Shown here in pieces: positions 1 through 64,000 of a stretch of 64,000 bases of DNA (the first letter of the stretch is position 1; each line of letters begins with the position of its first letter). The notes below the pieces were generated by a model, which ran no database searches, was not told the DNA's origin, and was given only the letters and a program-made list of their open reading frames with translations. Source of the DNA: Craspedostauros australis (lineage: Eukaryota; Bacillariophyta; Bacillariophyceae; Mastogloiales; Achnanthaceae); NCBI GenBank assembly GCA_026770025.1, contig JAMXDE010000047.1, forward strand, positions 372,001 to 436,000, read 5' to 3'. The translations under genes were made by a program, and so were the position numbers.

Positions 1-1105
1 TCCACCCAAGTCCACACGCACAGCGCGGTAGCCATGTTGGCGTCCAAAAGAGGTAAGCACTTGGCGTACAGCCATGAGTGGCGGCGACTTGTCCTTGGTT
101 GGAAAAACCCAAACGTAGCAGGTCCATGCGTCCACGACAAGGAGATACGCGCAGAAGCCGTCGACTGATCGCACCACTCGTTGAGTGTCCTTGGTGCGAC
201 GCTGTTGACCGTAGGAACTGTCAGAGGCCCGCATAAAGCCGAAGTCGATGTGGAACCGTGCGCCAGCAACATTCGCGGTGGCGACGTCAGCTGGCCCACG
301 ATTGGCATGTTGATAGCCAGCTTGACTGCACACATCGCAATGACGCAGCGGATGCAAGTGTCTTGTGACATCAGGTGGAATGCCGCTGGAGCATTTGACC
401 AGCTTCTGCAGTTGTCCGACGCCCACATGACCCAGCCGCATATGCCACAGCTCCGTCACCAGCGCCTTGGATGCGACTCGTGCGGCCATGGCGCGGGGTG
501 ATGGTCCGCCAAAGAAGTAGAGGCCGTTGCGAATGAGCAGTGGAATGCGTAGGTCGCGCTGGGGCGAACGGAACACGATGAAAGCGTCACGAGACGTAGA
601 CTCGATGCCAAATCCGTCGAAGCTGTTGTCGGTCTGTCGGATGATGGCCTGCGGCGACACAAGAGTGTCAGCGAGCAGAGGGCATAGGAGCATGCGAACA
701 CTGAGGTCTTCACCGTCGCCGCATTGGATGCATGCGTATCCCGCACCAGGGCATGGCATGGCTGGCGACGAAGAGTCCGCAGCTGCTAGCATCGACGGTG
801 TACCAAAAGGCACGTACCGCTTCAGCAGCGCAGCATGCGGCGTGGCACACACGTTGGCTCCCAAGTCGCACTGTCCTTTGACGCGATCTCGCCAATCGGA
901 ACTAGTGCAACCCGCGAGCGCGTGTGCGCGGAGCAGGACCGTCGTGGACATAACGAACGGCCTCAGCTCGGTTGGACGATTGCGTCCACAGGCAGCGTCG
1001 AGCGGAGATGCATCGCCAAGAGGCGTGCCTGTATGCATCCCGCGATCATGACCTGGGGTCTTGTACCGCTCACCAGGGAGTTGGTCTACTCCTGGCCGGC
1101 AAGCA
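1..1105 (-). mobile_element. Ty1/copia pol, 5' part (protease, GAG-pre-integrase, integrase start), cut by window edge
   Basis: Read on the minus strand this frame stays open from the gag stop to base 1. In order it shows a protease-like segment with D-L-G-A-N (near 850), a linker with RNGLYFFGG, a GAG-pre-integrase zinc motif (LWHMRLGHVGVGQLQKL, then HPLRHCDVC), and the start of the integrase core: first catalytic Asp in FHIDFGF, second in RVDLGG at the edge. The third acidic residue, reverse transcriptase and RNase H would lie beyond the window. The frame is -1 relative to gag and overlaps its end, so expression would need a -1 frameshift or the copy carries an indel. I saw no canonical XXXYYYZ slippery heptamer at the overlap. 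The order protease, then integrase, before RT is diagnostic of Ty1/copia. No stop codon was found in the visible part, so the copy may be young. Confidence 0.9.
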
Positions 1106-2765
1106 CAAAATCCTGGAAGAGAATTTGGGCCGTGCGGTCGAAAGCCTCGCCATCACCGTCGCTGGTGCCGTCAGAGCCGTATTCCTCACGCACCATCTTG
1201 ACGGCCCGTGCAACCGTGCGCGAACGGTCACGGGAGTAGGCCTCCTTGTACGCCGCCAGGACCTTCTTGGCCAGGTCAGGCTTCTCCTCGCGAAGCTCAG
1301 CGAACGCGAGGTCGCGCGCCCATGGCAAGCATGTCCCAGAACGGTGCCCTGGCCGGCGGCAGGCCTCGCAGAACGCGTCCTTGTCTGGCTGGTAGAAAGC
1401 CGACTTCTTGCGCTCCTCACGACGGCCGCCACCTCGGTTGTCACGCGTGAAGGACCAAGTCTGCGCGCGATGCCCAATAGGCTTGACAGGCGCAGTGGGG
1501 TCCCCACGGATGGTGCGAGCCAAAGTTGACACGTGGAGATGAGGTGGAACTCGACGAGCGCCAGGCACCAGTTCAAGAGACGTCAGGTGGTGCTCGACAG
1601 GCACGCCTTGCGAGCGGAGCCCTTCAAGGAACCGACGAGTGAGTTCCACGTCAGTGACCACACGCTGGTGTACAACTCCCTCTGTCTGTTGGAACTCGAG
1701 GAGAGCGTTGGCGTACTGGACAACGTCGTTGAAGTCGCCGTACACTGGCGCCTGGCTCACAGTGTTCTTGACCCGCATGTACGCATCCGACAGGAGCTGG
1801 TGTAAGAACACGAAGGACGAGAGCCGATGAGGCAAGATCCCGAAGCTCCCAGCGTAGAACATGCTGAGGGATGGATGACCCAGGTCGAGCACACCAGATT
1901 GCTGTAGCTTCTGCTCAAGCAACCGACCAGTGCGGAAGACTTGTGCTCTCGACGCGCCTTTCGGAATGACCGAGCAGGCGGGGTTGAAAGCCGAGAGAGG
2001 GCAGACGTGCGCCTCAACGTTGGCAGCCTCACTCTGGAGCTGCGTGTACCACTTGAGGACGCTGGTGGGATCGTCCACCTCAAGCTTGACCTCCCAGCGC
2101 TGCCAGAAGCCGAGCGAATCACGGTCAGGCTCGACGGGCGACTGCACAGCAACGTAGTGAAAGTGCTGGAGTACGGCGGGGTTGTTCTTTGCCATGGAGT
2201 AGGAAAGGCCTGAATCGGTGATGTAGTCAGCGGCCTCTGCGCCGTCCTCGCCAACCTGGAACGGACTGTCGGTGGTACCGGTGCCAGCCTGGAAGTCGTG
2301 AGCAGGGGCAATACCCTGATCAACACGCGGGGTCTCCACGCTGGGAGTGTCACCCGTAGGGCCAGGGTGTTCAGTGACATCTTCGCTTGCGCCCGTGCGC
2401 GCAGTAGGCTTGCTGTCAGCAACGCCCGCAGTATCCGGAGGCAAAGCGGGGTCTTTGGGAACGGGGGTAGCGAACTTGCGAATGTCGCTGCGCGTGAGAG
2501 TGGGAAACCACTCGTCGTAGTCTGGATGCGCCAAGGCGTAGGCGCGGAGCCGCTGCATCCCGAAGCGCCTGGTGGATGACCCCTGCTTCCAAGCATCAAA
2601 GAGCTGGTCGAAGTAAGCATCGGGGGCGTCAAGGAAATCGTAGAATTCACCGTCAGTGTTGACTCGTGTCTGTTTCGAGAAATCATCGAGCCATTGCCAG
2701 TTGAATCGGTCAAAAAGGGCACGAGTGACCTTTAAGTGATCGACTTGTTCAGTGGTGTCAGCCAT
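1086..2765 (-). CDS. Ty1/copia gag polyprotein (559 aa)
   Basis: Structural polyprotein of the copia element whose pol follows immediately. The N-terminal third is a capsid-like helical region; the middle holds a long predicted-helical segment with FLEGLRSQGVPVEHHLTSLE. Near residue 468 a CCHC zinc knuckle reads CEACRRPGHRSGTC (C-X2-C-X4-H-X4-C), which binds RNA in gag proteins. The frame starts at an ATG at 2763-2765 and ends with TAG at 1086-1088, and pol overlaps in the -1 frame. A leader rich in GA/AG lies upstream (2780-2850). No LTR or tRNA primer-binding site could be recognised between the gag start and the end of the PPR gene at 2919, a gap of only about 150 bp. The gag call rests on the knuckle and the adjacent pol, because gag sequences themselves diverge fast. 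Confidence 0.85.
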   Translation of the reverse strand: MADTTEQVDHLKVTRALFDRFNWQWLDDFSKQTRVNTDGEFYDFLDAPDAYFDQLFDAWKQGSSTRRFGMQRLRAYALAHPDYDEWFPTLTRSDIRKFATPVPKDPALPPDTAGVADSKPTARTGASEDVTEHPGPTGDTPSVETPRVDQGIAPAHDFQAGTGTTDSPFQVGEDGAEAADYITDSGLSYSMAKNNPAVLQHFHYVAVQSPVEPDRDSLGFWQRWEVKLEVDDPTSVLKWYTQLQSEAANVEAHVCPLSAFNPACSVIPKGASRAQVFRTGRLLEQKLQQSGVLDLGHPSLSMFYAGSFGILPHRLSSFVFLHQLLSDAYMRVKNTVSQAPVYGDFNDVVQYANALLEFQQTEGVVHQRVVTDVELTRRFLEGLRSQGVPVEHHLTSLELVPGARRVPPHLHVSTLARTIRGDPTAPVKPIGHRAQTWSFTRDNRGGGRREERKKSAFYQPDKDAFCEACRRPGHRSGTCLPWARDLAFAELREEKPDLAKKVLAAYKEAYSRDRSRTVARAVKMVREEYGSDGTSDGDGEAFDRTAQILFQDFVLAGQE

Positions 2766-2918
2766 GATGTCAACGAAAAAAAGAAAAGAGAGAACGCGGA
2801 AAGCGATCGAAGCGAGGAGCGAAGAGAGGAACGAGGAGCTGCGCCTGGATGGGTATTTCCTATTGCAGAGAGGGTGACGAAGTTTATGTGGATTGTCTTC
2901 CTGTGGAAGCGTATTTCC
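2766..2918. other. Junction between copia leader and PPR gene
   Basis: Short gap that must hold the 5' leader of the copia element and any LTR. It contains a purine-rich plus strand and a TG/GT microsatellite runs just beyond it (2951-2971). On the minus strand, ATCATCACAG at about 2926 resembles a 3' splice site. No terminal TG..CA pair, primer-binding site or target duplication was identifiable by eye. Confidence 0.4.
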
Positions 2919-4553
2919 TCATAACCTGTGATGATCGGGAGACGATACGGATGTGTTGTGTGTGTGTGTGTGATGTGAGATTATTATGGATACTCTGATT
3001 GTCTCCGCAGAGGCTGTGAACATGGGATTTGCTGCTGCTCCGTCTGTCATCCGACCGTGTACCAACAGATCCTTCATCTCAAACAGGATGGTGGCAGCCC
3101 GATCCGCCGCCACCTTCTGTCGCGATTGCGCACAAAAGTCGATGACTGTGGTGTAGGTGTAGATGTCGGGTTTCATGGAATGGTGCAGCGCGTTCTTTTG
3201 CTTCTTGCTGCGGTACAATTCCTGCAGCTCCTTGAGGATGAGCTCGGCACGTCTGGGAGCGTCCTTGCTGGGCGCATGATCTGTGCCACGACGCGCCGAC
3301 GGCTTCACCATGGATCGTGACCAGGCTGAGAGGACGGTGTTGTAGCTGATGAGACATGGCTGCACGCCGCACTCTTCGGTCTTCATGCGCTGCAGCAGGG
3401 CATCGGCACGTTCGCCGGCATCCAACCGTCCCGATTTGGCCCAACAACTCAGCACACTGTTATAGGTGACGATATCGGGTTTCACCTCGGGGCTGGGATG
3501 GTTTTCCATCAGCGTCAGCAACGCCTGTGCTCGTTCCGGTATTCTAGACGACGGTGAAGAGCTTTCGGCTTGCGGGCTGTTGGAGAATGCGCTGATAACG
3601 GCGTTGTACGTGATCGGATCCGGTTGGACGGTGGCTTCGTCGCCATTGCCGTTGCGATTGCCAGCACTATCGCCCGGCGGTTTGGATTCCTGAATCATGT
3701 CGTCCAGAATGGCCTCTGCCGTATCATAGTCCCCAATCTGCGCCAAACAGTGAATGACGGAGTTGTACGTGACGACGCTGGGCTTCATGTGCGTTGCGGT
3801 CGACGTCGCCGAGAAGAATTGCATCTCATGCAGCAGTTCCATGACGCGCTTGATGGACGGCTTGCTGTCTTTGCAGAACGTCGGTATCATCATGGCACCA
3901 CTGTTGGAGAGCGGAGTCACCTGTGCCGTTGCCAACGCTTCATCGTTGGCATTGTCCACAGCCTCGTTATTCTGCGCATCGTCATCGCCACGCGCAATCC
4001 GCCCACCCGCTCTCTGGTATTCATACGTCTCGCGCTGCTGCAGCGCTTCGGCGTCGCCAAATTGATGGTTGCGCCGCAAGAAGAGCAGCTGCTTGGCATG
4101 CGCATTGATGACGGAATTGTAGGCAAACTCCGTCGGCGGTCCGTCCATCAAGATGCCAGCCTTGTAATCCAACCACATGCGCCGCAGCAGGGATTCGGAG
4201 CGCTTGACAATGTCGGGACTCGCCGACTTCGCGTAGGCCTGGAACGTCATGGTGTAGGCCTTGAGGTTGGGTCGCTGATCGGGCGATGCGCGCATTGCAT
4301 TCAGAAGGGACTCAGCTTGCTGCGGATCGCCATTTTGGCTGGCCTGGAACAGTTCGCTCCAGCACGAGGATTCGTCCTCCTGCGACGATGCCATAGAAGC
4401 CTCGGCGGTTGCCTTGGGTTGCACGGAGAACGACACGAGAGAGCTGCGCGATGAAATCTTGGAACCAGCATCATTGAGGAATCCAAATGCCGATGCTACG
4501 AACAGCAACTGAACGACGCACGCGATGCTCGTTTTACTGGTCATTGTGCTCAT
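2919..4553 (-). CDS. Pentatricopeptide repeat (PPR) protein, probably organelle-targeted, 544 aa
   Basis: PPR proteins bind organelle RNA in a sequence-specific way and act in processing, stability or translation. At least six PPR-like units are visible between residues 65 and 500; the clearest are VVTYNSVIHCLAQIGDYDTA (about 260), PITYNAVISAFSNS (313), DIVTYNSVLSCWAKSGRLDA (360), LISYNTVLSAWSRS (401) and DIYTYTTVIDFCAQS (463). The N-terminus (MSTMTSKTSIACVVQLLFVASAFGFLN) is a hydrophobic leader ending in ASAF, like the ASAFAP cleavage motif of bipartite plastid signals, so plastid targeting is inferred. The start ATG (4551-4553) is the first in frame. The last 30 residues after METIR-like sequence are low complexity (HHTHTHNTSVSS) and lie next to the copia element, so the natural 3' end may be lost or may continue through an intron. 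Confidence 0.85.
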   Translation of the reverse strand: MSTMTSKTSIACVVQLLFVASAFGFLNDAGSKISSRSSLVSFSVQPKATAEASMASSQEDESSCWSELFQASQNGDPQQAESLLNAMRASPDQRPNLKAYTMTFQAYAKSASPDIVKRSESLLRRMWLDYKAGILMDGPPTEFAYNSVINAHAKQLLFLRRNHQFGDAEALQQRETYEYQRAGGRIARGDDDAQNNEAVDNANDEALATAQVTPLSNSGAMMIPTFCKDSKPSIKRVMELLHEMQFFSATSTATHMKPSVVTYNSVIHCLAQIGDYDTAEAILDDMIQESKPPGDSAGNRNGNGDEATVQPDPITYNAVISAFSNSPQAESSSPSSRIPERAQALLTLMENHPSPEVKPDIVTYNSVLSCWAKSGRLDAGERADALLQRMKTEECGVQPCLISYNTVLSAWSRSMVKPSARRGTDHAPSKDAPRRAELILKELQELYRSKKQKNALHHSMKPDIYTYTTVIDFCAQSRQKVAADRAATILFEMKDLLVHGRMTDGAAANPMFTASAETIRVSIIISHHTHTHNTSVSSPDHHRL

Positions 4554-4600
4554 GCGGAGGCTCCCTTTCAGCGCGCCTGCGATTGATCTGTTCTGTCAGC

Positions 4601-4711
4601 TGAACTGAACTGAACTGAACTGAACTGAGTTGAGTTGAGTTGAGTTGAGTTGAGTTGAGTTGAGTTGAGTTGAGTTGAGTTGAGTTGAGTTGGATTGGAT
4701 TGGATTGGATA
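4601..4711 (+). repeat. Pentanucleotide microsatellite (TGAAC)n(TGAGT)n(TGGAT)n
   Basis: Roughly five TGAAC units pass by one substitution into about thirteen TGAGT units and then into four TGGAT-type units. The three blocks differ by one or two bases per unit, as expected if variant units spread inside one array. It lies 50 bp upstream of the PPR start codon, so it is in the promoter or 5' UTR of that gene. Confidence 0.95.
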
Positions 4712-4848
4712 AAGCCGAGCCGAGCTGAGTTCAGGTTTGATCGAGATGAATCAACGAGCCAAGGGTGTTGGACGAAGGGGGACAATGAATGTGTGCTCTC
4801 CTCAGATTGGTGTTGTTGGGAGTTGTGGTTGAAGTTGTTGTCGTGTGG

Positions 4849-4910
4849 TGGGAGTTGTGGCGGGAGTTGTGGCGGGAGTTGTGGCGGGAGTTGTGGCGGG
4901 AGTTGCGGTC
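4849..4910 (+). repeat. 12-bp minisatellite, unit CGGGAGTTGTGG
   Basis: About five tandem copies of a 12-bp unit, the last copy varied (CGGGAGTTGCGG). Because 12 is a multiple of three, every frame remains open, which explains the short Gly/Cys/Ser-rich open frames across it; I do not consider those coding. Confidence 0.93.
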
Positions 4911-5590
4911 GGAGGATCCAGTCGACACGGAGGTGTGTTGGTGGTGGCGATCTCCATCGTTGTGTTCCACTCGTGACGTCAATAGTTGATCAAACCAGTC
5001 GAACACATGAGTCCACGACAGTCGTGCATAGTTTGCATCGCGTTGCTTTTTTCGCGAGCGCCTCACAAAATGCGGCGCCAACATCAACACATGACCGCCA
5101 TCGACGACTTGTCATCCGGAAGTACGAGCATGGTACCACACTATGCATACACGTACTTGAATACGTTGCAGAAGGCGGGGATAGACATCCCACAAAAGGC
5201 TCCACTGGATACCAATAGTGGCATGCAATAGCCAGTGCTTGGTTAGCAAGCGAACAAGCAAGCACCAACGTCAACGAGGTGGTACTCTCTCAGAGATCAT
5301 AACATACTCGTACAATAGATTGCTGAGGATGAACTTCACGGCTGCCGACAGCCATCCGGAATCTTCAGCTTGCATCCCTACTTATGATTCTATTGATCTA
5401 TCTTATTCATTACATTTTTACAATGTATTCAACTCTATTCTCTAATGCGTTGCTCTTGTGCAACCGGAAAATTCCAAAATCCGTGCTGATCGTGATTGCT
5501 GAGCAACGCTGCACGTACGCGCGCCCTATCTCTACTTCGTCCTCCTGTGTGCCATCATCTGCATCATGGTACCAACAGCAGTCGCTCGTC

Positions 5591-8500
5591 TCACGGCTGT
5601 TGCAACGATGCCAGGTACTCTGCCAACTCGGTGTGTCCTTGCATTGCAGCATCATCCTGCGGTCTCATACCAAACCGATTGCGGATGCTCGTGTCCACTT
5701 CGACATCAGGTGTGTCGAGCCAATCACGTACCGCCTTTAGACACCCGTACCAGCACAAAACGTGCAAAGGCGTATTGCCATCCACATCGGCAATGTTCAC
5801 ATCTGCGTGAGCTCTTTCCAACAATTCGTCGATGACGGACTCGTAAGCGCCATTGCCGGCCGCGGACATTGTGCACGCGATGAACAGCGGAGTTTCGCGC
5901 CTCATGTTGGTCAGGTTGGGATTGGTCTGTTCCATCTCGAACAAGATTTCGAGAATATCCCAGTGCCCGCTCTGGCCGTCGCCGTAGTATTGGACCGTAA
6001 GATGCAATGGGGAGTTTCCTTCACTGTTTTGGACATTCACGTCCACGCCTGCGATCTCGGTCAAATGACCCGCCACATCATCGTGTCCGCCAGCGCACGC
6101 AAAGTGCAGCGGGGTGTGTCCGAGCGCATCTTGCAAGTTGACGTTGGCATTTGGCAGCGTGAGCAGGCCTCTCACCACGTCAACGTGCCCACCAGCGGCG
6201 GCAGCGTGTATGAGTGTGCTTGCGTTACTGTACCGAGCATCAATTTGGAGGTTGGGTTGTGCGATGAGATATTCGATCACAGAAAGACGTCCGTAGGTGT
6301 AGGCAAGGAGCAGCGGTGTGTAGCCTTGTTGGTCTTGGATGTTGATATCAGCCTGTGCCTCTTCAACCAGATGTTTCACCACTTCAAAGCGTCCACCTGC
6401 GCACGCAAAGTGCAGCGGAGTTTGGCCAGCGGTGTTGAGGATGTTGACGCCGGTATTGGTCTGTCCACTCAAGTATTGCACCACCTCAAGATGCCCTTTC
6501 ATGCTCGCGAAATGCAATGGGGTTTGGCCAGCGCTGTTGGGAGTGTCGGCACGGGCTCTCCACACGTCCACCAGATACCGAATGCCATCAGCATGCGTGC
6601 AATCTGCAGCGCACATGAGATGCAGTGGCGTATTGCCCTCGTTGTCCTGCTGATTGACGTCGAGTTGCTCTTCCGTCAGAAGGTGCTGGATGATGGCATG
6701 ATGTTGCGCATCTCCATCATCCGAGAATGTTTGTTTGCTGCAGGCAATGTGCAACAGCGTTTGGCCAGCATTATTCCGAACATGCATTCGGATGCCCTCC
6801 CTATCAGCCAGGTACTTGAACATCTCGAAGTGTCCGTCCTTGATGATGATGTGCAATGGGGTGTTGCCGTCATTGTCCGCGACATTGACATCCGCGTATG
6901 CTTCCACGAGTCCTTTGACGAGAACGTTGTATCCGCTCTCAGATGTGTACTGTTTGCATGCTTCGATCAGCGGCGTTTGATGATGGTGATTGGGGAGGTT
7001 GACTTTGATTTGTGGCTGTTGCAAGAGTATGTTGAATACCTCCCAATGGCCGTCGACGAATCCCGGATCATACTCTCGGCAGGCAAGATACAAGGGGGTA
7101 TTCCCATCATTGTCTTGAGCGTTGATGTTGATGTTGATGCCGATCAAGTACTGTACGGTCTCGTGTCGTCCAAATCGTGCGGCGCAATGGAGTCCAGTTC
7201 TGCCATCCTCGGTCGTGAGACCAGGATTGAAGCCAACAGACTCGATGAGATGCTGAACGGTCTCTAATTGGCGACGGCAACACGCATGGTGCAGCGGCGT
7301 GTTCTCATATTGTAGGTTGATGCCGTCACCAAGCGGACCTGTCAAGTACTCGACCACGTCCTTGTGTCTGTGTTGGCAAGCGAGGCCAAGGGGAGTATGA
7401 CCAAGCTCAGATTGACTGTTGATGAGGGTGTTGCCAGCCTCCGGGTTGGATTCCACGAGGAGTTTGACCACACGCATGTGACCTTGCTGACATGCAATGT
7501 GCAATGGCGTGCGTCCATCGTCGTTGGAGATGGTCATGTCAACCGTAGCGCCCAATCCCATCAAATATTGAATCACCTGGATGTTTCCAAACCAACAGGC
7601 GCGGTACAGTCCTGTCTCGCCTTTATTGTTGCGGGCGTTGACATCGATGTTGGTGTTCTCTGATTCCACCAAACATTGAACGACGTTGCCTTGTGTAGAA
7701 CTACACGCATCATGGAATGGTGTGTTTCCATTGCTAGCGTTTCTGACGTTGACGCTTGCATGGACGTTTGCCTGCCTTGATTGCACAAAACATTGAACCG
7801 CTTTGGCGTGTTGGTGTTGGCAAGCAACATGGAGTGCTGTGTCGCCATCTGAGTTACGAGCGGTGGCATCAAGGTTGATCCGATTGGACTTCACCAAGTA
7901 CTCTACCACTCCCTCCTGGCCAAAGCGGCACGCCAGATGAAGTGGAGAGTCTCCATCGTGGTCTTGCAAGTTTGGATCTACGTCGTTGCGATCCGATTCC
8001 ATGAGGCACTTCAGCACAGCTTGACGACCATTGCCACAGGCAAGATGGATTGGTGTGCATCCGCTGTTGTTGAGGATGCTGAAATTGATTCTGCCGTCCA
8101 GATCCGACTGAATCATGCATTCAACGACGCGGAGTTTGCCGTGTCGACATGCCAGATGGAGTGGCGAATCACCGTTGGTGTTTCTGACGTTGAACTTGAT
8201 GACGTCCTCACCAAATCCAACCATGAATGCGACGATGTCGTTTTGGCCGTACTGGCACGCATAATGGAGTGGTGCGCAACCAGTTTCGTCTTGCTTGTTG
8301 ATGTCGATGTGAATCTGCTTGGATGGTATGAAACGATATACGATGTTCGTCTGCCCATGTCGGCAGGCCACATGCAGAGGTTTGTTTTGCTCGAAATCAA
8401 TCCCGGCTCTATCCGATGTAACGAGATACTCGGCAAGATCCGCGTCCCCGTTCTTGCAAACAGTCTCGAGCGGCATGTAACCCTGATAGTTTCTGATGTT

Positions 8501-10288
8501 GAGATCAACGTTGGCCTGATCGGATTCCACCATGTATTCAACAACGTCCCTTTTGCGCTTGCCGCAAGCAAGGTGAATTGGCGTGTCACCGTTTTCGTCT
8601 TGGATGTTGACGTCAACGTCGGCTTGATCTGATTCGATGAGATGTTTGACAACGTCGATGTGACCGTATCGACAGGCGTAATGAAGTGGTGTGTATCCCT
8701 TGTTGTTTTGGGTATTGACATCAACAGGTTGTCTGTCGTTGCATTCGAACATGTATTGGATCAAGTCCTGGACCACATTCACCTGTCCGTGGCGACAGGC
8801 GACGTGCAACGGCGTGTTCCCGTCGTTGTTTGCGGCGTTGACGTCCACCTTCTCTTGATGATTCTTCAGCATGCGATAGATCACATGTCTCCTGCCACGA
8901 CGACAAGCGACATGCAACAGCGTATTTCCGTTGCTGTTGGGTGCCTTGCCGCCACCATCGCCGTTGCCTTGATCGAGCCCAAGCAAGAAGTCGGCAACGC
9001 CATCGTGCCCACGACGACTGGCACTGTGAAGCGGCGTATTATTGTTCTTGTTCCTTGCTTTGGTGTCAACGTTGAGGTGTTGCGAATTCGCCAAATACTT
9101 GGCGAGATCTTCATGTCCGGATACGCAGGCGACATGGAATGGTGTGTTTCCGAATCTGTTGCGGACCTCGAGGTTCACTTTGGCTATCTGTGACTTTGTC
9201 ATGTATTCCACCGCGTCTTTGTGCCCACGCCGGCAAGCGAGATGAAGCGGCGTGTCTAGATAGTAGTTTTGGATATTTGCATTGATCTTGGTTGGTTCTG
9301 ATTCGACCAGTCGCTTCAGCACACCCGTTTGCCCACGCCAACAAGCGTCATGCAAAGGCGTATTGCCTCTGTTGTTGGTGACGTTGACATCAACGTCAGT
9401 TCGTTGTCGCTTCCTTGCCAACAGGAGTTCGATGTTGCCTTCGTCCCCGTGCCTGCAACCCAGATGGAGGGGCGTATCTCCATCCGTGTTCTTGATGGAA
9501 AGATCCATCTTGTTGCCCACACTGTTGCATTGCAGCATGTATTGGATCACATCTGTGTGCCCCTTCTGGCAGGCGTAGTGAAACGCGGTGAATCCCTTGT
9601 TATTCTTGGCGTTGACATCAACCGAGATGTTGGTGGATTTGGCGAGGGCGCGCACCACGTCCAGAAGCCCCGATAGACAGGCAAGGTGGAGCGCGGTGTT
9701 TGTCCTATCTTTGCCAGCGAACGACTTGTGTCCTTCCTGGTTGACCAGGTAGGATGCGACCAAAGAACGGATCCACTCATCGTCGCGTTCTGCTGAAACG
9801 TGACCAAGCGGCGTCTTGCCAAGGTGGTCCTTGGTGTCGAAATCGGCATGGATATGGCTGTCGCTGCGATTGAGGTGCAGGAAGTACTCAACCACATCCG
9901 TGTGTCGCTTTCGACACGCGTAATGCAGCGGCGTCCAACCGTTGTTGTTCTGCAGATTGATGTCGATGCTGGTGGCTGCGTTGGTTGTGCTGTTGTTGTG
10001 GATGGAATGAATCAATGTATTGACCACGTCCCTGTAGCCCTTGCGGCAGGCCAGGTGGAGGGGTGTGTTGCCGTCGATATTTTGGATGTTGATGCATACA
10101 TTGCCTGCGTCCACCCCCAGCAAACGCCAGATGATGTCTCTGCGCCCAAATTCGCAAGCCACATGCAGTGGTGTGTTGCCCCTTTCGTCTTGAGCGCTGA
10201 TCTGCTCGATGGTATCATCGGCTGCGATGAGTTCCTGCACTTTGGATACGTTGCCGTGACGGCAAGCCTTGTGGAGCTCATAGTCCAT
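5591..10288 (-). CDS. Giant ankyrin-repeat protein, about 43 ANK repeats, 1565 aa
   Basis: The protein is ankyrin repeats nearly end to end. Reading by the consensus (N-x-G-N-T-P-L-H-x-A-C-x-x-G-H-x-x-V-V-x-x-L) I count about 43 units, starting with DYELHKACRHGNVSKVQELI and ending about ten residues before the stop. I chose the ATG at 10286-10288 because repeat 1 begins right after it; an upstream in-frame ATG-free extension to 10405 adds a non-repeat 39-residue leader and cannot be excluded. No transmembrane segment, kinase, SOCS, DHHC or other domain was seen. ANK arrays are protein-binding scaffolds, so a partner-binding role is inferred; the specific function is unknown. Most units keep TPLH and AC, arguing against decay. 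Repeats 29-34 and 40-41 contain longer inserted loops. No intron is needed across 4.7 kb. Confidence 0.88.
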   Translation of the reverse strand: MDYELHKACRHGNVSKVQELIAADDTIEQISAQDERGNTPLHVACEFGRRDIIWRLLGVDAGNVCINIQNIDGNTPLHLACRKGYRDVVNTLIHSIHNNSTTNAATSIDINLQNNNGWTPLHYACRKRHTDVVEYFLHLNRSDSHIHADFDTKDHLGKTPLGHVSAERDDEWIRSLVASYLVNQEGHKSFAGKDRTNTALHLACLSGLLDVVRALAKSTNISVDVNAKNNKGFTAFHYACQKGHTDVIQYMLQCNSVGNKMDLSIKNTDGDTPLHLGCRHGDEGNIELLLARKRQRTDVDVNVTNNRGNTPLHDACWRGQTGVLKRLVESEPTKINANIQNYYLDTPLHLACRRGHKDAVEYMTKSQIAKVNLEVRNRFGNTPFHVACVSGHEDLAKYLANSQHLNVDTKARNKNNNTPLHSASRRGHDGVADFLLGLDQGNGDGGGKAPNSNGNTLLHVACRRGRRHVIYRMLKNHQEKVDVNAANNDGNTPLHVACRHGQVNVVQDLIQYMFECNDRQPVDVNTQNNKGYTPLHYACRYGHIDVVKHLIESDQADVDVNIQDENGDTPIHLACGKRKRDVVEYMVESDQANVDLNIRNYQGYMPLETVCKNGDADLAEYLVTSDRAGIDFEQNKPLHVACRHGQTNIVYRFIPSKQIHIDINKQDETGCAPLHYACQYGQNDIVAFMVGFGEDVIKFNVRNTNGDSPLHLACRHGKLRVVECMIQSDLDGRINFSILNNSGCTPIHLACGNGRQAVLKCLMESDRNDVDPNLQDHDGDSPLHLACRFGQEGVVEYLVKSNRINLDATARNSDGDTALHVACQHQHAKAVQCFVQSRQANVHASVNVRNASNGNTPFHDACSSTQGNVVQCLVESENTNIDVNARNNKGETGLYRACWFGNIQVIQYLMGLGATVDMTISNDDGRTPLHIACQQGHMRVVKLLVESNPEAGNTLINSQSELGHTPLGLACQHRHKDVVEYLTGPLGDGINLQYENTPLHHACCRRQLETVQHLIESVGFNPGLTTEDGRTGLHCAARFGRHETVQYLIGINININAQDNDGNTPLYLACREYDPGFVDGHWEVFNILLQQPQIKVNLPNHHHQTPLIEACKQYTSESGYNVLVKGLVEAYADVNVADNDGNTPLHIIIKDGHFEMFKYLADREGIRMHVRNNAGQTLLHIACSKQTFSDDGDAQHHAIIQHLLTEEQLDVNQQDNEGNTPLHLMCAADCTHADGIRYLVDVWRARADTPNSAGQTPLHFASMKGHLEVVQYLSGQTNTGVNILNTAGQTPLHFACAGGRFEVVKHLVEEAQADINIQDQQGYTPLLLAYTYGRLSVIEYLIAQPNLQIDARYSNASTLIHAAAAGGHVDVVRGLLTLPNANVNLQDALGHTPLHFACAGGHDDVAGHLTEIAGVDVNVQNSEGNSPLHLTVQYYGDGQSGHWDILEILFEMEQTNPNLTNMRRETPLFIACTMSAAGNGAYESVIDELLERAHADVNIADVDGNTPLHVLCWYGCLKAVRDWLDTPDVEVDTSIRNRFGMRPQDDAAMQGHTELAEYLASLQQP

Positions 10289-10917
10289 GTTGGATCCAGT
10301 TTGTTGCTGTGAATGTGTGAGTGTGGAGGAGCGGCATTGTTGGTGTTGGTATTCGGTCCCGTGACTGCGAACCTTTGGGCAGACGAACAAAGGACGCACA
10401 AGCAAATGGGAGTAAGCAGGAGTCTACTCCTGCCGAGTGGGTCGACCACTCGTTTGAAACGGGCATTCTAACTTTTCATCTTCGATATCCAAACCAAGCA
10501 CATATTCGTAATCCTTATAATCTTCTTACAAATAATTAACCAATAGATTTTTGATTTATATCCTGTTTTAAGTTTTATGGATCGATCTATATGTTCATTC
10601 TAGTCGCGTGGATCCAACAGCACAAAACCCGTTGTTTTTCGCCGAAGGTTCTATGCTGTTCTCATGCATTTATCACTAGGTGATCAGTCACGGACTTGCT
10701 TCCGAAGGTGTCAGTCGTTTGGTACGCGTTAATTACACGTTAGCATGTGGCACCTGATTCCACATTCTGCTCGTCACAAAACACATGACACAAAACACAT
10801 CACACAAAACACATCATCGCCATAATTTTACAAATTTGCGCCACGCTTTGGCTCCATTCACAACTTTCCTCACCAATGCCCTGCACACTCGCCCTTTCGC
10901 TCCATGCCCGTTCTCGT
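10289..10917. other. Intergenic, AT-rich, no gene seen
   Basis: Region upstream of the ankyrin gene, becoming strongly AT-rich at 10480-10600. A short direct repeat (ACAAAACACATSACAC type) occurs at 10786-10815. I see no supported coding frame; promoter elements of the ankyrin gene would lie here. Confidence 0.6.
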
Positions 10918-10919
10918 CA

Positions 10920-10967
<48 letters not shown>

Positions 10968-11031
10968 CAGTAGCAGTAGCAGTAGCAGTAGCAGTAGCAG
11001 TAGCAGTAACAGTAGCAGTAGCAGTAGCAGC

Positions 11032-11113
<82 letters not shown>

Positions 11114-11115
11114 GC
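10918..11115 (+). repeat. Composite trinucleotide repeat (AGT)n(AGC/AGT)n(AGT)n(TGT)n
   Basis: Nearly 200 bp of perfect triplet periodicity in four blocks: AGT units, alternating AGC-AGT units with one AAC interruption, AGT units again, then a block of TGT units. All six frames are open, giving spurious poly-Ser, poly-Val, poly-Leu, poly-Tyr and poly-Gln frames. The hexamer block AGCAGT nested inside AGT blocks suggests unit conversion during expansion. Confidence 0.97.
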
Positions 11116-11225
11116 AAGCTGGTTTGCCTTTCATCGGATGCTCTCCTTCCTCACTTCGTCTCAGACCAGTGCAGTTCATCACCGACAACCAGCCAACGAC
11201 TACTCTCTCCAGCACCAATTCAACC

Positions 11226-11738
11226 ATGCTCCCCTCTACGACTGCCAAGGCCCTCTCCAAGGATGGCAACCCCTCCCCCAGTAAGAAACCACATGCTCAC
11301 CCTGTGTCTGCTCCTCCTGTCGATTCGAAGGGATTCCTGTTGCCGACTGCAGAGCAACTGTTGCCTGACAAGCTGTCCGCTGCGTTGAGGAAGCCAACCA
11401 CCATCACGCAAGTGATCGATGTGAAGCCAATGCATGCAGCGGATGGCAGCCTCGTCCCGAACAGTACGCATGCGCATGCTTGCGAGCTGCACGTGTTCGT
11501 ACACATCCTCGATGACAACGGAGGTGTCTATGACAACTCCAACATCAGGGTGCGCTCGGAAGGACGAGGTGTCGGGGATGGCACATTGGTGAGCGTTATC
11601 GTGAACGCGCCACCCCCTGCTGTGCCTGATGTTGCACCACCTGTCGAGCCTGCCCCGCCAGCGAGGCTCCCTCGCTGCTGCAATGCTGTTGTTGCTGGTG
11701 GATACGCAGACACCTCCAACAACAGCGACACCACCTAG
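11226..11738 (+). pseudogene. Unrecognised ORF at head of a decayed mobile-element-like cluster
   Basis: Open for about 170 codons from an ATG at 11226 to TAG at 11736, with a Pro/Ala-rich C-terminus (APPVEPAPPARLPR). No domain recognised. It sits directly after the trinucleotide tract and before another open segment in a different frame (11852). Between the two, all three forward frames contain stops or require shifts, which fits decay of a once longer coding region. It could also be a small lineage-specific gene; I rate that less likely because the next segments clearly carry lesions. Confidence 0.35.
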
Positions 11739-11851
11739 GAGGACAACAACAGGGGGAAACGAACGCGCGCCAGCAGGAACAGGAGAGGAGGTCAGTTCGG
11801 GTATGACCCGGAAGAGGGGGAAATTGGAGGCGCCCTGCTGTGATTCGTGTG

Positions 11852-12862
11852 ATGGAGGAACTCACGGATCACTTCGATGTGAACGTGTTCAATTCCATGC
11901 CTCCCACAGGATTCGTGCTAGGTGGCAATTGCGACAGGCGCACATGGTGGAATGTAACACGTGTGTGGGTCACTGTGGCAACTGCGCTCTGGGGTGTCTT
12001 GCTCCCTCAGGAGGCTCTGCCAACTCGCCAGATGCAACAGGTGGTGGCGTTTGTCCATGCTCGTGTGGACCTCCTGCCTCCTACACTTGGTGCGAACCTG
12101 TACACCCTATGTGTGAGGGGAGAAAAGACACTTGCTAACGCTGCCAGAGCTGTACTCGCTGCATCTATGTCATTCACTAACAGCTCCGCAATCCTGTCTC
12201 GTCATGTAGAGAATCTTCCGGAGGAACAACGCAATTGCATCGAGCCCACGCGTGCCACTATTACTAGGAGTCAGCTAACAACATTGTGGTGTGGGTTTGA
12301 TATGTTTAGCCGTTGCGAAACCATCCCAGTGCCAGTTCTTCAGTATCGTGTGCATACTTGCGACCTGTCTGGCGTAGTGTCCTTCCTCATGACAACAACA
12401 ACATACAAACCAGGGTTGAGTCACATGGTACAGTATGGTGGAGTTGAATTCGAGAATGTCCTGGTGTTCGATCGTGGTAGCACCACCATCAAACAACTAT
12501 TGGACATGTACTCATCTACAACTAACAACCCAGTGGGAAGGCCTGCGTTTACCCTCATGACTAACCTGCTCACACAAAAAAGCAAGATCAAGACAGGGCT
12601 TTCTTCCTTTGAGAGTTACTTCTGGATGGCCACAGAGAAACTCAAACAGGCAATTTCGCGCCTAGTAGACCTGTTGGGGGCTAAGTATGATGCGGACGGG
12701 GAGGAAAAAACGATGCCAATGACGAGGGCGACAACAACAACGAGCCGGATGACGTCATTACGCAGCATGTGCGCACTGCCGATTCTCTGTTGCATGCACT
12801 CGAACTGCTTGTCGTGTTTGTCAAATGGGAATTCACCGCATCGCACATGTCGAAATGTGTGA
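11852..12862 (+). pseudogene. Unrecognised 336-aa open segment in the same cluster
   Basis: Open from ATG 11852 to a stop at 12860. The first part (residues 1-130) looks protein-like: it is rich in Trp/Leu helices (RTWWNVTRVWVTVATALWG) and a Leu/Pro segment (HARVDLLPPTLGANLYTLCV). The last 40 residues become low complexity and lie just before a homopolymer of 19 C (12922-12940). No family was recognised. Its position upstream of the broken transposase-like frame suggests it was the N-terminal part, or a partner ORF, of the same element. Confidence 0.35.
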
Positions 12863-12921
12863 CATCAGTAATTCCCGATTGTACGGGACTAAACCAGAAT
12901 AGAGTACAGAAACAACAAATT

Positions 12922-12940
12922 CCCCCCCCCCCCCCCCCCC
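12922..12940 (+). repeat. Homopolymer of 19 C
   Basis: Uninterrupted run of 19 cytosines preceded by AAATT. Such runs are prone to length error in sequencing, so frame assignments across this point are unreliable. Confidence 0.9.
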
Positions 12941-13052
12941 ACCGTCAACGTGGCAAGCGCATGATCGATCACTCCTGAGCGTTACAGGAGCACGTTACTT
13001 TTGGGACTACGGGGAATTTCGACAGCACATGCAGCTTTGATGTGACGACCCC

Positions 13053-14924
13053 ATGCATTCGGCCGCGTTCGCACTCACCACCAAAAAGGACAAGAAGAAG
13101 GGAACAGTCACATCAACCAACCAACGCAAACCACGCACCAACAAGCACAAGAGCAAGAAGAACATCACCATCACAAATGACATTTCTCCCACCACCTCAA
13201 ACAAACAACCACGTAAAGTATGCAACCAATGTGGTGCAGCAATGCGATTTGTGGATGATCGTTTTGTCCCTTTTGTCACCGTGCTGAAGGACAACGAACT
13301 CACAGAACACAAGGACGAGTTGCAGTCAATGCTTGTGGCAGCACCGGGATTCGCTGATGAAATTGTTAACTACATGGCTCACAAAGTGCGTGCCAAAGGT
13401 TCAATTCAGACAAATCGCCTTTCATCAATCCGATATCAACGACAAGCCTGAAAGAGCCTATGTGGTGCTCGACCATAAGCAATAAATTCTACCGACAGGC
13501 CAAGGTGAAGCCCAACAAGAATATTGGGGGAAGAAGGGAATGTCACTGCTTGGGGCGATGGTCATCACGTGTCACAATGATATTTTTGCTTATCAGTTCA
13601 TTGACATTGTGGTCAGTGGAAGACCCACACAAGACACTCTTCAAGTTGGTGGACTAGTTGACATTGTGCAAAAAAGGTCAAAGACATTCTCCCATCCGTG
13701 ACTGAAATCATCCTACAGAGCAATAACGCATGTTGCTTTGCCAGTCACGAGTATATCCCACTGATCACATCGGTACTCAACAAGAACCTCAGGCAACGAA
13801 ACGCGGCCAAAATCATCGCGTGGATTTACACGGAGGCCCAAACCGGTAAGAGCATGCTGGACACCCACTTCGCGTTCATCACCCGTGTACTGCGAAAATA
13901 CGTGCAAAGTGGACGTGACATCAAGACCGCCTGCCAACTGTACGAAGCACTGAAAGCCGGTAGCATCGCGGGGACAACAACGGTACTGGTCAATGCACGA
14001 AACCTTGAAGGCCACATCACGACATTGCCAGGCGCACCAAAAAGACAATTCCGCACGTCTGGACAACAGGTACGTCAGACTCACAAGGTGAAGTATGATG
14101 ATGCCCAGGCATGGCTGGTGGCTGCATCTGGCATCACGGAAGACGGCGTGGTGAAGACCACCGAATGGGATGGCTGGATTGTCAATGAGGTGGGTGTCAT
14201 CGATTGTAGAACGTTCACGTCCGATAATCCAGCAATTACGTCCGAATCATTCAGGAAGACGGACAAGACGAAAAAACTCGGTCGCACAGCAGCAGAGAGC
14301 AAGGGGCTGGTGTTCGGCAAAGCCCTCGAAGACGGACATGAACACCTTCCGTGTGATCACACCACAGCGCTACAAGACCAGACCGCGGAAACACAACACC
14401 CACCACTCGCTGTGCCAGGCTGGGCTAGCAAAACCACACGCAAACCAGCGAAACTACCAGACTACATCGCGGCGAAATTGAAAGACATCAGCGAAGCGTC
14501 CGCAAAGGACCCAAAAAAAAACAGACCGTCCGAGCACGAAGCACACAAGCAGTTGATGGACGACAACAGGACCAAAACTGACTGGTACGTACAACTGCAC
14601 GCAAATCCCATGCGGGTGAAAGCATCGCTGCCGGAAGCGTACAACGCCAAACAACGCAAACAAAAGAAGGAGGCTGCCCTCATCAAGATGGAAACTACCA
14701 CAACACTGACCACCACCACCAACACAACAAGCAAAGCAACAGCACCTGCACCTGCAATCGTGGCGACCCACAATGCGCCAGCTGCAACAGAGGAGGAACG
14801 AAGAGAAGAAGAGTTGCAGAGAGAGGAAGAGGAATGGGAGAATCAGAGGTGGTGTGATGCTCACACAGTGAAGGTGAATGCAGAAAGTGAGGCTGTGTTG
14901 GATGATGGGATGGAAATTTTGTGA
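13053..14924 (+). pseudogene. Broken transposase-like gene with zinc motif and DDE-like core
   Basis: Three open pieces read as one protein across two frameshifts and one stop. Piece 1 (13053-13430) has a Lys-rich N-terminus and a CNQCG motif; piece 2 carries AYVVLDHKQ then a TAA stop (about 13477) then YWGKKGMSLLGAMVIT; piece 3 (13677-14924) has EIILQSNNACCFASHEYIPL and TEAQTGKSMLDTHFAFITR. The layout resembles a DDE-type integrase/transposase fold: a first Asp in VVLDHKQ, a second position in QSNNA where related elements, as I recall them, have QSDNA, and a downstream GKS..D.HFA helix. The frame breaks lie near 13430 and in the A-run at 13671-13675. The final 150 residues are Thr/Glu-rich. 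Assignment to a named superfamily is not possible by eye. Confidence 0.5.
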
Positions 14925-17167
14925 TGGGTGTGCATCGCTGCGATAACACGAGTTGTGGAGTTTTGTGGGTGGCAGACCATGCTACTAAAACGAGTCTAGA
15001 GTCCATCCAAAAACACATCCAATATCTGCATATCCTGCTATATCTCAACAACACATCGCTTAAAATTGAATATAAACATCGCATTCAGACGCATGACTAT
15101 CGTTTAATCATAATATCGAAGTTAAATGAGTATAGAAAATATGTTGGCAGTCATGTTGGTTTGCTGTGTTTTGTGTGGTGGATTCGAGAAAAAAATTGTT
15201 GATGCCACAATGTTGCCCTCCAATGAGCACACATGATCATCATGATCATCCTTGTATTTCAGCAAACTGTGCATACCATTCGCTCTGCATACCTCCCAGC
15301 TATCCGCTCCATGAAGCATGGCCACAGACATTTGCTCTGCATGCAGCAATGCAGCCACACACTGAAACAGAGCGTTTTCGAAAAATCAGTTTCGATGTGG
15401 ATGCAGTTCAGATATGGATCCATATCTCATCCATACAATCCTTTCAGCCCCTCCAAGCGCTCCTCGTGCATTCCCACACTCCATGGCGACACGCGGATGC
15501 ATCCAGAATGGGCTGGGAGTGCATGGCCAATGTGATACACCTCCATATGATGATGTGGTGGTGCATTTATTGCTCCCACCAAACATGACCATTCCGCAGA
15601 TATGGTCAGCTGCAGCCTCTTCCAGACAACTTGAGCAGAGCATACTTCACGACGTGCATCTTCAATTGATGTCGCACGCATCTTGTATGGGTGGCTTGGC
15701 GATTGAGGGGCGTTGTCCCATCGCTCCTTGCAGCCAAAGCCATGTGACCAGTGCCACGCAAGCCCCAACCAAAACTCCTGAAAACCACCTTTCTCTCCAC
15801 GCGGACACCTTCCCAGTGCTCCGCGAGCCTCGAACTTCGAGGGGGCCTTCTTCTTGCCCTTCCTGAGGCGTCTTGCCCATCCGTAGGCGCTGATATGACC
15901 TGTGTGTGCCATACACAGGCCAAAACCAACCAGCCGATTTGGAGCCAATTTGTGATCGTATTTCTGAGGCCTACGACGGCCCCAAATCAACCCCTCTTCC
16001 TGTTCGTCCACCCACCAAAGGTTACGTGGCGGTGACGGCGACGTTCTTGGATCTCGAATTGGCCGGCTGGTTGTTGCGGTGTCAAGCATACCGTTGGACG
16101 GCCATTGTGGATGCTTTTTGGGTGTGGCTTCATTTTCATGTTGGTGTGTCGAGTTTGCCACTCTCGACCAGCCTCACATGTTGGGGGATGTGGAGATTTA
16201 CCTCCAATTGTACCGACTGTCCAAAAAGACCACGACACAAAACACTCGAGGAGTACCAACCCCACTCAACCACTTCGCCACAACGAAGCAGACCTGATGA
16301 TGTTGCGCATCGTGATATCATTGGTGTTTGATGACGAAGTATCCAATTTCGTGACGTCGATGACGGATTGGACAAGCACATGGTGTAAGTAACATAAACA
16401 CGCATTCGCCGCTACCCCCAACATTCTACAACTAGTGCTATCGTGGATGGACTGTTGGATGGCCTCATCCGAACACCTGAAAAAGAGACTAAACAATTCA
16501 AAATCGGAACAAAGTTGCTGAAACAAAGAACAGCAAAGGGTTAAATTGGATCGATGTAGTCGGAAGCAAGAGGCCGAAACACGAAAGAGATCGAAAATTG
16601 CGCATATCCATCGGTCCATAAAACTTAAAATAGGATCTAATTCAAAAATGTAATGGTTAATTATTTGTATTAGACCTACAAGGATTACGAATATGTGGTT
16701 GGTTAGTATGTAGGAGAGAAAATTACTGGAGGTCCGTTTCGAACGAGTGGTCGGCTCACTCGGGGGGCTCATAATGTCATACTATTTCAAATTATTAGTC
16801 ATATATTCTAGAATAGAATGTTACGTATGCCAGTCTAGGACAACAATACAACTCACAAGAGAAGAATGCGAGCGTATCGTAAGTCGGTACGGTACATCCA
16901 CATTTGTGTCCAATCTGCTGGGTTGCCGATGAAGTTCGTCGATGTTCGTGTGACGCGGGAACGCAGAGCATCAAAACTGATGGCAACAACGGCAACAACA
17001 GAAGCAGAAGTTGATGCCACCAACACAACACATGCACAAACGAAGCAAGACCAAGATCCAAAACAATCGACCAAGAAAGGCATCGCGCCATCAAAACGCG
17101 CGCTCTCCACGATATTCGGCCATTGTCGAACGACTCTCCAGAGCAATCTATTCTACTCTATTGTACC
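14925..17167. other. Mostly gene-free region, AT-rich, with a possible decayed coding stretch
   Basis: Contains AT-rich sequence (15060-15130, 16600-16820) and short frames. On the plus strand, 15500-15866 and 15906-16331 are open in two different frames and look mildly protein-like (TATFLDLELAGWLLRCQAYR), which may be another relic of the upstream element. I cannot assign it. The last 300 bp should hold the promoter and 5' UTR of the acetyltransferase gene. Confidence 0.45.
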
Positions 17168-18445
17168 ATGATGATGGCTTGCCCTGCTCAGCTGTTGCGG
17201 ATACTATCATTGACTGCGACAGTCGCAATCGCGGAATCCCTCGTGACAACGCTACAATCAAACCAAGATTTATCGCATCATGCCCAGTCGCACGCACACT
17301 CCTTTTCGCTGACGGCGTCAGATCCATTTGGTCACCACCAACACAGAAAGCGCCGGCGATGGCCGCTGTCGTTGCCTTCAGCGGCATCTGACGACTTGCA
17401 GATGGACCCATCGGATGACCCTGGTTCTGCGCAGCACCACTTCTTTCAGGATCGAGAGCCGTACCAGTCTTCCCTCTTCGCAACCCATTCAGCCGCAGCA
17501 TCATCCGGCACTGACACTGACACTGACAATGACACTGGCAATGATAAAGACAACTCAGCATGGAACGACTTCCTCCAACAGCTCTATGACAAGGAACAGG
17601 CGACGGGCACTGCCCAGGACCCCGTGTGGGAACAGCTGAAGCTGGAAGCGCTGGACGCCTTGAGCCACGAACCAGAGGCCGGGCCCCAGATCTACCAGAA
17701 CGTCCTCTCGCAACCATCGCTGCTGGATGCCATCATCGCCGTCGTCAGCAACGCCATAGAGACGGAGCTCATCCCGGCCACGGCCGTGCGCGACCTCTGC
17801 TTCAATCTACTCACGAAGGAAGACGAGCACATGATCCGCTGGGATCTGCAGGCGGCCGCCATGAGATCGCCCAGCGTCGGCAACCTCGTCACGGCCATGC
17901 TCTTCCACGGCGGTCTCCACGCCCTCGTGTGCTACCGCGTCGGACACCGCCTCTGGCAGCTCAACAGAACGGGTCTGGCCTACTACCTCCAGTCCACGGT
18001 CAGCAGACACTACTCCGCCGACATCCACCCGGCCGCCAAGCTGGGATGCGCCATCTACCTCTGCAGCTCCGCCGGCGTCGTCATCGGCGAGACGGCCGTC
18101 TGCGGCGACGACGTCAGCATCCTGCAGGGCGTCACGCTGGGCGGCACGGGCAAGGAGCGCGGCGATCGACATCCCAAGGTCCACAACGGCGTCGTGTTGC
18201 AGGACGGGGCCACCGTGCTGGGCAACATACCCGTCGGGGACGGCGCCGTCGTCATGGCCAAGTCCATCGTCACCAAGCCGGTGCCGCCCTTGGCGCAGGT
18301 CAACGGCGTGCCGGCCAAGATCGTGTCCTACCGCACCCTGGATGCGTCCGCCTTCACGGATGATCTCGAGCATCATCTCGTGCGCAAGTACCTGCCAGAT
18401 TGGAAGGCGCTGTCGTCAGATGCGGCGGCCGTCACTGCGAAGTAG
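17168..18445 (+). CDS. Serine O-acetyltransferase-like (CysE family), catalytic pair replaced, 425 aa
   Basis: Serine acetyltransferase makes O-acetylserine from serine and acetyl-CoA for cysteine synthesis. The N-terminus (MMMACPAQLLRILSLTATVAIAES) is a hydrophobic leader, so secretory-route or plastid targeting is possible. Residues about 145-260 match the helical SAT domain (LRDLCFNLLTKEDEHMIRWD-like), followed by the left-handed beta-helix with SADIHPAAKLG, VVIGETAV, SILQGVTLGGTGKERGDRHP and a VPPLAQVNGVPAKIV tail. The segment that is normally G-[IV]-x-L-D-H-[AG]-T-G reads AIYLCSSAGVV, so the Asp-His pair used for catalysis in CysE is Cys-Ser here; the later DRHP histidine is kept. I start at the first ATG (17168). 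It could be a regulatory or altered-specificity paralogue. The 3' end converges on the FBPase gene 205 bp away. Confidence 0.87.
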   Translation: MMMACPAQLLRILSLTATVAIAESLVTTLQSNQDLSHHAQSHAHSFSLTASDPFGHHQHRKRRRWPLSLPSAASDDLQMDPSDDPGSAQHHFFQDREPYQSSLFATHSAAASSGTDTDTDNDTGNDKDNSAWNDFLQQLYDKEQATGTAQDPVWEQLKLEALDALSHEPEAGPQIYQNVLSQPSLLDAIIAVVSNAIETELIPATAVRDLCFNLLTKEDEHMIRWDLQAAAMRSPSVGNLVTAMLFHGGLHALVCYRVGHRLWQLNRTGLAYYLQSTVSRHYSADIHPAAKLGCAIYLCSSAGVVIGETAVCGDDVSILQGVTLGGTGKERGDRHPKVHNGVVLQDGATVLGNIPVGDGAVVMAKSIVTKPVPPLAQVNGVPAKIVSYRTLDASAFTDDLEHHLVRKYLPDWKALSSDAAAVTAK

Positions 18446-18650
18446 ACGTGCGTGCGTGCGATGCTCTCAACCGTAGATACATGTGGTAGTACGTTTCATC
18501 ATCAACGACGACTTCGCACAACTATCACAAAGTGAAATGCTCCTACTTGTGTGCTTTACTGCCTTTTGTGCTGCGCAACGGATGCAATGTTCCAAATCAC
18601 AATCATGCTTCTTTGCCTATAGTATATCAATGCCTGCTTCCATGCATTCG

Positions 18651-20203
18651 TCAATTCGAATCAGACTGGCTCGAGTACGCATCGATGACTTCCTGCACAT
18701 CGCGTTTGGATCCCATGATGATGGGAACGCGCTGATGCACAATCTCGGGCACGATCTCCATCACGCGCTGCGTTCCCGTCGTCGACAACCCGCCGGCCTG
18801 CTCCATAATGAAGGACATGGGCGCGCCTTCGTACAGCAACCGCAGCTTCCCGTTCGGATTCTTCGTGTCGCCTGGATATCCGAACACGCCGCCGTACAAC
18901 AACGTGCGATGCACGTCGCCCACCATGCTGCCAATGTACCGTGACGAGAAGGTGGTGCTGCTTGCGCCAGTACCGTCGCGCCATTTGTCGACGACGTCCT
19001 TCAGCGGTTTGTCCCATCTCTGGCAGTTGGCCTCGTTGAAGGAGTAGATCGAGGATCGTTCCGGGATCTTGATGTTGGGCTTCGACAGGACGAACTCGCC
19101 GATCTGTTCGTCAAGGGTGAACATGTAGACGCCGTTGCCCAACGTCAGCGTGAGGAAGGTGCTGGACGAGTACAGGCAGTACGCGGACGCGACGAGGTTG
19201 GTGCCTGGTTGCAACGTGTTGGCCAAGCACAGCGCTTCCTGCTCGGTGCATTCGTCTCCGATGCAATCCGGGTCGAAGAAGCAGCTGTCGTCATGCTGGT
19301 AGATGCCGATGATGGTGCCCGTTGGAATGCCAGCGTCCACGTTGCTGCTGCCATCCAGCGGATCGAAGACGGCGACGTATTTTTCGCCCTCTTCGATTAT
19401 GATCCCGCTGGTTGTCGGCTCTGCGCCGCCCAGCAAGTCAACCTGTGTGATTGCAATCAGGTAGAGGTCAAGAGATTGGTCAGGTGCGATGTGAGGAGAG
19501 TTCAACATGTCTGTGCGAGACCACAGGATGCCTCCAGTGCCAGTGCCGGTGCCACTGCACGAGAATGAACACATTGGCAGATGGACATGGTGACAGCCAA
19601 GCAACTTTGCACGTGCAAAAAGAAACCAAATGAACGACTGCCACAGGGCACAATCTTAGTATGGCACAGCACACCTTGGACACTCACCGGCTCATCTTCC
19701 TCTTCGGATGCCAGGACTCCCAGACGGCCGGTAAATCGAAGCGCGCGCTTGAGGAGGTCGTTGGTGATGACATCGAGCTTCTTCTGATCCTCCCCCTGGA
19801 TGTTGACGTTGCCTTCGTAGCCAAGAGTCTCGCTGGATGGCAGTTGCGAACGCTTCACCAGATTGGACATGGCCTTGCATGCCGTGTTGATGGCGCCGAA
19901 GAGGATTGTGAGCTCCTGCAGCTCAGGATTGAGAATGGCGACCTCCGTCATGAAGCGCGTGAGCGTGACACCGGTTGTTTCGCAAACCTCATCAAAGACA
20001 GGAATCTCCGTCTTTCGTGTTTCTGCCGCTTCCATCACATCGTCGGCGGTGGCTGATTGCACATGGAATGGAGCAGATCTGGCGGAGCTCCTTCCATTGT
20101 TCCTGTTGGCGACGTTGGGATGGCACGGCGTTGCTGTGAAAGCATCCGCATCTTGAATGGCAGCGATGACGGCCACTGTTGTGGCAACGATGGCAAGCTT
20201 CAT
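18651..20203 (-). CDS. Fructose-1,6-bisphosphatase, plastid-type, two exons, 435 aa
   Basis: Hydrolyses fructose 1,6-bisphosphate to fructose 6-phosphate in the Calvin cycle or gluconeogenesis. Exon 1 is 20203-19688, exon 2 is 19442-18651; the 245-bp intron starts GTGAGT and ends ACACAG, in phase 0, joining LASEEEDEP to VDLLGGAEP. The N-terminus has a hydrophobic leader ending DADAFTATP, close to the ASAFAP plastid motif. Family signatures seen: LASEEEDEP, the metal/phosphate loop [14 protein letters not shown], and the C-terminal [21 protein letters not shown] Cys/Glu-rich insert after [20 protein letters not shown] (about residue 235) contains three cysteines and could be a redox-sensitive loop, but it is not in the usual plant position. 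Start chosen at the only upstream ATG. Transcribed divergently from the aldolase gene. Confidence 0.95.
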
Positions 20204-21024
20204 CTTGTCTTGCCTTCTTCTTCTCTGTCACTCTCTACCCGTACGTGTGGCTCTCTGGACTCTTGGATCCAATTGCCCCAGAACAGTCGCAATCAATTCC
20301 CTTCAGCTCACTCTCTTGGATCGTGGACTTCGTCGACTTGAAGACCTCAATGCTCATCAATACTAAGGAGCCGATCTGGCCTCTTTGATCAACCAGCAGC
20401 GTAGTGTACTATTGTGTGGAGACTTGGAGCGTCGCAACCATCAACGTGTCTTGCAATGGAGTTGGCACAAGGCTCATTGAGCATTGGAGACAAGTGCTCG
20501 CATGTCGCCATCGATGGTTGCTCAAAGACGCCAGGACCGTGGAAGGAACCGTCCAGCTTGGCTTCAGATCGTGTCGCTGCAGAACGCAAAAGATACCTCC
20601 TCTCTGTTCTTCGATTCATTCGATCAAATCCTTGACGTCAAGGCGTCTGTCTGACGTACGATGCCATCTTGGTCTTGTTGGAAAATTTGGATCACGTTTT
20701 GTGGACGCAAACACGTTCGCAAAGTCACGAAAGTGTCAACACGCACACATTCAGCAACAACAAGGGCAAGTTGAAGTGCCAATCAGAGCGGCATCCGTCA
20801 TCACCGACATGATTTTGAAGTGTGTGGCAGCGGTGGTCTGTTGCTCTTCAACTCAATCACCTCAACCGACAGGTCATCTTGCATCTTGCATCATCATCTC
20901 TACTCTTCCACCAAGCTCGTCCGGATACGCTCCTCCATCTCCAGCAAGTCACCCAGACTAGGTCGCATCACCGCCACTCACACACAAGCACTCACACCGG
21001 CACTCCATTGAAAGGCAGGCAATC
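20204..21024. promoter_or_regulatory. Divergent spacer between FBPase and aldolase genes
   Basis: 821 bp separating the start codons of two genes transcribed away from each other. It must contain both promoters and 5' UTRs. CT-rich stretches lie close to both starts (20220-20240 and 20900-20960). No TATA box or defined motif could be assigned with confidence; shared regulation is inferred from the geometry only. Confidence 0.5.
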
Positions 21025-21918
21025 ATGTTCGCGAAGATGATGGAGAAGTTCGTGGGAGCCACAGGCTTCCTTGCGGCGCTGGATCAATCGGGCGGCAGCA
21101 CGCCGCGTGCGCTGGAGCTGTACGGCGTGCCTCCCTCCGCGTACTCCGTTGGCGATGCCTCCATGTTCGATGCGGTCCACGAGATGAGGAAACGCATCGT
21201 GACGAGCCCGTCGTTCGATGGCGATCGCATCCTGGGGGCCATCCTGTTCGAGGACACCATGAACCGCACCATCGTCGATGACCAAAAGACCGCCGAATAC
21301 CTGTGGAAGACGAAGCAGATCATCCCCTTCCTCAAAGTCGATCGCGGTCTCGAGGCGCAGCAGGACGGCGTGCAGATCATGAAGCCGATCCCGGACCTGG
21401 ACCTGCTGCTGCAGCAGGCCAAGGATTGCGGCGTGTTCGGCACCAAAATGAGATCCGTCATTCACTGCCCCAATGAGGTGGGCATCCAGGCGGTGGTGCA
21501 GCAGCAGTTCGACGTGGCCAAGCGCATACTGAACAGCGGATTGGTCCCCATCGTGGAGCCGGAGGTCAGCATCAAGAGCGACGACAAGGAGGCCTGCGAG
21601 CGCCTCCTCAAGGACCAGCTCCTGCAGCATCTCGATCAGCTCGGCGACGACCAGAACATTGTCCTCAAGCTCTCGTTGCCGTGCGTCGATAACTTCTATC
21701 AGGAATGCATTCGCCATGCGCGTTGCCTGCGCGTCGTCGCCCTGTCCGGTGGCTACTCGCAGCAGGAGTCCATCGATCGGCTGGCGCGTCAGAATGGCAT
21801 GATCGCCAGCTTTTCGCGCTCGCTTACGGAGGGGTTGAAGTACGAGATGTCCGACGAGGAGTTCAACGATATGCTGCGCGAATCGATCTCCACCATCCTG
21901 GCCGCCTCCACGACATGA
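21025..21918 (+). CDS. Fructose-bisphosphate aldolase class I, bacterial type, 297 aa
   Basis: Class I aldolase cleaves or forms fructose 1,6-bisphosphate through a lysine Schiff base, without metal. The protein aligns by eye along its full length with the roughly 296-residue bacterial class I (Fda) type: AALDQSGGSTPRALELYGV, RIVTSPSFDGDRILGAILFE, PFLKVDRGL, GVQIMKPIPDLD, FGTKMRS, VPIVEPEVSIKS, NIVLKLSLP (the probable Schiff-base lysine) and VVALSGGYSQ. This is shorter and distinct from the roughly 360-residue animal/plant class I enzyme. It has no leader peptide, so a cytosolic location is likely. Diatoms are reported to carry such a bacterial-like class I aldolase beside class II and plastid forms. 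The start ATG at 21025 fits the bacterial N-terminus. No intron. Confidence 0.93.
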   Translation: MFAKMMEKFVGATGFLAALDQSGGSTPRALELYGVPPSAYSVGDASMFDAVHEMRKRIVTSPSFDGDRILGAILFEDTMNRTIVDDQKTAEYLWKTKQIIPFLKVDRGLEAQQDGVQIMKPIPDLDLLLQQAKDCGVFGTKMRSVIHCPNEVGIQAVVQQQFDVAKRILNSGLVPIVEPEVSIKSDDKEACERLLKDQLLQHLDQLGDDQNIVLKLSLPCVDNFYQECIRHARCLRVVALSGGYSQQESIDRLARQNGMIASFSRSLTEGLKYEMSDEEFNDMLRESISTILAASTT

Positions 21919-22802
21919 TGGGGGCATCGCGACCGCCATTTGTAGTTGCGTCGTGTGCAAAGGCGAAGTGAGACAATGAGTGAGGCTGGTCCGCACTACT
22001 CGTCCACACTCTGTCTCGCAATACGAGAACCAACACTCGTATGCACGGCAACCGCAAGAACCTGAGTCTTGGCACAGCATCGTCAATGCCCGGCTAAGAT
22101 GCGGCGGTGCAGTCCGAGAGCGACAAGTCGAGGCGGACTTATATCACCGAGCGAGCATGATGCAGATGACTTGAGCTGTGTCGGGGTGGAGTGGGAGAAT
22201 GCCAATACGAAATGTGACATCGAAGAAGAGCAACAGCAATGACGTGACAAGGACAACGCCGGCATCCGGAGATGAGCATTGGCAGCGCGGGAGTTTGGAT
22301 TTTGATGATTTTCTAGGCATGAATATGGATGTGGACGCGGATGTGGATGGAAAAAGGAATGGAGAAGGGATGATTAACTGCACCAACAGGAAAGATTCGA
22401 TGCAATTGCAAGTGGTCGTCTTGATACTGGTACAAGCGACAACAGAAAGACGAATGGATGAGTGGACGAGTGAATGGATGAACGGATCATCCACTCTTGG
22501 TGTAATTTTGGACTCGCACTGATGGGCAACTCCTTCTGTTGCTATCCTTTGGGGTGCTTGACAAAAGACCCGAGAGGAGTCCAAGGGAACAGGATAGTTG
22601 TTGTCCTACGACATCCAGTGACACAAGGGAAAGACACTAACGTGCTCTCTAGAGAGAGAGAGAGTAATGCGTGCAAGCACGTTGATGAAAGAATATGCAC
22701 ATTACGTAAACCGTACCTGCCATACATAGCACCATCTATTCGAACATCATCTCCTCCGCAAGACGATTCAAGCGACTCGTCCCAGGATTGCGATGAGCAA
22801 TA
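21919..22802. other. Intergenic, no gene seen
   Basis: About 880 bp downstream of the aldolase up to the edge of the inverted duplication. It has short frames in all directions, a GA microsatellite at 22648-22662, and nothing I can support as coding. Confidence 0.6.
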
Positions 22803-23148
22803 TGGAGATACAGTACTGGTAACACTTGAGCCTGATGCACTCTACTCGGATTCAAGATCTGCGATTGTCTTCAGCCCGTTCCCTCTCTGCCCAATCTGCT
22901 CACTCTACCATACGTACAATCCTTCCCATCCAATCATGATCACCTTTCTAAGTGGATCACGTGTGCTTGGCCTGCAGATCATGTACATGTCGAGACCTTG
23001 CGGGAGGTCTTGGGCGAAACCTTGCACGTGATATTTCATCTCTCTCTCCCTTCTTGTCTGTGTTGGTGGCCTTCACACCCATGCCTGTGATGTATCCGTC
23101 AGGGAGGTTGCTTCATGCATTCTCCATTCATTCTTCATTCTCTGTTCA

Positions 23149-23676
23149 TCATTCAGGCTCATTTCGCCGCCTTGGAAGAACATTCCAACAAGAGCGAATG
23201 TGGATGGAGAAGAGATGAGAATGACATGTTCGAGACCGTCCCAAGCCTCTCAGACATGATCCTTGGTGCTGCGCTTGCGATTGTGATCGCGATTGTGGCT
23301 GTGCTTGACAGGGGGATTGGGATGGTACATTCTGCGATGGACCGCCGATCTTCGCGGCGCCCTTCTCTGCCATCGTAGCTGTTGGTGATGTGCCGAGGGT
23401 GTCCTTCAGAATGGACTGGATGATCTTGTGGTCTTCCAGTACCCCCGTTGTGGCCGTTGCAATGGCGCAACTGACGACTTGTGTTGACAGCGCCTCGTGG
23501 GCATATGGTGATATGCCAAGGAAGGCATCGCCTCCCTTCTGGCTCTTTCCTCCTCCAATCGTACTCCAATCGTACACCTCATCATACTGGAGGAGTACGC
23601 GTGAGTCAGCGAGTGAGTGAATGAGTGAATGAGAGAAGAAGGAAGGACGGGAGGAAGGAAGGAAGGAAGGCGGCAC
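23149..23676 (-). other. Conserved open segment downstream of sulfotransferase copy 1
   Basis: Open for about 175 codons with the segment GGDAFLGISPYAHEALSTQV, also present in the other arm at 43119-43448. Between arms most base differences in this frame change the amino acid (for example H to Y, S to G, K to R, T to I, G to D, V to A), and one run of C differs in length, breaking the C-termini apart. This argues against strong coding constraint. It may be a 3' UTR or a decayed exon. Confidence 0.3.
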
Positions 23677-23718
23677 TCTGCATCCAAGAATACGTCATCA
23701 TACTCGTATCAAAGACCA

Positions 23719-25056
23719 TCATGGATGAGCCCTGATTCCCTTACCACCATGGCCTTTCTCATCAACCTCATCAACCTCAACCGCCGCCCTTCCAACTTCT
23801 ACCTTCTGCGTGATGTGTTTGTTCTGCAAAGCGTTGCGATCGAATGAAGTCAGATTGTTGTTGATGCCCACCATCTGACGCTTCACATTCAAAGCATCCA
23901 TGCTGAGGTATTCCGTCTTCCAATTCAATCGCAGGAAGTCAAACACACCACTCATCACCACATCCGGATTGCTGTACAGCTCCGTCGCGTTCACGATCAG
24001 GATCCTCCCGGATGATCCATGACGGTCCATCGCACGCTTCAAGCTCACCCTCGCTCGTTCGACAGCGACTCTGGCACGCCTCCGCTTCTTCTTCGGCGAC
24101 ATGTCCTTGAAGAAGTCGTTCGTGTCCATGTGCTTCACGATGGACCGGATCTGATCCAGGGCGTTCTTGCGTGTCACGATGACGGGAACACCGGGTGTCA
24201 TGCTCATCACCTCGTCCAGCATGCGAATGTACCGCGGTGTCTTGTCCACGATCCAGCTGGTCTGCTGCGAAGGATGCGGCGACTGGCCGAAGAAGGTGGA
24301 GTGCTGACGGATGCGCTGATACATCTGCGCTGGACATGAGGCGGACAGCAGGATCTCATCCCTGATTTCCGGCGTGAGGCCGAAGTGTGTGGTGCGTCCC
24401 ATCCAGTCGTAGAATGGCACGGAGGTGTTGAATTCTGCGGGTGTTGGCATGGTGAGCAGTCCGCACTCCAAGCCACCGAATAGGTTGGGTGGCGATGTGA
24501 GGAACTGCACCATGATGGTGGTCCCCGAGTGTTCCATCCCTGTGACGATGCAGAAGAGACCGCTGGCGGCTGTGAAGTTGTGCTTTGCCAGTTCGCACAC
24601 GTCCTCGTCCGCGATCTGTGGAGGTGGGGGCAGAGACAGATCTGCATGGGAGTTGATTGGATCTGATTGTGATTGCGATTGTGACTGCGATTGCAACTGC
24701 GACTGTTGATCGCCAGTGAATTGGGCAGATTGAGTGGTCATGAAGGTGGCGTAACTGGCGTAACTGGCCTGGCTGACCTGATGGAGCTGAGGGAAGATCC
24801 ATCCGAAGAGCAGCATGAGGGACTGGATGAGGAAGAGGAGACTCCACAGCCTGTGATTGATGTGAGGACATCTTATGCATGCTGTGAATGATGTGAATGC
24901 TGTGAATGCTGTAGTTGAGGCATTGTCAGTGCCCATGTCAGTGTTCATGTCAGTGTTGATGTCTGCCTTGGAGTTGCCCCTTGCTTCAACTTCAACTTGA
25001 ACATTGTTGGTGTCTACCGTCCCATGATTCGCAGATGGCAATCGCCTTGCGAACAT
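23719..25056 (-). CDS. Membrane-anchored sulfotransferase, copy 1 (445 aa)
   Basis: Transfers sulfate from PAPS to a carbohydrate or protein hydroxyl in the Golgi, as inferred from the family. A type II signal anchor lies near residues 60-80 (LWSLLFLIQSLMLLFGWIF). The 5'-phosphosulfate loop reads VTGMEHSGTTIMVQFLTSPP, and the 3'-phosphate region reads VPVIVTRKNALDQIRSIVKH with the Arg/Ser expected. DKTPRYIRMLDEVM precedes it. The stem carries a Gln/Ser repeat (QSQSQSQSQ) that differs in length from copy 2. I start at the first ATG (25054-25056); the open frame extends 14 codons further without ATG. The catalytic part is nearly identical to the copy at 41666-42997 (N/H difference in FDFLRLNW). 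Substrate unknown. Confidence 0.8.
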   Translation of the reverse strand: MFARRLPSANHGTVDTNNVQVEVEARGNSKADINTDMNTDMGTDNASTTAFTAFTSFTACIRCPHINHRLWSLLFLIQSLMLLFGWIFPQLHQVSQASYASYATFMTTQSAQFTGDQQSQLQSQSQSQSQSDPINSHADLSLPPPPQIADEDVCELAKHNFTAASGLFCIVTGMEHSGTTIMVQFLTSPPNLFGGLECGLLTMPTPAEFNTSVPFYDWMGRTTHFGLTPEIRDEILLSASCPAQMYQRIRQHSTFFGQSPHPSQQTSWIVDKTPRYIRMLDEVMSMTPGVPVIVTRKNALDQIRSIVKHMDTNDFFKDMSPKKKRRRARVAVERARVSLKRAMDRHGSSGRILIVNATELYSNPDVVMSGVFDFLRLNWKTEYLSMDALNVKRQMVGINNNLTSFDRNALQNKHITQKVEVGRAAVEVDEVDEKGHGGKGIRAHP

Positions 25057-25692
25057 CTGATGCCAACAGAGCTGGGCCTGCGTCTCGACTTGATTCACTC
25101 AATGCATGAACGTGGGCAGAGGCATGGAGACAAACAGAGATGAACGGAGTTGTTTTCAGATTGAAGATGAGCGAGATGAGCGAGATGGCCATGATGCTGA
25201 TGGTCATGGTGGTGGCGATGATGATCACGGTCGTAGCCGCATTTGATCCAGAGCCGACACCGTTGTTGCGTGCAGAATGACCGTGGATCCAACAATTCTG
25301 TCAACAAATCGTGATTGAATGGATCACAAGACTCATCACGTTTTCGATCATCGCTTCGAGTATCCCGAGAGACCCGGATGTTGATTCCACATCCCAATTT
25401 TTGGCGCAAACGGAACCAACCACGACAAAAAAAAACAGACCAAACATCACGAAAGAAGCGCGCGGAGCGACCGTTGTGAAGTGTGTGCACTGTCGCATTG
25501 TTCGATGTCAAACGAGAACTGATGCATCGACGGAGCAAGCGCGTCTTCAAATCCTCGGGGAAACATTCCCAAGCGACACAGATTCCAAAGCGAAACCAGA
25601 GGAGAGGGAGGAGACTGTACTCTCTTGCATCTCGTTCCCAGAGAAGCATTGCAACAATCACAATCCGCATTGAACTATAGAAGGTGGCCAAG
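25057..25692. other. Upstream region of sulfotransferase copy 1 and of the Cys/His-rich protein gene
   Basis: Divergent spacer. The first 280 bp belong to the duplicated arm and contain a frame encoding MTISIMAISLISLIFNLK (minus strand) that is also present in the other arm; it could be a 5' exon or upstream ORF. The remainder is unique and holds the promoter of the gene starting at 25693. Confidence 0.45.
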
Positions 25693-27150
25693 ATGGGAGG
25701 GCAGTACCATGACGAAGTCATCGAAGGCGATTCTGAAGAACGCTTCCGCGATGAGGAAGAGCTGGAGATGCCGGTGGTCGGACGCAGTGCGACGCACAAC
25801 GCAAGCGACGATGAGGAAGTAGAGGGATTCATCGAGGAATCGATGCCTTCGGAGACCCGCAGTCGCAAGGCAAGGCGCAAAGCTGCCAGGCATGCATCTT
25901 GCACAGCGATCTTCCTGTCCTTTTTGGTGGGCGCGCTTCTGGGTGGGGCTGTTGTGGGATCCATCATGCACTACAGTACTGTTGATTCGACGCCTTCCAC
26001 AGGAAATGAACTCATTCAGGCAGATTGTAGCAATGATAGCAGCGTTGATGGCAGCGTTGATGGCAGCGTTGACGACAGCAAGGGACCCAGTAAAGATGCG
26101 GATGACTTGGATGACGCGGATGAGAGCAAGGTTGTTTCGTACGCGTTTCTGCAAACTCACAAGGGAAAGAAGGTTCTCAAAGAGCTCATGGACATGGTCA
26201 CTCACGATCGCTCACCGCGCCGTGCATTGAAGAAGGCGCTGGAGTACATGAAGAACGATCACCAGATTGACTCATCTTGTCATCCGCTGATCCACGTTGT
26301 CGGGCGTCATACGTTGACCCTCTACGGTTTCGAAGGTGCCGTGAAGGAGCTGCGCGATAAGGAACCTCTGCTGCTGCGCACCTGCAACGCGGCCTTCATG
26401 CACGGTGTCATCGAGAACTATCTGGCTATGGCGGGCCAACCGCAACATCAGGACGACGGTGCCGACGCACCAACAGAGCCGGTGCTTTCCTTCAAGGACA
26501 GCATCGAACACGTCGAATCCACGCTGTGCCATCACATCGACGACAGTGTCGTGCCGCAGGGCACCTGGGAGTGCGGCCACGGTGTCGGCCATGGCATTCT
26601 GCAGAATATTCGGAATCGCCACATCCGGGCGGCGCTGGTGGAAGCCGTGGATGTGTGCAACAACTCCACCGTCCTCCAGGCGAGCGTTTGCGAGAACGGC
26701 CTTTGGATGGATCATTTCGCATCGACGCCTGTTGCATCCGATCTCAACACGGACACGTTCTTGGACGCGTGCGATCTGGCACATCAAGGACACAGCAGCA
26801 CGTGCTACATCTACGCCCCGACGGAGTATCTTCTTCACTTTCCCAAGGATTACCAAGGTGCCATGGAGGCCTGCGAAACGAACCTCAACAGGAGGTCCAA
26901 AACGCGGTACTTGGATTCATGCACGGGTGGGGTTGGCATGCAAGCGCTGAAGGAGAATCTGGGAGACTTCGAACTCGCTGAGAAGGTCTGCTCGTATGCC
27001 TCGCGCTCAGCTCAGCGCAATCACTGCATGTCCTATTCGATGTCATTCCAAAGGATGGCCACGGGCGAAGCCTATTCGAAATCCAAGTGTGAGGTCATCC
27101 AAGATGAACAGTTCAAGAAAATCTGTCAAAGCGGGACCAACCTGCCATGA
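25693..27150 (+). CDS. Single-pass membrane protein with Cys/His-rich lumenal domain, unknown function, 485 aa
   Basis: I do not recognise a named family. An acidic N-terminal tail (residues 1-50) is followed by a basic patch (RSRKARRKAARH) and one membrane segment (TAIFLSFLVGALLGGAVVGSI, about 71-91), giving a type II topology. An acidic linker with VDGSVDGSVDDS repeats follows. The C-terminal 330 residues hold regularly placed Cys and His: CHPLIHVVGRHTL, CNAAFMHGVIENYL, CHHIDD, WECGHGVGHGILQ, CYIYAPTEYLLHF, DSCTGGVGMQAL. The HG-V-GHG and repeated C-x-x-x-HG-type motifs suggest a metal site or disulfide-braced repeat domain. No glycosyltransferase, protease or oxidoreductase signature seen. 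I start at the first ATG, 25693; a further 3 codons upstream are open without ATG. Confidence 0.75.
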   Translation: MGGQYHDEVIEGDSEERFRDEEELEMPVVGRSATHNASDDEEVEGFIEESMPSETRSRKARRKAARHASCTAIFLSFLVGALLGGAVVGSIMHYSTVDSTPSTGNELIQADCSNDSSVDGSVDGSVDDSKGPSKDADDLDDADESKVVSYAFLQTHKGKKVLKELMDMVTHDRSPRRALKKALEYMKNDHQIDSSCHPLIHVVGRHTLTLYGFEGAVKELRDKEPLLLRTCNAAFMHGVIENYLAMAGQPQHQDDGADAPTEPVLSFKDSIEHVESTLCHHIDDSVVPQGTWECGHGVGHGILQNIRNRHIRAALVEAVDVCNNSTVLQASVCENGLWMDHFASTPVASDLNTDTFLDACDLAHQGHSSTCYIYAPTEYLLHFPKDYQGAMEACETNLNRRSKTRYLDSCTGGVGMQALKENLGDFELAEKVCSYASRSAQRNHCMSYSMSFQRMATGEAYSKSKCEVIQDEQFKKICQSGTNLP

Positions 27151-27469
27151 TTTCAGGAGCATTGTATTCGTAGGTACCGAGAGAGTAGTCAAGTGCTCCA
27201 TTTGTTTTCTAAAGTAGAACATTTTACATTCATCAAGTAAGTTGCAGCGTAGAATGGCTCGTACTCCGCAAGATCGGAGCGTAGGCCTTCTTGATAGCAA
27301 CACATTAGATTCCTTGCCGTGTGAAGGGGTTGACATGTATGGCAGGCTTCAATACTTTGCCGAATGACTTGGTGCGCAGCGCCACTCAAGATTGCGGAGC
27401 GGAGTGGAGTGAAATGCAACTCCCATCGATAGCGACCGTGCTGCATCCGTACCGTATGGTGGCTGATTC
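27151..27469. other. Intergenic, convergent 3' ends, nothing seen
   Basis: 319 bp between the 3' ends of the Cys/His-rich protein gene and the J-domain gene. AT-rich at 27200-27240. No coding frame supported. Confidence 0.6.
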
Positions 27470-28716
27470 TCATCTGCTCTCGGGATCCGATGATGAATCG
27501 TCCTGCTTGCGGACCACCGCATGGAGGATATCGTTGTGCTGTATGCCGTAATCCTCCAAGAAGAGATGGTAGCTCAGCACCACCTGATCGAATGACGACG
27601 ACGTTGCTTCTGTGGATGCATCCTTCATTCCAACATGAGCCAACGTCGAGGCACGCTGCGCGTTTGTGCAAAACACAAGCTCCCAACCGAATGCGATTCC
27701 ATCCCGATCCACCCGACGTTGCGCGAGATCCCATTCCTGCCCAAATTGCTGCTGGATCAGGCGCTTCAAATCAGATACGGAGTCGTCACGATGCGCTGTG
27801 ATGGGGAAGATGGGGTGCATGGACAACGCGGTCGCGGCGGAAGACGTACCCGTGGCCGCGCTTGACTCAGATTCATCTTCATAGGAGACTTGCAGAGCAT
27901 GCACGTGATGGATGCTATCCAGACGCAGTTCCGGTATCGTGTAGATCTCGCAGGCCAACGCAACACGCGAGGAATTGCCGATGCGCGCAAATATGTCATC
28001 ATCCAGGAGCTGTTCGTAGGCGCGAAGAATCTGCGTCATCTTTTGTTCCGCTTCCGCCGACGATAGATTGTGCAGATTGATGTCGGGGTGGTACTGTTTG
28101 GCGAGCTGTCGCGGCGTGAGCATTTGCGATGGCAGAGCGCAGACTGATGAGATTGAGACGACGAAGCCACTATGTGAATAGTGATACGGATGGGCGAAGC
28201 AAGTTGATAGAGATGATGCCGCACGTACCATGGCGTACAGCGCTCTCAGTCGCAATCTGCAATTCCTACCTTTCGAAACGCCTGCTTGATCTGATCTTTG
28301 GTTGCCGTGGTTTGTACATCGAGCACTTGGAATGGAGATGGTTCAGAAGCTGAGGAGGACAGCGGAGGCGGCGTCCTTGGTCTTCTTCCTTTGTGCTTGA
28401 AGGATGACGACGTTGAGAAATACCGGTGATTGTCTTCTCGTTGACGACGCACATGCTGATATCGTTGCTGTTGTCGTTCATGTTGAGGCTGGCCTTCGGA
28501 AGAGTGGCTGACCAGTGCCGCCATTGCCATGGCCTGTGCACGCACGCGCCGAGCACTCGCAGAGGGAGTTGGTGCATGCAACGCACATTCTCTGATCCGT
28601 GACGATGCACGAACGGCAGAACGGCAGAGAGTCACCGCGGTGCCAATCATCAGCCTTGTGTTGGGTCTTGCGTCTTTCGTTTTGCGTCGTACAACATGTG
28701 CGTAACTTGGTAGCAT
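27470..28716 (-). CDS. J-domain (DnaJ-like) protein, two exons, 360 aa, possibly mitochondrial
   Basis: J proteins stimulate Hsp70 ATPase through an HPD loop. Exon 1 is 28716-28270 and exon 2 is 28105-27470; the 164-bp intron begins GTAGGA and ends GCGACAG, phase 0, and splits the J domain: SPFQVLDVQTTATKDQIKQAFRK joins LAKQYHPDINLHNLSSAEAEQK. The HPD motif is present. The N-terminus is rich in Arg/Ser/Ala with few acids (RSAVRASSRIRECALHAP, later YFSTSSSFK), typical of a mitochondrial presequence. After the J domain, about 170 residues have no recognised fold: no G/F region or zinc centre, so it is a class C J protein. A coiled C-terminal segment with AHRDDSVSDLKRLIQQQFGQ might bind a partner. 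Start at the ATG 28714-28716. Confidence 0.82.
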
Positions 28717-29599
28717 TCAACATGCACCACAACCACAATGTCGCCAATCAATCCATTGCATTTGGTGGCTCCCAGAGCACTCACATCAGAATTGCGGAAC
28801 AGGACGGAGTTGAGTGGCCATCAGAGCCATCATCTCTGCGGACGTATCTTTTGTGTGGCGTGTTCTCGAGAAATTCTCGCAGAACAGACCAAACTGGATT
28901 TGGATTTGGGACGTGGCGGTGGTCCATTGAGTCGAAAGTTGATCGTGTGCGTCACAGCACACGTGTCAAGTGCATGAGAAAAATGTGACCGAGTGAGAAA
29001 TGTCACAGTTGGAATTGATACTTCGACACGTCGTCACCCATCAACACGTTTGTTGGATTCCTTTGCAATAATTCCTGAACAAACCTTCCGTCCTCGAAAC
29101 GACGAACCGCTTCGACGATGTCCATGATGTGGGCGTCGGAGAATGACCAAAGCTCGTGGGGCGGATAGTGGCACACACATCATCGCTCCACGCTCTTTCT
29201 CTGCTCTCGGCTGCTCTGCTCGTGTGAGATCATCACAACATTACGTGCAGATCCTCGCGATGTTCTTTCGTTGAGAACAACGGCATATAGTAGCCACAAA
29301 ATCAGTTCCGAGAGGTAACGGGTTCTCTCCAGCAATCTCCAGAAGTTTCAAAACTCTCCCTTCCTCCTGCGAAATTGGAGCACCAAAGATCGTTTACATC
29401 AAGAGGCATCAGCAAAGGCATCAACAGGAGGTGTCAAGGCTGCACAAGTCCCATCCACCACGCTGTTTCCGAGACATCCGCTCCGCAACCAACCGAAGCG
29501 CATTCGCAGGCCATCACGGCATAAAACCTGGAACTCTGTTTCTCCCAAACCAGGCGGAACAAAACGGAACAGATCGCAGCACCAAGAGCAACAGGCAAG
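28717..29599. other. Spacer between J-domain and hydrolase genes
   Basis: Divergent spacer of 883 bp. On the minus strand near 29011-29165 a short open stretch ends ..RFVQELLQRNPTNVLMGDDV.. then QFQL and a stop. It looks protein-like but has no start or splice partner that I could place, and is reported as a finding. The rest holds the two promoters. Confidence 0.45.
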
Positions 29600-31510
29600 A
29601 TGGCGGGTGTAGCTACGATCGCACCCCACACCTTCATCCACAGTATCTACGATGCTGTCATGGAGATGGACTACGAACTCAGCCTCGTGTCACCCATCGC
29701 GTTCTTGGTGCTAGTTGGATACATCGTGTACCTCGCTGTCTCGACTTGCCTGTGGATTGCGACTGCTGCCATCGGCCTCATCAGTCGTCTCGCAGCTCCA
29801 TCCAGCGATACTCGCACATCTGCAAGCCACAACCAGAGCCAACACGATGCGAGCATCGCGGACGATACCAAAAGCAAGACAAAGAGCCGACGTGATCCAT
29901 CAAAGACCAACAAGGAAGAACCATCACAGTCACAACCGCCACCAGAAAACCTAACGGGATCCGCGTATTCGCAAGTGCGACATCACACTGTCACAATTCT
30001 GCTTCTGCTCATGGCCATCGCTGATCCTCCTGCCAGACTCAGCGAGTTCCATGTGGCACCCCCCGGCAATTACAACAACAGTCACATGAGCACAAATGCA
30101 ACAGCTCGGAATGGGACATCACGATTGCACGGTCAGCAAATTCTGAAGAGTGGAGAGAGCCAGGAGAATCAGCACGTTCCTGTCGATCACGAACTCGCAG
30201 ATCTACTTGTCGGTCCGGATGAAAGGCTAAGGGAGGTGCTCAACCTCATGCCAGATCTGGCCAAAGGACCCTCTCCGCCTTGGATTCTGCGCAACCGACA
30301 CATGCAGATCTTCCCATTCATGATCCAGAATGAGATCCATCGGATGCAGGGCATTCCCTACCAGCGGCTCCACGTTTCTGTCTTGGATTGTCACGACAAG
30401 CTCGCCGACGGCTGCTCGTCGCAACTCCACCGCACGTCTGCAAAACCAGCGGATCGTGGCGACGGTGATCGCTCAAGCACGCACGAAAGCATCAACATGA
30501 CGGAGACAATCACGATTGACGTGTTCCCGCCGTTCCAGGACGTCGATTCGCCCTACAACAAGAACTTCAACGCCAGCTCGCCGGTCATCATCTTCAACCC
30601 CGGTCTCAGATGCCACTCGCAAGATCTCCCGGGCACCACCATCGTCCGCAAGGCCTACGAGGTCGGAATTCGATCCGTCGTCATCAACAGACGCGCGCAC
30701 ACCCTCGATCAACCGCTCAACAGCCCGCGATGGAATCTCTTCGGCGACGTCGAAGATATCGAGCAGGTCTACTGGTATCTCAAGAACGAGCACCTGCCAC
30801 CCAACACCGCCATGTTCTTCCACGGCATCTCGTCCGGCACGGCACTCACCGTCACAAGTTTGTCCAAATGGGATCGCCGCAACATGGAGCATCCCGACCA
30901 CCCGTCACCGTCCTTTGTTGCCTCCGTCTCTATCGCTCCGGGATGCGACATCTCGCGCACCCTCGGACGCGATCGCATCCTCTGGCCCTACCATGACATC
31001 CTCCTGCCCATGGTCAAGCTAACCTTCATCCGCAATAACGAAGAGCTGCTGCGTGCGCATGACTCCGACGCCGTAGATGCAGCACTGGCCAGCACCACCC
31101 TGCAGGACTTCGTCCACGAAGCGGCGCCCTTCTCGGGATTCGGAAATCGAACGGCATACTACAACGAGATCAACCCAGTGCAAGGCATGACGGACATCAC
31201 GACACCCAAGCTCATTCTCAACGCCGTCGATGATCCCTGCTGCAGCATTGCCAGCCTCTATGAGACCTCACCGTACGAGAATCACGATTCCAAGACCTTC
31301 GCGCAGCTCGTCTCCGAGGCGCAACGCTCTATCCTTGCCGTCACGAAAACCGGTTCCCACTGTCCCTTCTTCGATGTCTCCTCCGATGGTTCGATCTTCA
31401 CCAGAGATGCCGTCACCGGTGGCTGGATGCTCAACAGCTGGGCAGATCGCATGTCCATCGAATTCTACATGGCGGCGCTCAAGGTTTACGACGAACGGCG
31501 ATTCCTATGA
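29600..31510 (+). CDS. ABHD1/ABHD3-type alpha/beta hydrolase, membrane-anchored, 636 aa
   Basis: Members of this family (YheT, EMB8, ABHD1/2/3) are membrane-bound serine hydrolases acting on lipids; ABHD3 is a phospholipase. Two hydrophobic segments lie near the N-terminus (about 28-62 and 131-145). The family entry motif RNRHMQIFPF (232-241) matches the N-x-H-x-Q-x pattern, followed by VIIFNPGLRCHSQDLPGTTI and INRRAHT. The nucleophile elbow is GISSG (Ser 411), the acid is in LNAVDDPC (about 545) and the histidine in KTGSHCPFF (His 587), so the triad looks complete. A 60-residue polar insert (about 80-120) and a glycosylation-rich loop (NNSHMSTNATARNGTS) are unusual for the family and fit a lumenal loop. 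Start ATG at 29600 is preceded by CAAG. Substrate unknown. Confidence 0.85.
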   Translation: MAGVATIAPHTFIHSIYDAVMEMDYELSLVSPIAFLVLVGYIVYLAVSTCLWIATAAIGLISRLAAPSSDTRTSASHNQSQHDASIADDTKSKTKSRRDPSKTNKEEPSQSQPPPENLTGSAYSQVRHHTVTILLLLMAIADPPARLSEFHVAPPGNYNNSHMSTNATARNGTSRLHGQQILKSGESQENQHVPVDHELADLLVGPDERLREVLNLMPDLAKGPSPPWILRNRHMQIFPFMIQNEIHRMQGIPYQRLHVSVLDCHDKLADGCSSQLHRTSAKPADRGDGDRSSTHESINMTETITIDVFPPFQDVDSPYNKNFNASSPVIIFNPGLRCHSQDLPGTTIVRKAYEVGIRSVVINRRAHTLDQPLNSPRWNLFGDVEDIEQVYWYLKNEHLPPNTAMFFHGISSGTALTVTSLSKWDRRNMEHPDHPSPSFVASVSIAPGCDISRTLGRDRILWPYHDILLPMVKLTFIRNNEELLRAHDSDAVDAALASTTLQDFVHEAAPFSGFGNRTAYYNEINPVQGMTDITTPKLILNAVDDPCCSIASLYETSPYENHDSKTFAQLVSEAQRSILAVTKTGSHCPFFDVSSDGSIFTRDAVTGGWMLNSWADRMSIEFYMAALKVYDERRFL

Positions 31511-31930
31511 AGTGATGCGCTTCGGTCTGCAACGATCTCACAACCAGGAGCAAACAATAGGAGCAAAGACTCGATCAAGTATAGTACATGATGCATGAAA
31601 CAATTATGTATACTCTTCAGCGTTGGATGGTGTCATTGCATGATGATCCACCGCAGCATTCTCGTAGAGCAAACGTGACGTGGACGAGAACTCGGTGTCC
31701 ATCAGGGCAACTCGCCATCGCCGTTTGACTGGTATGGCTGTGTCATCCTGCCTTGTAGAAAGTTTACCTGGATGGTCCGAGTATGTTCAAAAGGATGCTT
31801 GTACCACGTGTCATCCTCTTCTTCTCCGTCTTCTTGTTTGTCCTGATCGAATCCACTTCGATTTAGTCCATGGCGGTGAAAGCAAGCTCTCCCTTGCCAC
31901 CATCTACACTCCTGCTCACACACGAGTTCT
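31511..31930. other. Intergenic, convergent 3' ends, nothing seen
   Basis: 420 bp between the 3' ends of the hydrolase gene and the MutS gene. Short frames only; AT-richer at 31570-31620. Confidence 0.55.
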
Positions 31931-34900
31931 CTACTGAAAATGGCGCAACGTGCGGCCGTCGTTGATCGAGACGAGCCCGAACCCGCTCTTCGCGAGCTTC
32001 TGGATGATGCGGCTCTCCCAGGCCCGGGATTCTGTCTTCGAGGCAACTGGAATCACAGCAACTGGGCAGCCGGAGGATGACCATCTACGGCGATGCTGGT
32101 CGATGCGGTTTTGGAGGTTGTCGGTCTCACCCACATACAACCGGGACGGGTTGACGCTCACTTCGACGATGTAAACGCAGGAATGACCAAACGCGATGGA
32201 GGCAGGTGCGCACCATCTTGGTGGAATCAACTGGGCCTGCGCGCCAATGAGCTCTCGAGCAACATTGACGGCATCATCCAGAGTCAAATCTTTCATCGTC
32301 GATGACGACGAGTCCGCGGATCCGGTTGTTGCAGCGGTGCCAGAACTGGATTGAAAGTCGTTGTCACTTTCGCTGTTGGTGCATCCATCAGCAGCAGCTG
32401 TTTCTGATGGCGACGATGCTTCAAGACCAGGGAGGAAGCCAGCGAAGTAGTCGGCTCGGTCGATGATCTCCTTCGGCAATCCGAATCTTGCTGCTGTTAC
32501 CAAGGCCAATGAATCTGTGCACACGCCATCCTCTAAACGGTACGTCCATGCATACCCGTCACCATGCTTGCCAATGGCTCCGATATTCGGGTTACCGGCA
32601 TCGCCCACCTCGTCTTCGTCAGCAGCTGCTCCCCGGATGACTCCCATCTGCTTGGTTCGAATGCGATCTTTGGCGAACAATGGAAGGTCCAACAGATCGT
32701 GAAGATGTGTGGCGAAGAAGCCCTTCATTCCTTGCTTGGCCATCGCCTCCAGCACCGCGCCGGCTAATCGAGTGCCGTCCTTGGGCGATGTACCTCTGCC
32801 CAGCTCATCAACGAAGATGAGGGACTTGGAACCGCAACTGCGAAGAAGAGCTGCGATGTCACCCATCTCGGCGCCGAAGGCCGACTTGTTCTCGGACGGT
32901 ACGTCGGCGCTTGCGCCACGGCAAAAGATGGTGTCGAAGCGAGGGATCTTGGATTGTGGCCCAACCGGCGCACAGAGTCCGCAAGCTGTCAGAAGAGCAG
33001 CGGCGGCGGCTGATCTCATCAACGTGCTCTTGCCGCTCATGTTTGGAGCGGTCAGAAGGAAGAGGGAATCAAGATCAAATGTATTTGATACGGCTTGCGT
33101 CTTGTCCATCCAGTACGGCCACAGGTCAACGAACCGGGCTGAATCGGGGCTGTCGTTGGAACCAGAGGAAGAAGAATGGTCAAACTCGACGTCAGGATGC
33201 GAGTTGAAGCCGGAGATGGTGCTGGAAGAGGATGCAGTATCAGCTTCGTGGACATCGCTGCCAAGGTCTTCACTGCCTTGTTCAACTTCAAACACCTCGG
33301 CCATGGACCAGCCCAACATCCTTGCCTTCGTTGCGTGATGGAACGCAGCGGAGAGGACCAAGTTGAAATGCGCTGACTGCACGATGGCAGGGATGTGGCC
33401 ATCGTCGTGCAACGCATCGGCTAGCTCCGTGAGAATGGCGGCAACTTCCTGGCATGCGAGGTCGCACGCAGTCACATATTCCGAGAGGGCAGATTGGACC
33501 CTTTCGGTGGTGTGCCGATTCTTCATGATCTTGCCATTTCTGTCTCTCGGGCAGAAGAAATCTTCCTTTGCTCCTTTTGCCCACGATGGAATCTGCTTCA
33601 CGGCCACGAGGTTGTTGAAGAGATCATGGACGATGAGGCCGTTCTTCGGTCTCGAAGTCGAACTAGTCGGGCTGCCATTCTGGCCAACAGGCTCGCCATT
33701 GAAGTCGCATTCAATCGCATCTGACAGCTCCTTCGCAGCCAACGCAACTCTGCCGTAAGCATCAGTTGCGGCAGATGGACGAACACGACCACGCCAGGGT
33801 GCTTCGTTCTTTTCCAAGAATGACCGAGGAATACAGGACGAAGCGCTGAGATCGTCGACATCCAAATCCATATCCTCATCCAAGTTGATATTGGAGTCTG
33901 GACTGACATGATACATGGGACTGATGACATTCTCGATTGCTTCAATGGCCTTGCCGCAGCGCTCGGCGAACGATGCCTGATCTGATGCAAGGCCGCTCTC
34001 GTACTCCATCAGCAGAAGCATGGAATCTACCACCGGCTGCGGAAGACTTGATGACGCGAACGGTGAAGTGGAGTCATCGTTTGGCGAGCCGATTGCGACC
34101 TTGGCGGAATACATGGTCTGAAGCAGGTCACCGTAAACGCGGGCGCTGGCTTGGCCCACTCGCAACAGGCTCAGTACTTTGCCCAATGGAGGCACGTGCA
34201 GCGGCGGCAACGGGATACTCTCATCTTCCGATTGCAACGAGGCCACCACGGTCCTCAGTGCGTCCGCAACGACTGGAGGAGGCGGAACGAGCAGATACCG
34301 CTGGATAAGTTGCCGTGCTGCGATGGGGGCAGAATCATCCATCACATGTAGCAATAGCGCAGGGATAGTCTTGTCCTGAAGCAGTCCAAGCTGGATGGCG
34401 GTTTCCACGTACAGTGGGTTGGTTTGCGTCTTGGATTGTTGCGTCGAGCTCGGCGCAATTCCAGTTTCTGTCTCCGCCGTTGATTGAGTGGATATGGATG
34501 ATGATAACGAGATGCTGGGCGAGAAAGACGACATGGCGACGATCTGAAAGTCGTGCATGCGTAGACCATCGCCGATGCGGTTGCTTTGATCGTTGCTCAT
34601 GCGATCGCTTCCGCTTTTCTTCGTGTCCGCCAAGGAACGATCGTTCCCTGCAGCATTGTATGCGCTGTCTGTATCCATAGTATCGACGTCGGATCCCATC
34701 GCATCCGTACCTTCACCTAGTGTTGTGTCAAAGTCCGTTATACCAGAGTCGCCCAGCTGCAGGAGGCTGTTGATGATGGCAGAGCTGTAGCGATCAGTGT
34801 CTGACATTCCCATCCCGGCATCCGGTATGACGAACGGGGGCAGGATGCTCGTACGGAGCCGGTAGCCACCAAGCGAAGACTCAATCATCGTTCGGGTGGT

Positions 34901-37192
34901 GCCGGCTGCTGGAGTCACGGTGGAGCGGCGGGCGGATTGAGCCGAGGCGGGCAGGAATGGGAATAACACACTCCACTGCGACATGGACAACCCCGTGGAT
35001 GACGATGAGGACGGATTCGGCGTCATGGAGGAGAGTGGCGAAGTTGTCCACTGGCGGTACTGCTGGTGCTCCGTCGGTGACAGGACAACTATTAATGGGT
35101 CGGAGGGTGGCTCTGCCGCCAGCCGGCATGCCACGGCCTCTGCTGTCAGACGTTCTGACACATGGACGGTCCTCTCCTCCATCTGCACCTTGATGAGAGC
35201 GTATCCATCGTTGGATGTGCTGATGATGCCCACGAAGGGACGGGACTGCGGTAGAGATTCCAGCGACTTTTGGGGATCATCCGCTGACGAAAGCAACCAC
35301 TGATCGTAGAGGTAGATCGGCGAGGCGGGCGACACGATCTGCGTGAGCACCCTCGTCTTGAGCTGCTTGCTGCTGCTCGGCGATGCGCCAGTGCTGGCGA
35401 CCGCCGATCTTCGCGTGCTTCCCGTTTCGCTGCCAATGCCAGTGGCGGTACCTCTGAATGCGGACGATGATCCTGCCCCGCCTGTTGGCGTTGTGGCGAG
35501 CTGCGTTTCGGACACCTCTTCGTACACGGCCACGGAGAATCCAGCTTGTGTCATGGCGGTCAAGGTGGCCTGGATGTTGCGATGCGGACACCCGGCCTTG
35601 CACTTGCCTGCCATACTGTTCAACCCGACGTGCTCGACGAGAAGGATGGCATCCAGTCCGTAGGTCTCGTAGAAATCGCCGCACCTGGTCAGGACTATGC
35701 AGTGCGGATGCCTTTCCTTTTCGGCACGGCAGAAATGGAGGAAGGTGCCCTTGCGGCCTTGCGTGGATCTTGCGGATCTCGCTGCTGTCGGTGACGATGA
35801 CGACAAGGCTCCCAAGTCCAGGGAGAACCTGTTCCAGGATGGCGGATGAGGAGACCCCAAAGGGTCGTACCCCATGGGACACTGCTCACAGTCCAACTGT
35901 GGGATGAGGGCCTGCGCCGTGCTCTTGTTGATCCTGAGAAGCGGCTCCTTCCAGTACGGATCGACCTTGCACTTAGGATTCGCGAAGAGGTATTCGATCC
36001 ATTCATCGTGCGAAATGGCCCTGTTGGCAGTTCGCGCGTTGGCATTGCCGGAAGCTTGCTTGCCATCTGGCGAGGGGTACTGAGGCGGGATCTCCTCTCC
36101 CTTTGCTCTGCTATCTTTCTTTTCCGCGTTGGCGGATTTTGCCGCGTCCGCTTTCGATGCGACAGTGGTTCCCTTTGCCATGTCTGATTGCTGCTTCCTC
36201 AGCACGCGAAGCAACAGGATGTTCTGCGCCAGCTGTTGGCTCCGAACATCGGGAACGTCGTCTACCAGCGAAGCCGGTAGTCCCTTGGCGATCCTCTCCA
36301 GCGTCGCCTTCGGTGCCGGCTGAGGCGAGCCGAAGAGAGCCGTGGAGACCTGCTTCGGGCTGTTGACGTTGATGGCCTCGCCGTCATTGAGATCAGCGAT
36401 GGTTTTCTCCAGCTGCAGCATCCTTTCTTCAACAGTCGAAGTTTGCGGGGCGGAGGAGTCCGCAGGTGTGGCCGTCGACAAGAGACGTGTCATGGACCGT
36501 CGTTGCGGTTGGGATCGAAGATGCGATCCTAGCCCTGCGACGTCGTTTTGGTTGGCAACGGCAGAGAATGACCTGCTGAAGAGATGGTTGTCAATGCCGA
36601 CGCTGGCACCACTCGCGAAGACGATGTGTGGTCGATGATGCTGAAGATTCTGGAACGTCAGCGGATTGGCCGCGAGACGGGACGCCCTGGATGGGTACGG
36701 TGCCATGTAGGCATCGACCACCAAGGAGCTTGCAAATCGAAGCGAGGAGAGCCACCCACGTTGCGAACTGACTTTGCTGTGTTGGGATCTGGAGATTTGC
36801 TTCAACTTCGTTTTCAGGTTGTCACAAGATTTGGCATTGCGACCAGCATTGTGGCTTGCACTGCCTGCGTTCATCGAAGCATGAATGCAGCGTTGTGCTG
36901 CCAGAAAGGAGTTCATGAGATGTTGTTCAGTGTGGGGATCAGTGTGGTATGCAGGATGCGCTGTCAATGGTGCTGTTTGAACAAGCTCGTGGGCTGATGG
37001 CGGATGTTGCAGCTCTCTCACGCAGCTGGGCGAGACCTGCGGTTCGGCGAGAACCCACGCAGCCAAACCAATTGCGACCACCCAGATCAGACGCTGGGAC
37101 CAAGATGAAGATCGCTTTGTTGTGAAGTTCCTCTCTTTGGGTTGTCTGCAAGACCTTGGGACCTCTTCCTCCCCTGCGATTGATGCCTCCAT
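31931..37192 (-). CDS. MSH1-like organellar MutS with C-terminal GIY-YIG nuclease domain, 1753 aa
   Basis: MSH1 in plants protects organelle genomes from point mutation and ectopic recombination. The mismatch-recognition domain carries LTRCGDFYETYGLDAILL (FYE at about 508). The ATPase has Walker A LTAPNMSGKSTLMRSA (about 1383), the DVPSENKSAFGAEM segment, and Walker B SLIFVDELGRGTSPKDGTR (about 1458), then FFATHLHDL. The last 80 residues form a GIY-YIG nuclease: CVYIVEVSVNPSRLYVGETDNLQNRIDQHRRRW, with the later Glu in ESRAWESRIIQKL. The two are fused as in plant MSH1. The N-terminus is long: a membrane-like stretch at about 35-50, then Arg/Ser-rich sequence (RSFSAVANQ, RRSMTRLLSTATPADS) like a mitochondrial presequence, so translation might start lower down (for example Met 164). 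Residues 273-290 read INVNSPKQVSTALFG, a motif typical of family A DNA polymerases. Several Ser/Asp-rich insertions enlarge the protein. Single exon. Confidence 0.93.
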   Translation of the reverse strand: MEASIAGEEEVPRSCRQPKERNFTTKRSSSWSQRLIWVVAIGLAAWVLAEPQVSPSCVRELQHPPSAHELVQTAPLTAHPAYHTDPHTEQHLMNSFLAAQRCIHASMNAGSASHNAGRNAKSCDNLKTKLKQISRSQHSKVSSQRGWLSSLRFASSLVVDAYMAPYPSRASRLAANPLTFQNLQHHRPHIVFASGASVGIDNHLFSRSFSAVANQNDVAGLGSHLRSQPQRRSMTRLLSTATPADSSAPQTSTVEERMLQLEKTIADLNDGEAINVNSPKQVSTALFGSPQPAPKATLERIAKGLPASLVDDVPDVRSQQLAQNILLLRVLRKQQSDMAKGTTVASKADAAKSANAEKKDSRAKGEEIPPQYPSPDGKQASGNANARTANRAISHDEWIEYLFANPKCKVDPYWKEPLLRINKSTAQALIPQLDCEQCPMGYDPLGSPHPPSWNRFSLDLGALSSSSPTAARSARSTQGRKGTFLHFCRAEKERHPHCIVLTRCGDFYETYGLDAILLVEHVGLNSMAGKCKAGCPHRNIQATLTAMTQAGFSVAVYEEVSETQLATTPTGGAGSSSAFRGTATGIGSETGSTRRSAVASTGASPSSSKQLKTRVLTQIVSPASPIYLYDQWLLSSADDPQKSLESLPQSRPFVGIISTSNDGYALIKVQMEERTVHVSERLTAEAVACRLAAEPPSDPLIVVLSPTEHQQYRQWTTSPLSSMTPNPSSSSSTGLSMSQWSVLFPFLPASAQSARRSTVTPAAGTTRTMIESSLGGYRLRTSILPPFVIPDAGMGMSDTDRYSSAIINSLLQLGDSGITDFDTTLGEGTDAMGSDVDTMDTDSAYNAAGNDRSLADTKKSGSDRMSNDQSNRIGDGLRMHDFQIVAMSSFSPSISLSSSISTQSTAETETGIAPSSTQQSKTQTNPLYVETAIQLGLLQDKTIPALLLHVMDDSAPIAARQLIQRYLLVPPPPVVADALRTVVASLQSEDESIPLPPLHVPPLGKVLSLLRVGQASARVYGDLLQTMYSAKVAIGSPNDDSTSPFASSSLPQPVVDSMLLLMEYESGLASDQASFAERCGKAIEAIENVISPMYHVSPDSNINLDEDMDLDVDDLSASSCIPRSFLEKNEAPWRGRVRPSAATDAYGRVALAAKELSDAIECDFNGEPVGQNGSPTSSTSRPKNGLIVHDLFNNLVAVKQIPSWAKGAKEDFFCPRDRNGKIMKNRHTTERVQSALSEYVTACDLACQEVAAILTELADALHDDGHIPAIVQSAHFNLVLSAAFHHATKARMLGWSMAEVFEVEQGSEDLGSDVHEADTASSSSTISGFNSHPDVEFDHSSSSGSNDSPDSARFVDLWPYWMDKTQAVSNTFDLDSLFLLTAPNMSGKSTLMRSAAAAALLTACGLCAPVGPQSKIPRFDTIFCRGASADVPSENKSAFGAEMGDIAALLRSCGSKSLIFVDELGRGTSPKDGTRLAGAVLEAMAKQGMKGFFATHLHDLLDLPLFAKDRIRTKQMGVIRGAAADEDEVGDAGNPNIGAIGKHGDGYAWTYRLEDGVCTDSLALVTAARFGLPKEIIDRADYFAGFLPGLEASSPSETAAADGCTNSESDNDFQSSSGTAATTGSADSSSSTMKDLTLDDAVNVARELIGAQAQLIPPRWCAPASIAFGHSCVYIVEVSVNPSRLYVGETDNLQNRIDQHRRRWSSSGCPVAVIPVASKTESRAWESRIIQKLAKSGFGLVSINDGRTLRHFQ

Positions 37193-38345
37193 CAATGCGA
37201 TCTCTTCGACTGCGTCGTTCCTCCTGCTCTTCCTCCTGCTCTGTTGTCCCTCCTGTGGTTGCTCTCTATGATGGCGATGACCTCTCTGCTCATCAACTTG
37301 TTGGCCTCGGCGGTTGGCACGAACTGTTCAAGAGGAAGAAGGCGCAGAGGAGCGAAGCGGAATTGGGAGATCTCTTCCAGGTCGTCGTAGGTTCATGTAC
37401 GTGCATGGTATGAGAACTCGCTTTGTTTGTTTGTGTTCGCGACACGAAGGCCATGATTCGTTCTCTTGATTGCGGCTGTCCACACACCTCAACACAAACA
37501 CATGCAAACCAACACCCCCACGCCGATCGCCGACTGTTGTTGCGTGTTGTGTTCGGTTACCGCGAAAATCCGAGTTGGCACCAGCCATCCATTATCCACG
37601 ACTAGAAAGATTGCCTTTTTGCGAACAACGAGCTTTCTTGCTGCCAGTCGTGGATATACATTGGCGCCACGTCTGGAACCGTTCCGAACATTTGTGGTTG
37701 ATGGCAGAAATGTGGCGCAACGCCCACAATTGTGTTCTGCACAAGGATTGTAGGTATAATGTGACACGTCCCTCGGAAAGATAGCATCCAGATTGGTACA
37801 AACATAGGTTTGTTGGAATGCGTGGTGTCAGCGATCTTCACGAGATCCATTCACAAGAGATTGACTCATCGCCGCGTCTTGCTCTTTGTGTGTGGGTGTC
37901 TCTCTCCCTCTCTTCCCGTCGTGCGGGTTTGCATGTTGGCCGTGCCGTCGCGACTCCGTTTCAATTCACACACGAGTCCTTCCGTTGGATGTGTGTGGAG
38001 CATGCAATGATAGCGGGTGGGGCCTTGTGTCAAACTTATGTGGGAGAGGGATGGTGCCTTCGCAAAGTTGCGTGCGAGAACTAGTCGATTCTGACGGCGG
38101 CTTCGATTTCTGTCAGACTCATTAGTTGACTGCTGTGTCGAGTTGATGTGAAGACGGTTGGATGAGTGGTCGGATGGGTACAAATACAGCAGGGTTACAC
38201 GGTATATGCGCACGAGCATGCGTGTCACGACTTCGACAACCCAAGCAATCGCATAGTGAATGCGCGATCCCCAATGTCTGATTCGTATCGGGATACTGCA
38301 TTCGCCCCATACTTTCATCACACGTGAGCATCGTAGCATGCAGCA
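37193..38345. other. Divergent spacer upstream of MutS and PH-like genes, no gene seen
   Basis: 1.15 kb between two divergent starts. A run encoding Ser/Cys-rich frames (37200-37260) reflects CTC/TCC repeats. Short frames on both strands do not show domains. Promoters for both genes would lie here. Confidence 0.55.
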
Positions 38346-39398
38346 ATGGGGATAATGAGGGCAAATTCAGTGCGATATGTTGCATCGACAACGGCGGCAA
38401 CATCGGGAGGAGCGGCAGGAACGACTTTTGATTTCGGATCATCAAGCAGCTTGGCGATCACCTACATCTTCTTGCCATTGCTCTGCTTCGTTACGTACCT
38501 AATTCTACCAAGGGGTTGCCGCAGGCACTTCTGCGGTTCCTACCGCAAACGCTATGCGCACGCGAAGGAGATTCCTCGCCCGTCGCAGATCCTGCGCGAT
38601 CACGCGATGCAGGACGCTCGTCGTCCCAACGGCATCGATGACGAAGAGGAGGTGATGGTCTTCACGTATCCCGAGGTCGTGGTTTCGTCGGCGTTGGCAC
38701 AACTCCGCAATCCAGGCATTTGTGTCATTGCGTACTCGTCCAAAGGCAAGCCCTGTTCCGTGCGGCTCATCCTGACATCGACGCATGTCATGTGGCGCAA
38801 GGAAGAGGAAGAAAATCATTCGGAGCAAAAGCAACGGCAGGATATCAGGCATGAAATCACTAGACGAGCGCGAGACGGTGCGAATCCGCATGCCCTCATG
38901 AATGTGACCAACACGCATGTGCAGACCGCCAGCACGAGTAACGTGATCAGCGGCGGTTTTGCGACAAGTCCATCGTCTGCGAAGAAGAAACGAAAGAAGC
39001 TGAGCAAGTGGCATCACATCGCATTGTCGAGCATCATGTACGTGGATGTCGGGAAGCAGACAGCTGCATTCCGAACGATCGCGACGTCCAAGATCAGCGA
39101 CAGACTTTGCTTCTCCCTGCAAACGAAAGACGGCAGCTTGGACCTGCAGACCAGGACGTTCCGACAGAGAGATGCTGTCGTGTCGGCCCTGTCGATGGTG
39201 CTGGAGGAAATCCACCATCAGAACTGGCGCAAGGTATACCAGCGGCCGTCCTGCGACGATACGGACACGCATGATTATGGCGATAGCGACGACATGCATT
39301 CCAGCTGTGCCGAGTACGATCTCCAAAGCGTGCTCATCGATACAGCGCACGGGGAGACGAGCAACAATGATTGGGCACGTCAAGTTCTGCTGTTGTGA
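38346..39398 (+). CDS. Membrane protein with a PH-like domain, 350 aa
   Basis: One membrane segment lies near the N-terminus (TYIFLPLLCFVTYLILP, about 38-55), followed by a Cys/Arg cluster (GCRRHFCGSYRKRY). The middle includes VCVIAYSSKGKPCSVRLILT and a basic stretch KKKRKKLSKWHH. From about residue 220 to 292 a PH-like domain is suggested: HHIALSSIMYVDVGKQTAAF, then LCFSLQTKDGSLDLQTRTF, then QRDAVVSALSMVLEE as the closing helix. PH-like domains bind phosphoinositides or proteins. The acidic tail has THDYGDSDDMHSSC. Function unknown; the PH call rests on pattern only. Start ATG 38346. Its 3' end faces the Mpv17 gene 216 bp away. Confidence 0.65.
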   Translation: MGIMRANSVRYVASTTAATSGGAAGTTFDFGSSSSLAITYIFLPLLCFVTYLILPRGCRRHFCGSYRKRYAHAKEIPRPSQILRDHAMQDARRPNGIDDEEEVMVFTYPEVVVSSALAQLRNPGICVIAYSSKGKPCSVRLILTSTHVMWRKEEEENHSEQKQRQDIRHEITRRARDGANPHALMNVTNTHVQTASTSNVISGGFATSPSSAKKKRKKLSKWHHIALSSIMYVDVGKQTAAFRTIATSKISDRLCFSLQTKDGSLDLQTRTFRQRDAVVSALSMVLEEIHHQNWRKVYQRPSCDDTDTHDYGDSDDMHSSCAEYDLQSVLIDTAHGETSNNDWARQVLLL

Positions 39399-39614
39399 AA
39401 ATGCCTTCGCAGGCGATTGGACAGTGGCTGGGATTGTTGGATGATGATAGGAGTAGCATTCTATTTTGCATTCGACTTTTGTGTCTGTTTTGTTTTGGTG
39501 TTTGTATCCGCCCGCGCCGAAGCCATCGTAGTTTGATGGATTCAGTTTGGCTTTGGCTGAGAATGTCGAGATTCACGCGATGCCGTGATATTTGTTCCTG
39601 CCCTACGAGTCTTC

Positions 39615-40807
39615 CTACGGTGACGCCTCCTCTTCGCCAGCGGTGCTTCCGTTGAGTTTGATGGAGAGAAAGATTGACCAGAAGAAGAAGACGCAGTTCA
39701 AGTACAGAACACGAAGGATTGGCGGCACGAAGGCAATGTTGACGACGGTCGCTGGAACCCAAAGCTTCCCTGTGTTTGTTGGGGGTGCGTCGGGGAGATG
39801 TTTGCATGGATCGACAAGGAGAGACAGAGATAGAGGGGAAGATTGTGAGAGGACGGAGGGTGCATGTCACACTTAAAACTGAGTGGCGCAGTATTGGTAC
39901 CAGTATGAACATGAAAGAAACATGAACATTGTGTGCGAGCATGGGAGAAGGATCACAACTCGTGCATGAGTTCCGCCAACACAACGCTCCCTCCGACAAC
40001 CAAATCGTCTGCACCAGCATCCTGAATGAGCATCTGCAAGATGCTGAACTCCACTCCACTCCGCAACACTCCATTCTGTTCCAATGCAACTCAAAATCAG
40101 AACAAGCACAAGATGCAGGACGTACAGTTGGCAACCATGGTGTCGGCGTAATCATCGCCCAGCTGCTGCTTGATGGCATCGAGACTCTTGCCCTCCAAGA
40201 ACCCGAGGAACCCAAAGATGAGGACTGTGAAGATGGGCGCCTGCACGAACTGATCGATGACGACCTTGATTCCGGTGGTGGGTGTGAATGGTTCCGCCGT
40301 CGGTGGCAGGGCGCCGTCCAGAAAGAGGTAGTAGAAGTGATTCCATGGAGCCTGCAGGACGAGTCCGAAGAATGCAAATCGTGCGGTGCGGGCCAGATCA
40401 ATGCCAGAGCTGGCAGATTCCGAATTCGATTGGACGACGGTATCATCATCGCTGTTGTTGGCATATCTGCTTTCCAGAGCCTGTCCTGCCACGTCGGCGG
40501 CACCCAGAATGACGGAGGCGGTAATGGATTTAACGAGCAGAGGGCTGGCCTCCAGAGCGTCGTTGTATGCCATCCATGCCTCCTGTGGTGCCAAGCACAA
40601 GGCTGTTGCGAATTTGGGGCAAAGCGAAGCCGCCGTTGATTGGAGCTGAGCATCCATGTTGGGAGCTGATCTGCTGGAAGTTCTCAAGTTGCTTGTGACG
40701 AAGGTGCTAGATGGTGTGAATGCGTCGACCGTGGTCGCAAATGAGGAAGCTGTGATGATCAACAAAGCGAAGGCTTTTGACGCAATTGGTGCTGCTGCGA
40801 TCTTCAT
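39615..40807 (-). CDS. Mpv17/PMP22-family membrane protein, two exons, 278 aa, plastid-type leader
   Basis: Mpv17/PMP22 proteins are four-helix inner-membrane proteins of mitochondria, peroxisomes or plastids, probably channels. Exon 1 is 40807-40126, exon 2 is 39769-39615; the 356-bp intron starts GTACGT and ends AAACACAG in phase 1, so the codon TGG is split and reads VAN-W-KLWVPATVVNIAFVPP. The N-terminus (MKIAAAPIASKAFALLII..FATTVDAFTPSS) has a hydrophobic leader ending in DAFTP, consistent with a bipartite plastid signal. Family motifs: GAADVAGQALE, the APWNHFYYLFLDGALP segment, DQFVQAPIFTVLIF, and after the splice WVPATVVNIAFVPPILRVLYLNC with FFFWSIFLS. Without the intron the last helix would be missing, which supports the join. 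ATG at 40805-40807. Confidence 0.9.
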
Positions 40808-41388
40808 TCTTTTTGCTGTCGTCGACGTCGTTGAATTTCCTGGTGCGTGTTTGGTACCACACGAATGAGAGACGGAAGTGAGTACAAAGGAATTCGTTCC
40901 CTTGATTCAATCGTGTGAGTGGGTTGGGATGGGAATGGAACAAAGAGCCACAGGCCGATCGCTTCTCGCCTTGGCCGTTGTCTTCGTTCTTGATTTGCAC
41001 ATCAAATCGCAACGTGGAACGATGGAACGGGAAAATTGTGCACACCTCGCACAACGATCTCTTGCACATTGAGATCGGGATGACGGCGCTTCTGACAAAC
41101 GACTTGTGGTGCCATACAGATGATGGTCTCCTTTGTGCGCTCTGGTCTGTTCGTGTTGTACCCACACTCATGCTCGTTCTCATCGTCGTACCTTCCATTG
41201 CTATTTGTGGCAACAAGGGTGCACCCCCAGATTTTGGTTGTGGTCAAACGCGAGTCTTCGTTTGATGCGTTGTTGATTTGGTGCGTTGTTGGCTTGATGC
41301 GTTGTTGGCTTGATGTGTTGTCCGAAGATGACGTCAGGCCACATCAAGACAAAGGAGTATCGAGTCACGGACATGATTAATGAATCTG
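40808..41388. other. Spacer, no gene seen
   Basis: 580 bp between the Mpv17 start and the inner edge of the right duplication arm. A repeat of the decamer TTGATGCGTTGTTG occurs three times at 41269-41310. No coding frame supported. Confidence 0.55.
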
Positions 41389-43904
41389 AGTCTTGTGATC
41401 TGTTCAATCACGATCAGTTGACGGAATTGTTGGATCCACAGTCATTCTGTCCCCAACAACCGTGTCAGCTACGGATCAAATGCGGCTACGACCGTGATCA
41501 TCATCATCACCACCATGACCATCAGCATCATGGCCATCTCGCTCATCTCGCTCATCTTCAATCTGAAAACAACTCCGTTCATCTCTGTTTGTCTCCATGC
41601 CTCTGCCCACGTTCATGCATTGAGTGAATCAAGTCGAGACGCAGGCCCAGCTCTGTTGGCATCAGATGTTCGCAAGGCGATTGCCATCTGCGAATCATGG
41701 GACGGTAGACACCAACAATGCTCAAGTTGAAGTTGAAGCAAGGGGCAACTCCAGGGCAGACACCAACACTGACATGAACACTGACATGGGCACTGGCAAT
41801 GCCTCAACTACAGCATTCACAGCGTTCACAGCATTCACAGCATGCATAAGATGTCCTCACATCAATCACAGGCTGTGGAGTCTCCTCTTCCTCATCCAGT
41901 CCCTCATGCTGCTCTTCGGATGGATCCTCCCTCAGCTCCATCAGGTCAGCCAGGCCAGTTACGCCAGTTACGCCACCTTCATGACCACTCCATCTACTCA
42001 ATTCGTTGGCGATCAACAGTCTCAGTCGCAAGCGCAATCACAATCACAATCAGATCCAATCAACTCCCATGCAGATCTGTCTCTGCCCCCACCTCCACAG
42101 ATCGCAGACGAGGACGTGTGCGAACTGGCAAAGCACAACTTCACAGCCGCCAGCGGCCTCTTCTGCATCGTCACAGGGATGGAACACTCGGGGACCACCA
42201 TCATGGTGCAGTTCCTCACATCGCCACCCAACCTATTCGGTGGCTTGGAGTGCGGACTGCTCACCATGCCAACACCCGCAGAATTCAACACCTCCGTGCC
42301 ATTCTACGACTGGATGGGACGCACCACACACTTCGGCCTCACGCCGGAAATCAGGGATGAGATCCTGCTGTCCGCCTCATGTCCAGCGCAGATGTATCAG
42401 CGCATCCGTCAGCACTCCACCTTCTTCGGCCAGTCGCCGCATCCTTCGCAGCAGACCAGCTGGATCGTGGACAAGACACCGCGGTACATTCGCATGCTGG
42501 ACGAGGTGATGAGCATGACACCCGGTGTTCCCGTCATCGTGACGCGCAAGAACGCCCTGGATCAGATCCGGTCCATCGTGAAGCACATGGACACGAACGA
42601 CTTCTTCAAGGACATGTCGCCGAAGAAGAAGCGGAGGCGTGCCAGGGTAGCGGTCGAACGAGCGAGGGTGAGCTTGAAGCGTGCGATGGACCGTCATGGA
42701 TCATCCGGGAGGATCCTGATCGTGAACGCGACGGAGCTGTACAGCAATCCGGATGTGGTGATGAGTGGCGTGTTTGACTTCCTGCGATTGCATTGGAAGA
42801 CTGAATACCTCAGCATGGATGCTTTGAATGTGAAGCGTCAGATGGTGGGCATCAACAACAACTTGACTTCATTCGATCGCAACGCTTTGCAGAACAAGCA
42901 CATCACACAGAAGGTGGAAGTTGGAAGGGCGGCAGTTGAGGTTGGTGAGGTTGATGAGAAAGGCCATGGTGGTAAGGGAATCAGGGCTCATCCATGATGA
43001 TCTTTGATACGAGTATCAGGACTTACTCTTAGATTCAGAGTGCCGCCTTCCTTCCGTATTTCCTTCTTCTCTCAGTCACTCGTTCACTCCCTCGCTGACT
43101 CTCGCGTACTACTCTAGTATGATGAGGTGTACGATTGGAGGAGGAAAGAGCCTGAAGGGAGGTGATGCCTTCCTTGGCATATCACCATATGCCTACGAGG
43201 CGCTGTCAACACAAGTCGTCGGCTGCGCCATTGCAACGGCCACAACGGGGGTACTGGAAGACCACAAGATCATCCAGTCCATTCTGAGGGACACCCTCGG
43301 CATATCACCAACAGCTACGATGGCAGAGAAGGACGCCGCGAAGATCGGCGGTCCATCGCAGAATGCACCATCTCAATCCCCTGTCAAGCACAGTCACAAT
43401 CACAGCCACCATCACAAGCACAAGTGCAGCACCAAGGATCATGTCTGAGAGGCTTGGGACGGTCTCGAACATGTCATTCTCATCTCTTCTCCATCCACAT
43501 TCGCTCTTGTTGGGATGTTCTTCCAAGGCGACGAAATGAACATGAATGATGAACAGAGAATGAAGAATGCATGGAGAATGCATGGAGAATGCATGAAGCA
43601 GCCTCCCTGACGGATACATCACCGGCATGGGTGTGAAGGCCACCAAAACAGACAAGAGAGAGAGAGAGAGAGATGAAGGACCACATGCAAGGTTTCGCCC
43701 AAGATCTCGCTCAAGGTCTCGACATGTACATGATCTGCAGGGTAAGCGCACGCAACACTTGGAAAGGTGATCATGATTGGATGGAGAGGATTGCACGGAT
43801 GATAGAGTGAGCAGAGAGGGAACGGACTGAAGACAATCGCAGATCTTGAATCCGAGTAGAGTGCATCAGACTAAAGTGTTACCATTACTGTATCTCCAGA
43901 TTCG
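41389..43904 (+). repeat. Inverted duplication, right arm (sulfotransferase unit)
   Basis: Reverse-complement partner of 22803-25336. Similarity begins at GAGTCTTGTGATC (41389) and ends near GTTACCATTACTGTATCTCC (43880-43900). It covers the 5' region, the whole sulfotransferase and about 900 bp downstream, including the same motifs for the conserved downstream open segment. Gene-core differences are few, and flanks carry indels. Confidence 0.93.
41666..42997 (+). CDS. Membrane-anchored sulfotransferase, copy 2 (443 aa)
   Basis: Paralogue of the gene at 23719-25056 with the same layout: signal anchor at about residues 60-80, Gln/Ser-rich stem (QSQSQAQSQSQS, two residues shorter), PAPS loop VTGMEHSGTTIMVQFLTSPP, VDKTPRYIRMLDEV, and 3'-phosphate site VTRKNALDQIRSIVKH. 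The catalytic part differs from copy 1 by single residues such as LHW for LNW, while the cytosolic tail and stem carry most changes. Both copies keep intact frames and catalytic motifs, so both could be active. Start is the first ATG, 41666. The open frame extends 14 codons further up without ATG. Substrate not deducible. Confidence 0.8.
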   Translation: MFARRLPSANHGTVDTNNAQVEVEARGNSRADTNTDMNTDMGTGNASTTAFTAFTAFTACIRCPHINHRLWSLLFLIQSLMLLFGWILPQLHQVSQASYASYATFMTTPSTQFVGDQQSQSQAQSQSQSDPINSHADLSLPPPPQIADEDVCELAKHNFTAASGLFCIVTGMEHSGTTIMVQFLTSPPNLFGGLECGLLTMPTPAEFNTSVPFYDWMGRTTHFGLTPEIRDEILLSASCPAQMYQRIRQHSTFFGQSPHPSQQTSWIVDKTPRYIRMLDEVMSMTPGVPVIVTRKNALDQIRSIVKHMDTNDFFKDMSPKKKRRRARVAVERARVSLKRAMDRHGSSGRILIVNATELYSNPDVVMSGVFDFLRLHWKTEYLSMDALNVKRQMVGINNNLTSFDRNALQNKHITQKVEVGRAAVEVGEVDEKGHGGKGIRAHP

Positions 43905-44048
43905 TGGTGAACATGGACAAGTACTCTCTAACAACGACTTCGTGCTCTCAAAGCGGTTCAGTGCAGTGCGTATGGTTGCGCCATCCGCCGGAGACGATCG
44001 TTGATCCTAACAGGAACACCTTCACCCTGCGATGCATTGGTGGATGTC
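42998..44048. other. 3' part of right duplication arm plus short unique spacer
   Basis: Contains the copy 2 version of the open segment GGDAFLGISPYAYEALSTQV (43119-43448), a tandem 15-bp repeat GAATGCATGGA-type (43563-43600) and a GA tract at 43656-43671. No gene is supported. The last 140 bp precede the 3' end of the cyclase gene. Confidence 0.5.
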
Positions 44049-47000
44049 CTACGCTTCCTGCGTGCAGGTGGATGCACCCTCATCAAACTCACCGTCGTCG
44101 TGGATGATATCTTGCGAAGCATTGGCGGTTGTCTCCACGCGTGCACCAGTAGCTCCACCGACAACTTGATCTTCGTTCGTGATCTCCTGGACGTACGTAC
44201 GCACCATATCCATACCCTTGACGGCCCATTCCTTTCGATTCTTGGTGGCGTAGCTCAAGCATTCCCCGCCAGCAACGCCGAACACCTGGTACTTGTCCAT
44301 CTCTCTTGCCAGAGGGATTACGTACTCGTCAAAGAAAGTAAGTTCGGCCTCATACCACCCAGTGGAAGGATCGACGGGATCTCTCCCCATCTCGTACGCC
44401 AAGTACATCTCTTCAAATAGGCGCCGGTTCCATTTCTGATACACGTGCCAGTCTGTTGTTATGGTCGTTGCCATTGTGGGACGTCGATGGGATGCAGCGA
44501 GCGATAGTCGTGCCGAAGGCAAAAAGCAAGTCGCAGAAGTGTAGCACGTGTCGTGGCGAGCAAAATGAGGCCGGAGTCATGCAGATGACGCGAGAGAATG
44601 GAGAAGAGCAAGATCGCCGGTGAGTTGCATCGCGATTCATTCTGCACTGCTGGTATCATATTTGCTGCTCATTGCAAACCGGGCTCATACAAGCAGTGAT
44701 CGATGCCACGACTTCACGCCGCACAATGTGCAAGTATGGCAGACAGCGTACTTACGTTGCATGGTGTGCAAAATGTTCGATGCTTGCATAATCTGTTCCA
44801 TCATGAGATTGGCACGGAGCTCAGGGATCATCACGTGCAATAACCCATCGACGGAATCCCCGCGTTTCTTGACAACGTTGCTGTCGCCAACGCCACCATT
44901 GACATCGTCGTTGCATCCGCCGTCGTTTGCACTGTCCAATGTGCGAGCATTCGGACGGCATTCAAAATTACCATGTTGGTCTTGGAACACTTCTTTCTTG
45001 CTCGGGCCAGCAGTGTCCCACTGGTGATCCCTGGCCTCCTTCAATTTGTCGTTGTAGATGTCAGTGGACATGATGCAGACCGTCACGATTTGTCGGAGTT
45101 TCGTCATATCTGCCGGTGTTGCGAAGAGAACATTGCGGAGATCGTCGAAGGTGTCTTCGAGGAGCATCTCCCATGCTACATCCAGCGCATGCTTCTTCGC
45201 GATGTCTTTGTAGTCGTACTTGGATGCCAGGTGGTGATTCTCTTTCACCAGCACGGAATTTGGGACGCCTGGATGAGCAATGCCGTACACCAAAGTTGCG
45301 AATATCACGCCGAACTGAGTCAGCGGGTTCGTCAGGCACACTCTATCGTTCAAAGTCTCCGCAGGCTGGTCGAGGATCTTGGAAAGGAACTTCGACGCCC
45401 CCATGGAGACGCTGCACGATCGAACGAAGTTGTGGAATGGGTTCGTTGATTTGTGCGCGTATGCAATCTGCTCCACGTACAGTCGTAGCTGCTTCACGAC
45501 GGCAGCATCAATCATATTGCCCGGGTGATGCGTCGATTGTTGCTTTGCCAATTTCTTGGAGCGAGAAGGCGAGGCCCGTTTCGATTCAGATGACTGTCTC
45601 CGGTGCGTGGGCTGTGAGATCGTCGCACTAAATTGTGCGGATGTATCGAGAGGATTAATCCCGTTCTCCGTGTCTAAAGCAGGAGGGTTCATTGCGGCCG
45701 CGATACGGCGGAGGTACCGCTTGAGCAAATCCGTTTGCCAGTCAATGAGCCTGCTAATGTCGACGTCGGCGCTGCTGGCGAAGATGCCACCACGTGCGCT
45801 ATCATTCCGTTCGCTCAACGACTGACGCCGTGTGCTGAACTCGGATTTGCCAGAGGTGGCGGAAATGCGAGGAGGTAGCGACGGAGCTGTCACATTGAGG
45901 AACTCCACATGTTTTGGTGTGAGGTTCAACCAATACTGCGGAGACATTGTTGTGGTCAAGCCAGGGCATGGGCATGGGATCGTGCATGTAAGATTTACGC
46001 AAAGCGCACGAATGCCAATCAGGCCAGCACAACAAGTGCGATGGCATCACGGCGTGGAACAAGCAGAGTTGTTGGGTGCGCACAGAATACGTATGTGTGA
46101 TGGTGTGAGGGTACGAGGATGGCACGAGCATTCATGAAAAGACCATCGGGGCACTTGGAATCGAAGCCTGGCGCTGCATACTCGTGTACACATGGGCCAA
46201 ATCATTGCGCAGTTCACGCGCGAGACATATCAGTACGTACCGTTTGCACTTCGCCGAGACCCTTTGCTTGAACTTTGTCCTCTCGGCTATCAAGCCAGCT
46301 TCCCTTCTTGGCGGCAAAGATCAAATCTGCAGTCGATTGGGATATCTGGATGCGTCCACGTCGGCTCGTGCTCTCCATGCGCGATGCCGTGTTCATCGTA
46401 TCTCCAAAGAGTTGGAATCGTGATTTCTCGCCCGACAGCACCCCGCCGATGACCGGGCCGCTGTGGATACCGATGCGCAAAGAGAGGGTGCTGGTGTCGG
46501 GTCCAAGCACTGTTTCCAGTTTCTTCGAAAGGGTGTACATGTTGAAGAGGATATCTTGAGCGAATTTGCCCATCCGGACGGCGTGGTCCGCCTGAGGGTC
46601 AGGAAGGCCAGTGCAGGCGACGTAGCAATCGCCGATGGTCTCCACCTTGAAGACATGCCGTCGCTTGGCAATACGATCGAATCGTCTGTACAAAGTTTGC
46701 AGCAACGTGAACACCATGCCAGGCTCTCGTTGGGAACTCCAGGCGGTGAAACCGACGATGTCAGCAAAGAGCACCGAAGTATCGGGGAAGAAATCGGCGA
46801 TTGGTTGATCGAGGAGAAAGCTCTGCCCGGCCATTTCCAATTCGGCGTCGTTTCCTTGCTTCAGCGTGACGATGTTGCGCAACTGATCGAGAGGCTTGAA
46901 CAGCACCGAGTTGCGGCGGGGCATGGGCGCGGCTGGTCGATTCGAAAGCTGCAATGATGGATCGTCGATGGTTGGAGCGACGAACGATGACGCGGTTTGC

Positions 47001-49226
47001 GGATTCCTTGACGATGCGAATAATCGATCTTGCACGCTGCTCGGGAACAGCGACGAAACGATGGCATTGGATCGCAATGCAATCTTCATTATCCTTGTTT
47101 GACGTTTCTGCACAGTGCAATCATAGATTTGAAACAAGAGGATTGCAAAGAGGAAGACAGCGCCCACGACCATCGACGAATGCAATGGTTGAATCGTGAT
47201 GTACTCGTCTTCCACGGTCTTGCTGGGGTAGACCCGCAACGTGAATGGGCATTCGGCGTAATCCATGGTCACTCCAATCGTAGAAAATGCGTCTGTAGTT
47301 GACGATGAGCTGCCCAATACATACGCTGTCTCCATGGACGCTCCGTACCTCTGGTCATGCAGGTCGCCCGGGCCAAGGGAAGCTGCTGTCGGCCCGTCCA
47401 AGTTCAAGGTGTGCGCCTTTCCATGTCCATCTTCGATGACGCAAACGAAGCCGACGTCCTCAGGCGGCAGGATGCCGGACAGCAGTATTGACCAATCGAC
47501 GAAGGCGATTAGAACGGCCACCACTTTTCGGTCGTCTTTCTGTGTGTGATGATCGTCAAAGATCGGATAGTACATCAGGCTGATCGCCTTGCTTTCGTCA
47601 CGCCCATTTGATGTCGCTTGGGAACCAGCGCCGTCGATGATGGCATGGACGAGAGTGTTGCCAACGTCTTTCTGACCGGCTCCGTTGCCATCGATAATAC
47701 TGGAAAGGCTGGCTGTCCCGGCTTCGACCGATCGCAGCAGGTCGTCAACGAATAACTCATCAGATGCCAAGTTGTAATTGATCAGGGGATGCGCCAGCGG
47801 GTGTGCCTGCCACAGGGGATAGTGTGGAGCTGGCTCAGTCTCCACAAGCCTCTCAACAGGAGTTGTTTCAGAGCCATCTTCGTTTGGTTGAGGATCTGCC
47901 GCTTTCCAAATCCAGTCATAAATGCCGTCTTGATACGAGGCAGGATCGAAATCATCCAAGGTGATACCCATTCTCCTTTGTGCGTCTGTGAGTTGCTGCC
48001 GCTCAGCCTCTCGCGTTTCGAGGCCCCAATTGAGAGAATCAAGTATCCATCCGCGGTTGTCGACGGCGTATGACTCCCACTGCGTTCGTTGTGCAGCAAG
48101 CGGAACCGTGACGATTCCATGCGAGCCTGATTGCCTCAGCGCGGAAGTCGCGTGAAGGTGAAAGTCAGGTAGTGTGACGTTCTGTTTGAAAATGAGGACA
48201 AGGGAAGGCAGCCGATGGGGAGAGAAGACGATGAGTGCATCCACATCAGGCATGTACCATCAAGTGAAAGCATGAAATGGGCCAATGCCACCGACGGCAT
48301 GAAGAGGGTTACACGCCCAAGCATTGGCACGCACGGTTTTGCAGTGCGGTAGAATAGGAAACGCAAATACAAGCGCATGGAGTGGAACGGATGATGGCAG
48401 TTGCAAGTTAGAGATTGTGAGGTTGTGACGTTGAAACGCGTTGGATCGTGACGAGCCGGAATGAAATCTGATGGCATGTATCGTGTACGACATTCCGCAC
48501 CAAGAATTGTACCACCCAGGTGTGAAACTGATCGCAGCATCAGGGGCCCTGGCGAGAAATAAGTCAGTCACTGACGTTGACACGAATGCGCATGCCGCCA
48601 CCTGTCATGGAACGTACCGGCCAGACGGAACCCGTGGCTTTGGCATGAGACGTGAATTGAGACGACAACGAATCGATGGCACCGATTTGGTGTTCGAAAT
48701 GTATTTGGAACGACTGGATGATCATGTTGGAGCGGTCATCGACGTTGGTCTCGAACTGATCTCGCTCGTCCTGTTCGATGCGATGATGCACCAGCCAGCC
48801 GAGGCAGATGGTGAGGCAGAGCAGAGCGAGCATGAAGATGAGCTTGAGCCATCGCAGGCGCTTGATGGATCTGGTGTCGATGAGCTGGTTGGTGACATCC
48901 ACATCGGTCTCGCTGCCATGCTGACTGCTGTCGCCGGACAGCAAGCTCGCTCGCACGAACTGCGTTGAAGAATTCAAACCTCGAAGGACGTGGGACACAT
49001 CCCACAACCGTCTGTGCGACTGGTCTTGACCGAAGGCTGCAGTGGCTGCTGTGGCGTCGGAGTTTCCGCAGCCGTTTAAAGCGCGGCTGCTCCTCGTCTT
49101 CCTCATGGAGTGATCATCGTCGAGGTCCTTCAGGAAGGAGCAGCTGCTGCCGCTGGCTTCTTCATCGTCCATGGATTCGATCGAGTGTTCTGCCGTTGGC
49201 GGGGACTCCTCCTGTCGGAACTTCAT
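44049..49226 (-). CDS. Receptor-type nucleotide cyclase with CHASE-like ectodomain and degenerate phosphodiesterase domain, four exons, 1377 aa
   Basis: Exons: 49226-48618, 48181-46241, 45935-44756, 44452-44049. Introns start GTACGT, GTACGT, GTAAGT and end AAACAG, CCGCAG, AACAACAG; phases 0, 0, 1. The joins restore family sequence (GEVQT-YWLNL and HTMQ-H-WHVYQKW). Order: cytosolic tail; TM1 127-147; CHASE-like ectodomain to about 535 (NVTLPDFHLHATSALRQ); TM2 538-558; cyclase domain about 670-850 with both metal Asp (FADIVGFT, ETIGDCY), the Glu of KVETIGD typical of guanylate cyclases, Gln in RFQLFGD where those usually have Cys, and NTASRMES; PDE domain about 985-1350. In the PDE domain the usual H-N-x-x-H is HNFVR, the H-D-x-D-H is YGIAH and the final S-D is SN, so the metal ligands are gone. 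Cyclase-PDE fusions are known in diatoms. It likely senses an outside ligand and makes cGMP or cAMP. Confidence 0.9.
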
Positions 49227-51177
49227 CCTTCGTCGGCTCTCTGGCGTTTGCTATTGTGGTATGTCGTGTGGTGTGTATGGTGTGGTGCGATGTACGTTCC
49301 CTCCAGTTCCGTTCCCTCTCTCGCTGTCGCTGTTTCTGTGCCCTGGTTCGTTGTGATGGCGATAGAACCAATGCGCTCTCTCACAGTGCTGTTGACAGTG
49401 CTGTTGACAGTGCTGTTGACAGTGCTGTTGACGGTGAGGTCGTTACTGTTGTGTTGGTGCAGGTGATGCCGTTGACCTTGCTCTGACACTTGCGCTCGAT
49501 CTGGTTGTGCTGTGTCGTGTTGTGTCACGGGAGCTGCGAATGAGCGTGGTTGCTCCTTCCCTTGGCTTCCTTGCCTGCCGATGCCCGTGCCTCCAACAGT
49601 GCCGCTCGGCCAGAGATTGTTCGCTTCCGTCTTCTGTTGCTTGTGCGCAGCAACTGCTTCTCATGGAATGATGCTTCGCGATTGACAATGTCTCGCTCTC
49701 TCTGCGCCCCATCCGTCGGTGATGGGAAGGCCTTCCCTCTTTCTCCACAAAGCGGCAAGTTCCCCTGAAGGAAGAAGCGCTGCACGGCCATGCTCGCACT
49801 CGTTGCCAGGCGAGCTGGTGCCTCCCGCCTTCGCTTGACAACATGGCGATGGCGCCACCAGCGAGCGTGGACGCCAACCCATCAACCACAACCCACCGAC
49901 ACATGTTCATCTTCGAGACTCGATGACCGCTCTTCGCGACAAGTGACAAAAGGACCCTCCCAGGTCATCTCTCATCACCACGGCTCGTGGCAAAGAGATG
50001 GCGAGATGAAGCGGGATGGATGAAAAGGCGCCTCCGGATCGATGTCCCTCGACATTTCTATGGAACGCAAGGTTCACCCAACCAAGAAGAAGAAGAGAGA
50101 GGCGGAAACGCACTTTTGGCGTCAATCAAAGAACCTCGAACCTTCGCCAGAACAAGTTACGGGACTGGATGATTCCTCGTGACTCAACACATTCACAAAA
50201 CTTCCTTCACGGTCGCAGAACCTCAAGGAACTTCGGCAACAACTGTGCTCACAAATCTCCACGCAACTCATCACGCGAAAATGCGCCTAACCGTGGAGTG
50301 TTGCAAAACACGCCGAACTGGAGCGCACAGTCGTACGCACCCGTAGGTATCGCATGAACATACCCGTGCAATCATGTTATAATGCATTGCCGGAGATTGA
50401 TGTCGTGGCCACAGAAGGTGTTGTGCGATGGCACAGGTAATGCAACGAATCCACTCGATCCGTGCAACAGTGCGTACGGGTAATGGGAGACGTGCAATAG
50501 TCGTAGCTCGCAAGGGAACAGGATGGGATGGAATTGGGTAGCTCGTTCATGACAAACTCGCTTGCTCCACCCCTGGTGACGGAACAATTGCATGGGACCT
50601 GTTGGCCCTTGCCCACAAGACCTGCCAAGTCGTGAAGTTCGATGCGGAGACGGGTGGTTGCCATCGTGTCCGGTCGACTCCAAGCGACGACGACGACGAC
50701 TACAGGTCGAATATGGAGAGTCGACACAGCCTATGCATCCCCACGTCTCTGGCCTCCACAACAATGATCTTGCCATGTTGTTGTATCGGCAATGCTGTCA
50801 TCTCTCCACCCACATATGGCAGAGGGCTCTACTCGTACTATACTGGACAATGCTCTGAGTGCTGCTGTTGACAGTGTGCCTCGGTCATCGCTGCTTGTTG
50901 ACTCAATCACTTGGCGAAGAGCGATGGGGAAGGCAAAGAAGGCCTGACTCTGATGGTGACGTCCACAAATGAAAAGGAAACGAAGGGAAACAGACCAAGC
51001 GTGCAGCCACACAATACAACCAGACACATCAACAGCCAACAAGCAACGGACTCAAACCACAAAATTCAATTGTAATTATCTGATTACAACCACCATTACA
51101 ATCGCACTGCTCAGCCTCTGGATCTATCCCTTGGCTTGTGGCCAGGTGGAGACTGACGGCTGCTCTGTTGCTACAAT
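49227..51177. other. Intergenic, 12-bp satellite, no gene seen
   Basis: Nearly 2 kb upstream of the cyclase gene. Includes the 12-bp satellite listed separately and GC-moderate unique sequence. Open frames up to 168 codons exist on both strands but none shows a domain or codon pattern that persuades me. Confidence 0.5.
49383..49433 (+). repeat. 12-bp minisatellite, unit CAGTGCTGTTGA
   Basis: Four perfect tandem copies of a 12-bp unit, about 160 bp upstream of the cyclase start codon, so possibly in its promoter or 5' UTR. Unlike the surrounding sequence it has no interruptions, which suggests recent expansion. Confidence 0.93.
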
Positions 51178-52300
51178 AGTGGATGTGGAATGTTAAAAGA
51201 TGGAGGAGCGAGATGCTATCCATCTCACGTTTGAAGATGAAATGAGGGAAGGGCCACACTGGTATGATATGGTGGTGTGCTGGAGTGGTGTCGACTGCGT
51301 CGTCAAGCAGTCCATCAATGGCACTGGTGGTGGCAATGGTAACAGCAGTGGTGATGGAAATGGCAGTGGTATTGGTATTGCACAGTCTTCAGCAGGCAAC
51401 GAATGCAATTCGGTGGCTGTGTACTCCAGTATTCGCATCTGGTACGCCATCCAGGATATTGCCAAAGAGGACAGCACCAGTAGCAGCGGTGACCAAATGA
51501 ACACAATGGAACAAGGTTGCATCCTGCAGCAACACTTTGGCAACAGCACCTACTGCCTCACTGGCAACTACAGTAACGATATCAAGCGTGACACCACCAG
51601 ATGCTGCTTCATCATCTTCCGCAATGCCTTGTCCTTCTCCAAGCCTGCTGCCAGAATGGATGGCAAGAATGTCGCTTTGAAGGCGTCATCCAAGGCCGAG
51701 CGCATCCAGCAACAAATGCGACAGCAGATCGACGATGCCAAGATCCCCACACGCACCACAAGGCCCATCATCGATCGACTCATCGACAAGGCCGATCATT
51801 TCTTCTAGTTGGGGATCTACTTCCACAATCCCTTTGGGCGATGTACGAAGGCGACGATGGCCACCAACCGCACCCGCAGCCGCAATCGCAATCGCAATGG
51901 AAGCACCGGCGCAGATAAGGCCGCCGTCCTGACCGTCTGTGGTGATGCGGCGCACGCCATGCCACCATTTATTGGACAGGGCACCAATCAGGCCATCCAA
52001 GACGCCCACTGTCTGGCCAACGCCATTCAGCAGCATACCATTCAGTGCAATGGACAAGCCAATGGCAGGAACAGCCTCGAAGACATCCTACAGACAGAAT
52101 ACAAGGACAAGCGATGATCCACCATCGCGTCCACCACAACCATCACGGGCATCACGGCCAAGGCTGGTCTGCTGGGGTACATGGAGACCTCATCGGGGCC
52201 GTTGGCCAAGTTTCGGGATGTGGTCGTCTTCACCATGGACAAGACGGGCGTTGCGAAGAAGATCTTGTTGGATGCCGCAGTGCCGAGGATATGAGAATGT
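51178..52300 (+). pseudogene. FAD-dependent monooxygenase relic, unit A (lacks N-terminus)
   Basis: Encodes the middle and C-terminal parts of a PHBH/UbiH-like flavin monooxygenase: RDAIHLTFEDEMREGP, CCFIIFRNALSF, then CGDAAHAMPPFIGQGTNQAI, the FAD-pyrophosphate/GD motif. The N-terminal GxGxxG domain is absent. Lesions: TAA at 51194-51196 where unit B has CAA; TAG at 51806-51808 where unit C has GAG (ELGIYFHNPF); and TGA at 52115-52117 where family alignment suggests Trp, shared with unit C. A stretch GTGGGNGNSSGDGNGSG is expanded here. Position 51719, which is a stop in units B and C, is still an Arg codon. Confidence 0.85.
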
Positions 52301-52625
52301 GTGGAGCGGTGCGGAATCGCGATGTGGTGCTGATAGGTTCTGTGGACGCTTTCGCTTGCTGTTAACAGACATTCCAGACTTCTCACCAACCACAGCGCGC
52401 AACCACAATCACCCAGCCATCTCCCTTGTCCCATCCTACTCATACCAGAACACATTCGCATGCACCAGATTATCAATATTGTCTTCGTGAGCTGTTCTAA
52501 TTATTCGACGACCAGAGTTCTCGAAGGCCATCCAGGATCTCATCAATCGTCGATGTGCCTTTCTTTTCCTCATCGCAAGCACAAACATCATCAACTTGGA
52601 CGAGTTGATCTGCTCTCTTGTCATC

Positions 52626-53963
52626 TCATGTCCACTTCAACATCTCACTGCCCTGCAACAGAATGTTGAAAGTCTCGCTCATGGGATCCATTGTACCCAT
52701 TAGACCCTGTTCAAATAGTGTACCCAATAGACCCATTGCATCCGTTGGACCATGACATTTGCTTGTTCTCATCAGCATCTCTCCAAACAGGGCCAGTGGC
52801 CGTGACCATGTTGGAAGGGAACCCAGCACTGCTCTCACCTTGTTGCGATGGTTTCGCCGCAAGATATGTTCAACAAGCGCATTGTACGAATGGACATGTT
52901 TGCCAGGCGGGCGTGGACAAATGTAGAGATGGGTGAGCCGGGCATTCTGCTCCAAGGCTTGCTCAAGTGCTTCCATTTGTGTCAAGAGGGTCTCAGGCGG
53001 AACTTCAAACATGTCGGGATCCAAGAAGTCCCAGTATGCGAGATATGACAAGCCCTTGTTTCCCAGGAGCGATACCAAAGCGTCGAACCTTGCCATCTGC
53101 TCTTGTCGCGATGACCCAATCCCATTACAGGAAACGCTGAGCTCCTTCAGGTGTGATGTATCTGAAAGGAGTTTGATGATCTGGTCGATTTCTTGTCCGT
53201 CGTAGTCCTTACAGAACATGATGTTGAGCTTGTTGATGCGCTTGTTTGACTGGAATAGCTTTGCCAAGCTATCGCAAGTGATATGAGTGCATGAGAGGGA
53301 TATTCCGGTGACGCTGCAATTGTTTGGAGACAGCCATCTGCACAAATCAGCGCCCCCATTGGCGAGCTTACAGTTACTAAACTTAACCCACTTCGAGTTT
53401 TGGGAGATGTTGAACATGAGCTTATCGCAATCAACAAGATCACATGAGTACAACTTCACACGATGTGTCACAAGAGGGATATCGTGGAGTTGCTTCATCT
53501 CCACGAAGTATTGAGTCAAGCGGATGCCGTCGGCCCATGGAGATTCGGGTGGGTGTTTGGCAGCCAATCGAAGTAAGAAGCGAATCACTTGCTTGACTTC
53601 TTCTCCAAACTGGCCAGAGCTACCGAATTCCAGATACAGGGATCGAATGCGCATCCGCCTGCAGCCACTGTACCACCAATTGCTCAGTAGAACATGAGGT
53701 GATAAAGCAAGGTGCTTGAGCTGCCGCTGCATCGATTTCAAGTCAGCAAAGGTGAATCCTGCTTCGATGGCCATGTCCCAGTATTCCATCCGCTTGGGTG
53801 TGACACTGTAGCAGTCGATCTGCTTTACTGGTGGGTAGTGCACATTGAACACGGTCTTTGGTGGCAGCTCTTTGCCCTGGAGTTGTTTCCAGAAAGTCTT
53901 GAAGTCTGGATCGTGATCGCGGTTGGTATTGGTGGTGGCGACGGCATCCATGTTGAAATCCAT
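52626..53963 (-). CDS. Leucine-rich-repeat (RNI-like) protein, unit A, 445 aa
   Basis: Intact frame from ATG 53961-53963. It has a conserved entry (KQIDCYSVTPKRMEYWDMAI) followed by LRR units of the ribonuclease-inhibitor kind: VKLYSCDLVDCDKLMFNI, VKFSNCKLANGGADLCRWL, SVTGISLSCTHITCDSLAKL, INKLNIMFCKDYDGQEIDQI, LKELSVSCNGIGSSRQEQ. A C-terminal cap follows: VHSYNALVEHILRRNHRNKV then LPTWSRPLALFGEML. No signal peptide or membrane segment, so probably cytosolic. LRR folds bind proteins or nucleic acids; the partner is unknown. It is one of three paralogues in the array, differing mostly in a patch at about residues 95-115 and around 135-150, and in the Met-rich tail (GLLGTLFEQGLMGTMDPM) that is longer here. 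Confidence 0.82.
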   Translation of the reverse strand: MDFNMDAVATTNTNRDHDPDFKTFWKQLQGKELPPKTVFNVHYPPVKQIDCYSVTPKRMEYWDMAIEAGFTFADLKSMQRQLKHLALSPHVLLSNWWYSGCRRMRIRSLYLEFGSSGQFGEEVKQVIRFLLRLAAKHPPESPWADGIRLTQYFVEMKQLHDIPLVTHRVKLYSCDLVDCDKLMFNISQNSKWVKFSNCKLANGGADLCRWLSPNNCSVTGISLSCTHITCDSLAKLFQSNKRINKLNIMFCKDYDGQEIDQIIKLLSDTSHLKELSVSCNGIGSSRQEQMARFDALVSLLGNKGLSYLAYWDFLDPDMFEVPPETLLTQMEALEQALEQNARLTHLYICPRPPGKHVHSYNALVEHILRRNHRNKVRAVLGSLPTWSRPLALFGEMLMRTSKCHGPTDAMGLLGTLFEQGLMGTMDPMSETFNILLQGSEMLKWT

Positions 53964-54949
53964 CTTGCTACGTGTTGTCGATGCTGGTTATTGTGGGGGC
54001 TGTCGATAGTGTTGGTTGCACAGCAGGCGGAGCAGGCAGGGTATGTAGTCCCAAATCAGTTGCGCTCGGATGGCGATTGTGAGCTCATCCGCTCAAGGTT
54101 GCTGTCCTCCATTTCATGATCCTGTGCATTGATCACGAAGGGATCTATCGTCAGTCAACACGCCTGCATGGACATACGCAGTTCCACCAAGGTGTGTGGC
54201 GTGGTGTGGTGTAGTACAGCCACATCATGATCCGAAGCTGGCTAGCTCGCTCGCTTGCACGATACGACCTTGGATGGTGCCCAACTTGGCCATACTTTGC
54301 AGTTGTGCTTCATCATGTGATACCATAGGTCGTGTAATATGAGTAGGCACATCCCTTTGTGATGGTCTTGGGGGAGTCAACCATTATGCCATACGAATGC
54401 ATGCTATGTGCTTCGGCAGTTGCATGTGATGGAACGACTGCGGTGAGCAGATCCACGATGTGAGAAATCCACGATTCTCGTGTTTTGTTGCGAGGATGAC
54501 GATGACGATGTTGATGACACCACTCGTGTTTCAATTCGCCACAAACGTATCCAGGACTCATCTCGCCTCACCCAATCATTGCGAACTCTGTGGCGATGAC
54601 GATGATGATGGCCATGGTGGTGCTGCAGACATCGCCGTCGAATGCTGATGCAGATCGTCACAACTGCAACGCTCACATGATGATCACGGTCACCATCAAG
54701 TGTCTATCCACAGAGTACGTATACCAACACTCTCTCGTTTCTCTCTGTTTCTTGAGAGAGACTTCGAACAATGCCGGCTGGTTGACTTGGTTCCTCACTC
54801 ATCAATCGCCCAACCACAGAGACGGCCGCAACCAGAGGAATCACTACATTGGCAACAATGACACCAACGACACCAACGACGTGATTGATGCATCAATAGA
54901 GGGTGATTGGTGCCATCTACATCGCGTGCATGGTGATGGCAACGAACTC
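53964..54949. other. Array spacer, unit A to unit B
   Basis: Shared with the other spacers of the array. It holds the LRR promoter/5' UTR and the upstream region of the unit B relic. Short frames only. The copy has the landmark blocks listed under the array. Confidence 0.55.
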
Positions 54950-56035
54950 ACTGTCATCCCCGTCATCCCCGTCATCCTCACTCCAACGCAGAAGCGAAGC
55001 AGCAGAAGCAACAGGAATGGGAATGAGAACCACCAATCAATACGGAAGAATGCCGTGATCGGCGGCGGCATCGCTGGTCTCTCCTTGGCGCATGCCTTCG
55101 AGAACAACAACGGCGACGATGCACACAACATTGATGTGATATGCTTCGATGTGACATGCTTCGATGCGAGACCAGAATTGGACGTCGTCGCAGGTGCGGG
55201 TGTGCGGTTCAACGGTGGAATGGCGGTGCTCAAGCAGATCTCTCTGTCCCTGCAGCGTGCGGTGGTCGATGCCGCGCTGCCGTTGACGACCGTGTGATCC
55301 AAGACCACCAACTGGGTCTCATCCAACGAGGAGTTCCAGCTGCTGCAGTTCAATCTCAGACAGATGATCATGGATGCGGGCGGCGACACGACGAAGGCGC
55401 CGATCCAGGAGGATGGCAAGGTCATGGCGTACCATACTCCATCATGCGAGAAACATTGCAGGAGGTGCTGCAGGAGGAGCTGAAGACGACGCCTGTGCAT
55501 CTTGGCAAGGTGATGAATGTGGAATGTCAAAAGACGAAGGCGCGAGATGCCATCCATCTCACATTTCAGGACGGGATGAGGGAAGGGCCGTACGATATGG
55601 TGGAGGGCTGTGATGGCGTCAACAGCGTTGTGAAGCAGTACATCAACGGCGATGCGCGGTCGCCATCAGACAATCAACGCAATTCGCCAGATGTGTACTC
55701 TGGTATCCGCATCCGGTACGCCATCCAGGATGTCGCCAAAGAGGACAGCAACAGTGGCATCAGCAGCGTCGACGGAACGAACACAATGGCACAAGATTCC
55801 ATCTTGCAGCAACACTTTGGCAACGGCGCCTGCTGCCTCACTGACAACTACGGTAACGGTATCAATCGTGATACCACCCGATGCTGCTTCATCATCTTCC
55901 GCAACGCCTTGCCCTTCCCCAAGCCCACCGCCAGTGAGGATGATGAGAACGTCGCTTGGAAGGCACCATCCAAGGCCGAGCGCATCCAGCAACAGATGTG
56001 ACAGCAGATCGATGATGCCACCAACCACAACACGC
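54950..56035 (+). pseudogene. FAD-dependent monooxygenase relic, unit B (N-terminus present, C-terminus lost)
   Basis: Starts with the dinucleotide-binding motif NAVIGGGIAGLSLAHAFE and GAGVRFNGGMAVLKQIS. The frame breaks near 55290 and again near 55440, after which YSIMRETLQEVLQEELK, DMVEGCDGVNSVVKQYI and CCFIIFRNALPFPK follow. A TGA at 55999-56001 replaces the Arg codon kept in unit A. Directly after it the sequence jumps to the spacer that in unit A follows the C-terminal domain, so the GDAAH region is deleted. It is the only unit with both the Rossmann start and the middle domain. Confidence 0.85.
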
Positions 56036-56266
56036 AATCACAATCACCCAGCCATCTCCCTTGTTCCATCCTACTCATAGTAGTACAACAACACATTCAC
56101 ATGCACCAGAATATCAATACTGTCTTCATTAGACGTTCTAAGTACTCCACGAGCAGAGTATTCCAAAGCTATGTCGGATCGCATCAATCATCGATGTGTC
56201 TTTCTTTTCCACATCGCAAGCAGAAGCACCATCAACTTGGACGAGCCGATCCGCTCTCTTGTCATC

Positions 56267-57586
56267 TCATGTCCGCTTCAACATCTCACTGCCCTGCAAC
56301 AGAAGATGAAAAGTCTCGCTCATGGGATCCATGGGACCCATTGCATGCATTGTACCACGACGTTTGTTTGTTCTCGTCAGCATCTCCCCAAACAGGGCCA
56401 GTGGCCGCGACCATGTTGGAAGGGAACACAGAACTGCTCTCACCTTGTTGCGATGATTTCGCCGCAAGATACGTTCAACAAGCGCATTGTATGAATGGGC
56501 ATGTTCGCCAGACGGGCGTGGATCAATGTGGAGATGGGTGAGTTGGGTAGTCTCCTCCAAGGCTTGCTCAAGTGCCTCCATTTGTGCCGAGGGGGTTTCA
56601 GGCCAAACTCCAAATATGGCAGCATTCCAGAACTCCAAGTATGTGAGAGATGACAAGCTCTTGTTTCCCAGGAGCGATATCAAAATGTCGAACCATGTAT
56701 CTTGTTCTTGTCGCGATAACCCGTTCCAAATACCAGAAACCGTGAGCTCCTTCAGGTGTGATGCATCTGAAAGGAGTTTGATGATCTGGTCGATTTCTTG
56801 TCGCGAGTAGGTTCGTTGTTGGTTGTAGTCCCCACAGAAACTGATGTTGAGCTTGTTGATGCGCTTGTTTGACTGGAATAGCTTTGCCAAGGTATCACAA
56901 GTGACACGAGTGCCTAAAAATGATACTTCGGTGACACTGCAATTGTTTGGAGATAGCCATCTGCACAAATCAGCGCCCCCATTGGCGAGCTTACAATTAT
57001 TAAACACAACGGATTTGGAGTTTTGGGAGATGTTGAACATGAGCTTGTCGCAATCAACAAGATCACATGAATACAAATGCACACGATGTGTCACAAGAGG
57101 GATATCGTGGAGCTGCTTCATCTTCGTGAAGCATTGAGTCAAGTAGATGCCTTTGTCGAATGGAGATTTGAGTGGGTGTTGGGCAGCCAATCGAAGTAAG
57201 AAGCGAATCGCTTGCTTGTCTTCTTCTCCGAATTGTTCAATAGTGCCGAATTTCAGATACAGGGATCGAATGCCCATCTGCCCGCATTCATTGCGAAACG
57301 AACCGCTCAGTAGAACATGAGGTGATAAAGCAACGTGTTTGTAGCACCGCTGCATCGATTCCAAGTCAGCAAAGGTGAATCCCACTTCGATGGCCATGTT
57401 CCAGTGTTCCATCCGCCTGGGTGTGACACTGTAACAGTCGATCTGCTCTGCTCGTGGGTACCACGGAGTGAACACGGTCTTCGGGACCCACCATTTCTGA
57501 TGAAGCCGTTTCCAGAAAGTCTTGAAGTCCGGATCATGGTCACTGTTGGCATTGATGTTGGCGTCACCATGCATGTTGAAAGCCAT
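56267..57586 (-). CDS. Leucine-rich-repeat (RNI-like) protein, unit B, 439 aa
   Basis: Paralogue of the unit A and C genes with the same order: entry EQIDCYSVTPRRMEHWNMAI, LRR units (VHLYSCDLVDCDKLMFNI, VVFNNCKLANGGADLCRWL, SVTEVSFLGTRVTCDTLAKL, INKLNISFCGDYNQQRTYSR) and the cap VHSYNALVERILRRNHRNKV, LPTWSRPLALFGEML. Relative to unit A it has a five-residue insertion after GDYNQQ and a shorter tail. The segment LLSGSFRNECGQMG (about 95-110) is unlike units A and C while blocks on both sides are identical. Intact from ATG 57584-57586. No transmembrane or signal sequence seen. Confidence 0.82.
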   Translation of the reverse strand: MAFNMHGDANINANSDHDPDFKTFWKRLHQKWWVPKTVFTPWYPRAEQIDCYSVTPRRMEHWNMAIEVGFTFADLESMQRCYKHVALSPHVLLSGSFRNECGQMGIRSLYLKFGTIEQFGEEDKQAIRFLLRLAAQHPLKSPFDKGIYLTQCFTKMKQLHDIPLVTHRVHLYSCDLVDCDKLMFNISQNSKSVVFNNCKLANGGADLCRWLSPNNCSVTEVSFLGTRVTCDTLAKLFQSNKRINKLNISFCGDYNQQRTYSRQEIDQIIKLLSDASHLKELTVSGIWNGLSRQEQDTWFDILISLLGNKSLSSLTYLEFWNAAIFGVWPETPSAQMEALEQALEETTQLTHLHIDPRPSGEHAHSYNALVERILRRNHRNKVRAVLCSLPTWSRPLALFGEMLTRTNKRRGTMHAMGPMDPMSETFHLLLQGSEMLKRT

Positions 57587-58639
57587 CCTGCTATGTGTTG
57601 TCGATGCTGGTTATGGTGGGGACTGTCGATAGTGTTGGTTGCACAGCAGCAGAGCAGGCAGAGTCTGTGGTCCCAAATCAGTTGCGGTTGGATGGAGATT
57701 ATGAGCTCATCTGCTCGAATTTGCTGTCTTCCATTTCATGATCCTGTGCATTCATCACGAAGGGATCTACCATCAGTCAACACGCCTTCATGGACTTGTG
57801 CAGTTCCACCAAGGTGTATGATGTGGCATGGTGCGTTGTGGTATGGTTCGGTGTGGTACGACTGTGGATGTTCACATCATGATCCGAAGCTGGCTGGCTC
57901 GCTCGCTCACACGATACGACCTTCGATGGTGCCCAACTTGGCCATGCTGTGCAGTTGTGCCTCTTCATGTGATACCATTGTTTGTGTAATATGAGTAGGC
58001 ACATCCCTCTGTGATGGTCTTGGGGGAGTCAACCATTATGCCATACGAATGCATACTATGTACTTCGGCAGTTGGATGTCATTGAACGACCGTAATGGGC
58101 GGATCCACAATGTGACGAATCCACCACGATGACTTCTTCGGTGGACATCAGAGGCGTTTCCCGCGTTTTGTTGGGAGGATGATGACGATGATGACGATGG
58201 TGACACCACTCGTGTTTCAATCGACAACAAACGTATCCAGGACTCATCTCGCCTCCCACAATTATTGCGAACTCTGTGGCGAACGAATCAACCATCAGTC
58301 TTCCCATCAACACGGAGCGTGTGCGAGAGGATTCGTTCTGCGGCGATGACGATGGCCATGGTGGTGCTTCTGCAGACATCGCTGCAGAATACTGATGCAG
58401 ATCGTCACAACCGCAACGCTCACATGATGATCACCGTTGCCATCAAGCGTCTATCCACAGAGTACGCATACCAACACACACACTCTCTCTCTCTCGCTTC
58501 TCTCTGCTTCTTGAGAGTGACTTCGAACAATGCCGGCTGGTTGATTTGGTTCCTCACTCAATGATCGCCCAACCACAGAGACAGCCACAACCAGAAGAAT
58601 CACAGCAATGGCGGCAATGACAAAAATGACACCAACGAC
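57587..58639. other. Array spacer, unit B to unit C
   Basis: Same landmark blocks as the other spacers, with added CT microsatellite (58482-58503) not present in the A-B spacer. Nothing coding is supported. Confidence 0.55.
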
Positions 58640-59524
58640 GTGATTGATGCATCAAAAGAGGATGATTGGTGTCATCTACATTGCGTGCATGGTGCATGGT
58701 GGTGGCAACGAACTCACTGCCATCCCCGTCGTCCCCGTTATCCTCACTCCAACGCAGAAGCGAAGCAGTAGCAGAAGCAGCAATGGGAGTGGGAGTGGGA
58801 ACCACCAACCAATATGGAAGATTGCCGTGATCGACGGTGGCATCGCCGGTCTCTTCTTGGCGCATGCTTTCGAGAACAACAGCAATACCGACACCAACGA
58901 CCACAACGTCGCTTGGAAGGAATCATCCGAGGCCGAGCGTATCCAGCAACAGATGTGACAGCAGATCGATGGTGCCAAGATCCCTATGCACACCATCAGG
59001 CCCATCATCGATCGACTCATCGACAAGGCCGATAGTTCCTTCGAGTTGGGGATCTACTTCCACAATCCCTTTGCGCGGCAGTCCAAGGTGATGGTGGCCA
59101 CCAACACAAATCGCAACCGCAACCGCAATGGAAGCACCGGTGCAGACAAGGTCGCCATCCTGGCTGTCTGCGGTGATGCAGCGCATGCCATGCCACCGTT
59201 CCTTGGACAGGGCACCAATCAGGCCATCCAAGACGTCTACAGTCTGGCCAACGCCATTCGTCAATACACTATGCAGTACGATGGACAACTCAATGGTGGG
59301 ATCAGCCTCGAAGACGTCCTGCAGACAGAATACAATGACAAGCGATGATCCACCACCACGGACATCATGGACATCACGACCACCACAGCCAAGACCGGGC
59401 TGCTGGGATACCTGGAGGCCTCATTGGGACCGTTGACCAAGTTCCGGAATGTGTCCTTCTTCACCATGGACAAAACAGTCGTTGCGAAGAAGATCTTTCT
59501 GGATGCAGCCATTCCGAGGGTATG
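58640..59524 (+). pseudogene. FAD-dependent monooxygenase relic, unit C (middle deleted)
   Basis: Begins with IAVIDGGIAGLFLAHAFE, a decayed dinucleotide motif (GGG has become DGG), then jumps straight to NVAWKESSEAERIQQQM and TGA (58956-58958, shared with unit B). The middle domain of about 700 bp is missing. The C-terminal part is present: PIIDRLIDKADSSFELGIYF, CGDAAHAMPPFLGQGTNQAI, and TGA at 59346-59348 shared with unit A, then TKFRNVSFFTMDKTVVAKKI. So this unit carries a lesion in common with each of the other two. Confidence 0.85.
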
Positions 59525-60002
59525 AGAATGTGTGTCGCGGTGTGAAATCGCGATGTGGTGCAGATAGGTTCTATGGACGGCTTTCGCTTGTTGTTGATGG
59601 ACCAGCCATACTCGAACAATCTAGACATTCCATGCTTCTCATCAACCACAACACACAATCGCAATCATAATCACAATCTCAAGCGAATTCCTCCCAATCA
59701 ATCAATAAATCAATCAACCAACCATCTCCCTTTCTCTGTGCCACGAGCACGAGTACACATGCATCGAGGACGCCCATGCTCGACCAATGCATCATAGTTA
59801 TTCGGAGTAAGGCTGCACAGTATCCTAATGTATGCGTGACATTGAACGTACTCGTACTATCTCAATCATTGGTGCACTCCGCCTTGCTTTGCAAACTGTC
59901 GAGTGGAACCTTCGTTGCTTTGACGAGTGTGGCCAGTCCGTTATCACTTCCGATGCTCTGGCAGAAGCGCTTTGATCTATTCCAGGCAGCATCTCGTCTT
60001 TG

Positions 60003-61364
60003 CTAGTTCTTCTCGTGGGCAATGGAATCTTTCTCAAGTTGGACGAGCCGATCCGCTCTCTTGTCGTCCCATGCCCGCTTCAACATGTCACTGCCCTGCA
60101 ACAGAAGATGGAAAGTCTCGTTCGTGGGATTGTATGTACCCAATATGTTCCACCGTCTGCTTGTCCTAATCAGCATCTCCCCAAACAGGGCCAGTGGCCG
60201 CGACCATGTTGGAAGGGAGCACAGCACTGCTCTCACCTTGTTGCGATGATTTCGCCGCAAGATACGTTCAACAAGCGCATTGTATGAATGGACATGTTCA
60301 TCAGGCAGGCGTGGTCGAATGTGGAGATAGGTGAGTTGGGTAGTCTGCTCCAAGGCTTGCTGAAGTGCTTCCGTTTGTGCTGAGAGGGTCTCAGGCGGAA
60401 CCTCAAACATGTCGGGCTTCCAGAACTCCAAGTATGTGAGAGATGACAAGCTCTTGTTTCCCAGGAGTGATATCAATGCGTCGAACCATTTCATCTGCTC
60501 TGGCTCCGATGACCCAATCCAAATACCAGAAACCGTGAGCTCCTTCAGGTGCGATGCATCTGAAAGGAGGTGGATGATCCGGTCGATTTCTTGTGAGTGG
60601 ATGTGTTGGGTGCTGTTGTCCCGACAGATACTGATTTGGAGCTTGTTGATGCGCTTGTTTGACTGGAATAGCTTTGACAAGGTATCACAAGTGACGCGGG
60701 TGCTATAAAAGGATACTTCAGTGATACTGCAATTGTTTGGAGACAGCCATCTCCACAAATCAGCGCCCCCATTGGCGAGCTTACAGTTACTAAACATAAC
60801 CCACTTCGAGTTTTGGGAGATGTTGAACATGAGCTTGTCGCAATCAACAAGATCACATGAATCCAAATGCACACTATGTGTCACAAGAGGGATATCGTGG
60901 AGCTGCTTCATCTCCACGAAGCATTGAGGCAAGCAGATGCCTTTGCTGCATGAAGACTTGGGTGAATGTTCGGTAGCCAATCGAACCACGAAGCGAATCG
61001 CTTGCTTGTCTTCTTCTCCCAATTGGCCATCCCTGCCGAAGTTCAGATACAGGGATCCAATGCGCATCCGCCCGCAGCTCTGGAGCCACGAATCGCTCAG
61101 TAGAACATGAGGTGATAAAGCAATGTGGTTGTGCCGCCGCTTCATCGATTTCAAGTCAGAAAAGGTGAATCCTGCTTCGATGGCCATGTCCCAGTATTCC
61201 ATCCGCTTGGGTGTGACACTGTAGCAGTCGATCTGCTTTGCTGTTGAGCACTGCGCGTTGAACACGGTCTTCGATGACAGCTCTTTGCCATGGAGCTGTT
61301 TCCAGAATGCCTCGAAGTGAGGGTCATGGTTGGTGTTGGCGACATCATCCATGTTGCAGTTCAT
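60003..61364 (-). CDS. Leucine-rich-repeat (RNI-like) protein, unit C, 453 aa
   Basis: Third paralogue. Entry KQIDCYSVTPKRMEYWDMAI (identical to unit A over 20 residues), LRR units VHLDSCDLVDCDKLMFNI, VMFSNCKLANGGADLWRWL, SITEVSFYSTRVTCDTLSKL, INKLQISICRDNSTQHIHSQ, LKELTVSGIWIGSSEPEQMK, cap VHSYNALVERILRRNHRNKV and LPTWSRPLALFGEML. The C-terminus is longer by about 18 residues (DDKRADRLVQLEKDSIAHEK) because the stop used in A and B is bypassed. The patch at about 95-110 reads LLSDSWLQSCGRMR. The spacer after it is the array stub. Intact from ATG 61362-61364. Confidence 0.82.
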   Translation of the reverse strand: MNCNMDDVANTNHDPHFEAFWKQLHGKELSSKTVFNAQCSTAKQIDCYSVTPKRMEYWDMAIEAGFTFSDLKSMKRRHNHIALSPHVLLSDSWLQSCGRMRIGSLYLNFGRDGQLGEEDKQAIRFVVRLATEHSPKSSCSKGICLPQCFVEMKQLHDIPLVTHSVHLDSCDLVDCDKLMFNISQNSKWVMFSNCKLANGGADLWRWLSPNNCSITEVSFYSTRVTCDTLSKLFQSNKRINKLQISICRDNSTQHIHSQEIDRIIHLLSDASHLKELTVSGIWIGSSEPEQMKWFDALISLLGNKSLSSLTYLEFWKPDMFEVPPETLSAQTEALQQALEQTTQLTYLHIRPRLPDEHVHSYNALVERILRRNHRNKVRAVLCSLPTWSRPLALFGEMLIRTSRRWNILGTYNPTNETFHLLLQGSDMLKRAWDDKRADRLVQLEKDSIAHEKN

Positions 61365-62692
61365 CCGTTTCTTGTTGTCACTGTCGTCGCAGTTGTTACG
61401 GCTGATGCCGATTGTTGCTGATTATTGTTGATTGTGGCACAATCGTATGAGTAGAGCTGACAGAGCAGGCAGAGTATGTAGAGTAGGTGTGTGGTCCCAA
61501 ATCAGTTGCGCTTGGATGGCGATTGTGAGCTCATCTGCTCAAGCTTGCTGTCCTCCATTCCATGATCCGGTGCATTCATCACGAAGGGATCTACCATCAG
61601 TCAACACACCTTCATGGACTTGCGCAGTTCCACCACTGTGTACGGTATGGTGTGGTGTGGTGTGATACGACCGTGGACAGCCACATCATGATCCGAAGCT
61701 GGCTCGCTCGCTCACACGATACGACCTTTGATCGTGCCCAACTTGGCCACGTTGTGCGGTTGCGCCTCTCCATGTGATACCGTAGGTCGTGTAACATGAG
61801 TACATCCCTCCGTGATGGTCTTGGGGGAGTCAACTACGATACTATTACATTATTCCGATCGATACAGTTCTTCGGCAGTTGGATGTCATCGAACGACTGT
61901 AATGGGCAGATCCACGATGTGACGAGTCCACGATGCGAGGAATCCACCACGATGGCTTCTTCCGTGGACATCAGAGGCGTTTCTCGTGTTTTGTCGAGAT
62001 GATGATGGCGATGATGACGATGGTGACACCACTCGTGTTTCAATCGACAACAAACGTATCCAGGACTCATCTCGCCTCACTCGATCATTGCGAACTCTGT
62101 GGCGAATGAATCAACCATCAGGACCGTCCGGTACTTGGATTAGTCGTGGATAAATAAGACAATTTTCATTCGACTCAATAGACTACTTTAGCACCAGTTT
62201 CGTGGGTTCATGTTTCAATTCTGTGGACACACATTTCCATATTGATTATAACGGTCAACTCAAACCTATAACGTTCAGAGAGCAGGACAGGCCAGCCAAC
62301 ACGGAACGCTTGAGTGTCTTCCTGTCACCGTTCTGAATCAAACCCCCCGTTCTGAATCAGACAGCTCATTCTGGATTCAGAATCAGAACTTCTGAAGTTC
62401 TGAATCCGTTCTGACTCGATTATGTTGTCTGAATGCTCTTGCGGACGAGGGCCGGGTGGTTTACAAGATTGTCACCATTTTAAACATGACACATAACGTA
62501 TATTAACGCCTGTCAAACACAACAAGTTGGTAACACAACAACCATTTCTTTGTTGTTTGCTGTCGAGCGCTCACACGCACATCATCGATAGCTGCTCCAT
62601 CGTCGCTGTCGCTGTCGCTGGTACTGTTGCTGTTGCTGCACACTTGCAAGTCTTCACACATCATACCACGAGTACACCCTCTTCGATTCACA
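61365..62692. other. Array stub, then unique AT-rich region with palindromic repeats
   Basis: Up to about 62130 this is the fourth copy of the array spacer. After that it is unique and AT-rich, and at 62331-62415 the motif GTTCTGAATC recurs with its reverse complement (GATTCAGAATCAGAAC, AGTTCTGAATC), forming possible hairpins. This may be the left end of the Harbinger-type element. No additional gene is supported. Confidence 0.5.
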
Positions 62693-63647
62693 ATGGCTGA
62701 TGTGATCACAGCTGATCAAATGCTCCACATGGGGCTCATGGTGGTGAGCTCCTGCTATGGTGAATTCGACGGTAAGAGTATGATGGCCAAGACCAGCTGC
62801 TTCCGGTCGCATTTTGGTGTCGGGCCTGCAGCTGTCGCGGCTCTCTACTCTGACCTCCAATCGCTCAACATCGACCATGCGTTCGCGAGAATCTCTTTGC
62901 GCAGGTTGCTCATCGCTCTGTTCTGGATCAAGACATACAGCACGGAGACCTTGATGACCAGCAAGTTCCACCTCACCGAGAAGACGATTCGAAAGCACTG
63001 CCTCGCATACGTGCAATCGATTGCTGCGCTACGACGGCACAAGGTAAGATAGTCCAGAAGCGTTTACATATGCGAGAATGTCGTCAATCTCATCAAGTCA
63101 CTGTGCACTCACCATCTTCCAGATTCGTTGGACTCAAACCGTTGCTGAAAATGATCAAACTTTTGTTGTGACTGTGGATGGTACACACTGCGAGATCAAC
63201 GAGCCTCGAGATGATCCAAGCTCCAAATGGTTTTCGCACAAATCCCATGGTCCTGGTCTTGCGTATGAGCTGGCAATCTCCATCCGTGAGAGCAGGTTGG
63301 TCTGGATCAATGGCCCATTTCCTGCCTCTGTGAACGACCGCACAATCTACAAAACGGAGAATGGTTTGCGATCCACCATCCCAGATGGCTGCCTTGGCAT
63401 TGGTGATGAAGGATACACAAACGAGGACAAGCTGAGCACAGCGAACTCTCTCGATAGCAGAGAATTGGCAGAATTCAAGCAAAGAGCACGCGCGCGTCAC
63501 GAGATCTTCAATGGAAGACTGAAGGTATTCAACGTGCTGAAAAATAAATTCCGCCATCACCGCGATCGCCATTTGGCAGTCTTCGAGACATGCTGTGTTC
63601 TGGTACAATATGACATGGAGAATGGAAATCCTCTGTTTGATGTGTAG
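62693..63647 (+). CDS. PIF/Harbinger-type DDE transposase (DDE_Tnp_4), two exons, 291 aa
   Basis: Harbinger nucleases cut DNA ends with a D-D-E triad. Exon 1 is 62693-63043, intron 63044-63122 (79 bp, GTAAGA ... TTCCAG, phase 0), exon 2 is 63123-63647, joining ALRRHK to IRWTQTV. The N-terminal part has a helix-turn-helix-like stretch (TLMTSKFHLTEKTIRKHCLA). The triad reads VTVDGTHCEI (first Asp), PASVNDRTIY (second Asp) and RARHEIFNGRLK (Glu), all present. The C-terminus ends with FRHHRDRHLAVFETCCVLVQ, typical of the family. No stop or frameshift, so the gene may be functional or domesticated. Start is the ATG at 62693. The partner Myb-like protein of autonomous Harbinger elements was not seen and would lie beyond the window, if present. 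I could not define terminal repeats with certainty. Confidence 0.85.
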
Positions 63648-64000
63648 CAACTATAATATTCTCTATAGCACTCATTAGAATCATCAAACAACATCAGTGA
63701 TCTCTATTTGCGCAGTTGTGTGGAACGTTGGAGGAATTTGCGTCTTTGTGAGGAATCGTGGTGTGGATGTGATTTGGTGCCGTGCACGAACAAATATCCA
63801 CGACTCGCGCCAAACAACGGCTCGACACAACACCACAACCAAGATAATGCGACAAAATGCAATAAAATGCAACGCAATGCCACACAGATGCACATTCGTT
63901 TGTTCTGTTGACATCAATCCTAATTATACTGTTGCCAGAGAATAAACTACTGTTCTCCATCTCATGCCTTCGCTAATGAGCGATCATTTATGCATCATCA
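63648..64000. other. 3' flank of the transposase gene, no gene seen
   Basis: 353 bp of AT-rich sequence after the transposase stop. Frames of 60-88 codons exist on both strands but carry no recognisable feature. A terminal repeat matching the GTTCTGAATC motif upstream was looked for and not found before the window ends. Confidence 0.5.

Follow-up and report, generated by a model that had tools for sequence, protein, structure and literature searches.

A diatom receptor cyclase fused to a phosphodiesterase domain in which all four metal ligands are replaced

The gene on the minus strand at 49226-44049 of a 64-kb stretch of Craspedostauros australis DNA (64,000 nucleotides of contig JAMXDE010000047.1, hereafter the window) appears to encode a one-way, two-transmembrane (TM) receptor cyclase of the diatom GC/PDE fusion family. 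Its phosphodiesterase (PDE) half is best explained as a pseudo-PDE retained for a structural or regulatory role, a reading to which we assign a probability of roughly two-thirds. Such a receptor would drive cGMP or cAMP in one direction only, upward, with the retained PDE fold serving as a putative structural or regulatory component of the cyclase dimer.

The gene model is intact throughout. As the earlier note had claimed, four exons join without a broken frame, giving 1377 codons with a single stop at the end, and the three introns (436, 305 and 303 bases) all run from GT to AG. All features lie on the minus strand. Exon 1 (48618..49226, aa 1-203) supplies the start codon, the N-terminus and the first hydrophobic segment (TM1, 48786..48857, about aa 124-147), while exon 2 (46241..48181, aa 204-850) encodes the outer domain, the second TM segment (TM2, 47111..47188, about aa 535-560) and the cyclase. 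The linker and the larger share of the PDE domain follow in exon 3 (44756..45935), and exon 4 (44049..44452) contains the C-terminal part of the PDE fold, the tail and the stop. Both TM segments were placed by hydropathy only, and on that basis the protein likely has two; an extra hydrophobic peak at about aa 422-443, within the predicted outer domain, is a weaker-placed third. This outer domain (47189..48785, aa 148-534) lies between TM1 and TM2 and contains intron 1. It has no Pfam match in the protein of this gene, and sub-threshold CHASE matches were seen in the outer domains of two of the seven paralogs scanned. A profile of outer domains found one match in the PDB, a 29-residue stretch of a flagellin domain (E 3e-5), which was set aside, and an NCBIfam scan returned a single match far below its cut-off.

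The class I PDE-like domain (44193..45476, about aa 1004-1330) contains intron 3, and exon 3 matches PF00233 with 49.1 bits against a cut-off of 24.8. Active class I PDEs hold their metals with His, His, Asp and Asp; here the corresponding residues are Arg1022, Tyr1067, Gly1068 and Asn1237, which occupy the four primary ligand columns in the alignment with paralogs. Motif I reads HNFVR (45420..45434, aa 1018-1022), with the metal His replaced by Arg1022 and with His1018, which we take to be the catalytic acid, retained. In motif II, YGIAH (45273..45287, aa 1067-1071), the metal His has become Tyr1067, the metal Asp Gly1068 and the next Asp Ala1070, and in motif III, SNILH (44766..44780, aa 1236-1240), the metal Asp is Asn1237. 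Lys1097 (45195..45197), at a position that presumably corresponds to Glu230 of PDE4, is Glu in all 50 reference rows of the alignment. When a profile that includes this gene was compared with solved PDEs, their His, His, Asp and Asp fell in the same columns (two chains shown), with the motif III piece matching weakly at 6.9 bits. The metal positions that had been read as changed from the letters are confirmed as the ligand columns. Because none of the four metal ligands is present, the PDE half is predicted to hydrolyse no cyclic nucleotide.

The cyclase half, which the earlier note had described as intact-looking, bears out that description. The class III nucleotidyl cyclase domain (46244..46783, aa 670-849) matches PF00211 with 153.5 bits, and the seven residues that were checked against paralogs (D677, E717, D721, Q793, D797, N800 and R804) are all in the family state. 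We take D677 and D721 to be the two metal Asp residues, N800 the cyclase Asn and R804 the cyclase Arg. Guanylyl, as opposed to adenylyl, cyclases are marked by a Glu/Cys substrate pair; Glu717 is present here, while the Cys position is taken by Gln793, a state shared by the paralog rows that were read. From these residues the cyclase half is predicted to be active.

The genome contains about 113 PDE loci, of which 73 could be read as alignment rows, 56 of them with all four metal positions visible. His-His-Asp-Asp is found in 53 of these 56 rows, and this gene reads Arg-Tyr-Gly-Asn. Counted ligand by ligand over the rows with a letter, and with L056 excluded, the expected residue is present in 57/59, 70/72, 69/72 and 62/67 rows for His, His, Asp and Asp, respectively. 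The apparent Asp to Lys change in L056 was rejected as an exon-joining artefact, since its motif III, with the Asp, is present at C25:368650. Four further rows have lost ligands: L014, L036, L043 and L078. L014, in a separate cyclase clade, has Lys for a PDE Asp and retains its cyclase residues. Loss of PDE ligands is not always paired with an intact cyclase: L036 also has a changed residue at the first metal Asp of its cyclase. The best paralog identities of our gene are 39-46% for the cyclase exon (long matches) and 37% for the PDE exon; with no PDE exon match above 37%, the paralogs were judged too distant for synonymous rates, which were left aside. No relative was found in the prokaryote genomes and viral contigs searched. 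Silicon transporters are present in the genome and mark it as that of a diatom.

The trees conflict on how often ligands were lost. Near copies and incomplete rows were removed beforehand, as they were before the column count described below. The cyclase-domain tree rejects a single clade for the four ligand-losing rows that have cyclase data (p-AU 2e-7), whereas the PDE-domain tree with the motifs masked (55 rows) is compatible with a single clade for all five (p-AU 0.72), and the PDE-domain tree that holds the five together scored 11.8 log units higher. This gene and L043, both of them long branches in the PDE-domain tree, are paired there at 99/95 (67 rows, all columns) and at 83/82 with the three motifs masked (48 rows). 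The alternative pairing of L043 with L051 is not rejected (p-AU 0.34), and the best BLAST partners are L051 for L043 and L040 for this gene. For the cyclase domain, a clade of this gene and L043 is likewise not rejected (p-AU 0.59), the L043 cyclase branch being long and drawn from 141 residues. We give the cyclase tree more weight, since short branches predominate in it; the argument presumes joint inheritance of the cyclase and PDE halves, and the conflict with the PDE tree stands. Ligand loss probably recurs within the family, seemingly having happened more than once, rather than descending in every case from one event.

Whether the PDE half is still under selection was judged from its conserved columns and its open frame. 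Among 79 columns that are each kept in at least 92% of the 50 reference rows, a set chosen without the five ligand-losing rows, this gene keeps 53, against a median of 99% and a minimum of 78% (L074) in the reference rows. With a third of these columns lost, the fold is less well preserved than the earlier note suggests. The note's interpretation is supported by the alignments and by the open frame, while its two functional proposals, a one-way cyclase and a nucleotide-sensing module, are putative. The PDE half might instead simply be decaying, with constraint gone and the frame intact through luck or recency. The 26 lost columns and the long branch of the fast-evolving PDE half (its end branch reaches 5.6 times the 36-row median, against 1.9 times for the cyclase half) would fit this reading. 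The branch lengths are also counted for the preferred reading, but long or unequal PDE branches are not specific to ligand loss: L049, with its ligands intact, has one at 3.9 times the median, and the PDE-to-cyclase branch ratio is 8.9 in L025 against 5.3 for this gene. Against decay, simulated neutral decay to 26 lost columns produced a mean of 5.1 stops and left none of 300 runs stop-free, in a model that treats all 26 losses as neutral and covers substitutions rather than indels. Exon 4 and every splice site are intact, and conserved columns are better kept than variable ones: over five classes of decreasing conservation, the kept fraction falls from 0.67 through 0.56, 0.47 and 0.31 to 0.18. 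Decay is therefore an improbable account, and since neutral decay to an equal loss always left stops, the PDE half of this one genome's gene is probably still selected. Part of its change may nonetheless reflect relaxation, because a third of the family-conserved positions are gone. A stop downstream of the cyclase domain would still spare the whole cyclase. GC3 by domain was uninformative.

A rather unlikely alternative is that the pseudo-PDE acts as a metal-free sensor of cyclic nucleotide, or of GMP, and regulates the cyclase by feedback, Arg1022 and Lys1097 occupying the place where metals would hold the phosphate. His1018 is retained along with much of the fold, and all five ligand-losing rows have a basic residue at a primary ligand position (Arg in this gene, L043 and L078; Lys in L014 and L036). 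Some degenerate EAL domains that lost metal ligands are reported to bind c-di-GMP still (PMC7288161). Lys or Arg make up 5 of the 13 ligand replacements (binomial p 0.008 if the expected rate is 2/19 and 0.034 if it is 15%), but this statistic is post hoc, on five rows chosen for their losses and perhaps not all independent, and a change from His to Arg needs only one base. The broader proposal that diatoms repeatedly convert make-and-break receptor cyclases in this way, with Arg or Lys at ligand sites binding the cyclic phosphate so that local cGMP is sensed by the dead PDE, which then gates the attached cyclase, is speculative and we consider it unlikely. That the PDE still works, with substitute metal ligands or by a metal-free mechanism, is very improbable: in L043 an Asp is replaced by His and the motif II His is kept, which leaves room for partial metal sites in other family members, but none of the four primary ligands is present here and no shifted set of His and Asp was seen in the motif alignments. 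Finally, an error of gene model or assembly could conceal a normal motif, for example in the alternative exon with an HD motif that the earlier note had raised. No frame of the window contains H-D-x-D-H, in a search that an intron-split motif would escape; the only look-alikes are H-N-x-D-H at 14699 (plus strand) and 23297 (minus strand). As the three motifs also lie within long open exons that align to paralogs, we give such an error almost no credence.

We return to the preferred reading, a one-way receptor cyclase. The PDE half belongs to the same sequence family as the class I cyclic nucleotide PDEs, represented in the PDB by PDE4, PDE8 and others, and differs from them in all four metal ligands. 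In GC-A and GC-B receptor guanylyl cyclases the pseudokinase precedes the cyclase, and GGDEF-EAL proteins are bacterial, use c-di-GMP and have folds unrelated to those of the cyclase and PDE. GC-A and GC-B resemble our gene in joining a membrane cyclase to a dead-enzyme domain, which in those receptors can tune the cyclase (PMC9672810); there the dead domain is a kinase fold, whereas here it is a PDE placed after the cyclase, and tuning is putative. GGDEF-EAL proteins with a degenerate domain (CC3396, FimX, LapD) are likewise make-and-break fusions for a second messenger whose dead half may turn sensor, but ligand binding is reported for them (PMC7288161), and a sensor role here is only putative. 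Among the papers listed, which cover part of the literature and were judged by titles and abstract openings, none described a cyclase carrying a dead class I PDE domain. The nearest known counterparts are the diatom GC/PDE fusions, which share a small inner N-terminus, an outer stretch between two TM segments and an inner cyclase followed by a PDE in one chain; this gene has that layout, its two TM segments being placed by hydropathy. In Seminavis, eight such fusion genes respond to sex pheromone, all upward (PMC8027222). The diatom fusions have been described as putatively making and breaking cGMP, while the PDE of this gene has no metal ligand. The gene is a variant of a known diatom fusion, and the metal-ligand-free PDE half is what sets it apart. 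Natural members with one live half would offer a ready experiment on the role of the PDE half, and if the recurrence is true, part of the diversity of the GC/PDE family would arise by switching off one enzyme.

The receptor gene occupies four minus-strand exons of the window (49226-48618, 48181-46241, 45935-44756 and 44452-44049), whose splice sites were set from the sequence. Its three introns (436, 305 and 303 bases) are all bounded by GT..AG, and the spliced reading frame of 1377 codons holds a single, terminal stop. Hydropathy peaks at about 124-147 and 535-560 fit two transmembrane helices, with a third (about 422-443) falling within the outer domain. The cyclase domain matches PF00211 (153.5 bits) and the PDE domain PF00233 (49.1 bits against a cut-off of 24.8). 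Neither the outer domain nor exon 4 scanned alone has a match in Pfam; CHASE matches below threshold appear in two of seven paralogs scanned (L010, E 0.013; L013, E 0.11).

On one side of the gene lies one arm of an inverted repeat (22799-25335 and 41387-43902; about 2.5 kb, 93% identity). This arm stops about 150 bases from the 3' end of the gene and contains a 457-codon frame, sulfotransferase-like by eye. An array of direct repeats occupies 51390-62121; its pieces reach 2.1 kb, and identity among the longer of them is 82-86%.

The PDE half has lost its metal ligands, as the earlier note proposed. Our alignment comprises 73 PDE rows, window included, from at least 113 loci of the same genome. 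All four primary ligands are readable in 56 rows, and 53 of these read H-H-D-D; the exceptions are the window (R-Y-G-N), L043 (R-H-G-H) and L014 (H-H-D-K). In a profile that includes the window, the four ligands (H, H, D, D) of solved PDE structures fall in the same columns as the window's changed residues. Another 17 rows are readable in part. In L036, motif I is intact and two ligand Asp have become Asn and Lys; in L078, the changes are His to Arg, His to Gln and Asp to Asn, and the second motif II His is also Arg. In the stretches read, the remaining 15 have no genuine ligand loss. An apparent change in L056 proved to be an exon-joining artefact. The 50 reference rows, which exclude the five ligand-losing rows by design, keep the ligands in 45/45, 50/50, 50/50 and 50/50 cases.

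A genome-wide search for motif III returned 104 exact matches (0 in the reversed control), covering 98 of the 113 loci on the basis of 100 matches listed. The 15 loci left over include all five ligand losers. L074, L006 and L067 miss the pattern though they keep the Asp, adjacent letters being variable, and loci on contigs C72 and C84 are intact in the alignment (L041 and L045). Two loci on C60 belong to a different PDE type; motif II of L002 still has H-D, and the motifs of L001 were not found by the pattern used. C1:1155001 has motifs I and II intact with motif III not seen, and the motifs of two C81 loci are unread.

The cyclase half looks intact, again as first noted: D677, E717, D721, Q793, D797, N800 and R804, the positions checked, all agree with the family (7/7). 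Cyclase substrate pairs are usually Glu-Cys or Lys-Asp; here Glu-Gln stands in the window and in the paralog rows with letters at these positions. Since this pair is common to the paralogs, the residues do not settle a preference for GTP. A mismatch at the pair in L043 was caused by an exon boundary.

How far the PDE half remains constrained can be judged from 79 columns in which 92% or more of the reference rows agree. The window keeps 53 of them, against 99% for the median reference row and 78% for the lowest, L074. The 26 lost columns include all four ligands (hypergeometric p 0.010, a post hoc value, as this loss was what had been noticed first). At less conserved columns the window is much like long-branched intact paralogs. 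Among 36 rows carrying both domains, the terminal branch of the window exceeds the median 5.6-fold for the PDE and 1.9-fold for the cyclase. Fast or uneven branches also occur in intact rows: L049 has a PDE branch 3.9 times the median, and L025 a PDE-to-cyclase ratio of 8.9, vs 5.3 in the window. In a neutral simulation that treats all 26 losses as neutral and uses substitutions only, without indels, about 176 substitutions are needed, bringing a mean of 5.1 stops, and none of 300 runs was stop-free. We infer from this one genome that the PDE half has been released from catalysis, yet that selection still keeps it made and folded.

Ligand loss is probably recurrent in the family, judging from the trees. 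In a cyclase-domain tree of 41 rows (without L078, whose cyclase is unread), the data reject a single clade of the window, L043, L014 and L036 (p-AU 2e-7); at least three changes are required by the supported branches. One supported clade of ten comprises L014 and nine intact rows, and another of three comprises L036 and two intact rows; the losses in L014 and L036 are therefore independent of the window's, provided the two halves were co-inherited. By contrast, grouping the five ligand-losing rows in a single clade is not rejected by the masked-motif PDE-domain tree and even scores higher (p-AU 0.72), although long branches may attract each other there. L014 (G000:C15:1068381-1072700), with every checked cyclase residue kept and the motif III Asp changed to Lys, is a candidate second one-way cyclase. 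L036 (G000:C39:498032-502186), in which the first cyclase metal Asp is Glu in addition to the altered PDE site, is possibly a wholly dead receptor.

What can be read directly in the window protein, namely four metal ligands gone, cyclase residues kept and an open frame, supports the earlier note's main reading, a probable pseudoenzyme under constraint. The PDE half would not hydrolyse cyclic nucleotides, receptor output would be one-way, and the PDE fold may be retained for dimer structure or regulation. Speculatively, Arg1022 and Lys1097 stand in for the positive charge of the metals. Arg or Lys occupies a primary ligand position in all five ligand-losing rows (5 of 13 replacements), a pattern that is suggestive only in favour of charge replacement.

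The assembly (G000; 74.8 Mb, 90 contigs) contains a very large cyclase/PDE family. Its 120 PDE matches were merged by hand into 113 loci, a lower bound because of one extra motif match (C14:1455508). No recent copy of the receptor gene was found in it: the next best match to the cyclase exon has 43% identity over 528 aa (up to 68% for shorter cyclase-only pieces), and that to the PDE exon 37%. Silicon transporters are also numerous (88 PF03842 matches, of which 32 score above 760 bits; a few contain an internal stop), and on this set the genome is taken as diatom.

GC/PDE fusions of Seminavis robusta are described as putative bifunctional two-TM proteins, diatom-only to those authors' knowledge (PMC4726125), and eight are upregulated by sex pheromone (PMC8027222). 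Dead halves are likewise described for second-messenger proteins with degenerate GGDEF and EAL domains (PMC7288161) and for GC-A and GC-B, where the dead half is a pseudokinase (PMC9672810). Among the papers listed by searches of a library covering part of the literature, none came up that presents the class I PDE half of such a fusion as dead. The diatom receptor family is already known and a member with a putatively dead PDE half is new, a finding to whose interest the probable recurrence of ligand loss adds.
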